Origin: Penicillium oxalicum
Lineage: Eukaryota; Ascomycota; Eurotiomycetes; Eurotiales; Aspergillaceae
DNA: 64,000 nt
NCBI RefSeq assembly: GCF_001723175.1
Contig: NC_064652.1
Location: forward strand, 2,914,001 to 2,978,000
Direction of reading: 5' to 3'
The notes below the pieces were generated by a model. That model saw only the letters and a program-made list of their open reading frames with translations. It was not told where the DNA came from and ran no database searches. Position numbers and translations under genes: made by a program. Positions 1 to 64,000 of the stretch are shown here, piece after piece (positions within the stretch are counted from its first letter, which is position 1; each line of letters opens with the position of its first letter).

Positions 1-2246
1 ATTTTTAGACTTAGTCGCGATCGAACTCTATACTTTTATAAAAGATAGCGAATTTTAGAAGGGATATAAGACTTAGGAAGATTTTAAGGATAGCTAGATA
101 GTAGCAAGAGAAGTAATTAATCGTCGCGAATATAATAAGAACTATATCTAGTAAGTAATATACGTAGCGCTATAAGCTTAGAATAGGGATACTAAAAAGA
201 TTATAATCAGAGTCCGAACGAAAGCTTTCGCCGAAAAGATTAGTAAACTAGTAAGAAGCAGGATTAGTTTCGAAGAGATGTAGCTCCGAGTTAATAACGC
301 TATTCTCTAACGACTTAAGAAAGGAATATATAGGCGGGGGATCCGAAGAGCTAAAGAGGTTATATAAGGTAATCTCGATAATACCTATAAATCGCTAGAT
401 TTAACGGAATTAACGCTAGAGAGGCTATTAAGATAATATCTATCTATTAATAAGGATAGATTTATATACGAATACTATCAGATACCGCGAATTTTAGATA
501 AGGCAGATAAGGATTAAAGTATAGCTCTAGACAAGGAAAACCTAGTTCTAGAAGGAAGCCGAATTTCTTCTATAGAAGAAATCTAACCGCGCAAACGGAG
601 CCCGGAACTAAGCGACGACGATAAAGATAACGATAACGATAAACGATCGTAGAAATCAGAACTATTAACAGAGCCTACTACTAAGAAACCGAAGATATTA
701 TAAGGTTTATTAAAGTTAGTACCCTACGGATATAAGATAGATACTTCTAGGCTAGCTAAAGTAATTCCGAAGACGAAATTAGATACTAAAAGTAAGCGCG
801 AAGCGCTAGTAATTTTTCGGCTTATTAGTAGGTCTATTCGTGAAAATACGACCGAAATTAGCCCTAATTCGATTTGCAAGGGGTATATAACTTAGCTAGT
901 ATATCTTTTGTATACTTATACTAATAGTATTAATTATAGGACTCTAGTATAATACTTATAATACCTTTATGCCTAGCTCGGTAACTAGGATAGGGCTAAG
1001 AAGGAATTTAAGGTTTAGTTTAAACTATCCTCTAGAAAAGAACTTAGGAGCTACTTTCGATTCCCTCCTAAGATACGAAAACCTTTAGTATCGAATTTCG
1101 AGGAGATATAGTATCTAACTTTTTAGTTTTCGCTATTTTAGAAGGGTTCTACTAAGCTTTGTGAAGAAAATAGAGAGGGATTAGAACGTTAACGGAAGCG
1201 TAGTAGTACTAATTTTTATATAGCTATATAATAATTAGGATAGCTATTATCCTCGCGATCTAATAGATATAATCGAGGAGGAATTTAATATATATAACTA
1301 GTATTACTAATCGCGAAAGTGTACGCTAAGGGTTAGATAGGCTAAAAACGTATAATATAGTAGTATCTAGTAACTAGTATAGCGCGACTATACCTACTAC
1401 CTACTCTATATTCTACTACGACTAGATTATTAATATTAGCTAATTTTATTTCCTTACTACGCGAAGAGTATATATCCTAGTAAAAAGACTACTTTCTGCT
1501 ATCTTAATATTAATATAACGGATCTCCTTATATCCTAACGAATAGCGAATACGATCTAGGGGACGGTTTCTTTAATAGATAAGAACCTACGAAATTATAC
1601 TAAAATACTACTTAGGATATAAAACTACCTCGCTAAGTAGTAGTAGGATCTATACGATCGTAGTTACTAGAAAGATAGTTTAATCTATAAGATATTAGCT
1701 ACGATATAGATAGTAGAAGATAAGGAGAAATTTAGTCTCTCCTAGGAAAAGGTTATCTATAGGTAGGAAGATATACGTATTTCGAAGCTATATCTTCCTT
1801 ATAGATTAATAGGACTAGCGACCTATCTTTAGCGAACGGTTTTGCCCTAGTTTATTAGTATTAGAGAAGATTATAAGATCTTAGATAGTCCTAAATTAGG
1901 TACTTAGTCTAAACTTTTAGCTTATTATCGCGATTTTTTGTTACCTAAAAAGACTCCTTCCGGGTAGTCTAGTTAGAAATATAGTAGTCGGCTTATATAT
2001 CCTTTTTCTATATTAATTCGGTTACTAGAATTAAGTCCGATTAGAGATACGCTAATTAGTCGCGAAAGATAGGATTCCCCTATAGTTATCGAAGAATTAG
2101 ACGTTCTTTTTAGCTAGAATTAGTAACGAGCGTATAGATTAATCTAGGAGTAGCACGACTAGGCGAGATAGGCCTATCTACTATATTTTAAGATAATAAT
2201 AAAGGCCGAATAGTAGTAATTTAGCGTATACTCTTATTTTCTGTGA
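1..2246 (+). pseudogene. Element A ORF2 (copy A3), RIPed; C-terminal half 2OG-Fe(II) dioxygenase-like
   Basis: An accessory frame between pol and the 3' LTR, in the same direction as pol; its start lies outside the window. Stops in the frame are TAG/TAA, as expected from CAG, CAA or TGG after RIP, up to a TGA at 2244-2246. The N-terminal part is highly charged (for example RREYNKNYI, KKIIIRVRTK, an acidic SDDDKDNDND run near 600-640), unlike the Ser/Leu/Tyr-rich noise of the other frames. From about 1,100 a second region reads like a fungal family I associate with 2OG-Fe(II) (PhyH-like) oxygenases: TTFCYLNINI at 1484-1513, where Tyr(TAT) and Asn(AAT) are RIP products of His and Asp and would give HxD; then GTVSL; then LPYR at about 1794-1805, giving a distal His. 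It ends FSVYSYFL. The family call is from memory of its pattern, not a search. A frameshift near 1,125 is likely because this copy lacks about 8 bp present in A1 and A2. Confidence 0.6.
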
Positions 2247-2384
2247 AAGGAGAAGGGCCTATCGGTTTTACTAAATTTTGTATAGCCTAATAAGTTAGCC
2301 TAAGGGTCTTTAGGAGATCTAATATTACTATTAAGGGATATAGAAAATTAACTAAGGGATAGTAAATTATAGGGGGGGAGGTTA

Positions 2385-2733
2385 TATAGTAGGAGATTCG
2401 GTTATATATACTTAAAGGCGGATATTTAGTAGTAGGAGATACCTAAGAGCCTTACCGCCGAGGAAGGTTATCTAGGACCTAGCTTGCGGGATCCGGTATT
2501 ATTATCATACTTAATTAATAGTTTAGACGGAGGATTTAGGACAGTCTTTACAGTCAGATTCCTTACACTTACAATATTATACTCTTTTTGATTCCTGCCT
2601 TTAGTACCTAATATCGGATCTCACGATTACCTTAGAGGATTCCAGGACTTGCGTGCTTTATAGGTTTAGTTTAGTCCCTCTATGACTCGACCTATCTAGT
2701 AAGATCAGACTACCGTGAGCATTCCCCTCTTTA
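2385..2733 (+). repeat. 3' LTR of A3
   Basis: 349 bp, starting TATAGTAGGAG (ancestrally TGTAGTGGGGG) and ending CCCCTCTTTA. The same LTR occurs at 13113-13463, 25961-26309 and 45351-45692. Copies differ mainly by CA-to-TA and TG-to-TA changes. Confidence 0.88.
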
Positions 2734-2737
2734 ATAT

Positions 2738-2960
2738 ATACTAAAGATAGGAATTAAAAAGAGTGTAATAATATAAGTATAAGGAATCTGACTATAAAGA
2801 CTATCTAGAATCCTCTATCTAAACTATTAATTAAGTATAATAATAATACCGGATCCCGTAAGCTAGGTCCTAGATAACCTTCCTCGACGGTAAGGCTCTT
2901 AGGTATCTCCTACTACTAAATATCCGCCTTTAAGTATATATAACCGAATCCCCTACTATA
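2738..2960 (-). repeat. Truncated 3' LTR of A2
   Basis: About 223 bp of the roughly 350-bp LTR, from its first base at 2960 to the interior sequence CTTTAGTA at 2738. The missing distal part would lie left of A3 if A3 inserted here. Confidence 0.8.
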
Positions 2961-3098
2961 TAACCTCCCCCCCTATAATTTACTATCCCTTAGTTAATTT
3001 TCTATATCCCTTAATAGTAATATTAGATCTCCTAAAGACCCTTAGGCTAACTTATTAGGCTATACAAAATTTAGTAAAACCGATAGGCCCTTCTCCTT

Positions 3099-5578
3099 TC
3101 ACAGAAAATAAGAGTATACGCTAAATTACTACTATTCGGCCTTTATCATTATCTTAAAATATAGTAGGTAGGCCCGTCTCGCCTAGTCGCGCTACTCCTG
3201 GATTAATCTATGCGCTCGTTACTAATTTTAGCTAAAAAGAACGTCTAATTCTTCGATAACTATAGGGGAATCCTATCTTTCGCGACTAATTAGCGTATCT
3301 CTAATCGACTTAATTCTAGTAACCGAATTAATATAGAAAAAGGATATATAAGCCGACTACTATATTTCTAACTAGACTACCCGGAAGGAGTCTATTTAGG
3401 TAACGAAAAATCGCGATAATAAGCCGAAAGTTTAGACTAAATATTTAATTTAGGACTATCTAGGATCTTATAATCTTTCCTAATACTAATAAACTAGGGC
3501 AAAACCGTTCGCTAAAGATAAGTCGCCGGTCCTATTAATCTATAAGAAAGATATAGCTTCGAAATATATATATCTCCCTACCTATAGATAACCTTTTCCT
3601 AGGAGAGACTAAATTTCTCCTTATCTTCTACTATCTATATCGTAGCTAATATCTTATAGATTAAACTATCTTTCTAGTAACTATAATCGTATAGATCCTA
3701 CTACTACTTAGCGAGGTAGTTTTATATCCTAAGTAGTATTTTAGTATAATTTCGTAGGTTCTTATCCGTTAAAGAGACTGTCCCCTAGATTATATTCGCT
3801 ATTCGTTAGGACGCAAGGAGATCTATTATATTAATATTAAGATAGCGGAAAGTAGTCTGTTTACTAGGGTATATACTCTTCGCGTAGTAAGGAAACGAAA
3901 TTAGCTAATATTAATGATCCGGTCGTAGTAGAATATAGAGTAAGTAGTAGGTATAGTCGCGCCGTACTAGTTACTAGATACTACTATACTATACGTTTTT
4001 AGCCTATCTAACCCTTAGTATATACTTTCGCGATTAGTAATACTAGTTATATATATTAAATTCCTCCTCGATTATATCTATTAGACCGCGAGGATAATAG
4101 CCGTCCTAATCGTTATATAGCTATACAAAAACTAGTACTATTACGCTTCCGTTAACATTCTAATCCCTCTCTATTTTCTTCACAAAGCTTAGTAGAACCC
4201 CTCTAAAATAGCGAAAACTTATATCCTAAAAAGTCAGATACTATATCTTCTCGAAATTCGATACTAAAGGTTTTCGTATCTTAGGAGGGAATCGAAAATA
4301 GCTCCTAAGTTCTTTTCTAGAGGATAGTTTAAACTAAACCTTAAATTCCTTCTTAGCCCTATCCTAGTCACCGAGCTAGGCGTAAAGATATCGTAAGCGT
4401 TATACTAGAGTCCCGTAATCGATACCGTTAGTATAAATATACAAAAGATATACTAGCTAAGTTATATACCCCTTATAAATCGAATTAGGGCTAATTTCGG
4501 TCGTATTTTCGCGAATAGACCTACTAATAAGCCGAAAAATTACTAGCGCTTCGCGCTTACTTTTAATATCTAATTTCGTCTTCGGAATCACTTTAGCTAG
4601 CCTAGAAGTATCTATCTTGTATCCGCAGGGTACTAACTTTGATAAACCTTGCGATATCTTCGGTTTCTTAGTAGTAGGCTCTATTAACAGTTCTAATCTC
4701 TACGATCGTTTATCGTTATTATTATCTCTATCGTCGTCGCTTAGTTCCGGGCTCTATTTACGCGGTTAGATTTCTTCTGCAGAAGAAATTTAGCTTCCTT
4801 CTAGATCTAGGTTTTACGATTAGATTTCTTCTATAGAAGAAATTTAGCTTTTATCCTTATCTAGAGCTAGGCTCTAATCCTTATCTACCTTATCCAAAAT
4901 TCGCGGTATCTGATAATATTTATATATAAATCTATCTTTATTAATCGACAGATAGTATTTTAATAACCGTTCTAGCGTTAGTTCCGTTAAATCTAGCGAT
5001 TTATAGGCGTTATCAAGATTACCTTATATAACCTCTTTAGCTCTTCGGATCCCCCGCCTATATATTCCTTTCTTAAGTCGTTAGAGAATAGCGTTATTAA
5101 CTCGGAGCTATATCTCTTCGAAACTAATCCCGCTCCTTACTAGTTTACTAACCTTTTCGGCGAAAGTTTTTATTCGGACTCTAATTATAATCTTTTTAGC
5201 GTCCCTATTCTAAGCTTATAGCGCTACGTATATTACTTGCTAGATATAGTTCTTATTATATTCGCGACGATTAATTACTTCTCTTGCTACCGTCTAGCTA
5301 TTCTTAAAATCTTCCTAAGTCTTATATCTCTTCTAAAATTCGCTATCTTTTATAAAGGTATAGAGTTCGATCGCGACTAAGTCTAAAAATACCTATCCTT
5401 TTTCGTAAATCTTATATAGATAGAGCTTTGCTATCTTATAGATCTAGTCCGTAGGTAGCGTACGTAATTCTTCGATAATCTTAGTAGGGGAAGTAATTTA
5501 TATTAAACAATTACTTAGTATCGAAGGTATAATATTAAGATACTAGCTTGCGGCGGATATCGTAGCCTAGTCCGTTAT
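3099..5578 (-). pseudogene. Element A ORF2 (copy A2), RIPed
   Basis: The complete ORF2 span in this copy, about 826 codons. The probable start is ATA at 5578-5576 (an ATG after RIP), and it ends at TGA (3101-3099), the same stop as in A3. It lies about 350 bp downstream of the pol stop in the pol direction. The N-terminal half is charged, with two in-frame copies of the palindrome that encodes SSAEE-like residues (4771-4788 and 4824-4842). The C-terminal half carries the HxD...H dioxygenase-like pattern described for A3. The copy has many RIP stops and probably small indels. The function for the element is unknown. Confidence 0.6.
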
Positions 5579-5929
5579 ATTAAATTCTTCCGCAGAAGAA
5601 ATTCGCAGAGTTTAACGTATCGTTATAGGTCGATATCTTCTGCAGAAGAAATTTGTAGTACTTAGCGAAAATTATTATGATTTAAGCTCTTTCCGGAGAC
5701 TTCTCTCCCCTCCTAAAAATCTTGCTATCCCTAGCAAGTTCCTTTTCTATTACCTTTTAAAATAGTCTCAAAAACTACTAAATTTCTAAATAAAGACAAA
5801 ATTTAGTAAATCTAATAAATTTAATCTACTTCTAAGAGAAATTAATAAAAATACAAACAAATCCGAAATATTCGTATTAAATAGACTAATTAATATACTA
5901 CCTTTTTAATAAAGAAAAATATCGAATTA

Positions 5930-8900
5930 AATTAACCCTGTCCCTCTCGCGATAGCCGTCCTCTTCTGCGCCTTTATATAGTAGGTAGTAATCCGTTCTT
6001 AGCCTTAATTCTTTTATCCTTATCTAAATTTCTTTTATCCTAGAGCGCCTAGTAATAAAATCTTTTTAGCCTACTACTATTAATACTAGCGCTTACTTTA
6101 TTTATCTATTAGTATAGGGTACTATCTAATTCTTTAATTTCGTATACGCTATTTTTTAGATCTTTTCTAATTCGATACGGCGCTATCTATCTAAATCGGA
6201 GCTTATTTCTAGACGTTATATTATCCTCTAACCTAGTATTATAGAGAAGGACTAAATCTTTTGCTTTTAGGAGCGTAATTCGTAGGTTTCTATACGAGTT
6301 ATAATATTCTTTATTCTAAGCTCTTAGCCTCTATAGCCGTATTATTATATTAGAGATATCCTAGTCTCGTCTTTTAATTTATTTAGCTCGTAACGTAATT
6401 AGATCTGCGCGTGTCTCTACCTTTTCCTAGAGTAGTATCGACTAGATAGGTATATCTAATTCTACTAGCAAGATAGTATCTTATCTATAAATAAATCGGA
6501 AGAGTAAGATACTAGTATACGTATATAAAGTCGCTCCGTTAGTAAGTATCGTAGCCGGTAGCTTTTAGGACTATTTTAGTTTAATACCTTCTAATAGTTT
6601 ATACCTATTCGTTATTTTAGATAAGGCGTCTTTTAGAGTTCGTATTACTCTCTTAATCGCCCTATTCGCCTACGGGTTATATACCGAAATTAAAATAGTA
6701 TTAACGCGGTACGATTTCAAAAAATTTCGTATTTCCGAACGTATTTTAGGACTAAAATTAATAATAATCTCCTAAGATATCCTATACCTATAGATAATAT
6801 CCTCCTAAATAAATCCGGTAGCGCTTTTACTATCTACCTTCTAGAGAATCCTTGCTTCTAGCTACCTACTAGCTAAATCTCTTACTTAGATAACTCCTTT
6901 TTAACCTTCCTCGTTAGGTAGCGGGGTAGTATTAATATACTATTTCTCCTAGATTCGTATTAGTCTTACGCTTCTTATAGGTTTATATAGTCTAATAGGA
7001 TTACGCGCCTAGTATTCGAAGTATACGCGTATAAATTTCGTAGTCTTATTATATATTCCTAACTAATAGTATCGTATAGCTAATAGGTTATAAGTAGCTT
7101 CGCGGCCTTTATAGCCTAATTCTTTATATAAGCGCTATAGCGTCTCTTTTCGTATTCTAGTATCGTCTAAAACCCTTCGTATAATTAGATCTCTACTATA
7201 TCCTCTATAAAATAGATATTAATCTTAGACCGTAAATTTTAAAGCCTTTTTCTTAAACGTACTAAATTTATTACGAGATATCTTAGCTAGCCTATATAGT
7301 GTTATTAAGAATCTTATAATTTTCTAAGATTCTTCTAAATAAGACCTATCTAGAATTTCTATACCGATATTTATTTCTTCTATAGAAGAAATCTCTTAAG
7401 AGATAGGAATTTTAACAGAAACTATAGTTTCTACTAGAGAAACCGTAACGCGAAGATAAGAGATTTTAGCTATAATAAATTTATTAATATCTCTCACCTT
7501 TTCTTGCTCTTCTATTTCTTTAGGCGTAGCGGGCTTCCTAGATAAGCTATTAACGGTACTATTTTTCGTCCTAGGAATATACTTTATATTAAAATCGAAG
7601 AGCTAAATCTAAGTAAGCTATCGCGTTACTAAGGTCCTAGGTAAGTCTGAAGCTAGTCGATTTAACTACGTAACTAGTATATTAGTATTAGTTTCTAATA
7701 TAAATCTTACCCTATATAGCTAATACCGTAGCTTTTTAAATACCTTTATTACTCCTCGATATTCTAATTTTCTAGTATCGTATATTTACTCTAATTTAGA
7801 CTAAACCCCTAACTCGTATCGTACGACTCGTTATACCTCTTCTCTTTTCTATATCAAAACGCTACTCTATCCTATTTTTAACGCGTCTACTATAAGCGTT
7901 AGGTCTAACAAATTCTAGCTATAATCGACTAGTATAACCGCCGGAAAGCTATATAGTATCTCCTTAATCTTCTTAAAGGTATTCTATTTATTATTACCCT
8001 AATAGAATATCGTATCCTTCCGCAAAATCGTATATAATAGCGCTATAATATACTAAAAATCCTTTACTAGAATTCGAAAGTAGACCGTAAGACTAACAAA
8101 AGAGTATATCTTATCGCGATTAATAGGGACTAGCTAGTCGGCTAACTTAGAAATTTTCCGCTTATTAGATCTACGCCTATTAGAATCGTATATCTAGCCT
8201 ATAATTTCAAGGCCGGATATTATAAGTTACGACTTTTCTATAGAAACTCTCGCTCCTATAAGTTCTAAAAGGTACAGGGTCTTATCTAGATTTTATATAT
8301 ATTCTAAGATAAACCTCCTAATCCCTAGTCTTACAAACTCGTTATTATACTAGGTCTTAGGTCCTTTAACTAGAATATTATCTATAAAAGGTTTAGTAAT
8401 ATACAGAATATCGGCTAGGATCTATATAACTACTCTTTAGAATTACGGTATAGAATTCGAAGCCTCTTATAATAATATAGTCTGTCTTAGTAAACCGATC
8501 AGGGTCTAGATCGCCGTTATATTTTAATCGCGACTATCTAGAGTTATCTAGTTATACCCGGAAAATAGATTAATAGCGGATAATATTACTATACCTAAAA
8601 ATTCTTTAACGAATTCGTCTATATTAGAGAGTATATTCGTATCTCGTACTATTACTTTATTAATATATATTATAGCGTTTACTATACGATATTTTCTATT
8701 CTTCTTACGTACTAAGAACTAAGGATTTCGGTAGGGACTATTATAATATTCTAGACCCCTTTTTATAATCTTTCCTGTAATATCTCTTTAACTATACCTT
8801 TTAGCGCTAGCGGGATTTAAAATCTAGGATACTACTAGGCCTTATACTAAATCGTCTTAATATATTATAGCGATATTACTTCCGGGAAAATTAAAGATAT

Positions 8901-10020
8901 ATAGGACTAATTCTACGCAAAATAACCTTCTCTTTTAAATAGTATCTCGCGTAATAATCCTCTTTCCTTTAGTAGAAGATCCTTTCTAATTAATATTTTC
9001 TGCTTCCTTTTAGGTATTAGACGCGTACCTCTTATAATTATAGAGATCCGTAGTATTAGTAGATTATTAAATATACTTTTAATATTAGACGCGCGATATT
9101 TAGTAAAGTATTTCTTTTCGTAGATTTCCTTCTAATTTATATAACTAGTTAGTACCGATCTATCGTTTTCGGTCGTATTAACTAGTTTAATCTTGTCCGC
9201 TACTCTTTTAAACAAAGTATAAACCGGTATACCTATACCTATAGGGCTAGGGCTCGGATTTATAGTTAAAAGATACCTTAGTCGTAGAAATCTTATAGTA
9301 ATATCCTATAGCTACCTACGCGGAATCTTATAGTCGTAGCTAATTTTTAATTTATCGAAAATTTTTAATATCTTTCTGTCTCTTATATTTTTAAATATTT
9401 TTAGTACTTTTATAGCGTTTTTAGAGGATACTATTAAAACGTATAGTAAATTATAGCCTATTTTTAGTATCGGTATCTTATTTATTATACTAGAAGTATC
9501 GCTAATTAGGCTTCCGGATATCCTAAAAAATCTATCTCTGTATTCGTAGGTTCTATAAAATCTTTAGGCTATAGCTAATACTTCTAGACTAAGGTTTTCT
9601 TACTCGGAGAATATACCTTAAAGACTAACTTCCTAGTCTAGTCTTCCGAAAAGACTACTATTTTAAAAAACTATTAATTTTCTCTGTAGTAGAAGCTATT
9701 ATATCGCGTAACTAGATTCGTCCTAGAAGAATCTCTGCTATATAATCCTTTATAATTATATAGTAAGAGTACGTTATAATATCGCCGATTAAAATAGGTA
9801 AGCCTTCTGTAACTCCGTAAAAGGGACGCGTTCGGCTATTAATAGGTACTATATATAGCTTTAGATCTTTTCGAATATTAAGGTTTAATATATATACCGT
9901 TTCTAGGGAAATAAGATTAACTAATAATCCCTAATTAATCGTAGCTTTAAGCTTATACCTATATACGTACACCTTTATATATAAGAGCCCTCTAGTATAT
10001 TCCTTAAACGTACCCGGATT
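5930..10020 (-). pseudogene. pol: pol of element A2 (protease, RT, RNase H, integrase), RIPed
   Basis: Collinear with pol in A1. The protease segment lies near 9,960-9,700; its catalytic site reads N-stop-G where D-[ST]-G is expected. RT follows, with the FIDN (from FIDD) palm and the following VKGP at about 8,400-8,380. The integrase lies near 7,500-6,000 and has the typical PQEII...EIRNFLK run and a GPY/F-like end. The C-terminus (5938-5972) is Arg-rich with a GRP-type AT hook in its ancestral reading. No frame is intact. Confidence 0.82.
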
Positions 10021-12790
10021 TCGCGGTGCAGAGATTCGCACCGATCTCCTAAGATCCTATATCCGCGCGGTTACTTTATCTACTTTTGTAACTCGCTAAG
10101 TAGTAGCGAAGTATATAGGCGTAGTAGTATTTATAGTATTCGTAGTATTTATAGTATTCGTAGTAACTATAGGTACCGAAGGTTCGAAGGAATTCGTAAT
10201 ATTTCTGACTTAGCTACGTAGTTACGGTGATATAAATATTAGATTACCTAGTATAATCGTAGGCGGTATAGGAATAGCTAGCAATTTTCTAGTAATTTTT
10301 CCTTACGTTAGGTAGTAGTATCCGCGGAAGATTTTAGGCGCTTTTAGATAGGCATCGAAAATCTTATATCTTGACTAGCTCTCTAGGTCTAACTACCCTA
10401 GTCTTAGATTTCTTCTGTAGAAGAATCTCGCGGCTAACTATTTAGTTAGCGCTCCTATTCTCGCCTTTAAATTTCTTCTATAGAAGAAATTCGCAAAGGG
10501 GCTAGTGCTATATCCGCTATTATATCGTCTTTATTAATAGTCGCTAGATAGTATCTACTCGGTTATATACTACGTACTTTCGTATAAATTCTAGACTAGT
10601 TAGAGCGCTTATAACCGGCTAGTTATCTATTAATAGCGAAGACTTCTCTCTTATATATTTCGTCTTCTCTCCCTTCTAATCCTTCGAAATTAGCGTTTTT
10701 CTAAGGGAAATCCCTACTAAATCTACCTAAGTAGTATAAATTTACGGAGTATAGTAAGAATAGACCCCTAAATATAATTAAGGCGTAGTAATAGTAGAGA
10801 TAGCGTTAACGCTTACGCGTTAATTCTTCTACTACTAGTACTAGTTAGGAACTATATCTTTCTAAAATTAGTTACCTCTCTTGCGCGCCTCTAGTCTATT
10901 CTTACTAACCCTTCTAAGTACTACCCGATTTAGTTTATTCCGGTAGTATAGTCCTTTATTTTATATACTTAGATAGACAGGATAACTAGTTACCCGATAC
11001 CCTTTATTCCTATATTAGTAGTAACTATTAGATATCTGTCTTATAGGTATATAAGCAGGATTATTTCGGTTATTATTTTTCGCGATTAGGTGCTAAACTA
11101 AGACTCTCTATTTATTAGTAGCCTTCCGCTAGTCTTAATAACCTTTAGTATATTTACTAACAGACCGTTAAAAGCTTTCGTTAAACTTTCTAAATCCTAT
11201 CCTCTTAGAGAGCTTATATTCTTCTCGCAGAATCTCTATTTTTCGGAGTATCTATTATTTTCTATCTCTTATACGATTTTTCTCTAGAATCCGCGTAGAC
11301 CTAGATTCCTTTCTTAGGTACTACGTAGCCTATCGCGAGATCGTAATCCTTCTAGTCCTAATTTAGATTCCTAGTAGCTTTTTTAATCTAATCGAAAGAG
11401 ATCTATCTTTTACTCCTAGAAGGGTAGTTAATATTAATTTTCTCCTTCTTAATTAATTTCGATCTTAACTTTTCGGGTAGTCCTTTAATAAACTAAGTAT
11501 ATTGTTCTAAATCGCTAATATCTCCTCTCTTTACTAGGTATAATAAAACAGATAAAAAGATAGTTAAATATATATAAAAGTCGTCCTATTTAATACGATT
11601 TCTGTAGAAGCTCTATAACTAGGCACGAGTATAGGTAGCCTATAGGCTATTAGTATTATAATACTAATCTTTAAAGTCCTAAAAAAACTCTTCCTTGTTC
11701 TTCGCTTACTAGTTAGTATTCGTCTTAACCTATATACGCTATAGCTAACTATAGTAATCTAGAAGGATCTCTAAAATTCACGCGTTATTTCTTATATTAT
11801 AGCGCTTATATATATATTTAAAACTATCTAAGAATTCTGATATATTTCTGCCTTCGAATCGTAGCGTACTAGGGGTCCCTAGCTTAGGTATAGTCCTAAC
11901 TATATATCGCAAAGTTTATATCTCGAATTAGGCGTATAAACTTGCGTTAGTATTAGCGAAGGAGCTAGTCTCGGCGGTAGTAGCGGCGGTAGCTATACTC
12001 TCTCGCTAAACCCTTTAGGCGATCCTTTAGCAGACTTAGAAGAAGCTTAATCGCTAGGATTACGATAGGTATAGAAAGAGGTTATATTCGTAGGTATATC
12101 TAAAGATATTCTGTAGTCGTTTAGTTATTTAGATTACGATAATTACTTTAGCTTCGTAGGCTCTATCTAGTCCGGATATTTTTAGGGTTTTTTAGGTATA
12201 ATAGTATCTAGAGGGATATAGTAAGATTCGCAAGATAATTAACTCTTTAAATTTAACGAAGTCGTAAAATTAGTAGCTAGTCTAGATAGTAGCGTAGTTC
12301 CTAATTCTTTTCGATTTTTCTTCTAGTTTCGTACTCTCTTTTTATAGCTATTCCTTTCTTTTTTATCGCTTTTCGTCGTCGTTTAGCATATATTTTTCTT
12401 ATGTTTTCTTCTACAGAAGAATTTTTTAACTACTATTTTAGTATAGCATTCTCTTCTAGTAAGATCTTTATATTAGCCGCTATAGAAATCTTTCTTAAGC
12501 GATAAACTAACTCTATATAAAGTTCAGATAGACTAAGTTTATCTATTAATATAATTAGTCCGGAGATATTTTTAGTAATCGAATTAATATCTCTCGATCC
12601 TCTTAGTATTAATTAGCTAATAATCCGCGAATAAGCTAGGTATACTAGTCGAATAAAGGTATAGTATTAGCTATAAGATCCTCGGTAGGAGTAGCCCCCT
12701 ATATATAGCTAAAAGTCGCGTATTTAGCTATAATATAAGGTATTAGTTTCGAATAATAGTCTTAATTTCTCTTAATTTTTCGTCAGGGTT
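10020..12790 (-). pseudogene. gag: gag region of element A2, RIPed
   Basis: Collinear with A1 gag. The zinc knuckle is at 11023-10982 and reads Y-x2-Y-x4-Y-x4-Y, that is CCHC with every ligand codon (TGC/TGT, CAT/CAC) turned to Tyr by TG-to-TA and CA-to-TA changes. Two in-frame palindromes lie C-terminal to it (10409-10425, 10470-10490) and one lies near the N-terminus (12405-12422). Confidence 0.75.
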
Positions 12791-12895
12791 AAACGCGTTG
12801 CCTACTTTTTCTGCAGAAAAGTGCAGAATTTCTTAATTATAGCGGTAGTCGTAATAGTAGCGGTCGTAGCGGTCGTAGTAGTCGTTCTAGTCGTC

Positions 12896-13031
12896 TTAGT
12901 CTTAGCAGTCTTAGTAGCAATCTTAGTAGCAATCTTAGTAGTAATCTTAGTAGCAATCTTAGTAGCAATCTTAGTAGCAATCTTAGTAGCAATCTTAGTA
13001 GCAATCTTAGTAGCAATCTTAGTAGTAGATC
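12896..13031 (-). repeat. 12-bp minisatellite in the leader of A2
   Basis: About 11 tandem copies of a 12-bp unit (TTAGTAGCAATC on the plus strand) just inside the 5' LTR. On the element's sense strand it would encode Lys-Ile-Ala-Thr-type repeats. The matching array in A1 (26396-26500) is shorter and more divergent, so copy number varies between elements. Confidence 0.88.
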
Positions 13032-13112
13032 CTTTTATAATCGTATCGTAGGAATAGTATAGTCCTCTATCTTAGCTACCTTTATTATAAAAACCCCTAT
13101 ATCGGTTACTAA

Positions 13113-13463
13113 TAAAGAGGGGAATACTTACGGCAGTCTGATCTTACTAGATAGGTCGAGTTATAGAGGGACTAAACTAAACCTATAAAAGCACGCAAGT
13201 CCTAGAATCCTCTAAGGTAATCGTGAGATCCGATATTAGGTACTAAAGGCAGGAATCAAAAAAGAGTGTAATATTATAAGTATAAGGAATCCGACTATAA
13301 AGACTGTCCTAAATCCTCCGTCTAAACTGTTGATTAAGTATAATAATAATGCCGGATCCTATAAGCTAGGTCCTAGATAACCTTCCTCGACGGTAAGGCT
13401 CTTAGGCATCTCCTACTACTAAATATCCGCCTTTAAGTATATGCAACCGAATCCCCCACTATA
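13113..13463 (-). repeat. 5' LTR of A2
   Basis: 351 bp, the reverse complement of the LTR at 25961-26309. It is less RIPed than the 3' LTRs, since several CA and TG survive. Confidence 0.88.
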
Positions 13464-14596
13464 ATATTTAGCCGATATTAGGAAAATACTAGCTTCTTTA
13501 AGTTCGTGATTAGATCGAGCCTCGTAAGGTTTAATAATATATTTACTAGTAATTACGGATAGTTAGCTAAGAGCTAACCTAATTAATAGTCGGGTTCTGT
13601 TACTTTAGGAAGTCCTATCTAAGGATAATATTAAAATTAGGTAGGTCTAGGATCTAGACCTTTACGCTTCCGGTCTATATACCTATTTTTAGTAGGATAC
13701 GGGTATATCCTTCTGTATATAGGGACCGCCTATTAGATAGCCTTATCTAGAGGGCGTCTAGCGCTTCTTTAGGCGCACGGATTCTTTTAGTGATACTATA
13801 GCTCGAGAGGAGATAAACGTATAAGAGGAACCGGAGTCTAAGAGGGCGCGTATTAGTACTTCCTAAGGGCTAACTCGGGCCTAATAGAGTAGGAGGCCTA
13901 CTTAGATAGCGAGTAGAGAGGCTTTATATATATTAGGTTTAAGGAGGTTAGGTCCTAGAAGTAGGGGTACGTAAGAGGCGGCTCGGAGCTAGCTAGTAAA
14001 AGCCTCTAATTCGTCTAGCTACTTATATTTTTTAGCTATAAAAGGACTCTCTTAGGATAGTCTCTCTTAATATATCCTAGCTTCCTATATATATAGTACT
14101 TTACTAGGATCTGTTCCTATACCTTCTCTCGTAGGGCTATACTCGAGCTATCGCGACTATAGCTATTATATTTATTCGGAAATCGCTATTAGCGTCTCTA
14201 GTCTTAGAGGAGTAGTTTCCGATCTAACTAGAGATTATTTCTCTTCTCTTATACTAGATAAAGTAGTCGATTACGACTTAAAGAGTAGTTAGGTATTCGC
14301 GATTCTTAGCCTACTTCTTTAGAGAGTAGCTTTTATATCCTTTCGGAGGTATTAGATAATAACTTCCTCCGGAGTTACTCCCGTACAGATACATCAACCT
14401 TGAGCTAATAAAGATAATCAAGAATTAGATCAAGGGTTAACTCTAATATAACCTAATTATCAGACTTATTAGCCTGACCTATCTCAGGACGACCCCTTAT
14501 CTAATACCTATCGCGAAGAAGAGTCTCTATAATCTTCTTGCTAGTAGTAGCGCGATATAGGTAACTTAATTAATAGGTAGTTATAAATACTTATAC
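13464..14596. other. Unassigned RIPed DNA
   Basis: TAG/CTA-rich sequence with no motif I can name and no second copy in this window. A patch at about 14,386-14,510 keeps normal CA and TG and contains a short inverted repeat (AACCTTGA ... TCAAGGGTT), so it may be a separate small insertion or unmutated host DNA. Confidence 0.5.
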
Positions 14597-15150
14597 TATA
14601 GTCTCCTAGTAAAGTATATTTCTCTTCTAACTCGTTATTAACTCAAGATACTCTATATATAGCCTTACGTAAGTTACTTTCTAGGCTAGTATTAAAGCTA
14701 GATACCGAAATAATAGAGCCCTAGAAGACCTAGCGCGAGAGGTACTTAAAGGTAGTATACTCGGTGAAAAGAGTCGGCTAGACTTAATACTAGGAAGCCT
14801 TCTAGGGAAGGTAGCTTAAGATAAAATAGGAATAGGAGGAGGGGCTATTAGCTAAGGTAGTATTTACGACTACTCGTAAGGGGTATTAGTAGATATTTTC
14901 GGGTAGGATACTTAATAGGGATATTATTAAGATATTCAAAATTAGGGGGGATTTATCTGATTATTACTAGTAAATCTCTTACAATCTTGGTATTAGGCTA
15001 ATCCTAAAAGGGTTTATAATAGTATTTTACTTCTTATAAATTACTATTATAGTACTATACCTAATTAAGCTGACCGCTTATGGTTATTTTCACGCTAATC
15101 CTAATAGGGTAAAGAAAAGTGCTGTAAAATCCGTTGCTAAACCTGCCTAT
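14597..15150 (+). repeat. Left arm of the inverted repeat flanking the gene island
   Basis: About 550 bp whose reverse complement occurs at 18586-19139. Shared landmarks read inward are the GGAGACTATAG / CTATAGTCTCC ends, GTAAGTTACTTTCTAGGCTA, and the inner TTGCTAAACCTGCC. Outer parts are RIPed and inner parts less so. The outer limit is set only by where B0 cut the right arm, so the true arm may be longer. Confidence 0.85.
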
Positions 15151-15159
15151 TAATAGTAG

Positions 15160-15826
15160 AAACTTATTCATTATTTATTTCGAAGTAATTCTTAGAGATA
15201 TTATTATAGCTAAGCTAAATAGCCTAGCTATTAAGAATTTAGAAACTAAGGATATACTCTTTAGATTAGCTCTAGAGTATTTATATATCCTAGAGATTAT
15301 AGAGTAGAGGCTAGCTTATATTAGGATTTTTAAATTAGTAAATAGTCTAGGACTATTGGATATACTATATACTGTCTCTTTATCTTATCTATAGTAACTA
15401 GAAGTTATAGACTACTAGCTCCTAGGCTCTAAGTTAATTTAGTTCCTAGAGACTTACGATAGGGTTATATCGTACGTCGAGTTTTATAAAATACGCCTAT
15501 TTTATAAGAGATTTAAGCCAAATTCTTACTCTTTAAGGTACGAGAGGATATTCTAGGTAGTTATTACTAAGGCTAGAAGTACTATAAAGATAGAAAGCCT
15601 AGTAATTATATCTAATAAAATACAATATAGGGTATAAGGTATTCTTAAGACTAGTATATACTAAGAGTTTTCTTCTCCGCCCTACTACTTAGACTACTTT
15701 TACGCGAAAATGGTTTATTAGGCGGACTTTCCTTTATCAAGAACCTTGAAGATATACTTTATTTTGTATTTCCTCCCATTAGTTCTGACGGCAGCCTTTA
15801 ACAAAGTACGGCTTTAATAAATGCTA
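15160..15826 (+). pseudogene. RIPed plus-strand coding remnant of unknown function
   Basis: A frame through 15174 onward gives a protein-like stretch of about 200 codons (for example AIKNLETKDILF, YDRVISYVEFYKIRLFYKRF, VITKARSTIKIES), interrupted by TAG/TAA, and ends in unmutated DNA at a double TAA near 15,821. It is convergent with the gene at 16054-17600. I do not recognise it, and frame openness is weak evidence in RIPed DNA, so only composition supports it. Confidence 0.3.
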
Positions 15827-16053
15827 TGCGCTAAATATCTGGCAGTCAGGTAGAGGAAGAAAGTCCTAGTGTGTAAAATTCATAGCAAGAACGGCAATTA
15901 AAAGTTGCTATTGTATAACAACTGTACGGGCTATGCCCTACTAAAAATAAATCATACGCAAAAACAATATTCAAATATACGAATTCGACGGCGACCATTC
16001 TGCTCATATATCAACAGTAAGAAGAAACTAGCGTACTTTCTCTCAAGCATTCA

Positions 16054-17600
16054 TTAGTTAAGCTTTTTTACAGCCTCTTGATGTGTCTTGTCGAGGGATT
16101 TTCTTTTCGCTTTCACTTCATCCTCGAGTTTCTTCGTAGCCTCCTGATAAGTCTTGCCGAGGGATTTTCTTTTCGCTTTCACTTCATCCTCGAGTTTCTT
16201 CGTAGCCTCCTGATAAGTCTTGCCGAGGGATTTTCTTTTCGCTTTCACTTCATCCTCGAGTTTCTTCGTAGCCTCCTGATAAGTCTTGCCGAGGGATTTT
16301 CTTTTCGCTTTCACTTCATCCTCGAGTTTCTTCGTAGCCTCCTGATAAGTCTTGCCGAGGGATTTTCTTTTCGCTTTCACTTCATCCTCGAGTTTCTTCG
16401 TAGCCTCCTGATGAGTCTTGCCGAGGGATTTTCTTTTCGCTTTCACTTCATCCTCGAGTTTCTTCGTAGCCTCCTGATGAGTCGTGCCGAGGGATTTTCT
16501 TTTCGCTTTCACTTCATCCTCGAGTTTCTTCGTAGCCTCCTGATGAATCTTGTCGACGGCAATTATTTGTGTAGCACTCCTTTGCCTATTCAATTCATCC
16601 CTGGACCACTTCACCATGTCCTGTTCAGTATTGATATCTTCAGAAGAGATCGCAATAGAAGTAGACCCGGTGGTCTCCGATGTTGTTTCCTCCCGATTTG
16701 TTGCATTATGATCGCCTCCTATTTGGTCCAAAAGCGAATACAATAAACCACATATCACGAGTATCTGTAATCCATTCCGCGGAAGCAGGAATAGTGGTAG
16801 CAGGAAAATAGTATATATGGGTGTGATTAGCCCATCCTAGAATATATAGTAAGCAACTGTTCGCAAGGGACAATTGTATATTTGAAATAGCAAACCTGTT
16901 GATGTTCAACTTGCTTGAACTGCCCACACGATATGGCCTGCCTTTCACTGGAAGTCATTAAGCTTCTCAGTTCCATTATATCGTTGCTGTGTCCTACTTG
17001 TCTCCATTTCACCTTGTAAGGTCTCGACCCAAATTGCTCCACCCATTTTTCACTTCTATCATTTGGCCATAGCTCATAAAAAAACTCATCATCTTTGCCT
17101 TCCAAAATCATAGGATGGGTTATCATAATGTTTTTGACGGAATTTCGACCAAATAAGCCCCGAATTATGGGCTCTTCGATGAGTTGGTAATAAGACAGAC
17201 CTGACGGATGAAATCGCTCTGGCGGTGGAGGTGAAAGCAGTGTGACCTTTTCAGCCTGAGCTATACGCCAAGCAAATATAGCTGAAGCACCATGAACATA
17301 TCTCTTCCACTGTCGCTGATTCTTTTTCAATTTTAGGCATTCTGGGTGTTTTTCATCCATGAGCGGCCCCATTGCCGTAGTCAACGTTTGAAGTTGATGC
17401 CTATCAGCCCATTCTTGAGCCACTTCGCGAGGCATTCCACTCCAGAGGACTTGGCCATTCGGTATCCATTCTTTTGATTGGAATTGTTGGATTATTCGAG
17501 CTGTTTCTTGTGCGGAGAGGAATCGCCTCACCACCTGAACGAGAGGCGCTTGAGCTGACTGTTGGTCGGAAAGAAATTGAAAAGGCTTTTCATAATCCAT
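16054..17600 (-). CDS. Two-exon gene: unknown fungal N-domain, membrane segment, coiled-coil repeat tail
   Basis: Predicted exon 1 is 17600-16896 (235 codons). A 59-nt intron follows (16895-16837, 5' GTTTGC, branch-like GCTTAC, 3' TTCTAG), then exon 2 at 16836-16054 (260 codons), giving about 495 residues. The intron is inferred: without it exon 1 runs to a TAA after only 22 more codons and exon 2 has no ATG. With it the frame is continuous and exon 2 opens with a hydrophobic stretch (LITPIYTIFLLPLFLLP then LQILVICGLLYSLL), a likely transmembrane segment or hairpin. An alternative acceptor at 16765 also keeps the frame but removes most of the hydrophobic stretch. The N-terminal region has WSGMPREVAQEWADRHQLQT, TAMGPLMD, YVHGASAIFAW, PPPPERFHPSGLSYYQ and IMITHP motifs, a pattern I associate with uncharacterised ascomycete proteins; no function can be assigned. 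The C-terminus is seven exact 22-residue units plus a partial one. Base composition is normal and un-RIPed, in contrast to its surroundings. Confidence 0.8.
16072..16550 (-). repeat. 66-bp in-frame tandem repeat (7 units plus a partial)
   Basis: Near-identical 66-bp units, each encoding 22 residues with core EATKKLEDEVKAKRKSLG. Only the first residue of each unit (His or Tyr) and a few others vary. The alternation of charged and hydrophobic residues predicts a long coiled coil. Near-identity of the units implies recent expansion or homogenisation. Confidence 0.95.
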
Positions 17601-17716
17601 TAATCAGTTAGGCAATAAGGAAAAGAAAGCAGGGAAAAGAAGCCTGTTCTTTAATGGTCCGGTCAAGACATAGCTAGGATAGAAGACGAAAGTAGCTGGA
17701 GAGATTGACTTATCCT

Positions 17717-17890
17717 CCAGACTATATACATGAGTGGAACGGACTGGGGAGGAAAGGTGAGTTGCCACCTTGAGCAAGAATAAGCGACGTCATGACTTTC
17801 CCCCCAGACTATATACACAAGTGGAACGGACTCGGGAGGAAAGGTGAGTTGCCACCTTGAGCAAGAAAAAGCGACGTCATGACTTTTCCC
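17717..17890 (-). promoter_or_regulatory. Tandem 87-bp promoter unit with CRE-like site and TATA-like box
   Basis: Two 87-bp copies (17717-17803 and 17804-17890) lie 117-290 bp upstream of the predicted start of the minus-strand gene. Each copy contains CGACGTCATGAC (17785-17796, 17872-17883), close to the ACGTCA core bound by ATF/CREB-type bZIP factors, and GACTATATACA, which on the gene strand is TATATAG. The copies differ at a few positions. The regulatory role is inferred from position and motifs. Confidence 0.6.
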
Positions 17891-18585
17891 GGTTTTGTCT
17901 GAAATTCAGGGTATTCACCTTTTATAGAATTATGGCTGCGATTCGAGAGTCATTTACGGCCTTGCAGAAAATCACGCATGATATGGGATACATCGAGTGA
18001 TTTGTCTTAAGGTAGAACAAGCAAAATTATCTTGACTTCCAGGACTAAGTTTGTCTAGAGAGGGCAAGGCTACTATCACATCCATTGCTTAAAAGCAGAT
18101 GCTGTGAGAGTCTACTAAAATACAATATAATTCTAAAAGCCCCTAGGAATGAAACACTCAGATCAGATTCGGCAGTGCCAACTGATATGATTTCATCAAG
18201 CTCTGGAAAAAAAAACAGAGCCCGCGAGCGGTGCAATGTTACACACCGTTTTTGAGTACTGTTATTGTCAAGTCAAAAGCAAACGACCTTCTTCCAAAAT
18301 AGCGCCCAGAAAGGAATACAAAAGATTAGAAAGGTGAGACTGATTTCAAGTGCGCATATCAAGCTTAACTATTAGAAGTTCGGAGCGAGAAGGTCATATA
18401 AAAATGTGGATTTGTTAACCCAAAATGGCCCCTCAGTTGTTGATACCCTGTTAATTGATGATCTGCGCTAGGACCCCGGCAATGAGGCCCGGAAAAAAAC
18501 TGTCACCGGGGTAGAAGCCGTTTTCGTTTTCGAATTTCACTGGTCAAGCAGATTTCGGGAGGCCCTGCACGTAGTAAGTCCATAT
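17891..18585. other. Un-RIPed intergenic DNA
   Basis: Normal CA/TG content and no convincing gene. A 22-codon plus-strand frame (ATG 17932 to TGA 18000) starts MAAIRESFTALQKI and could be the 5' stub of a lost gene, since it is followed by no continuing frame. A 63-codon minus-strand frame at 18045-18236 has no supporting feature. Confidence 0.4.
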
Positions 18586-19139
18586 TGGGCAGGTTTAGCA
18601 ACGAATTTTATAGCACTTTTCTTTACCCTATTAGGATTAGCATGAAAATAACCATAAGCGGTCAGCTTAATTAGGTATAGCACTATAATAGTATCTTATA
18701 AGAAGTAGAATACTATTATAAACCCTTTTAGGATTAGCCTAATACTAAGATTGTAAGAGATTTACTAGTAATAATCAGATAAATCCCCCTAATTTCGAAT
18801 ATCTTAATAATATCCTTATTAAGTATCTTACCCGAAAATGTCTACTAATACCCCTTACGAGTAGTCGTAAATACTACCTCGGCTAATAGCCCCTCCTCCT
18901 ATTCCTATTTTATATTAAGCTACCTTCCCTAGAAGGCTTCCTAGTATTAAGTCTAGCCGACTCTTTTTACCGAGTATGCTACCTTTAAGTACCTCTCGCG
19001 CTAGGTCTTCTACGGCTCTATTGTTTCGGTATCCGGCTTTAATACTAGCCTAGAAAGTAACTTACGCAAGGCTATATATAGAGTATCTTGAGTTAATAAC
19101 GAGTTAGAAGGGAAATATGCTTTACTAGGAGACTATAGT
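18586..19139 (-). repeat. Right arm of the inverted repeat flanking the gene island
   Basis: Reverse complement of 14597-15150. It ends exactly where copia element B0 inserted (19140), so its outer part is lost or displaced. The inner 60 bp keep CA and TG; the outer part is RIPed. Confidence 0.85.
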
Positions 19140-19318
19140 TAATAGACCTATAGGTCTACAAGGCAAGGAAGTAATCTAGAGGCGAGATAACTAGGATTAG
19201 GAAGTCTAGGGAGAAGGAAGAAGAGAGAGAGAGGGAAAACCTACGATAGGGGAAAACCCCTTAAGATATATAACCGCTACTAGGCCTAGTAAATATCTAG
19301 AGAGGGTAAACTCTCTTA
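19140..19318 (-). repeat. 3' LTR of B0
   Basis: 179 bp, RIPed version of the B LTR, starting TAATAGACC (from TGATAGACC) on the plus strand. Confidence 0.88.
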
Positions 19319-19394
19319 TACCCCCCCCTAGGACTAGTAGCAATATAAAGAATATTATATATAATATAATATAATAAAATTTTAAAGGGGAGGG

Positions 19395-21351
19395 TTAGTT
19401 AGGATCTCTTATATATAATAATTTAGCACGGTTATCTTAAAAAATCCTATTAGGCTTAGTTTTAGTAAGTATATTAGCGGTATTATCCTTGCTCGGGATA
19501 CTAATTAACTAAATAAGGTTCTTTTTAATAAGATCCCTGATTAGATAGTATCTCGTGCTAATCTAGGATAATTTTAGGCTAACTTTAGGATTTATAATAG
19601 TCGTGATAGTATTATCGGAATCACAGAATAGGGTAATTAGAATATTTTTGTCGAAGTCTTTATCTTGGTTTAATAGAGGTATAAGTAAAAGGTCCGTAGT
19701 AATTTTAGCAAGGTAAAGTCCCTCTTTCGCTATAGTCGTAAGGATATAGTATTTAGCTATAGTTAATAAGACTACTACGATATCTTATCTTTTTAAGCTC
19801 TATAAGATTAGGGTACTAGCGAAGAACTAAATATATACTTCGGTAGATTTTCTATCCTCTATATTAGCGTACGATAAGTCGATAAATTCTTCTAGACCCT
19901 TTAAGGGTTCTTTTCTAAATAGGATTCCTAAATTTATAGTACCTATAAGGTATTATAATAAAACTTTATACGCTACTATATTATCTTTTCTCGGGTATAT
20001 ATTACGGCGCTATAGTTTAGATATAGTCGCTATAATATCTAGGCGTATTTTAATTAAGAGCTAACCGATCTTTCCTATTATTTTAGTATAGGTACCCTAA
20101 TCGAATATATTATCCTCTGTTAGATTATTTAGATAGGAGATCTTCTGAAGGGATTTATTAGAATTAGTAAAGGATTATAATTTTTATAGCCCTTATTATA
20201 GATTAAATTTATTAAATAAGCCTATTAGCTTATAAAGATATAGCTAGAGGGTTCTTTAATTATATTATATCTAAGGAATCTTTTAAATAGGAGGGTCTTT
20301 AGTTTTCTTTTGTTTAAAAGGCCCTTCTTTATAGAGTTTAATTAATCCTTATATCTAGTCGCGAGGATATTATCTATATAGATTATAATAAATATAGTAT
20401 AGTTCTTATTAGTAAAGATATATAGTTCGGAGGGGATTAGAGAGAGGCCTATACTAGATAGATTATCTTTAAAAAGTTTATACTAGAGATATCCTACTTA
20501 TCGTAATCTATAAAGCGCCTAGTTTAGTACATATACTAGATCTTCTCCTTTTAGGCTAAATTATTTATATCTAGTTAGTTACTTTATAAATATAATATAG
20601 TTATTAATAGCGGTATTAAGATAGGCACTAATTATATCCTACTATTCCTTTTTCTAATTATAGATAGTAGCTATAGTAATAAATAACTTAGCTAATATAT
20701 CTAAGATAACTAGGGTATATCTTTCGTTAGGTTAGAAGTCTATACCTAGACTTTAGCGGTTACTATATATAACCTATCTAGTACGGAATTCTAGGATATA
20801 TCCTTTAGTATCCTATTTAATATTATAGACCTATTTGCCTAGAAGGATTTTAGTACCTTTTAGGGGTTTAGTTACTAAAGTTATTATATTAGATAATTAA
20901 AACTTCCTTAATTAGGTCTCTTTAGCTTTAAGCTATTAATTAGCGAATTAGGATTTTATAGCTTCCCTATAGGTTTAAGGGATTTTAACTATTACTAACT
21001 ATATTATCTTAGTAGCTATACTTAATATACTAGGTCTAATTAAGTTATCTTTAGTAGACGTAGCGAAATATAAACTTTCTTTCGTTCTCTCTTTATATTC
21101 TTCCTTAACTAGTCCTTTTATAGTATATCTAACTATTCCTTCTATAAGTTATCTCGGAGTATATCTCCGTAGGCTTCTTCTTACTAGAGAGATAGAGCGT
21201 CTCTAGTCGCTTATAAAATCTAGCTAGTTTATTATAATAGTATTAATAGGGTCTACTAATAAAGCTTCTATTATTAGGTAGCTATAGAGCCTCTAGGAAA
21301 TTACTACTAGAGAGGGAATTTATAGTTAAATTAATTAGGATAATATCTTAG
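19395..21351 (-). pseudogene. pol: B0 RT and RNase H part of copia pol, RIPed
   Basis: Collinear with the readable pol end of B3. On the minus strand the pol stop corresponds to 19395-19397, followed inward by RNase H and RT. Numerous TAG/TAA stops. It ends at the C insertion point. Confidence 0.75.
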
Positions 21352-21606
21352 TGTTAGGAGGTCTATATCGTAGGACAGAGAACCTGTTAGCTAGGCAGAG
21401 AGTCTAAGTCTATAGGGTCTAATTTTAAAGACTAAATCTTAGGGTCTAGTAGTCTCTACTAGTTCCTATAATATATATATAGCGTTTCCGCGTACCGAGT
21501 TTCTATAGCCCTATACAGAGCCCTTAGGGTTATTACCCTAAGGCGACGCGGGGTCGATTCGATTATAAATCGTCTTAAGTTACTACGTATAACTTACGCT
21601 ATAATA
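21352..21606 (-). repeat. 3' LTR of C
   Basis: 255 bp, matching 47488-47744 almost base for base apart from CA/TG to TA changes. It is rich in short inverted repeats (for example CTTAGGGTTATTACCCTAAG). Confidence 0.87.
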
Positions 21607-22937
21607 ACTATTCCCTCCTTCTATACTAGTCGCCCCGACTAGGGATATTTCTATCAGAGGAATATCCTAATCCGGGCTTTATCGTAGTACTAAGGGAATA
21701 AATCGTAGGTATATCGTATACGGAACGCTACGTCCTTAAAATTAGGAGATATAGGTATAAATAAAAGATTCCTATATTACGTAGCCGTACTTTCCTACTA
21801 CTATTAGCGATACCGTTTAAAAGAAAGCGCGCTAGGGCGTTTAATCCCTGCTCGATAGATTAGCGTCGGTTAGGGAGCTAAGAATCTATCCGTGATAGAG
21901 TATTTCGTTAACGATTCGCTCTCGAAGATTTATAGAATCGATATTCCTATAGATAAGGATATTTTAACTTTAATCTATTTCCCTTACTCGAACTTAGTTC
22001 TAGAATACCCTATCGTTATTAGAATTATCGTCGCTATAAGGCTACTAGCGGGATAGGCTATATATCTCCTACGCTAAACTTCGTGACTATAAGCCCTAAT
22101 TTTCTCTAGTATCTAAAGTATTTTAGTAGGGCTAAGATAGAGTACGACTATCTAGTTACGATAGTTCCTTTCGCTATAGAGTACGAGTTTAACCGCTTAG
22201 GGTTAGTACTCTATAATACCTATAAGGATAACTATAATATATATAAGACTATAAGTTTTCTGCTCTTTCCCGAAATAATTCTGAATTACTAATAGGTTAT
22301 AAGACTCCTATATTAATAATCTAGGATATATAGGTATTCTATTTTCTCTTAAAGATTTATTAGGTAATCTTTAATAGTACCTAGGAGATTATTATAGCGC
22401 CTAGGCTATCGTACGTTCCGGTTTAGCTAGTTAGTATTTATTCTAATCTATTTTAGATAAGTAAGGATCTTGCTATAACTTTCTTAGGGGTTATATAGGC
22501 CTATAAGAAGAGTATATTTTAAAGGTCTAAAGTATATATAAAGGATATAGATCGCCTATAATTCCTTAATAATTTATTCTAATAAATTCCCTTTATAGAG
22601 ATACGTTATTTTTATTCGGAAAAGATAGCGTTATATTACTAGAACCTTATTATAGCTTTCAGTCCTCCTTTAATACGTACGAACTAATATCTTAGTCTTA
22701 AAGAAGGGGATACTAGGTTTATATTATAGTAGACTAGGCTAGTAAACTTTACTAAGCTTAGAGACTACGATAATAGCGAATAGTATACTTACGGTAGAAG
22801 CGACCGCGATAAAGAATATAGTATTAGGGTTTATAGAGTATTTCTAAGTAAATCGTAGCAGATTCGATCTAGTTTCGTCTTATATATTTCTATATATTTT
22901 TAAACTTCGCGATAGATTATTTTATATTTTGTATATT
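21607..22937 (-). other. C region between chromodomain and 3' LTR
   Basis: 1.3 kb of RIPed sequence without a recognised domain. A plus-strand frame at about 21,650-22,050 looks partly protein-like, but opposite-strand frames in RIPed pol regions look similar, so I do not call a gene. Confidence 0.4.
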
Positions 22938-25900
22938 TCTTCGGGTACCTATTCGTTATATTTAGAGGGCTAGTCCTTCTATTTAACTAGGAAATAAAGT
23001 TATCTATTAATCTTCGCCTTCCCTTTAACTTCTTCGACTTCGTATTCTTAGTCGTCTTCGACGAGATTAGGAAGCGGAAGTATTTCGGGAGCGCTTCGCG
23101 ATAGATTATTATACTATTTTTCTAGAAGGGAGACGTAGAAAACGTTATAGAGGCGTATATACTTTTAGGATAATACTAGTCTATACGCCTAAGTTCTAAT
23201 TACTTATAGGATTCGGAATAGGCTAATTCTCCTAGGAGCGAGCTTCCTAGATTCTTTAATTTATAAGTTTTATATAGAAAGTATTATAAGATTATATATT
23301 TAAATACTATAGGGGTTCTTTTTATATTATAGTATTTTATTATTAATTCGTTAGCCTTTCGCTAGTAAGTCGTTAACTTCTTACGTAAGCTCTATAGTCT
23401 CTCGATTCTAGCTTATACTCCTAGTAGCCCTCTTTCTTCTATAGTAGCCTTATTATATATATAGAAGGATATATTATATCCGAAGAGTACTTTATAGGGG
23501 CTAAATTTTATTATATTATTTTAGTATAGATTATAACAGAACTCTGCTATTCGTAGTAAGCTTAGCTATACGGTCTATTCTTCCCCTATAAAGTATCTTA
23601 GGTAATATTGAGGGTTTAGTTTATCCGTTCCGTTTAGCTATTAGTTTATAGGTAAAACGCGGTTAAAAACCTAAGTTTCGTCTTTAATATATTAAATAGC
23701 GATAGCTAGAATTTACTAGTAAATACTAGACCCTAGTTAGATACGATTCCTTCTTATAGTCTATAGATTAATTCGATCTTATTATAATATAACTTAGCTA
23801 GCTATATAGCGTTAATTATATATATACTAGGAAAAATTTCACGAGTTTAGTAAATCTATTACGACGACTAGGATCGAGTCGACTTTTTCCTTTATAAATT
23901 AGGTAGAAGGCCTATAATAAAGTCTACGAGGTTTCTTACTATAGTTAGGTTAGAATTAGAAGGGGCTTTAATAAGCTATACTTCTTATACCTAGGTAGTA
24001 TAGCTCTCTAGTATATAGGATAGAACTTTACGTATTTATCTACTTATTTATAGAGATTCTTCTAGTAAAATTTTCGACTAATCGATTTAATTATTCGTAC
24101 TAGCCGAAGTAGCCTCCTATTACTAGATTATTATAATATAGCTTAATTAGCTCTTGCTTTAGTTTCTTATTAGTTAGAATATATAGTTATCCCTTAAACT
24201 ATATTAATTTATTAGGATCGACTAACTAGTACCCTAATATCGGGATATTCTAGTTAATTAATAAACGAATCTCTCTATATTAGGGTTATCTCGCTAGGCC
24301 TCGAGTATTATACTTCGTAGGTTACTAGTTATATTTAAGATATAGGTATATTACCTAAGATAATAATCTACTACTTTTTTATAGTAGGAGTAATAGGCGC
24401 GACCTAGCTCTTATCTCTAGGTATCTAAGATACTATCTAGCTCTTAAACCCCAAATCTAGTAATAATTCGTTTTTAAATTAATAAAGGTTAGTTAGTACT
24501 AACTATACTACTACCTAGCTCTTCTAGTATCTCTTCGGTTACTATTTAGGCCTATAATAGATTTAATAGAGTAGTATTCAAGATATCCCTCGAAGCTAGC
24601 TCTATTATCTTAAGGGTATATCCGCTAGGTTTTTCTTCTCTACGTAGTATAGAATTATAAAATTAAATATAGAAGGGTTATATACTATTGCTTAACGCCT
24701 ATATAACCGGGTTCTATATAAAGGATCTTAATTATTATAGTCCGAAAAGACCTTAATTTAGTACCGAGATCCTTTAAGATAATACCGCTAAATCTTAAAA
24801 CTATATATAATCGCGTATAGCTCTTAATCTCTAGTAGTATAGCGGGATTTAGTATTAGAGAACTTATAAGACTAAAATACGACTAGGTACTAGATTCCTT
24901 TGTTATTAGGTTAGGATAGTATCCTAGCTATTCCTACTATAATATCCGTTTCTAGTCGGATAGTATTAGGATCGAAATATTATAGAATTAGTACTAACTT
25001 AAAAGCGAGGAGTAAATTATAAAAAGCCTTATTTATTAGTACTAAGTTCGATCCTATCTAGTTATTTTCTCTTTTCGAGCCCTTTATAAGGTCTATAGGG
25101 TTTTACGATAGTTAAGTAGTTATAAATAAAGTTAGCGTAGAAGTTATAAAATCTAAGGAAGGATTAGACCTCTTAATTAGATAGTAGTAGCTACTCCCGA
25201 ATTAACTTAATATATAAAGGGTCTATCGATATTCTAGTAGTATTAATAATATAGCCTAGGAATTCTACCTAGTCTTAGTAGAAGGTATTTATTAGGATTA
25301 ATATAGAGTTCGTATTACTAGAGTCTTTTAGGATAAGTTAGATATTTTATATATAATTTAATATCCTCTAAAAATTAAAATATCGTCTAGATAGGCTATA
25401 TAGAAAAGGTCTAGGTATCTTATAGTATAATATAGATATAGTTCTAGAATAGCTAGAGTATTAGTAAGACTAAAAGGTATAACTATATACTTATAGTAGC
25501 TATATCACGTTTAGAATACGGTTTTCTACTTATTACTTCTTTAATACTAATATAGTAATAAGCCTCTCGAATATCGATTTTAGAGAACTTCTTAGCGCGT
25601 AAGAGGCGATTAAGGATTTCGGAGATAAGTAGAAGAGGGTAGCGATTCTTTACTAAAACGCGATTAAGTCCTTAGTAGTCTATATAGAGTTATAACCCGC
25701 TATCCTTTTTTAGTACGAAGAGATAGGTACGCCTATAGGACTTTTTAATAGGCGGATTCGACTATTCTCTATATTTACGCGAATATATTCCCTAAGTTCC
25801 TAGAGCTTAGCGCGAGAGAGAGGTAGATAGGCCTATAGGATAGAGTAGAGCCTGGATAAGATTATATAGTTAGTCTTCTTACTAGGTAGGTCCTTACCCT

Positions 25901-25960
25901 TTCCGCTAAGTATAAGTCTTCGAAGTTATAAAGTTCTTTAGGCTAACTAGCGATTCCTAT
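22938..25960 (-). pseudogene. pol: C pol: RT, RNase H, integrase, chromodomain (RIPed)
   Basis: Minus strand. From 25,960 leftward: a LSRAKLQELREYI-like RT entry, then KSPIGVPIFFVLKKDSG and DLIAF-to-NRYPL motifs, the polymerase site AYLDDILIF (YLDD at 25393-25382), and RNase H and integrase. It ends in a chromodomain at 23050-22938: EVEEV, then YFLVK-stop-KD-stop-PSKYNE-stop-VPEE, where the stops are RIPed Trp codons of the aromatic positions. This places C in the chromovirus clade, whose chromodomain is known to steer integration to modified chromatin. Not intact. Confidence 0.85.
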
Positions 25961-26309
25961 TATAGTAGGGGATTCGGTTGCATGTACTTAAAGGCGGATA
26001 TTTAGTAGTAGGAGATACCTAAGAGCCTTACTGTCGAGGAAGGTTATCTAGGACCTAGCTTACGGGATCCGGTATCATTATTATACTTGATTAACAGTTT
26101 GGACGGAGGATTCAGGACAGTCTTTATAGTCAGATTCCTTACACTTGCAATATCACACTCTTTTTGATTCCTGCCTTTAGTACCTAATATCGGATCTTAC
26201 GATTACCTTGGAGGATTCTAGGACTTGCGTGCTTTATAGGTTTGGTTTAGTCCCTCTATGACTCGACCTGTCTAGTGAGATCAGACTGCCGTAAGTATTC
26301 CCCTCTTTA
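25961..26309 (+). repeat. 5' LTR of A1
   Basis: 349 bp; lighter RIP than the 3' LTRs (keeps TTGCATG and CTTGCAATATCACAC). Confidence 0.88.
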
Positions 26310-26382
26310 TTAGTAACTAACGCAGGGGTTTTGCAATAAAGGTAGCTAAGATAGAGGACTATACTATTCCTACGATACGATT

Positions 26383-26595
26383 ATGAAAGGATCTGCTACT
26401 AAGATTACTACTAAGATTGCTACTGAGATTACTACTAAGATTGCTACTAGGATTGCTGCTAAGATTGCTACTAAGATTGCTACTAAGACTGCTAAGACTG
26501 AGACGACTAGAACGACTACTACGACCGCTACGACCGCTACTATTACGACTACCGCTATAATTAACAATTTTAGCGCTTTTCTGCAGAAAAAGTAG
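26383..26595 (+). pseudogene. Repeat leader frame of A1 (Lys/Thr/Ala-rich)
   Basis: An intact 70-codon frame starting at ATG 26383, made of 12-bp repeats encoding KIATK-type units then a Thr-rich tail, ending SAFLQKK. It may be the gag N-terminus or an upstream ORF. Its survival reflects the repeat's scarcity of CpA in risky codon positions as much as selection. Confidence 0.45.
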
Positions 26596-26639
26596 GTAAC
26601 GCGTTTAACCCTGACGAAAATTAAGAGAAATTAAGACTA

Positions 26640-29600
26640 TTATTCGAAACTAATACCTTATATTATAGCTAAATACGCGACTTTTAGCTATATATAGGGG
26701 GCTGCTCCTACTAAGGGTCTTACGGCTAATACTATGCCTTTGTTCGACCGGTATACCTAGCTTATTCGCGGATTATTAGCCGATCGATACTAAGAGGATC
26801 GAGAGATATTAATTCGATTACTAAAAATATCTCCGGACTAATTATATTAATAGATAAACTTAGTCTATCCGAACTTTATATAGAGTTAGTTTATCGCTTT
26901 AGAAAGGTTTCTATAGGCGGCTAATACAAAGATCTTACTAGAAGAGAATGCTATACTAAAACGGTAGTTAAAAAATTCTTCTATAGAAGAAAACACGAGA
27001 AAAACGTTTACTAAACAGACGACGAAAAGCGATAAAAAAGAAAGGAACGGCTATAAGAAGAGAGTACGAAACTAGAAGAAAAATCGAAAAGAATTAGGAA
27101 CTACGCTACTATCTAGACTAGCTACTAATTTTACGACTTCGTTAAATTTAAAGAGTTAATTACCTTGCGAATCTTGCTATATCCCTCTAGATACTATTAT
27201 ACCTAAAAAACCCTAAAAATATCCGGACTAGATAGAGCCTATAAAGCTAAAGTAATTATCGTAATCTAAATAACTAAACGACTACAGAATATCTTTAGAT
27301 ATACCTACGAATATAACCTCTTTCGATACCTATTATAATCCTAGCGATCGAGCTCCTTCTAAGTCTGCTAAAGGATTGCCTAAAGGGTTTAGCGAGAGAG
27401 TATAGCTACCGCCACCGCTACCGCTAAGACTAGCTCCTTCGCTAATACTAATATAAGTTTATACGCCTAATTCGGAGATATAAACTTTGCGATATATAGT
27501 TAGGACTATACCTAAGCTAGGGACCCCTAGTACGCTACGATTCGAAGGCAGAAATATATCAGAATTCTTAGATAGTTTTAAACGTATATATAAGCGCTAT
27601 AATATAAGAAATAACGCGCGAATTTTAGAGATCCTTCTAGATTACTACGGTTAGCTATAGCGTATATAGGTTAAGGCGAATACTAACTAGTAAGCGAAGA
27701 ACAAGGAAGAGTTTTTCTAGGACTTCAAAAATTAGTATCGTAATACTAATAGCCTATAGGCTACCTATACTTATACCTAGTTATAGAGCTTCTGCAGAAA
27801 TCGTATCGAATAAGACGACTTTTATATATATTTAACTACCTTTTTATCTGTTTTATTATACCTAGTAAAGAGAGGAGATATTAGCGATTTAGAACGATAT
27901 ACTTAGTTTATTAAAGGACTACCCGAAAAGTTAAGATCGAAATTAATTAAGAAGGAGAAAATTAATATTAATTATCCTTCTAGGAGCAAAAGATAGATCT
28001 CTTTCGATTAGATCGAAAAAGCTACTAGGGATCTAAATTAGGACTAGAAGGATTATAATCTCGCGATAGGCTACGTAGTACCCGAGAAAGGAATCTAGGT
28101 CTACGCGGATTCTAGAGAAAAATCGTATAAGAGACGGAAAATAATAGATACTCCGAAAAATAGAGATTCTGCGATTAAGAATACGAGCTCTCTAAGAGGA
28201 CAGGATTTAGAAAGTTTAACGAAAGCTTTTAATAGTCTATCGGTAAATATACTAAAGGTTATTAAAGACTAGCAGAAGGCTACCGATAAATAGAGAGTCT
28301 TAGTTTAGTACCTAATCGCGAAAAATAATAACCGAAATAACCCTATTTATATACCTATAAGACAGATATCTAATAGTTACTACTAATATAGGAATAAAGG
28401 GTATCGGGTAACTAGTTATCCTGTCTATCTAAGTATATAAAATAAAGGACTATACTACTAGAATAAACTAAATTAGGTAGTACTCGGAAGGGTTAGTAAG
28501 AATAGACTAGAGGCGCGCAAGAGAGGTAACTAATTTTAGAAGGATATAGTTCCTGACTAGTACTAGTAGTAGAAGAATTAACGCGTAAGCGTTAACGCTA
28601 TCTCTACTATTACTACGCCTTAATTATATTTAGGGGTCTATTCTTACTATACTCTGTAAATTTATACTACTTAGGTAGATTTAGTAGGGATTTCCCTTAG
28701 AAAAGACGCTAATTTCGAAGGATTAGAAGGAAGAGAAGACGAAATATATAAAGGAGAAGTCTTCGCTATTAATAGATAACTAGCTAGTCGTAAGCGCTCT
28801 AACTAGTCTAAAAATTATACGAAAGTGCGTAGTATACGACCGAGCAGATACTATCTAGCGACTATTAATAAAGATAATATAATAGCGGATATAGCACTAG
28901 CCTCTTTGCGAATTTCTTCTACAGAAGAAATTTATAGGTAGGAATAGGAGCGCTAACTAAATAGTTAGCCGCGAGATTCTTCTGCAGAAGAAATCTAAGA
29001 CTAGGATAGTTAGACCTAGAGAGCTAGTCAAGATATAAGATTTTCGATACCTATCTAAAAGCGCCTAAAATCTTCCGCGGATACTACTACCTAATATAAG
29101 GAAGAAATTGCTAGAAAATTGCTAGCTATTCCTATATCGCCTATAATTATACTAGGTAATCTAATATTTATATTACCGTAACTACGTAGCTAAGTCAGAA
29201 ATATTACGAATTCCTTCGAACCTTCGGTGCCTATAGTTACTACGAATACTATAAATACTACGAATACTACGAATACTACTACGCCTGTATACTTCGCTAC
29301 TACTTAGCGAGTTATAAAAGTAGATAAAGTAACCGCGCGGGTATAGGATCTTAGGAGATCGGTGCGAATCTCTGTACCGCGAAATCCGGGTATGTTTAAG
29401 GAATATACTAGAGGGCTCTTGCGTATAAAGGTATATATATATAGGTATAAGCTTGAAGCTACGATTAATTAGGGATTATTAGTTAATCTTATTTCCCTAG
29501 AAATAGCACGTATATTAAACCTTGATATTCGAAAAGATCTAAAGCTATATATAGTGCCTGTTAATAGCCGAACGCGTCCCTTTTACGGAGTTACGGAAGG

Positions 29601-29731
29601 CTTGCCTATTTTAATTAGCGATATTATAATATACTCTTACTATATAATTATAAAGGATTATATAGCAGAGGTTCTTCTAGGACGAATCTAGTTACGCGAT
29701 ATAATAGCTTCTACTACAGAGAAAATTAATA
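26640..29731 (+). pseudogene. gag: A1 gag and protease region, RIPed
   Basis: Collinear with A2. The zinc knuckle at 28378-28419 reads Y-Y-Q-Y-R-N-K-G-Y-R-V-T-S-Y, a CCHC knuckle with all four ligands turned to Tyr. Around 29,440-29,730 a protease-like run (LLVNLISLEIARILNLDI, then GVTEGLPILISDI) is seen; the catalytic triplet reads N-stop-G. In-frame palindromes lie at 26975-26992, 28911-28932 and 28976-28994 (SSTEE/SSAEE). B1 interrupts just after protease. Confidence 0.75.
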
Positions 29732-29736
29732 GCTCT

Positions 29737-29914
29737 TGATAGACCTACAGTTCTACAAGGCAAGGAAGCAATCTGGAGGCGAGACAACTGGGATTGGGAA
29801 GTCTAGGGAGAAGGAAGAAGAGAGAGAGAGGGAAAACCCACGATAGGGAAAAACCCTCAAGATACATGACCGCTACTAGGCCTAGCAAATATCTAGAGAG
29901 GGCAAACTCTCTCA
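29737..29914 (-). repeat. 3' LTR of B1
   Basis: 178 bp, begins TGATAGACC and ends CTCTCTCA on the plus strand; lightly RIPed. Confidence 0.93.
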
Positions 29915-29992
29915 CACCCCCCCTAGGACCAGCAGCAATATAAATAATAATATATATAGTAGTATAACATAATAAAATTTAGAAGGGGAGGG

Positions 29993-32900
29993 TTAGTTAG
30001 GATCTCTTATGCGCAATAATCTGGTACGATTATTTTGAAAAATCCTATTGGGCTTAGTTTTAGTAAGCATATTAGCGGTATTATCCTTGCTCGGGATATT
30101 GGTTAGTTAGATAAGGTTCTTTTTAATAAGGTCTCTGATTAAATAGTATCTCGTGCTAATCTAGGATAATTTTGGGCTAACTTTAGGGTTTATAACGGTC
30201 GTAATAGTATTATCGGAATCACAAAATAGGGTAATTAGGATATTTTTGTCGAATTCTTTATCTTGGTTTAATAGGGGCATAAGTAAAAGGTTAGTAGCAA
30301 TTTTAGTAAGGTAAAGTCCCTCTTTCGCTATAGTCGTAAGGGTATAGTATTCGGCTATAGTCGATAAGGCTACTACGATATCTTGTCTTTTTGAGCTCTA
30401 TAAGATTAGGGTACTAGTAAAGAACTAAATATATACTTCGGTAGATTTTCTATCCTCTATATTAGCGTATAATAAGTCGATAAATCCTTCTAGACCCTTT
30501 AAAGGTTCTTTTCTAAATAGGATTCCTAAATTTATAGTGCCTATAAGGTATTATAACAAAACTTTGTACGCTACTATATTATCTTTTCTCGGGTGTGCGT
30601 TACGGCGCTATAGTTTAGACACGGTCGCTATAATATCCGGGCGTATTTTGATTAAGAGCTAACCGATCTTTCCTATTATTTTAGCATAGGCACCCTAATC
30701 GAATACGTTATCCTCTATTAGATTATTTAGATAGGGGATTTTCTAAGAGGGATTTATTAGAATTAGCGAAGGATTATAATTTTTATAGCCCTTATTATAG
30801 ATTAAATCTGTTAAATAAGCCTATTAGCTTATAAAGATATAGCTAGAGGGTTCTTTAATTATATTATATCTAAGGAATCTTTTAAATAGGAGGGTCTTTA
30901 GTTTTCTTTTATTTAAAAGGCCCTTTTTTATAGAGTTTAATTAATCCTTATATCTAGTCGCGAGGATATTATCTATATAGATTATAACAAAATATAGTAT
31001 AGTCCTTGTTAGTGAAGATATATAGTTCGGAGGGGATTAGAGAGAGGCCTAGGCTAGATAGGTTATCTTTGAAAAGTTTATGCTAGAGATATCCTGCTTG
31101 TCGCAATCTATAAAGCGCCTGGTTTAGTACGTATGCCAGATCTTCTCCTTTTAGGCTAAATTATTTATATCTAGTTAGTTACTTTATAAATATAATACGG
31201 TTGTTAATAGCAGTATTGAGGTAGGCTCTAATTACGTCCTACTGTTCCTTTTTCTAATTGCGGATAGCAGCCATAGTAATAAATAACTTGGCCGATACAT
31301 CTAAGACAAGACCCATCTGGCGCGGAATTCTAGGACATATCCTTCAGTATCCTGTTTGATGTCATAGACCTATTTGCCTAGAAGGATTTTGGTACCTTTT
31401 AGGGGTTTAGTTACTAAAGTCATTATATTAGATAATTTAAACTTCTTTAATTAGGTCTCTTCGGCTTTAAGCTATTAATCGGCGAATTAGGATTTTATAG
31501 CTTCCCTATAGGTTTAAGGGATTTTAATATTGACCGTATTATCTTAGTAGCTATGCTTAATATACTAGGTCTAATTAAGTTATCTTTAGTAGACGTAGCG
31601 AAGCATAAACTTCCTTTCGTTCTCTCTTTATGCTCTTCCTTAACTAGTCCTTTTATAGTAGTATCTACTATTCCTTCTATAAGTTATCTCGGAGTATATC
31701 TCCGCAGGCTTCTTCTTACTAGAGAGATAGAGCGTCTCTAGTCGCTCGTGAAATCTAGTTAATTTATCGTAATAGTGTCGATAGGGTCCGCTAATAAAGC
31801 TTGTAATATTAGGTAGCTACGGAACCTCTAAGGAATTACTACTAGAGGGGGGAGTTATAGTTAAATTAATTAGGATAGTATCTTAGACTTTTTAATAGTA
31901 GGATTTAGGTTAGATTCTGCGTAGGTAGGAATTATCTAGTATAGTCCTTCTCTTAATTAACGGATTAGACTATCCGGGTTCTAGCGTGAAAAAATTCCTC
32001 CTAGTTAGGAATTAGGTCTCTAGGGATTTAGATTTTAGGATCCGGTCGAGTATTAGGGGCTCTTTTCCTTAGTTATATCGGTAAAATTTTGCGATATTAG
32101 GAAGGTTATAAAATTAGGATATTTTAGTCCTCTAGTATAGTTAGTAGTATACTTAGAGGGATTAGAGCGGGTTAGGGAAAAATTCGTCCTCGCGTAATTC
32201 TAGGTCTTTTAGGAATTAGACTTAAGGAGGTAGAAGATTATATCCCCTTCCTCTTTCCTATTAGAGAGGTAGAATTTTTAGAGTATAGGAAGTTTATAAA
32301 ATTTAGATTTCTTCGTAGGTATCTAGGCTTATATTAGAGTAGGTATTACGGTCGGGATCTTTATAGTAGTCGTTATCCGCGCGGGTAGTCTTTTAGGTAG
32401 GCCTATTTAATCGTTTTACGGTTATATCGGTTGTCTTTTTGATATTTTAGATCTTTATATTATAGAACCTTTCTTGTATAATCTGTTTAATTCGATTATC
32501 TAGGTCTAATAGCAGTGTAGATAGTTCTTCCTAAAAGTCTATATCTCTTCTGATTATAACTTTTCTCTTATAGGTCGTAAATCCTATATTAGTAGCTATT
32601 CTTACTATTATATCTAACTAGGTATCTAATCTATACCCTCGGGGTATCTTTTGTCCTTAGGTTCGTTATTCTTTTAGAATATAGATATAGGCTTTAGAAT
32701 ACTAGATACGTAAAAACCCTAAATCGATTAGTTACTTTACCCTAGAGCTATTAGTATTATACTAGTACTTATTCTATCTTTCTAAAGGGGACAATTTTTT
32801 ATTTAGTTTACGGATTCGGTTTATAATATAGGTAGTAGTAACTATAGCTTTAGGCTACAAAAATACAGCTTAGGGCGTAGCTACTATAAGGGTTCGGGCC

Positions 32901-35252
32901 CCCTATATAATAAGATATCTAGAGCTTTTAGTAATACTATTTTGTTTATAGGTATAAGGGGCGCTTATTAAGAAAGTACAACCCTTCTGCTTAGCCTATT
33001 CTTTAATTTGAAGAAACTTCTGTCTCTATCTATACGGATTTCGGAAGGCTAAGTGCTAGTAGAAGTAAAGATACGCTTTAGTATTTAGATTAGGATATCC
33101 GAGGCTTAGCCTTTTATCTTTATTAGAATAGCCTATCTAAACCTAGTAGCATCGTTAACTACGATTAGGACGTATATATTCCCGATTCTAAGGGGGGTAC
33201 ATAGCTAGATATTAATATAGATAAATTCCTATAGTATCTTAGAGCGTGTCTGTTTATATAGGATACGATCCTCTTGGATTTTGTAATCTTGTAAGCTTTA
33301 TAATTAAAATATTCGTTACTATAGACCTCCTCACCGATTTTGTGATAGTTAATTTTTGCGGTAGGCTATCTAATATAACCTAGACGGTAATAGGCTACTT
33401 CTAGTAAAATTATAGTAAAGGAATATACGGTCGCTATAATTAGGGGGGCCTTCTTTTCGTACGCTATAGATAGTTTAATTAAGTAGCCTTTAGAAATAGG
33501 ATACCTTTTCCTGTATACGTATACTATAATCTTTTGTTTATTATCTAGGTTAAAAAATATTCTCCTAGTCTTTCTAGCCTATTTTATAGTCCTTATATAT
33601 TTAGGTCGTGGATAGGAGGTTAAAGTTACCTATTAGTATATATTCGTATTATATATTAAGGGTTTTAGTGCCTTCTAGGAGGATTAATTTAATTCGAGCG
33701 ATCGCTTTTCTAAGAGATTTAATAGTTCTTCTATTAGAGGTCTGTATTAATAGCTATATAGGTCACTTTGGAATTTCATAATTGCATTTCTATTAATACA
33801 AATCGAGCGTGATATACCTAAGTTAACGATCTACTTAGTAGAGGGGTTTCTTTTGATTAAGGCTATAGTAAGCTAGGGATCTAGGCGGTCGCGAAGTCGA
33901 ATTCTACTACTATAAGGGCGTAGTAGTACTTATCTTCTTCTTTACTAGCCTATATTACTATATTTGCGCTCGTATTATTATCCGTATTGCCTCCTGTATT
34001 AGTATCTTCCTCTTTAAGATCCCTTCTATATAGTTAGGATTAGGGTTAGGCCCCCTTTAAGGTAATCGAATTCTTGTTCCTATTATTCTTTCTAATAGAA
34101 ATTAGTATTATTAGATTTTGTTAGCTCTTCTAAGGATTTTGAAGGTTTAGGTAGAATTCTAGGTATTACCCCTTTCTTCTTAATTCTGTTATTATATTAT
34201 AGTCTACCCTTCTAGCGGTAGTCTATTTAGATTGTCTATATTCCTCTATAGGGTATTTACCTAGATACCTTTATAGGCTTCTAATCTAGGGTTCGCGATA
34301 TAATAACTAAATAGGCGTAGTCCTTAGTAGTATGCCTTTTCTTCCGTAAAAGAAGTAGTTACCGTTCGGGGTAACCTGATTTAGGCCTTTAGTCTATTCT
34401 TTTCCTATTCCTATAGCGATTTACCTCTCGGAGGTATATACTTTAACGGAGGTATTTATATTTATCTAACGAGGGTTTTGAAGATTTTCCGGTTATCGTG
34501 GTTATAACGCTCGAGAATTAGTAATTTATAATTTCTAGTTTATAGATTACCTTAGTAAGGTTCGGAAAAGGTCTAGTACTATAATCTTTGTAATATTTTC
34601 GTATCTATTAGAATAATCTGCTAGTCTAGTAGCTACAAAGGTTAGGATATTACTTTACAATTCATCAAGAAGTAGGGAAACGATCATACCTAGGGTAAGT
34701 TAGACTTCTTCCGTTGCTTTAGTATAGGTACTACGAAATTTATATAAAAATCGATTGCTATAGGTAGTTAGCTCGGTAGGTTCGTAGAACCCTAGTTACC
34801 TTCTTTTTGCTAGGAATAAAGCTAGTAGTATAGAGGGCCTTTTTTAAGCTAATAATATATTTATTAGCGAATTCGCATCGGAATCTTATAGCTTTGACTA
34901 TCGCATCGATATCCTTCGAGATAGATTATTAGAGCTATATCTGTATAGTATAGGAGTATTCGACCTAAGTTTCTGCTTCGTTAGATATTACTTTAGGCCT
35001 ATCACATTTTGGGTTAACGAGGCGATAGAGTCCTTTCTTTTTAAGGATTTAGTATATATCTCTGAACTAGTCCTCGAAGTCTTCTGTTCTTTCTAATAAT
35101 TTAAGTAGGTTAAGGGTAAATTCTTTAGGGGCGCTAGTAAGTTAGTTCACTAGCTAGCCTCGGGATTTTAGGGTAAAGAATTTGCTATAGTCCTTACGAG
35201 ATACAGGGAATTCTTTAACCCCGGCCGCTTAGCCGAGATCTTCTTTAGCTAT
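29993..35252 (-). pseudogene. gag-pol: B1 gag-pol, RIPed
   Basis: Minus strand from a RIPed start (ATA for ATG) at 35252 to a TAA at 29995-29993. Same order as B3: gag with CCHC knuckle, protease, integrase, RT, RNase H. The 3' third (29,993-31,400) keeps many CA/TG and is the least damaged. The frame is broken by TAG stops and the deletion near 31,310. Confidence 0.8.
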
Positions 35253-35664
35253 AGTTGTATTTAGGAATATGATTAAGGTTTAGGTAAATTTGATGATTTA
35301 GGTGATTTAGATAGGATTTGGGATAGAATTTGGTAAGAAGGGAGGTTTGTGGGGATATATAGTGTTGTTGTGTTGTGGTGTGGTTTGAAGTAAGAGATAT
35401 TAATATTATAGTAGTCCTAGCAAATATTAACAGACGCGTCTTTTCTTTTGTAATTGAATTTGGCTTCTATAGCCTAGTTAATTTGTTAATTAATAGTTTC
35501 TGGCTTCCACAGCCTAGTTAGATTTGTTGATTTGTATTTAGTAATCTGGTGATTTTGGTAATTATAGCTTCCACAGCCGAATTTAGTAAACTTGGTGATT
35601 GGAAATTTGAGAACTTATAGTTTTCACAAATTCAGGCCTTACTATTGCGATCGGGCTTATAACC

Positions 35665-35842
35665 TAATAGACCTACAGGTCTACAAGGTAAGGAAGCAAT
35701 CTGGAGGCGAGACAACTGGGATTAGGAAGTCTAGGGAGAAGGAAGAAGAGAGAGAGAGGGAAAACCCACGATGGGGGAAAAACCCTTAAGATACATAACC
35801 CTGCTAGGCCTAGCAAACATCTAGAGAGGGCAAACTCTCTCA
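35665..35842 (-). repeat. 5' LTR of B1
   Basis: 178 bp, begins TAATAGACC (from TG) and ends CTCTCTCA on the plus strand. It is followed inward by the PBS complement GGGCTTATAACC (35653-35664). Confidence 0.93.
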
Positions 35843-36085
35843 GCTCTGTTAAAATAGCGGTCTTTTCGGAAGACCGGACTAGGAAGTTAGTCTTTAAGAT
35901 ATATTCTCCGAGTAAGAAAACTTCGGTCTAGGAGTATTAGCTATAGCCCGAAGATTTTGCAGAACCTACGAATACGGAAGTAGATTTTTTAGGATATCCG
36001 GAAGCCTAATTAGCGATACTTCTAGTATAATAAATAAGATACCGATACTAAAAATAGGCTATAATTTACTATACGTTTTGATAGT
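35843..36085 (+). pseudogene. pol: A1 pol fragment between B1 and B2
   Basis: 240 bp of A pol stranded between the two insertions, including both adjacent target duplications. It corresponds to A2 at about 9,670-9,430. Confidence 0.85.
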
Positions 36086-36265
36086 TGATAGACCTACAGG
36101 TCTACAAGGCAAGGAAGCAATCTGGAGGCGAGACAACTGGGATTGGGAAGTCTAGAGAGAGGGAAGAAGAGAGAGAGAGGGAAAACCCATGAGCGGGAGA
36201 AAAACCCTCAAGGCACATGACTGCTACTGGACCTAGCAAACATCTGGAGAGGGCAAACTCTCTTA
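36086..36265 (-). repeat. 3' LTR of B2
   Basis: 180 bp, begins TGATAGACC; ends CTCTCTTA (CA turned to TA) on the plus strand. Confidence 0.93.
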
Positions 36266-37087
36266 CACCCCCCCTAGGACCAGCAGCAATGTGAATAATA
36301 ACATACATAGTGGTGTGACATAATAAATAGGGAAAGGAAAGGGTTAGTTAGGATCTCTCATATACAATAATTTGGCACGGTAATCTTGAAAGATCCTGTT
36401 TGGCTTGGTTTGATAAGTTCTGATCCGTTGTTTCCAACGTGAAAAAATCCCTTGCTGGTTCGGAATTAGGTCTCTTAGGATTTGAATTTCAGGATCCGGT
36501 CGAGTATTAGCCGCTCTTTTTTTCGGTTGTATTAGTAGAATTTTGTGATATTAGGAGGGTTGTAAAATTAGGATATTTTGGTCCTCTGGTATGGTTAGTA
36601 GCATACTTGGAGGGTTTGGAGCGGGTTAGGGAAAAATTCGTCCTTCGCGCAATTCTGGGTCTTTTGGAAATTAGACTTGAGGGGGTAGAAGATCAAGTCC
36701 TTGTCCTTCTTTCTGTTACACAAGCGGAATTTTTAGAGCATAGGAAGTTTGTGAGATTTGGGTTTTTTCTTGGGTATCTAGGCTCATATTAGAATAGGTA
36801 TTACGGTCGGGATTTTCATGTTAGCCGTCATCCGCGCGGGTAGTATTTTGGTTAGGCCCATTTGATCGTTTCACGGTTATGTCGGTTGTCTTTTTGGCAT
36901 TTTGGATCTTCATATCATAGAGTCTTTCTTGCACAGTCTGCTCAGTAGAAGGGTTTCTTTTAATTAAGGTCGTATCGGCACAGTCAAATTCTACTACCGT
37001 TAGGGCGTAGTATTCATCTTCTTCTTCATCAAATTGCATTACCATATTTGCGCCCGCATGATCTTCTTCTTCAAGGTTCCTTCTGTA

Positions 37088-37163
37088 TGGTTGGGATTGG
37101 GATTGGGATTGGGATTGGGATTGGGATTGGGATTAGGATTGGGATTGGGATTGGGATTGGGAT
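37088..37163 (+). repeat. (GGGATT)n hexamer array in B2
   Basis: About 12 units of GGGATT, one with a G-to-A change, inside the gag-derived frame. The other B copies have only 2-3 units at this place. It resembles a variant telomere repeat and is G-quadruplex prone. Confidence 0.92.
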
Positions 37164-37486
37164 CCCTTTGAGGTGATCGAATTTTTGTTCCCATCATTCT
37201 TTCCAACAGAAATTAGTTTTGGCTAATTTTAATCCTAGCCATTGGTTTTCTTGATCCTGTTGTTGTATATTGTGGTCCAACCATTCGGCGGGGATCTATT
37301 TGGATTATCCATGTTCCTCCACGGGGCATACACCCAAATACCTTTGACGGGTTTCCACTTTGCGGTTCGTGAAGTAATAACTAAATGGGCGTAGTCCTCA
37401 GTCGTATAGCCCTTCCTTCCACAAAAGGAACAATTGCCGTTCGGAGCGATCTGATTTAGGCCTTCAGTCTATTCTTTTGCCCATTC

Positions 37487-38377
37487 CTATGGCGATTTAC
37501 CTCTCGGGGGCATATATTTGAATGGTAGGTATTCATACTTAGTTGATAAGGATAAGGATAAGGAAGATAGTGAGGATAATAGCGAAATTGGTGGGGAGCG
37601 TAGGGGCCTAGTAACTGTAGTAGCTGTAAGGGTTAAGAATTGGTAACTAACGATTTCAAGCTCATGAATTACCTCCGTGAAGGTTCGAAAAAGGTCTAGG
37701 GCGGTAATTTTTGCGATATTTTCGTATCTATTAGAATAGTCTGCTAATCTAGCAGCTACAAAGGTTGGGATGTCACTTTGTAATTTATCCAGAAGTAGGG
37801 AAACGATCATGCCTGGGGCAAGTCGGACTTCTTCTGTTGCTTTGGTGTAGGCACTGCGAAATTCATGCACAAAATCGATCGCCGATAGGTAGTTAGCCCG
37901 GTAGGTTCGTAGAACCCTAGTTACCTTTTTTTTGCTAGGAATGAAGCCGGTGGTATAGAGGGCCTTTTTCAAGCTAATAACATATTCATCAGCGAATTCG
38001 CATCGGAATCTCATAGCCTTGACCATTGCATCGATCTCCTTCGAAACAGATTGTTGAAGCCACATTTGTATGGCATGGGAGTGTTCGACCCATGTCTCTG
38101 CTTCGGCAGATGTAACCTTAGGTCTGTCGCATTTTGGGTCAACGAGGCGATAGAGTCCTTTCTTTTTAAGGATTTGGCATGCATCTCTGAACTAATCCTC
38201 AAAGTCTTCTGTTCTTTCCAGCATGTCCAGCGAATTTAGGGTGAATTCTTTAGGGGCACCAGTAAGTTGGTTCACTGGCTGGCCTTGGGATTTCAGGGTG
38301 AAGAAGTTGCTGTAATCCTCGCGAGATGCAGGGAATTCCTCAACACCGGCCGCTTGGCCGAGGTCTTCTTCAGCCAT
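37487..38377 (-). pseudogene. gag: B2 gag, one RIP nonsense codon before the terminal one
   Basis: Starts ATG 38377 (MAEEDLGQAAGVEEF). It is open except for TAG at 38194-38192, where B3 has TGG (Trp), and continues in the same frame through CDRPKVTSAEAETW, YVISLKKALYTTGFIPSKKK and a Leu/Ser run to a TAG at 37487, again a RIPed Trp (B3 relatives show TGG context). Beyond it the frame continues through a zinc knuckle NCSFCGRKGYTTEDY (two Cys kept, His and last Cys now Tyr), an NPN/SQ-type repeat and an acidic region, and finally fuses to the last residues of pol near 36,340. Copia gag packages the RNA. Confidence 0.82.
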
Positions 38378-38803
38378 GGTTGGTATCTAGTGTAAATTTG
38401 ATGATTTGAGTGGTTTGGATAGGATTTGGGGATGGAATTTGGTAAGAAGGGAGGTTTGTGGGGGATATGTGGTGTTGTTGTTGGTGTGTTGTGGTAGGGT
38501 TTGAAGTGAGAGATGTTGATGTTGTGGTGGTCCTAACAAACATCAACAGACGCGTCTTTCTTTTGTTAATATTGGATTTGGCTTCCACAGCCTGGTTGAT
38601 TGTGTTGTATTAGGTGAATTTCTGGCTTCCACAGCCTGGTTGAGTTTGTTGAATTTGTATTAGGTTTGATGATTTGAATTTGAATTTGGTGATTTGGTGA
38701 TTATGGCTTCCACAGCCGAATTTGATGGGTTTAGTGATTGAAAATTTGAGAACTTGCGGTTTTCACAAATTCAGGCCTCACTATTGCGATCGGGCTCATA
38801 ACC

Positions 38804-38983
38804 TGATAGACCTACAGGTCTACAAGGCAAGGAAGCAATCTGGAGGCGAGACAACTGGGATTGGGAAGTCTAGAGAGAGGGAAGAAGAGAGAGAGAGGGA
38901 AAACCCATGAGCGGGAGAAAAACCCTCAAGGCACATGACTGCTGCTGGACCTAGCAAACATCTGGAGAGGGCAAACTCTCTCA
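38804..38983 (-). repeat. 5' LTR of B2
   Basis: 180 bp, begins TGATAGACC and ends CTCTCTCA. The PBS complement GGGCTCATAACC is at 38792-38803. Confidence 0.93.
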
Positions 38984-38988
38984 ATAGT

Positions 38989-41900
38989 ACCCTCTAAAAA
39001 CGCTATAAAAGTACTAAAAATATTTAAAAATATAAGAGAAGGAAAGATATTAAAAATTTTAGATAAATTAAGATTTAGCTACGGCTATAAGATTTCGTGT
39101 AGGTAGCCGTAGGATATTGCTATAAGATTTCTATGACTAAGGTATCTTTTAACTATAAATCCGAGCCTTAGTCCTATAGGTATAGATATACTAGTTTATA
39201 CTTTGTTTAAGAGAGTAGCGGATAAGATTAAACTAGTTAACGCGACTAAAAACGATAGATTAGTACTAACTAGTTATACGAATTAGAAGGAAATCTGCGA
39301 AAAGAAATACTTTACTAAATATCGCGCGTCTAATATTAAAAGTAAATTTAATAATCTACTAATACCGCGGATCTCTACGATTATAAGAGGTACGCGTCTA
39401 ATACCTAAAAGGGAGTAGAAAATATTAATTAGAAAGGATCTTCTGCTAAAGGAAAGAGGATTATTACGCGAGATACTATTTAAAAGAGAAGGTTATTTTG
39501 CGTAGGATTAGTCCTATATATCTTTGATTTTCCGAAGTAATACCGCTATAATATATTAAGACGATTTATATAGGCCTAGTAGTATCCTAGATTTCGAATC
39601 CCGCTAGCGCTAAAAGGTATAGTTAAAGAGATATTATAGGAAAGATTATAAAAAGGGGTCCTAGAATATTACGATAGTCCCTACCGAAATCCTTAGTTTT
39701 AGTACGTAAGAAGAATAGAAAATATCGTATAGTAAACGCTATAATATATATTAATAAAGTAATAGTATAGATACGAATATACCCCTAATACGGACGAATT
39801 CGTTAAAGAATTTTTAGGTATAGTAATATTATCTATTATCTATTTTCCGGGTATAACTAGATAACTCTAGATAGTCGCGATCGAAATATAATAGCGATTT
39901 AGACCCCGATCGGTTTGCTAAGGCAGACTATATTATTATAAGGGGCTTCGAATTCTGTACCGTAATTCTAAAGAGTAGTTATATAGATCCTAGCTAATAT
40001 TCTGTATATTACTAAACCTTTTATAGATAATATTCCGGTTAAAGGACCTAAGACCTAGTATAATAACGAGTTTATAAGACTAGGGATTAGGAGGTTTGTC
40101 TTAGAATATATACAAAATCTAGATAAGACCCTATACCTTTTAGAACTTACGGAGCGAGAGTTTCTGCAGAAAAATCGTAACTTATAATATCCGGCCTTAA
40201 AATTATAGGCTAGGTATACGATTCTAATAGGCGCAGACCTAATAAGCGGAAAATTTCTAAGTTAGCCGACTAGCTAGTCCCTATTAATCGCGATAAGGTA
40301 CGCTCTTTTATTAGTCTTATAGTCTACTTTCGAATTCTAGTAAAGGATTTTTAGTATATTATAGCGCCGTATATATACGATTTACGGAAGGATACGATAT
40401 TCGATTAGGGTAATAATAAATAGAATACCTTTAAGAAGATTAAGGAGATACTATATAGTTTTCCGGCGGTTATACTAGTCGATTATAGCTAGAATCTTTA
40501 GACCTAACGCTTATAGTAGACGCGTTAAAAATAGGATAGGGTAGTTTTGATATAGAAAAGAGAAGGGGTACGATAAGTATATATACGAGTTAGGGGTTTA
40601 GTCTAAATTAGAGCAAATATACGATACTAGAAAATTAGAATATCGAGGAGTAATAAAGGTATTTAAAAAGCTACGGTATTAGCTATACAGGGTAAGGTTT
40701 ATATTAGAAACTAATACTAATATACTAGTTACGTAGTTAAATCGACTAGCTTTAGACTTACCTAGGGCCTTAGTAACGCGATAGCTTACTTAGATTCGCT
40801 CTTCGATTTTGATATAAAGTATATTCCTAGGACGAAAAATAGTACCGCTAATAGCCTATCTAGGAAGCCCGCTACGCCTAAAGAAATAGAAGAGTAAGAA
40901 AAGGAGAGAGATATTAATAAATTTATCGTAGCTAAAATCTCTTATCTTCGCGTTACGGTTTCCCGTAGAAACTATAGTTTCTATTAAAATTCCTATTCTT
41001 AGAGATTTCTTCTGTAGAAGAAATAAATATCGTACAGAAATTCTAGATAGATTTATTCAGAAGAATCTTAGAAAATTACAAGGTTCTTAACGATACTACG
41101 TAGGCCCGCTAAGATATCTTAGTAAATTTAGTACGTTCAAGAAAAAGGCTTTAAATTTGTCTAAGATCGATATCTATTTTATAGAGGGTATAGCAGAGAT
41201 CTATTATACGAAGGGTTTTAGACGATACTAGGATACGAAAAGAGACGCTATAGCGCTTATATAAAGAATTAGGCTATAAAGGCCGCGAAGCTACTTATAA
41301 CCTATTAGCTACGCGGTACTATTAGTTAGGAATATATAATAAGACTACGAAATTCGCGTATACTTCGAATACTAGGCGCGTAATCCTATTAGACTATATA
41401 AACCTATAGGAAGCGTAAGACTATACGAATCTAGGAGAAATAGTATATTAATACTACCCCGCTACCTAACGAGGAAGGTTAAAAAGGAGTTATCTAAGTA
41501 AGAGATTTAGCTAGTAGGTAGCTAGAAGCAAGGATTCTCTAGAAGGTAGATAGTAAAAGCGCTACCGGATTCGTTTAGGAGGATATTATCTATAGGTATA
41601 GGGTGCCTTAGGAGATTATTATTAATTTTAGTCCTAAAATACGTTCGGAAATACGAAATTTTTTGAAATTACCGCGTCGATACTATTTTAATTTCGGTAT
41701 ATAACCTAGGCGAATAGGGCGATTAAGAGAGTAATACGAACTCTAAAAGACGCCTTATCTAAAATAACGAATAGGTATAAACTATCAGAAGGTATTAAAC
41801 TAAAATAGTCCTAAAAGCTAGCCGCGATACTTGCTAACAGAGCGACTTTGTATACGTATACTAGTATCACCCTTCCGATTTGTTTATAGATAACTATCTT

Positions 41901-42429
41901 ACTAGTAGAATTAGATATACCTACCTAGTCGATACTACCCTAGGAAAAGGTAGAGACACGCGCAGATCTAATTATTACGAGCCGAATAAATTAAAAGACG
42001 AGACTAGGATATCTCTGATACGATAATACGGCTACAGAGGCTAAGAGCTTAGAATAAAGAATATTACGACTCGCAGAAACCTGCGAATTACGCCCCTAAA
42101 AGAAAAAGATTTAGTCCTTCTCTATAATACTAGGTTAGAGACGATATAACGTCTAGAAATAAGCTCCGATTTAGATAGATAGGGCCGTATCGAATCAGAA
42201 AAGATCTAAAAATAGCGTATACGAAATTAAAGAATTAGACGGCACCCTATACCGATAGATAAATAAGGTAAGCGCTAGTATTAATAGTAGTAGGCTAAAA
42301 AGATTTTATTACTAGGCGCTCTAGGATAAAAGAAATTTAGATAAGGATAAAAGAATTAAGGCTAAGAACGGATTACTACCTACTACGCAAAGGCGCAGAA
42401 GAGGACGGCCGCGAGAGGGATAGGGTTAA
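38989..42429 (+). pseudogene. pol: A1 pol: RT, RNase H, integrase, AT-hook-like tail (RIPed)
   Basis: RT motifs are NPWFLV-like (39,690), YRMVN-AIMYINKVT (39,730), FSGYN then DSRDRNITAI (39,850-39,890), and a palm FIDN (from FIDD) near 40,019-40,030 followed by PVKGP. The integrase region near 41,570-41,780 reads EDIIYRYRVP-EII, EIRNF and VDTILIS, followed by a GPY/F-like LDGTLYR...RLKRFY run. The C-terminus at 42394-42420 reads RRRGRPRE with the stop at 42427-42429. This fungal Ty3-like type has FIDD rather than YxDD and no chromodomain. Many TAG stops. Confidence 0.82.
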
Positions 42430-42779
42430 TTTAATTCGATATTTTTCTTTGTTAAAAAGGTAGTGTATTAATTAGTCTATTTAATACGAATATTTCGGAT
42501 TTTTTATATTTTTGTTAATTTCTCTTAGAAGTAGATTAAATTTATTAGATTTGCTAAATTTTGTCTTTATTTAGAAATTTAGTAGTTTTTAAGACTTTTT
42601 AAAAGGTAATAGAAAAGGAATTGCTAGGGATAGCAAGATTTTTAGGAGGGGAGGGAAGTCTCCGGAGAGAGCTTAAATTATAATAATTTTCGCTAAGTAC
42701 TATAAATTTCTTCTGCAGAAGATATCGACCTATAACGATACGTTAAACTCTGCGAATTTCTTCTGCGGAAGAATTTAAT

Positions 42780-45212
42780 ATAACGGACTAGGCTACGATA
42801 TCCGCCGTAAGCTAATATCTTAATATTATACCTTCGATGCTAAGTAATCGTTTAATATAAATTACTTCCCCTGCTAAGATTATCGAAGAATTACGTACGC
42901 TACCTACGGACTAGGTCTATAAGATAGCAAAGCTCTATCTATATAAGATTTACGAAAAAGGATAGGTATTTTTAGACTCGGTCGCGATCGAACTCTATAC
43001 CTTTATAAAGGATAGCGAATTTTGAAGGGATATAAGACTTAGGAAGATTTTAGGATAGCTAGATAGTAGCAAGAGAAGTAATTAATCGTCGCGAATATAA
43101 CAAGAACTATATCTAGTAAGTAATATACGTAGCGCTATAAGCTTAGAATAGGGACGCTAAAAAGATTATAATTAGAGTCCGAACGAAAACTTTCGCCGAA
43201 AAGGTTAGTAAACTAGTAAGGAGCGGGATTAGTTTCGAAGAGATATAGCTCCGAGTTAATAACGCTATTCTCTAACGACTTAAGAAAGGAATATATAGGC
43301 GGGGGATCCGAAGAGCTAAAGAAGTTATATAAGTAATCTTAATAACGCCTATAAATCGCTAGATTTAACGGAACTAACGCTAGAACGGTTATTAAAATAC
43401 TATCTATCGATTAATAAAGATAGATTTATATACGAATATTATCGGATACCGCGAATTTTGATAAGGTAGATAAGGATCAGAGCCTAGCTCTAGATAAGGA
43501 TAAAAGCTAAATTTCTTCTATAGAAGAAATCTAATCGCAAAACCTAGATCTAGAAGGAAGCCGAATTTCTTCTAGAAGAAATCTAACCGCGCAAACGAGC
43601 CCGGAACTAAGCGATAATAATAACGATAAATAAACGATCGTAGGAATCAGAACTATTAACGGAGCCTACTAAGAAACCGAAGATATCGTAAGGTTTATTA
43701 AAGTTAGTACCCTACGATACAAGATAGATACTTCTAGGCTAGCTAAAGTAGTTCCGAAGACGAAATTAGATACTAAAAGTAAGCGCGAAGCGCTAGTAAT
43801 TTTTCGGCTTATTAGTAGGTCTATCCGCGAAAATACGACCGAAATCAGCCCTGATTCGATTTAAAGGGTATATAACTTAGCTAGTATATTTTTATATATT
43901 TACACTAATAGTGATTACGGGACTCTAGTATAACGCTTGCGATATCTTTACGCCCGGCTGTAACTAGGATAGGGCTAAGAAGGAATTTAAGGTTTAGTTT
44001 AAACTATCCTCTAGAAAAGAACTTAGGAGCTACTTTCGATTCCCTCCTAAGATACGAAAACCTTTAGTATCGAATTTCGAGAAGATATAGTATCTGACTT
44101 TTTAGGATATAAGTTTTCGCTATTTTAGAAGGGTTCTACTAAGTTTTAGGAAGAAAATAGAGAGGGATTAGAACGTTAACGGAAGCGTGTAGTACTAATT
44201 TTTGTATAGCTATAACGATTAGGATAGCTATTATCCTCGCGGTCTAATAGATATAATCGAGGAGGAATTTAATATATAACTAGTATTACTAATCGCGAAA
44301 GTATATACTAAGGGTTAGATAGGCTAAAAACGTATAGTATAGTATCTAGTAACTAGTATAGGCGACTATACCTACTACCTACTCTATATTCTACTACGAC
44401 CGGATTATTAATATCGGCTAATTTCGTTTCCTTACTACGCGAAGAGTATATACCCTAGTAACAGACTACTTTCCGCTATCTTAATATTAATATAATAGAT
44501 CTCCTTGTATCCTAACGAATAGCGAATATAATCTAGGGGACGGTTTCTTTAACGGATAAGAACCTACGAAATTATACTAAAATACTACTTAGGATACAAA
44601 ACTACCTCGCCGAGTAGTAGCAGAATCTACGCGATTAGTTACTAGAAAGATAGTTTAATCTATAAGATATCGGCTATATATAGACGCAGAAGATAAGGAG
44701 AAATTTAGTCTCTCCTAGGAAAAAGTTATCTATAAATAGGGAGATATACGTATTTCGAAGCTATACCTTCCTTATAGATTAATAGGACTAGCGACTTATC
44801 TTTAGCGAACGGTTTTGCCCTAGTTTTAGTATTAGGGAAGATTATAAGACCCTAGATAGTCCTAAATTAGGTACTTAGTCTAACTTTCGGCTTATTATCG
44901 CGATTTTTCGTTACCTAAATAGACTCCTTCCGGGTAGTCTAGTTAGAAATATAGTAGTCGGCTTACGTATCCTTTTTCTATATTAATTCGGTTACTAGAA
45001 TTAAGTCCGATCGAGATACGCTAATTAGTCGCGAAAGATAGGATTCCCCTATAGTTATCGAAGAATTAGACGTTCTTTTTAGCCGGAATTAGTAACGAGC
45101 GCATAGATTAATCTAGGAGTAGCGCGACTAGGCGAGATAGGCCTACCTACTATATTTTAGATAACGATAAAGGCCGAACGGTAGTAATTTAGCGTATACT
45201 CTTATTTTCTGC
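42780..45212 (+). pseudogene. Element A ORF2 (copy A1), RIPed
   Basis: Third copy of the accessory frame. It begins at ATA 42780 (ATG after RIP), 350 bp after the pol stop, and ends at the position of the TGA seen in A2 and A3; here that codon is CGA, so the frame runs on slightly. N-terminal sequence includes AKIIEELRTLPTD, YKIAKLYLYKIYEKG, VAIELYTFIKDSEF and two palindrome-encoded SSIEE units (43510-43531, 43564-43583). C-terminal sequence includes SKLYLSYRLIGPATYL and TPSG. Several 1-10 bp deletions break it. Confidence 0.6.
43510..43583 (+). repeat. Element-A palindrome (core TTCTTCTGCAGAAGAA), two copies here
   Basis: Perfect or near-perfect palindromes of 16-26 bp. Other positions in A2 are 4771-4788, 4824-4842, 5584-5603, 5636-5654, 7373-7392, 10409-10425, 10470-10490 and 12405-12422; in A1 26975-26992, 28911-28932, 28976-28994, 41005-41024, 42705-42724 and 42754-42775; in A3 562-583. 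The centre varies as GCAG, ATAG, ACAG or GTAG, all explicable by RIP. I found it only in element A. Confidence 0.88.
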
Positions 45213-45350
45213 GAAAGGAGAAGGGCCTATCGGTTTTGCTAAATTTTGTGTAGCCTAATAAGTTAGCCTAAGGGTCTTTAGGAGATCTAACGTTACTATC
45301 GAGGGATACGGGAAATTAACTAAGGGACGGTAAATTATAGGGGGGGGTTA

Positions 45351-45692
45351 TATAGTAGGGGATTCGGTTATATACTTAAAGGCGGATATTTAGTAGTAGG
45401 AGATACCTAAGAGCCTTACCGCGAGGAAGGTTATCTAGGACCTAGCTTACGGGATCCGGCATTATTATCATACTTAATTAATAGTTTAGACGGAGGATTC
45501 AGGACAGTCTTTATAGTCGATTCCTTACACTTGAATATTACACTCTTTTTGATTCCTGCCTTTAGTACCTGACATCGGATCTCACGATTACTTGGAGGAT
45601 TCCAGGACTTGCGTGCTTTATAGGTTTGGTTTAGTCCTCTATGACTCGACCTATCTAGTAAGATCAGACTGCCGTGAGTATTCCCCTCTTCA
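45351..45692 (+). repeat. 3' LTR of A1
   Basis: 342 bp, TATAGTAGGG to CCCCTCTTCA, with a few small deletions relative to the 5' LTR. Confidence 0.88.
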
Positions 45693-47487
45693 CTATATAA
45701 TTTATAGTCCTTTCAGGGTTCTCTCTGATACTAGTAGGCGGGAGCGAGCTATCAAAGAGCGGATTATCGAGAGTATTAAGGTCTATCTCTAGGTTGATCT
45801 AATAGGGTACTACTATAAAGATATATACCTTATTACGCGTGCGTCTCGCGAATTAATAGGGGGTAAGTAAATCGAGGTTTCGGTAGTTAACCCCGAAGTA
45901 CTAATAATATGTATCTATATCGATAACGATTCCCTATATATATAAACTAGGTATCCCTAGTAGTATAGGGGGTCCTGTTTTTTAGTTAATAGTATAATAC
46001 TCTACTATCTAGGTCTTTATAATTCCCTATTAATTAGTTACTATATTTAGGATACGGAAAGCCCCCTTAGCGTTACTATATTAATCCTAGAAGTCGCGGA
46101 GCTCGGGTATCTAGAGGGTAGCTTACTATAGTTTATAAGATTTTATAAGATCGTAGTTAATAATACTTATACTCGCGCTAGTATCTAGGCTAATTTTAAG
46201 GGTAGTAATATTAATACGTATAATAGTCTTAACTATTAGGAGGATCTCTACGAGTAGCTATTAAGTCGGGGTTATAGAGTTTACTCCGACTCGCTAGCGT
46301 TTCCCTAGTCTTCTATAGTTCTATTATTAGCGGTAATTTCGCTAATACGCGTATTTAGACGCCCTTAGCCCGGTCTTATCTAGGGATAGTTAGGAGTAAA
46401 ATATCCCTTTTTCCTATACGCGTAATAGATAACCGAGGTTAGGTCCCTATTTCTGTAAAACTAATAATAGGGTAAGACAAGAGTATTTCGATTAGGGTTC
46501 GTAGTCTCCTACCCGCGGAAAGAGGGTCGGTACTTCTTAGTATTTTCCTATTATCTCTTTTAATCCTAGTCTTTCCGGTTTCGCTTCCTCGGGTTTATCC
46601 TAGGTAGAGGAGGGTTCTAGTATTCTATATCTTAGCTATCCTATATACGAATCGCGGCCGAAACTATATCGGTACGATTCTTTAGGAGGTCGTTCTAGTA
46701 TAATACTTTAAGTTTATTTTTAAGGACTAGACGTAGCTTTATATAGTAGCTAAGAGTACGCTCTTTCTCCTAAATATTTATATAATTTTCGATAGATTAG
46801 AGGTAGTTATAAAACGCGCGTAGGTCTTAGTCCTCGAGCTAATAAGCGCTATAGTATTTTTCCGTAATATTAGCCTTAGTAAATCGACTACCCCGGATAA
46901 ATTCGAGTATCTAGTCAATAAAATTATCCTAGGTAGGTCGTTAGGCTATAAACTCGGTCTTCTTATAATTTATCTACTAGGCCCGTTAGGTTAGTTCTAA
47001 TATAAAGAATCTAATAGGAATCTTATATAAATTACTTACGTATTAGTTAGGATTTACTTCGAAGATATACTCTAGTTTATTAAGCTACTAGATATATTAC
47101 TCTAAGATTAATATAGAGCTTAGTTAGTACGAGATATTATTAATTTTGATCTCTACGCCTTAGGGTCGATAGGGAGGAGGAGGCGCAGGTTATAGTTTAG
47201 GGGTATCTTGTCGCCGAATTATAGCTTTATATTCGAGTTACTAGATCCGCGCTAGGAGGCGATCGAGGGTATTTTATTCGTTTAGTCCGGCCTATTCGGG
47301 AGACCGTACCTGGTAGCTAGACCTATCTTCTAGGTCCTAAGGGGTTAGGCTAAGCTTACTAGAGGGTTATCTAAGTCTCTTACTAACTCGTTAGGATCGT
47401 TCCGCTACTATAAGATAGGCGGATCGTTAATAGGTCGTCGGTATAGATATTTCTTCTCTAGGTAGCTAAATAGGAAGATTTAGTAAT
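45693..47487 (-). pseudogene. gag: C gag and protease region (RIPed)
   Basis: On the minus strand a charged, gag-like sequence runs from about 46,850 leftward (FYNYLQSIENYINIQEKER, IRIQDSQDIEY, PRINPRKRNRKD if TAG/TAA are read as Gln) to a zinc knuckle near 46,430-46,387 reading YYAYRKKGYFTPNY, a CCHC knuckle with all ligands turned to Tyr. It continues into pol across the A1 insertion. An apparently open plus-strand frame here is the antisense shadow. Confidence 0.75.
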
Positions 47488-47744
47488 TATTAGGGGGTCT
47501 GTATCGTAGGATAGAGAACCTATTAGCTAGGTAGAGAGTCTAAGTCTATAGGGTCTAATTTTAAAGACTAAATCTTAGGGTCTAGTAGTCTCTACTAGTT
47601 CCTATAATATATATATATAGCGTTTCTGCGTACCGAGTTTCTATAGCCCTACACAGAGCCCTTAGGGTTATTACCCTAAGACGACGCGGGGTCGATTCGA
47701 TCGTGAATCGTCTTAAGTTACCACGCATGACTTGCGCCGTGATA
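47488..47744 (-). repeat. 5' LTR of C
   Basis: 257 bp copy of 21352-21606, less RIPed toward its right end (keeps CATGACTTGCGCCGTGATA). Confidence 0.87.
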
Positions 47745-47809
47745 CTTAGACTTTTTAATAGTAAGGTTTAGGTTAGATTCTAGTATAGATAGGAATTATC
47801 CTAGTAAAG

Positions 47810-47988
47810 TGAGAGAGTTTGCCCTCTCTAGATGTTTGCTAGGCCCAGCAGCGGTCATGTGTCTTGAGGGTTTTTCCCCCATCGTGGGTTTTCCCTCTCT
47901 CTCTCTTCCTCCTTCTCCCTAGACTTCCCAATCCCAGTTGTCTCGCCTCCAGATTGCTTCCTTGCCTTGTAGACCTGTAGGTCTATTA
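47810..47988 (+). repeat. 5' LTR of B3
   Basis: 179 bp, TGAGAGAG to GGTCTATTA (CA now TA); nearly unmutated. Confidence 0.94.
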
Positions 47989-48000
47989 GGTTATGAGCCC
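47989..48000 (+). promoter_or_regulatory. Primer-binding site of B3, matching a tRNA-Met anticodon arm
   Basis: GGTTATGAGCCC directly follows the LTR. It is complementary to GGGCTCATAACC, the anticodon stem-loop (CAU) typical of tRNA-Met, not to a tRNA 3' end. This fits half-tRNA priming as known for Drosophila copia and yeast Ty5. The same site is present in B0, B1 and B2. Confidence 0.7.
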
Positions 48001-48405
48001 GATCGCAATAGTGAGGCCTGAATTTGTGAAAACCACAAGTTCTCAAATTTCCAATCACCAAGTTCACCAAATTCGGCTGTGGAAGCCATAATCACCAAAA
48101 TCACCAGATCACCAAATACAAATCAATAAATCCAACCAGGCTATGGAAGCCAGAAACTCATCAAATCAACAAATTCAACCAGGCTGTGGAAGCCAAATTC
48201 AATATTACTAAAAGAAAAGACGCGTCTGTTGATGTTTGCTAGGACCACTACAACATTAATATCTCTTACTTTAAACTATACCACAACACAACAACACCAT
48301 ATATCCCCATAAACCTCCCTTCTTACCAAATTCTATCCCAAATCCTATCCAAATCACCAAATATTAAATTTACCTAAACCTTAATCATATTCCTAAATAC
48401 CAACC

Positions 48406-51400
48406 ATGGCTAAAGAAGATCTCGGCTAAGCGGCCGGGGTTGAAGAATTCCCTATATCTCGTGAGGACTATAGCAAATTCTTTATCCTGAAATCCCGAGG
48501 CTAGCTAGTGAACTAACTTACTAGCGCCCCTAAAGAATTACCCTTAACCTACTTGAATTGTTGGAAAGAACAGAAGACTTCGAGGACTGGTTCAGAGATA
48601 TATGCTAAATCCTTAAAAAGAAAGGACTCTATCGCCTCGTTGACCTAAAATGTGACAGGCCAAAGTAACATCTGACGAAGCAGAAACTTGGGTCGAATAC
48701 TCCTATGCTATACAGATAGCTCTAACAATCTATCTCGAAGGATATCGATGCGATAGTCAAAGCTATGAGATTCCGATGCGAATTCGCTAATGAATATTAT
48801 TAGCTTGAAAAAGGCCCTCTATACTACTAGCTTTATTCCTAGCAAAAAGAAGGTGACTAGGGTTCTACGAACCTACCGAGCTAACTACCTATCGGCAATC
48901 GATTTTGTGCATAAATTTCGTAGTGCCTACACCAAAGCAACGGAAGAAGTCTAACTTGCCCTAGGTATGATCGTTTCCCTACTTCTTGATAAATTGCAAA
49001 GTAATATCCTAACCTTTGTAGCTGCTCTAGACTAGCAGATTATTCTAACAGATACGAAAATATTGCAAAGATTATAGCACTAGACCTTTTCCGAACCTTT
49101 ACTAAGGTAATCTATGAACTAGAAATTGTGAATTACTAATTCTCGAGCGTTATAACCACGACAACCGGAAAATCTTCAAAACCCTCGTAGACAAACATAA
49201 ATACCTCCGTTGAAGTATATGCCTCCGAGAGGTAAATCGCTATAGGAATAGGTAAAAGAATGGACTGAAGGCCTAAATCAGGTTGCCCCGAACGGTAACT
49301 ACTTCTTTTGCGGAAGAAAAGGCTATGCTACTAAGGACTGCGCCTATTTAGTTATTATATCGCGAACCCTAGATTAGAAGCCTGTCAAAGGTATCTAGGT
49401 GAATACCCTATAGAGGAATATGGATAATCTAAATAGACTACCGCTAGAAGGGTGGACTATAATATATAATAACAGAATTAAGAAGAAGGGGTAATACCTA
49501 GAATTCTACCTAAACCTTCCAAAATCCTTAGAAGAGCTAATAAAATCTAATAATACTAATTTCTATTAGAAAGAATAATAGGAACAAGAATTCGATTACC
49601 TTAAAGGGGCCTAACCCTAATCCTAACTATATAGAAGGGATCTTGAAGAGGAAGATACTAATATAGGAGGTAATGCGGATAATAATACGAGCGTAAATAT
49701 AGTAATATAGGCTAGTAAAGAAGAAGATAAGTACTACTACGCCCTTATAGTAGTAGAATTCGACTTCTAACCGCCTAGATCCCTAGCTTACTATAGCCTT
49801 AATTAAAAGAAACCCCTCTACTAAGTGGATCGTTAACTTAGGTGTATTACGCTCGATTTATATTAATAGAAATGCAATTATGAAATTCCAAAGTGACCTA
49901 TATAGCTATTAATACAGACCTCTGATAGAAGAACTGTCAAATCTCTTAGAAAAGCGATCGCTCGAATTAAATTAATCCTCCTAGAAGGCACCAAAACCCT
50001 TGATATATAATACGAATATACACTAATAGGGACTTTAACCTCCTGTCTACGACCTAAATATATAAGGACTATAAAATAGGCTAGAAAGACTAGGAGAATA
50101 TTTTTGTTAACCTAGATAATAACAAAAGATTATAGTATACGTATACAGGAAACGAGGTATCCTATTTCTGAAGGCACTTCAATTAAACTATCTATAGCGT
50201 ACGAAAAGAAGGCCCCCCTAATTATAGCGACCGTATATTCCTTTGCCATAATTTTACTAGAAGTAGCCTATTACCGTCTAGGTTATTAGATAGCCTACCG
50301 CAAAAATAACTATCACAAAATCGGGAGGAGGTCTATAGTAACGAATATTTTAATTGTAAAGCTTACAAGATTGCAAAATCCAAGAGGATCGTATCCTACA
50401 CAAACTAGACACGCTCTGAGATACTATAGGAATTTATCTATATTAATATCTAGCTATGCACCCCCCTTAGAATCGGGAATATATTATACGTCCTAATCGT
50501 AGTTAACGATGCTACTAGGTTCAGATAGGCTATTCTAATAAAGATAAAAGGCTAAGCCTCGGATATCCTAATCTAAATACTAAAGCGTATCTTTACTTCT
50601 ACTAGCACTTAGCCTTCCGAAATCCGTATAGATAGAGACAGAAGTTTCTTTAAATTTAAAGAATAGGCTAAGCAGAAGGGTTGCACTTTCTTAATAAGCG
50701 CCCCTTATACCTATAAACAAAATAGTATTACTAAAAGCTCTGGATATCTTATTATATAGGGGGCCCGAACCCTTATAGTAGCTACGCCCTAAGCTCCCGT
50801 ATTTTTGTGGCCTAAAGCTATAGTTACTACTACCTATATTATAAACCGAATCCGTAAACTAAATAAAAAATTATCTCCTTTAGAAAGATAGAATAAGTAC
50901 TAGCATAATACTAATAGCTCTAGGGTGAAGTAACTAATCGATTTAGGGTTTTTACGTATCTAGTATTCTAAAGCCTATATCTATATTCTAAAAGAACAAC
51001 GAACCTAAGGACAAAAGATAGCCCCGAGGGCATAGATTAGATACCTAGTTAGATATAATAGTAAGAATAGCTACTAATACAGGATTTACGACCTATACAA
51101 GAGAAAAGTTATAATAGAAGAGATATAGACTTTTAGGAAGAACTATCTATACTGCTATTAGACCTAGATAATCGAATTAAACAGATTATGCAAGAAAGGT
51201 TCTATAATATAAAGATCTAAAATGTTAAAAAGACAACCGATATAACCGTAAAACGATTAAATAGGCCTACCTAAAAGACTACCCGCGCGGATAACGACTA
51301 CTATAAAGATCCCGACGTAATACCTACTCTAATATAAGCCTAGATACCACGAAGAAATCTAAATTTATAAACTTCCTATACTCTAAAAATTCTACCTCTC

Positions 51401-53723
51401 TAATAGGAAAGAGGAAGGGGATATAATCTTCTACCTCCTTAAGTCTAATTCCTAAAAGACCTAGAATTACGCGAGGGACGAATTTTTCCCTAACCCGCTC
51501 TAATCCCTCTAAGTGTACTACTAACTATACTAGAGGACTAAAATATCCTAATTTTATAACCTTCCTAATATCGCAAAATTTTACCGATATAACCGAGGAA
51601 AAGAGCCCCTAATACTCGACCGGATCCTGAAATCTAAATCCCTAGAGACCTAATTCCTAACTAGGGAGGAATTTTTTCACGCTAGAACCCGGATAGTCTA
51701 ATCCCGTTAATTAAGAGAAGGACTATACTAGGATAATTCCTACCTACGCTAGAATCTAACCTAAATCCTACTATTAAAAAGTCTAAGATACTATCCTAAT
51801 AATTTAACTATAACTCCCCCCTCTAGTAGTAATTCCTTAGAGGTTCCGTAGCTACCTAATATTACAAGCTTTATTAGCGGACCCTATCGACACTATTACG
51901 ATAAATTAACTAGATTTCACGAGCGAGGAGACGCTCTATCTCTCTAGTAAGAAGAAGCCTGCGAGATATGCTCCGAGATAACTTATAGAAGGAATAGTTA
52001 GATACACTATAAAAGGACTAGTTAAGGAAGAGCATAAAGAGAGAACGAAAGGAAGTTTATACTTCGCTACGTCTACCAAAGATAACTTAATTAGACCTAG
52101 CATATCAAGCACGGCTACTAAGATAATACGGTCGGTAATAGTTAAAATCCCTTAAACCTATAGGGAAGCTATAAAATCCTAATTGCCGATTAATAGCTTA
52201 AAGCCGAAGAGACCTAATTAAAGAAGTTTAAATTATCTAACACAATAACTTTAGTAACTAAACCCCTAAAAGGTACCAAAATCCTTCTAGGCAAATAGGT
52301 CTATAATAAAACAGGATACCGAAGGATATATCCTAGAATTCCGTGCCAGATAGGTCGTATATAGCAACCGCCAAAGTCTAGGCGTAGACTTCTAACCTAA
52401 CGAAAGATATACCCTAGTTATTAGATATCGGCCAAGTTATTTATTACTATAGCTACTATCCGTAATTAGAAAAAGGAACAGTAGGACGTAATTAGAGCCT
52501 ACCTCAATACCGCTATTAATAACCGCATTATATTTATAAAGCAACTAACTAGATATAAATAATTTAGCCTAAAAGGAGAAGATCTAGTATACGTACTAAA
52601 CTAGGCGCTTTATAGATTGCGACAAGCAGGATACCTCTAGCATAAACTTTTCAAAGATAACCTATCTAGCCTAGGCCTCTCTCTAATCCCCTCCGAACTA
52701 TATCTTCACAACAAGGACTATACTATATTTGTTATAATCTATATAGATAATATCCTCGCGACTAGATATAAGGATCAATTAAACTCTATAAAAAAGGGCC
52801 TTTCAAACAAAAGAAAACTAAAGACCCTCCTATTCAAAAGATTCCTTGGATAATATAATTAAAGAACCCTCTAGCTATATCTTTATAAGCTAATAGGCTT
52901 ATTTAACAAATTTAATCATAATAAGGGCTATAAAAATTGCAATCCTTCGCTAATTCTAATAAATCCCTCTTAGAAAATCCCCTATCTAAATAATCTAACA
53001 GAGGATAACGCATTCGATCAGGGTGCCTATACCAAAATAATAGGAAAGATCGGTTAGCTCTCAATCAAAATACGCCCGGATATTATAGCGACCGTGTCCA
53101 AACTATAGCGCCGCAACGCACACCCGAGAAAAGATAATATAGTAGCGTACAAAGTTTTGTTGCAATACCTTGTAGGTACCACAAATTTAGGAATCCTATT
53201 TGGAAAAGAACCCTTAAAGGGTCTAGAAGGATTTGTCGACTTATCGTACGCTAATACAGAGGATAGAAAATCTACCGAAGTATATATTTAGTTCTTTGCT
53301 AGTACCCTAATCTCATAGAGCTCTCAAAGACAAGATATCGTAGTAGCCTTATCGACTATAGCCGAATACTATGCCCTTGCGATCGTAGCGAAAGAGGGAC
53401 TTTACCTTGCCAAAATTGCTACTAACCTTTTACTTATGCCCCTATTGAACCAAGATAAAGAATTCGACAAAAATATCCTAATCACCCTATTTTGTGATTC
53501 CGACAATGCTATCACGACCGTCATGAACCCCAAAGTCAGCACAAAATTATCCTAGATCAGCACGAGATACCATTTGATCAGAGACCTTATTAAAAAGAAC
53601 CTCATCCAACTGACTAGTATCCCGAGCAAGGACAATGCCGCTAACATGCTTACCAAAACCAAGCCCAATAGGATTTTTCAAAATGATCGTACCAAATTAT
53701 TGCGCATAAGAGATCCTAACTAA
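48406..53723 (+). pseudogene. gag-pol: B3 gag-pol (copia), partly RIPed
   Basis: ATG 48406, stop 53721-53723. The gag zinc knuckle at 49300-49344 reads Y-F-F-C-G-R-K-G-Y-A-T-K-D-C: two of four ligands survive. The integrase core lies at about 50,400-50,850 (VLIVVNDATRF, SAPYTYKQN). RT lies at about 52,250-52,900 (RAYLNT, YVLNQALYRLRQ, and IIYIDNIL, a RIPed YVDDIL). RNase H lies at about 53,200-53,650 (EYYALAIVAKEGLYL, TLFCDSDNAI, STRYHLIRDLI, and NMLTK at the end). The order integrase before RT defines Ty1/copia. Interrupted by TAG/TAA and some indels; from 53,400 on it is nearly clean. Confidence 0.88.
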
Positions 53724-53800
53724 CCCTCCCCTTCCAAATTTTATTATGTCACACCACTATGTATGTTATTATTCACATTACTGCTAGTCCTGGGGGGGTG

Positions 53801-54050
53801 TAAGAGAGTTTGCCCTCTCTAGATGTTTGCTAGGCCTAGCAGCGGTCATGTGTCTTGAGGGTTTTTCCCCCATCGTGGGTTTTCCCTCTCTAGATGTTTG
53901 CTAGGCCCAGCAGCGGTCATGTGTCTTGAGGGTTTTTCCCCCATCGTGGGTTTTCCCTCTCTCTCTCTTCCTCCTTCTCCCTAGACTTCCCAATCCCAGT
54001 TGTCTCGCCTCCAGATTGCTTCCTTGCCTTTTAGACCTGTAGGTCTATCA
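53801..54050 (+). repeat. 3' LTR of B3 with 71-bp internal tandem duplication
   Basis: The unit beginning AGATGTTTGCTAGGCC occurs twice (about 53,819-53,889 and 53,890-53,960), differing by one T/C. The 5' LTR has one copy. The polypurine tract TGGGGGGGTG precedes it. Confidence 0.93.
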
Positions 54051-57000
54051 TAAAGTCCTTCTCTTAATTAACGGGATTAGACTATCTAGGTTCTAGCGTA
54101 AAAAAATTTCTTTCTAGTTAGGAATTAGGTCTCTAGAGATTTAGATTTTAGGATCTAGTTAAGTATTAGAGGCTCTTTTCCTGAGTTATATTAGTAAAAT
54201 TTTACGATATTAGGAAGGTTATAAAATTAGGATATTTTAGTTCTCTAGTATAGTTAGTAGTATACTTAGAGGGATTAGAGCGGCTTAGAGAAAAATTTGT
54301 TCCTTGCGTAATTCTAGATCTTTTAGGAATTAGACTTAAGAAGATAGAAGATTATATCCCCTTCCTCTTTTCTATTAGAGAAGTAGAATTTTTAGAGTAA
54401 AGGAAGTTTATAAAATTTAGATTTCTTCGTAGATATCTAGACTTATATTAGAGTAGGTATTATAGTTAGGATCTTTATAGTAGTCGTTATTCGCGTAGGT
54501 AGTATTTTAGGTAGGCCTATTTAATCGTTTTACGGTTATATCGGTTATCTTTTTAATATTTTAGATCTTTATATTATCGAACCTTTCTTATATAATCTAT
54601 TTAATTTAATTATCTAGGTCTAATAGTAGTATAGATAGTTCTTCCTAAAAGTCTATATCTCTTCTAATTATAACTTGTCTCTTACTTAGGTCGTAAATCC
54701 TATATTAGTAGCTATTCTTACTATTATATCTAACTAGGTATCTAATCTATACTCTTAGGACTATCTTTTATTCTTAGATTCGTTATTCTTTTAGAATATA
54801 GATGTAGGCTTTAGAATACTAGATACGTAAAAACCCTAAATCGATTAGTTACTTTACCCTAGAGCTATTAGTATTATACTAGTACTTATTCTATCTTTCT
54901 AAAGGGGATAATTTTTTATTTAGCTTACGGATTCGGTTTATAATATAGGTAGTAGTAACTATAGCTTTAGGCTATAAAAATACGGCAGCTTAGGGCGTAG
55001 CTACTATAAGGGTTCGGGCCCCCTATATAATAAGATATCTAGAGCTTTTAGTAACACTATTTTGTTTATAGGTATACGGGGCGCTTATTAAGAAAGTGTA
55101 ACCCTTCTGCTTAGCCTATTCTTTAAATTTAAAGAAACTTCTGTTTCTATCTATACGGATTTCGGAAGGCTAAGTGCTAGTAGAAGTGAAGATACGCTTT
55201 AGTATTTAGATTAGGATATCTAAGGCTTAGCCTTTTATCTTTATTAGAATAGCCTATCTGAACCTTGTAGTATCGTTAACTACGATTAGGACGTATAATA
55301 TATTCCCGATTCTAAGGGGGGTGTATAGCTAGATATTAATATAGATGAATTCCTATAGTATCTTAGAGCGTGTCTGGTTTCTGTAGGATACAATCCTCTT
55401 AGATTTTATAATCTTATAAGCTTTATAATTAAAATATTCGTTACTATAGACCTCCTTACCGATTTTATAATAGTTAATTTTTACGGTAGGCTATCTAATA
55501 TAACCTAGATAGTAATAGGCTACTTCTAGTAAAATTATAGTAAAGAGATATACAGTCGCTATAATTAGGGGGACCTTCTTTTCGTACGCTATAGATCGTT
55601 TAATTAAAGTAGCCTTTAGAAATAGGACACCTCGTTTCCTATATATATATACTATAATCTTTTATTTATTATCTAGGTTAACAAAAATATTCTCCTAGTC
55701 TTTCTAGCCTATTTTATAGTCCTTATATATTTAGGTCGTAGATAGGAGGTTAAAGTTACCTATTAGTATATATTCGTATTATATATTAAGGGTTTTAGTG
55801 CCTTCTAGGAGGATTAATTTAATTCGAGCGATTACTTTTCTAAGAGATTTAATAGTTCTTCTATTAGAGGTCTAGTATTAATAGCTATAAGGGTTACTTT
55901 AGAATCTTACAATTATATTTCTATTAATATAAATCGAGCGTAATATATCTAAGTTAACGATCTACTTAGTAGAGGGATTTCTTTTAATTAAGGCTATAGT
56001 AAATTAGGGATCTAGGCGATCGGCGAAGTCGAATTCTACTACTATAAGGGCGTAGTAGTACTTACCTTCTTCTTTATTAATCTATATTACTATATTTACG
56101 CTCGTATTATTATCCGCGTTATCGCCTATATTACTATCTTCCTCTTTAAGATTCCTTCTATATAGTTAGGATTAGGATTAGGTTCCCTTTAAGGTAATCG
56201 AATTCTTATTCCTATTATTCTTTCTAATAGAAATTAGTATTATTAGATTTTATTAGCTCTTCTAAGGATTTTAGAATATTTAGGTAGAATTCTAGATATT
56301 ACCTCCGTTCTTCTTAATTCTATTATTATATATTATAGTCTACCCTTCTAGCGGTAGTCTATTTAGATTATCTATATTCCTCTATAGGATATTTACCTAG
56401 ATATCTTTAATAGGTTTCTAATCTAGGGTTCGCGATATAATAACTAAATAGGCGTAGTCCTTAGTAGTATAGCCCTTTCTTCTATAAAAGAAGTAGTTAC
56501 CGTTCAGAGTAACCTAATTTAGGCCTTTAGTCTACTCCTTTACCTATTCCCATAGCGATTTACCTCTCGGGAGTATATATTTTAATAGGAGGTATTTATA
56601 TTTATCTAACGAGAGTTTTAAGGATTTTCCGGTTATCGTAGTTATAACGCTCGAGAATTAGTAATTTATAATTTCTAGTTTATAGATTATCTTAGTAAAG
56701 GTTCGGAAAAGGTCTAGAGCGGTAATCTTTACGATATTCTTATATCTATTAGAGTAGTCTACTAGTCTAGTAGCTATAAAAGTTAGGATATTACTTACAG
56801 TTTATTAAGAAGTAGGGAAACGATTATACCTAGGATAAGTTAGACTTCTTCTATTACTTTAGTATAGGTACTACGAAATTTATATATAAAATCGATTAGT
56901 AATAGGTAGTTAGCTTAGTAGGTTCGTAGAACCCTAGTTACCTTCTTTTTACTAGGAATAAAGCTAGTAGTATAGAGAGCCTTTTTTAACCTAATAATAT

Positions 57001-57833
57001 ATTTATTAGCGAATTTGTATTAGAATCTTATAGCTTTAACTATTATATCGATATCCTTCGAAATAGACTATTAGAGCTATATCTATATAGTATAGGAGTA
57101 TTTGACCTAAGTTTCTGCTTCGTTAGATATTACTTTAGGCCTATTATATTTTAGGTTAACGAGATAATAGAGTCCTTTCTTTTTAAGGATTTAGTATGCA
57201 TCTCTAAACTAGTCCTCAAAGTCTTCTGTTCTTTCTAATATTTTAAGTAGGTTAAGGGTAAATTCTTTAGGGACGCTAGTAAGTTAGTTTACTAGTTAGC
57301 CTTAGGATAGGTAAAGAAGTTACTATAGTCCTCGCGAGATATAGGGAATTCCTTAATACCGGCCGCTTAGCTAAGGTCTTCTTTAGCTATAGTTAGTATT
57401 TAGGAATATAATAATAGAGGTTTAGGTAAATTTACTAATTTAGGTAGGATTTAGAGATAGAATTTAGTAAGAAAGAAGGTTTATAGGAGATATATAGTAT
57501 TAGTATATTACAGTAGGGTTTGAAATAAGAGATATTAATATTATAGTAGTCCTAATAAATATTAATAGACGCGTCTTTCCTTTTATTAATATTAGATTTA
57601 GCTTCTATAGCCTAGTTAATTATATTATATTTAGTGAATTTCTGGCTTCTATAGCCTAGTTAAATTTATTAAATTTATATTAGATTTAATAATTTAAATT
57701 TTGAATTTAGTGATTTAGTAATTTTCGTGATTATAGCTTCTATAGCCGAATTTAATAGATTTAGTAATTAAAAATTTAAGAACTTATAGTTTTCACAAAT
57801 TTAGGCCTTACTGTTACGATCGGGCTTATAACC
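54051..57833 (-). pseudogene. gag-pol: B0 gag and integrase part, RIPed
   Basis: Continuation of B0 after B3. On the minus strand gag starts near 57,390 (ATA for ATG), followed by zinc knuckle, protease and integrase regions collinear with B1 and B3. Heavily RIPed. The PBS complement is at 57822-57833. Confidence 0.8.
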
Positions 57834-58009
57834 TAATAGACCTATAGGTCTATAAGGCAAGGAAGTAATCTAGAGACGAGATAACTAGGATTAGGAAGTC
57901 TAGGGAGAAGGAAGAAGAGAGAGAGAGGGAAAACCTACGATAAGAGAAAAACCCTCAAGATATATAACCGCTACTAGGCCTAGCAAATATCTAGAGAGGG
58001 CAAACTCTC
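57834..58009 (-). repeat. 5' LTR of B0, outer end altered
   Basis: About 176 bp. The last bases read CAAACTCTCCTAATT instead of CTCTCTCA, so a few terminal bases are lost at the junction with D. Confidence 0.83.
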
Positions 58010-58011
58010 CT

Positions 58012-60110
58012 AATTAAGGATATATAGAGTTTTCTTAGACTTACGAATTACTATCGAAAATTAATACTATAGTACTTAAAGTATATAGTATAACTATACT
58101 AATTTACTAAAAAAGGGATACTATTCTAGTAGGACGAAGAAGCAGAAAATTTATTTACTATACTTAAGGAAATATATAATAAAAAGGCAGGAGAAGCGAT
58201 CCTAGCTATATTTAACTACGATATACTAATTATTATAGAAACTAACGTATCTAATTTCGTGCTTAGAGTCTAGCTTATATAACTAGGATAAGACGGTAAG
58301 CTTAGACCTATCGCTTTTTAGTCTTATAAGATAATACTAGCGGAAATTAACTACGATATTTACGATAAGGAACTACTAGCTATAGTATTAGTATCTTAGA
58401 TATAGAGAGCCTACTTAGAAGAGGCTAAGTATATAGTAATCGTTCGAACTAATTACTATTATCTTACGTACTTTATAACTATAAAGAAACTTATAAGACG
58501 ATAAGCTAGATAGGCAGAGACCTTAGCCTAATACGACTTTAAGATTATATATTATAAAGGGACCGAAAATACGGTCGTAGACGCGCTTAGTCGACGACCC
58601 GACTATAAACTAGGTACTAAGGAAGTAGTACTAGTAATCTTAATAAAAGATAATAAAGGAAATATCGTCTATAATTACTAGACGCTCGTAGCGACTAGTA
58701 AGGTCTAGAACGATAAATAGATCGAAAAGATTCGAGATAGTATACGAACTAACGAATTACTATAAAAGATTCTAGGTAATAATATAGCTCTAATAAATAA
58801 CGGCTTAGTCTATATCTATAGACTAGTATACGTTCCTAAAAACCTCTAGATATAGATTATATACCTATATCACGACGAACTAATATAGGAATACCTTAGT
58901 ATCGAAAAAACTATCGAAAAGATTACGCGGAATTACTATATTCTAGCGCTATATAGAAAAGTCCGAAAGTATATCTAATAATACGACTCTTATTAACGAA
59001 ATAAGATATTATAATATATACTATATAGAGAGATAGAGTTAGCCGAAGTACTATAATAACTATAGGAATAGATTATAATAGACTTTATTATAAAGCTACC
59101 TATCTTAGAAGGAAATAATATAATAATAGTAGTCGTCGATCGACTAACTAAGTATATATATATAATACTAATAACAGAAACTATCGATATACGATAGATA
59201 GCTAATCTACTACTTAAATATATATTTATTAACTATAGAATACCGAGTAAGATTATCTCGGATAGAGATAAATTATTTATATCGAATATATAGTAGTTAC
59301 TAGTAGATTAACTTAGTATTAAGTATAGACTCTCTACCGCGTACTACCTATAGACTAATAGATAAACTAAAAGAGTTAACTAGACTCTAGAATAATACCT
59401 ACGATACTATATTAATTACTAATAGGATAACTAGGTAGGGTTATTACTAATAGCGTAGTTTATATATAATAATACTTTATACGCTACTACTAGAGAAATA
59501 CTATTCTTTATTAATTATAGGTTTAATCCTACTATTATTAGAAGAACTATCGGAAAATAGCTACTTATAGAGTCGTCGAGACTATTAGTAACTAGGCTTA
59601 GGTAACTATATTTATAGCTAATAAGGGATATCGAGTTTCTTAATCTATATATAAAAAACTACTACGATTAGTCGCGCTAGGAGGCGCTAGACTTTTAAAA
59701 GGGGAAGAAAGTTTACCTTTTACGATATAATATTCGTACTAAATATCCTAGCGCAAAACTCGATTACCTTAAACTAGGACTATTTAAAATTAAAGTAAAA
59801 ATAGGATCGCTTAATTACTAATTAAAGCTACCTAATAGTATATAATATATCTATACTATATTTTATATCTTATTATTAGAAAAGGTACCTAAGAACGCTA
59901 AAATCGCTACTAATATAGAAATAGGAGAAGAAACCGAAAATAAATATAAGATCGAAGAAATTCTAGATACTAATAAAATTAGCGGAAAGCCTTACTACTT
60001 AGTAAAGTAGAAAGGATATAATATCTTAGAAAATATATAGGAATCTATTAAGAATCTAAGAGGCTACTACTAGCTAGTTCGATAGTTTTACTAATAGGAG
60101 AGGGCGACCT
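58012..60110 (+). pseudogene. pol: D pol: RNase H, integrase, chromodomain (RIPed)
   Basis: RNase H motifs: KLRPIAF, YDIYDKELLAIVL, ENTVVDALSRRPDY (58,560-58,610). Integrase motifs: IIIVVVDRLTKYI (59,120), KIISDRDKLFIS (59,250) and TNRQTKRVNQTLEQYLRYY with TAG/TAA read as Gln (59,350-59,410). Chromodomain at about 59,930-60,110: KYKIEEILDTNKISGKPYY, then LVK-stop-KGYN, where the stop is a RIPed Trp. Typical Ty3 chromovirus order; different family from C. Confidence 0.85.
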
Positions 60111-60289
60111 AGTATTCCTAACTAACTAAGAGGAATCTAGATCGACCTAAGAAAAGAAAGGATTATTTAATAACTAAGTTAGAGTAGGATCCTCTAATAA
60201 CGCTATAAGAATCTAGCTACTAGCTATAGTAGATAGAGGAACCCTAGTCGCGATATAGGTACTCTCTATAGTACGCTTATTTTATTTAG

Positions 60290-60720
60290 ATTTAAGACGC
60301 TCTTATTTAAGCCTCTTTTTTTTAAGATATTCGCGTTCTTTAATCTCGCGATACTCTAACTCTTCTAACTTAGTAACTTCCTTAAAGTCTCGAGCGATAA
60401 AATTACTAGTACGTTTTTATAATAAACGTTTCTACTTTCGGAGCTAAAAGAGCTTAGCTAGGATAGCCTCCTTCTCCTCCTTAATTTAATTTTAGGACTT
60501 AACTAGATAGCGCTACTCTGTATTAGTAAATAAAGGAGATAGTATTATATACTTTAAACTACTACTAGCGCGCACGTAATTACTATAGTAGTCAGAATAA
60601 TTAGCGCGAATATATACTCGTCTTTAGCGAATATAATATTCGTAAGGAATTATAGATTAAAAACATTCGTCTTTAATACGACGAGTTAAGGCGTTCTTAC
60701 GAATAGAAGCCTTAGAAGAT
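60290..60720 (-). pseudogene. Antisense charged frame downstream of D pol
   Basis: The minus strand reads KASIRKNALTRRIKDE, later EEKEAILAKLF and ARDFKEVTKLEELEYREIKE, EYLKKKRLK: a highly charged, probably coiled-coil sequence interrupted by TAA/TAG. The plus strand here is not protein-like. It lies between the chromodomain and the polypurine tract, opposite to pol. The product is unknown. Confidence 0.4.
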
Positions 60721-61219
60721 ATAGTTAGTAGGATAGGCTATAAGAAAAGAAATAAGGAGAAAATAGAAAAAATAGTAAATAAAACTAAAGAGGATACTAA
60801 CGTTTAAATCCTTTAGGGATAAAGGATAGGGAAGAAGGGGATAATATTATAGACCTTAAAGAAGTATAAGAACCGTAGTTAATTAAGTAATAACCGAGGA
60901 CTAATTATTCTATAGATACTAAGGATTAGCGTTATTACGTATATTTTAGTATACTTAGGTATACCCTAGGGACCTAAGGTAAGGATAGTTAGGGTAGGAG
61001 CTAGAAACGACCTATAGCTAACTAATACGAACGATACCCTCTTACTCTATAGGATAGTTAGCGCGACGTAGGAAATAGCCGCTATTTTACTGGTACTAGA
61101 ATTATACCCTAAGTATAAGTAACTAGTAACTTATTACGTAACTATATCCTATCGGTAATAGGATAGACTTCTCGGTAATAAGTCCTAGTATATTAGTTAT
61201 AAGTCTCGACTTATTAGTA

Positions 61220-63096
61220 ACGTAATTCCTGGCTGTCTCGGCCACCTAGCCGTCCTAGCTACCCTCTCCTATTAGAAAAATTCAAAATTGATTATCTCAA
61301 CTAACGCCTAATAATTTAACTAAATATAGCGATTTTTATATAAATTAATCCTATAGCTAACCTCCCTGTACCTACTATACCTAGGCGGAGCCCTAGTAGC
61401 CGGTTAATCTGCCTAATTAGGCGTTTCGCCCTGCGTATACGATCCTGCCTCACTAACTTCAACTAGCTAATTTAGCTGCTAAGCTAGCTATAGGCCCTCT
61501 TGAACGGTTAAACCTTAGTCGTAGGGTATCTACCTAGTTAACTGTCTACGCTTCTTAATCGCCTTCTTATTTACTACGCGTAGATTAGCGTTTTCTTGCG
61601 CTAATAGCGCAGTATAGTATAACGCGATATAGTAGCCCTTAATAATCTGATCTAGTATCGTTTTTGATAGGCTTAGAGGGCTATTCGACCGCTATTTTAG
61701 CAGATCTTTAAGTATTAATACTTACTTTTATAGCTAAATTACCGTTCTAGGTGTTTTTAGTATAAATTAGCTAGATCTACTACTTAGTCGGCTCGTTAGT
61801 AGTATAGGCGTTCGTAGAGAGATATTAAGCTTTGAAAGCACTCTTTCTATATTAATTAGCACTAGCCTACTAGCTACAAAGCTATTTTGAATAGTACTTA
61901 ATTAGTAGGCTTCCTGCCGCGCGCGTTAGTAGTCGTGTAGGAAATTAAACTTATCGATATAATTATAGCCCCTACGCGCAAGATTACTTATAAAGCGACT
62001 ATATAAGCGTTTTAACACTACAAAATAGCTAATATCTAGTAGCTATAATAGATACGATAAATACGTAGGTATACAGAGTAGTATAATATCGTTTTCGGCG
62101 CAGATTCGATCGAATTAAGGCGTAAGATAGCTACCGTAGCTATCGAGGATTAGTAGCTAAAATCGGCCTCGTACGCGCGAATTTGTTAACGGGATAAATA
62201 TCTTTTATAGCTAACATAGGCTAATCTTATCGGTAGTCTAGCTATGATTCGAGACTTCAAATCGCTAATCTTGCGGTAGATTATCAAACTAACTAGCGAT
62301 TACAACTTTGCCTTTAAAGATTATATACGGCGGTAGCGAATAGCTATTAGCGTAAATTACTTCGATAAGAGTAACCTATTCGCGATTTCCTAGTTATAGT
62401 ATCGATCGCCGACCGTAGTATTTAGCTCGCGTAACTGCCTTCTGTGTAGATATAAGACCTATTACGAATCCTATCTTATCAAAGTTATAGATATCCTCTA
62501 GTTAAATACCGTTCTTATCGATTACGCGTTATATAGTCGCGAACCACGCTCGTAGCGATTTTAGGTCTTCGTTTAGTATACGCTAGTAATCGTAACGCCT
62601 AGAAAAGCGTATTCGAAGCTTATTACGCTATTAGATAAAGGTTAATAGCTAATTCTTGCCTATAGTAGGTAGTAGCTAGCTACCGCGAGTAGTAAGGAGG
62701 ATATTAGCTATTTCTCGTATAGTAGCTAGCCTAGGGGCTACTCCGCGTATATCTATAGAGATAATCTAATTTACAAGCGAATCCTCTTTGTATTAAGTTA
62801 ATTTATAGCCGGTAGGGCGCGAATTAACGCGTAAAACTACCCCTCTTGCGCGGTCGATAAGCGTTAATCTAGGTATCTTGTATAGGCTAGCTACTACGCG
62901 AAGAGATTTAATACGGCTATTTTAAAGATTATTAAGGGCTAATAAGATCTTGCCCTCCTAGTTAGCTAAATTCTGCGAATATCTAGATCGAATTAGTGGC
63001 ATAGTAGACGGTTGAAGATAGTGTGTAGGTATAAAGACGCGATTTTGGAGAGGGTGGCCGGGACGGCCGGGTGGCGGAGACGGCCGGGAATTACGT
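61220..63096 (-). mobile_element. Fot1/pogo-like Tc1-mariner DNA transposon E
   Basis: 1,877 bp with about 50-bp terminal inverted repeats beginning ACGTAATTCC, flanked by a TA duplication (61218-61219, 63097-63098). The right inverted repeat keeps its GC-rich CGGCCGGG form; the left is RIPed. Size, TA target and the encoded transposase fit the Fot1 group of fungal pogo elements. Confidence 0.92.
61480..63002 (-). pseudogene. E transposase (CENP-B/DDE_1 type), RIPed
   Basis: ATG at 63002 (MPLIRSRYS). Helix-turn-helix region: EGKILLALNNL, SLRVVASLYKIPRLTLIDR; then the CENP-B-like part with LTQYKEDSLVNQIISID and RGVAPRLATIREIANILL (TAG as Gln). Catalytic domain: DIYNFDKIGF (first Asp, near 62,480), PPYIIFKGK, LLILDSYGS (second Asp, near 62,130), then LLDISYFVVLKRLY (third Asp, near 62,020). 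Such enzymes cut and paste the element at TA. Disabled by many TAG/TAA/TGA-type changes; the C-terminal limit is uncertain. Confidence 0.87.
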
Positions 63097-63460
63097 TAAT
63101 AGGAGGGACTAGATATATAAGGACGCTCTTTTTAGTATTATATATTTAATTCTTCGCGATTAATTATATATTATTACTTAGTTACTACCTTGAAGCACTT
63201 TATACTCCACGGTTTAACTCTAAGATAAACCTAACCTATAGGGAGGGGATTCACTCGGTAGTAACGCTTAGTGATTAACCTACTTAGCGCGTACTTCTAG
63301 CATATCTTGTAAGACAATTAATAGGATCTAACCCGTAGTAAGGCTTTACGAAGTAACGGTACGATTAAGAGACTAAGTCTTAAGATCGGAAGTTAGGATA
63401 GCAGGCAAGTATCGGCCCGGGACGTTCTAACTCATAGTAACCAGTCGGTACCGCGTAACA

Positions 63461-64000
63461 CTAGACTAGTAGATTATTCTAATAGATACGAAAATATTAT
63501 AAAGATTATAGTACTAGACCTATTCCGAATCTTTACTAAGATAATTTATAAGCTTAAAATTACTAGTTACTAATTCTTAGCCCTTATAGTTACTAAGCTC
63601 CTACGCTCCCTACTAATCTTACTATTATCCTTACTATTATCCTTATCCTTATCCTTATCCTTATCCTTATTAACTAAGTATAAATACCTACTATTTAAAT
63701 ATATACCCCCGAGAGGTAAATTACTATAGGAATAGATAAAAGAATAGATTAAGGACCTAAATTAGATCGCTCTAAATAGTAACTATTCCTTTTATAGAAG
63801 AAATAGCTATACTACTCAGGAATATATATATTTAGTTATTATCTTATAAACCGTAAAGTAGAAACCTATTAAAGATATTTAGGTAAATACCCTATAGAGG
63901 AATATAGATAATCTAAATAGAATAGCGCTAAATAGTTAGACTATAATGTATAATAATAGGATTAAGAAAACTAGTAGCTAGGATTAAAATTAGCTAAAGC
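63461..64000 (+). mobile_element. B5: fragment of B gag, B2-like subtype
   Basis: Matches B gag from CTAGACTAGTAGATTATTC onward and includes the zinc-knuckle region (near 63,780-63,820). It shares the Leu/Ser-encoding ATCCTT repeat (63,600-63,670) with B2, not with B3. RIPed, and it continues past the window edge. D lies immediately upstream. Confidence 0.82.

What the first reader, a model, noticed from the sequence alone, without database searches (positions are those of the whole stretch)
1..5578. A Ty3-like retrotransposon carries a large sense-strand accessory ORF with a dioxygenase-like C-terminal half
All three A copies (1-2246; 5578-3099; 42780-45212) have, between pol and the 3' LTR, about 2.45 kb that reads as one charged, protein-like frame. 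The C-terminal half shows TTF-x-(H)-L-(D)-INI, then GTVSL, then LP-(H), and an FSVYSYFL end, where His and Asp are recovered by undoing CA-to-TA and TG-to-TA changes at those codons. This resembles HxD...H 2OG-Fe(II) oxygenases. LTR elements rarely carry such a passenger; oxygenases of this class can act on nucleic acids or proteins, which makes a role in evading silencing or RIP an attractive but untested idea.
Basis: partly seen in the sequence, partly recalled or inferred. Interest (0 to 1): 0.86.

Follow-up and report, generated by a model that had tools for sequence, protein, structure and literature searches.

The report
Dioxygenase gene in a fungal retrotransposon
A heavily mutated jumping element in what looks like a fungal genome carries an extra gene for an iron-dependent oxygenase, an enzyme type seen before in a few other mobile elements, which may have helped it to resist silencing by its host.

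Summary

New: a 20-bp palindrome at eight places in one element; all 33 perfect genomic sites lie in this element family, 26 in the ORF. An anti-silencing role is inferred only. Transposon-borne 2OG dioxygenases are known (TET/JBP in fungal DNA transposons, ALKBH5-like in orchid Gypsy), so this is a new variant.

The parts
3099..5578 (-). ORF2, copy B (near full length, 63 in-frame stops); N-terminal half, acidic linker, Zn-like CxC..CxxH sites, C-terminal 2OG oxygenase-like half
3269..4141 (-). catalytic-half piece of ORF2 copy B: HxD-equivalent codons near 3836-3844, distal His-equivalent near 3542-3544, Arg-equivalent near 3512-3514
42780..45212 (+). ORF2, copy C (frameshifted by small indels)
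1..2246 (+). ORF2, copy A (5' end cut by the window start; whole copy is G000:C3:2913813-2916246)
25961..26309 (+). 5' LTR of the plus-strand element that carries copy C
26310..29732 (+). gag and first part of pol of that element (no Pfam match)
29733..35848 (.). first insertion into the plus-strand element, with LTR-like repeats at 29737 and 35665; not part of it
35849..36085 (+). 237-bp piece of the plus-strand element between the two insertions
   Evidence: matches the minus-strand element between its two main blocks
36086..38982 (.). second insertion, with LTR-like repeats at 36086 and 38804; not part of the element
38983..42440 (+). rest of pol: RT-like stretch ~39500-40200 (by eye), RNase H-like ~40240-40900, integrase zinc domain ~41230-41360; end approximate
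45351..45690 (+). 3' LTR of the plus-strand element
13113..13463 (-). 5' LTR of the minus-strand element that carries copy B
5579..13112 (-). gag-pol and the stretch up to ORF2 of the minus-strand element
2739..2960 (-). 3' LTR of the minus-strand element, cut at the junction with copy A's LTR
2385..2733 (+). 3' LTR of the element that carries copy A
5583..5652 (.). two 20-bp palindromes just upstream of the ORF2 start, copy B (equivalents 42706-42725 and 42756-42775 in copy C)
4770..4843 (.). two 20-bp palindromes inside the ORF2 linker, copy B, read in frame as ISSxEEI (equivalents of one of them: 563-582 and 43511-43530)
7373..7392 (.). 20-bp palindrome in pol, copy B (equivalent 41005-41024)
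10408..10490 (.). pair of 20-bp palindromes in the first part of gag-pol, copy B (equivalents 28912-28931 and 28975-28994)
12404..12423 (.). 20-bp palindrome near the 5' end of the internal region, copy B (equivalent 26974-26993)

Best explanation
ORF2 is an accessory gene of a ~10.7 kb Ty3-type LTR retrotransposon. SHOWN by comparison: it is homologous nearly end to end to a family of proteins, many of them from Penicillium and ~850-900 aa long, with a helical N-terminal half, an acidic disordered linker, a CxC...CxxH (zinc-like) site and a C-terminal 2-oxoglutarate/Fe(II) oxygenase domain of PhyH/DUF1479-like fold. It sits after the integrase and before the 3' LTR, and changes among copies fit coding constraint before RIP broke them. 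INFERRED: the source elements made an active oxygenase from this gene. MOST LIKELY ROLE (inferred): counter-defence. The protein would bind the element's own DNA, RNA or chromatin and oxidise a methyl or similar mark, or a silencing protein, easing transcription or copying in vegetative growth. It did not save the copies from RIP. My estimates: 0.93 for the 2OG oxygenase fold, 0.8 for catalysis in the ancestor, about 0.35 for an anti-silencing role; the figure below is for the statement as a whole.
Against: No activity, substrate or expression data. The copies are heavily RIPed, so there was no lasting protection from RIP. The nearest solved folds (DUF1479, GriE, SnoN, FtmOx1, AsqJ) are, as I recall, mostly small-molecule enzymes or uncharacterised, none a known DNA or histone demethylase, and Pfam lists no TET/JBP, AlkB or JmjC. 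Whether the relatives lie in retrotransposons is unknown, so the family may be one of host genes. Two relatives have Tyr for the distal His and one has lost HxD. The fold is of a relative, not of the window's own ORF. No start codon is seen (0 of 29 readable). Eleven of 31 copies lack an RT at the expected distance, explicable by truncation or nesting but not checked one by one.
Confidence: 0.6

Rival explanations
1. A host metabolic PhyH/DUF1479-like oxygenase gene was captured by a Ty3 element (transduction) and rides along without serving the element; the Penicillium proteins are ordinary host genes.
For: Nearest folds are mostly metabolic or small-molecule enzymes (their roles recalled); 13 of 30 relatives are annotated as Penicillium proteins; the ORF2 copies are nested inside a tree that holds them.
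Against: In this genome every listed match of P0013 (57 rows, 55 of 76 candidates scored) and P0026 (46 rows) carries stops. The gene keeps its place in some 30 copies of 84-94% DNA identity to copy B (26 to 31 by length), with third-position bias, so it was kept while the element multiplied. The family is deeply diverged within Penicillium.
Confidence: 0.27
2. ORF2 protein is a non-catalytic nucleic-acid-binding or scaffold protein (an env- or gag-like accessory part) that kept only the oxygenase fold.
Against: HxD in 28 of 30, R in 28 of 30.
Confidence: 0.1
3. The ORF and its oxygenase motif are a chance reading of AT-rich RIPed DNA.
For: Stop content alone does not separate this frame clearly from the others.
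Against: E 3.1e-31 and E 7.2e-92 to intact proteins over nearly full length, which are themselves a coherent family.
Confidence: 0.01

Closest known systems
Phalaenopsis (orchid) Ty3/Gypsy elements with an ALKBH5-like ORF2 (PMC9289625; passages seen)
   Same: Ty3-type element with an extra ORF that carries a 2OG oxygenase domain with HxD...H and a 2OG-binding Arg; retained while the element family diversified
   Different: Plant host; AlkB branch with m6A RNA demethylase activity shown in vitro. Here the fold is PhyH/DUF1479-like, activity unknown, host with RIP
TET/JBP dioxygenases of fungal DNA transposons and Helitrons (Kojima 2025, PMC12730594; abstract, section 4.2 and passages seen)
   Same: Fungal mobile elements with a 2OG oxygenase passenger, proposed to counter methylation or RIP-like silencing
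   Different: DNA transposons and Helitrons only; [quoted passage not shown] Here an LTR element, and Pfam lists no TET/JBP
Additional ORF of unknown function in fungal Gypsy elements (PMC2864245; section 5 with the Fig. 3 legend and passages seen)
   Same: Fungal Ty3/Gypsy elements with an additional ORF
   Different: That ORF is not characterised in the parts seen; no link to this family could be tested
VANC anti-silencing proteins of VANDAL transposons (PMC5735166; passages seen)
   Same: Multiple copies of a short motif within the element that encodes the factor; here a repeated palindrome
   Different: VANC is, as I recall, not an oxygenase; binding of ORF2 to the palindrome is untested
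DUF1479/YbiU and Candida albicans GIG2 (PDB 7twe, 4rgk, 6akz)
   Different: Chains of 409-451 residues, 11-15% identity; no mobile-element link known to me
Uncharacterised relatives P0001-P0030 (13 named Penicillium, one Caloplaca, one Plenodomus, 15 unnamed)
   Same: Homologous over nearly the whole length in the long members, all motifs
   Different: Mostly intact; genomic setting unknown

Membership tests
2OG-Fe(II) oxygenase superfamily | HxD...H iron triad | tested here: met
   Relatives 28/30 H, 28/30 D, 26/30 distal H; in the RIPed copies H 1 of 28, D 5 of 27, distal H 1 of 27 readable; no copy holds all four catalytic residues, 0 of 30
2OG-Fe(II) oxygenase superfamily | Basic residue about 10 after the distal His (2OG carboxylate) | tested here: met
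   R in 28 of 30 relatives, 14 of 27 readable copies, a stop in the other 13. That this Arg binds 2OG is inferred
2OG-Fe(II) oxygenase superfamily | Double-stranded beta-helix fold | tested here: met
2OG-Fe(II) oxygenase superfamily | Catalysis with Fe(II) and 2OG | not testable with these tools
   needs protein work
PhyH (PF05721) | Score over the Pfam cut-off | tested here: inconclusive
   P0026 39.4 bits against 22; P0001 16.2, below; 5 of 30 at E<=1; X-masked ORF2 pieces none
DUF1479 | Sequence-model match | tested here: inconclusive
   Best fold match, but not among the 17 Pfam families listed
TET/JBP | Sequence or fold match to TET/JBP | tested here: inconclusive
   Not listed or among the 50 rows; absence from the lists is no disproof
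Ty3-type LTR retrotransposon | Flanking LTRs | tested here: met
   41 LTR matches in the genome, with only 40 of 83 candidates scored
Ty3-type LTR retrotransposon | RT - RNase H - integrase order | tested here: inconclusive
   Integrase_H2C2 E 0.00036 and 0.027, RT_RNaseH E 0.084 upstream of it, all below Pfam cut-offs; RT stretch recognised only by eye
Ty3-type LTR retrotransposon | Chromodomain (chromovirus branch) | tested here: inconclusive
   No chromodomain listed, but the stretches are strongly RIPed
Sequence-specific TE anti-silencing factor (VANC-like) | Binds a repeated motif of its own element and removes silencing marks | not tested
   Only the repeated motif was found

The most novel reading that the evidence does not exclude
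An LTR retrotransposon evolved an addressed demethylase-like weapon: its ORF2 protein binds, through its N-terminal half or zinc site, the 20-bp palindrome repeated at eight places along the element (six of them in three close pairs, one pair just before ORF2's own start), and its C-terminal PhyH/DUF1479-type oxygenase oxidises a silencing mark on the bound DNA, RNA or chromatin. That would be a VANC-like targeted anti-silencing system with built-in oxidative chemistry.
Probability: 0.12. Interest if true: 0.93.

Novelty: new variant of a known kind. Interest (0 to 1): 0.74.

Why it matters
TE-borne 2OG oxygenases are known from DNA transposons of fungi and from a plant Gypsy lineage; the author who surveyed TET/JBP genes in fungi remarked on their absence from retrotransposons. 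A Ty3 element with an oxygenase of another branch points to independent recruitment of this chemistry by mobile elements, gives an uncharacterised protein family a first setting and a testable activity, and offers intact proteins on which the idea of TE-encoded counter-defence against RIP or methylation can be tried. The repeated palindrome gives a direct binding test.

Tried and rejected
Pfam on three X-masked frames of copy B: nothing. First homologue search with copy B, words from the first 500 residues: nothing; success came with another copy and the C-terminal region. PDB by sequence: nothing meaningful. NCBIfam: nothing useful for five relatives. Viral contigs and genome-contig scans for relatives: none confirmed of 49 and 75 pattern matches, so linkage in other fungi is untested. 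Stop counts per frame as proof of coding: rejected as too weak. TET/JBP, AlkB and JmjC are not named among the 50 fold rows shown (no disproof). The palindrome's peptide ISSxEEI, or its other two forward readings, is not found in the relatives (one loose SSSEE in P0002), so it is not a family-wide protein motif. Paper searches showed no description of a PhyH- or DUF1479-type oxygenase in a fungal LTR element (open-licence library only; titles and abstract starts of the rows listed, which were 20 of 42 and 15 of 18). PMC5872316 was opened for passages and had nothing relevant. Foldseek against pdb and viral, and a fold of the N-terminal half, did not run. A script line meant to list palindromes in copy A returned nothing because of a coding slip; one search gives the site.
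Full report
SETTING. The window is G000:C3:2914001-2978000 of a 30.8 Mb, 17-contig genome. It is RIP-ravaged: CpA and TpG are nearly gone in the three copies (index 0.12-0.16). The genome has three C5-DNA-methylase matches at two loci.

ELEMENT. LTRs lie at 25961-26309, 45351-45690, 13463-13113, 2385-2733 and (cut) 2960-2739. The minus-strand element runs from 13463 to 2739, about 10.7 kb. The plus-strand one runs from 25961 to 45690 and is split by two insertions, 29733-35848 and 36086-38982: its blocks 25958-29732, 35849-36085 and 38983-45567 match one stretch of the minus-strand element, and LTR-like repeats mark both insertions (family D2). Between the LTRs come gag-pol, with RNase H-like and integrase-zinc matches below the Pfam cut-offs, and then ORF2. 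The genome has 46 ORF2 matches. Of the 31 that are 1.3 kb or longer, 20 have the RT stretch 2.56-2.64 kb upstream on the same strand, 12 have the LTR 136-142 bp downstream, and 16 have a same-strand LTR within 20 kb upstream; only 40 of 83 LTR candidates were scored, so the LTR counts are lower bounds. The other 11 lack the RT at that distance; I did not look into each.

CODING. The frame holds many stops. In copy B they make up 63 of 822 codons. Across 23 full-length copies 24 codon columns are stops in every readable copy, fewer than in the other plus frames (36, 48) but not fewer than in every minus frame (21, 31, 42). Stop counts do not prove the frame. In 749 columns per codon position, transversions fall 28/19/42 on positions 1/2/3 (p 0.011) and transitions outside RIP context 77/56/105 (p 0.0005), as expected if the copies' sources were under protein-level constraint. 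Copies are related, so these p-values are optimistic. The likely first codon reads ATA in 29 of 29 readable copies; that it was a start codon is inferred.

IDENTITY. A read-through of one copy (X at stops), searched with its C-terminal region, found one protein, P0001 (899 aa, source unnamed), E 3.1e-31. P0001 and that copy align over 766 residues at 25%. P0001's catalytic region found 29 more: of the 30, 13 are named Penicillium, one Caloplaca, one Plenodomus, 15 unnamed. P0013 (P. nucicola) finds the RIPed copies at up to E 7.2e-92; each of the 57 rows listed carries stops, as does each of 46 rows for P0026, so no intact relative appeared in this genome, 55 of 76 candidates were scored. P0023 (unnamed) is the nearest, 40-43% over 643-689 unmasked columns for five copies. 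In the tree (27 relatives plus five copies; P0025, P0027 and P0028 left out by me for missing segments) ORF2 groups with P0023 (99/97) and then P0017+P0021 (97/92), inside the family; the tool flags the copies' letter make-up, which RIP has skewed.

CATALYTIC SITES. Over 30 relatives: H 28, D 28, distal H 26 (Tyr in two), Arg at +10 28; zinc-like C, C, C, H 28 each. In 30 loci of this genome (readable copies): H 1 of 28 with Tyr in 27; D 5 of 27 with Asn in 22; distal H 1 of 27 with Tyr in 26; Arg 14 of 27 with a stop in 13; zinc sites C 6 of 28, C 1 of 26, C 12 of 28, H 4 of 29. No copy has all four catalytic residues, 0 of 30; 13 have none, 13 one, 4 two.

PALINDROME. ATTTCTTCT-N3-GAAGAAAT with up to two mismatches gives 34 both-strand matches in the window against 0.09 expected: 17 sites, 16 of them in copies of this element; the other (63785, two mismatches) was not followed. 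Copy B's element has eight, at element positions 1041, 2974, 3037, 6072, 7812, 7862, 8621 and 8675; copy C's has seven of the eight. One pair lies just before the ORF2 start (element position 7886) and one pair inside its linker. The perfect form ATTTCTTCTGCAGAAGAAAT occurs at 33 places in the genome: 26 inside ORF2 matches, 6 at 1.53-1.59 kb upstream of the family's RT and one 1.50 kb downstream of it. The pattern read backwards occurs 0 times. The arms hold no CA or TG, so RIP cannot erode them, which partly explains their sharpness. The flanks of most sites differ, so the 20-mer itself is what repeats. A binding site, an RNA hairpin or a small spreading repeat are all open.

MECHANISM. Shown: an accessory oxygenase-like gene, fixed in place, with signs of past constraint, broken in every copy listed. 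Inferred: oxygenase activity. Likely role: counter-defence, because the 2OG oxygenases kept by other mobile elements act, or are thought to act, on nucleic acid (PMC9289625, passages; PMC12730594, section 4.2). The alternative, a captured metabolic gene, is favoured by the nearest folds and cannot be excluded without the neighbourhood of the intact homologues.

NOVELTY. [quoted passage not shown] An additional ORF of unknown function in fungal Gypsy elements has been noted (PMC2864245). My paper searches showed no description of a PhyH/DUF1479-type oxygenase in a fungal LTR element (listings). I therefore file it as a new variant of a known kind.

Noticed in passing
563, 4770, 4824, 5583, 5633, 7373, 10408, 10471, 12404, 26974, 28912, 28975, 41005, 42706, 42756, 43511: A 20-bp palindrome repeated eight times in one element and, in its perfect form, confined to this element family genome-wide (33 of 33 sites). 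Three close pairs; one pair directly before ORF2. Possible binding site or RNA hairpin.
   Followed up: partly
G000:C8:742995-743981, C1:2675013-2675975, C7:1871269-1872009: Diverged stretches with stops that match the family protein P0013 but were not found by DNA search with copy B: perhaps older or second element families with the same passenger (the first read in L049).
   Followed up: partly
16021-16836: A stretch without RIP signs, with 66-bp tandem repeats, that reads open on both strands (241 and 260 aa), beside a 258-aa open frame at 16827-17603 (-) with no Pfam family over cut-off.
   Followed up: no
37487-38191: A 234-aa open frame in the second insertion that splits the plus-strand element; G+C is higher here (0.43-0.45) than around it; no Pfam match.
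   Followed up: no
P0030 (987 aa): A distant family member that has lost HxD and the distal His, perhaps a non-enzymatic offshoot.
   Followed up: no
1-5390: Two elements lie tail to tail as a 2.6-kb near-palindrome about their 3' LTRs.
   Followed up: no
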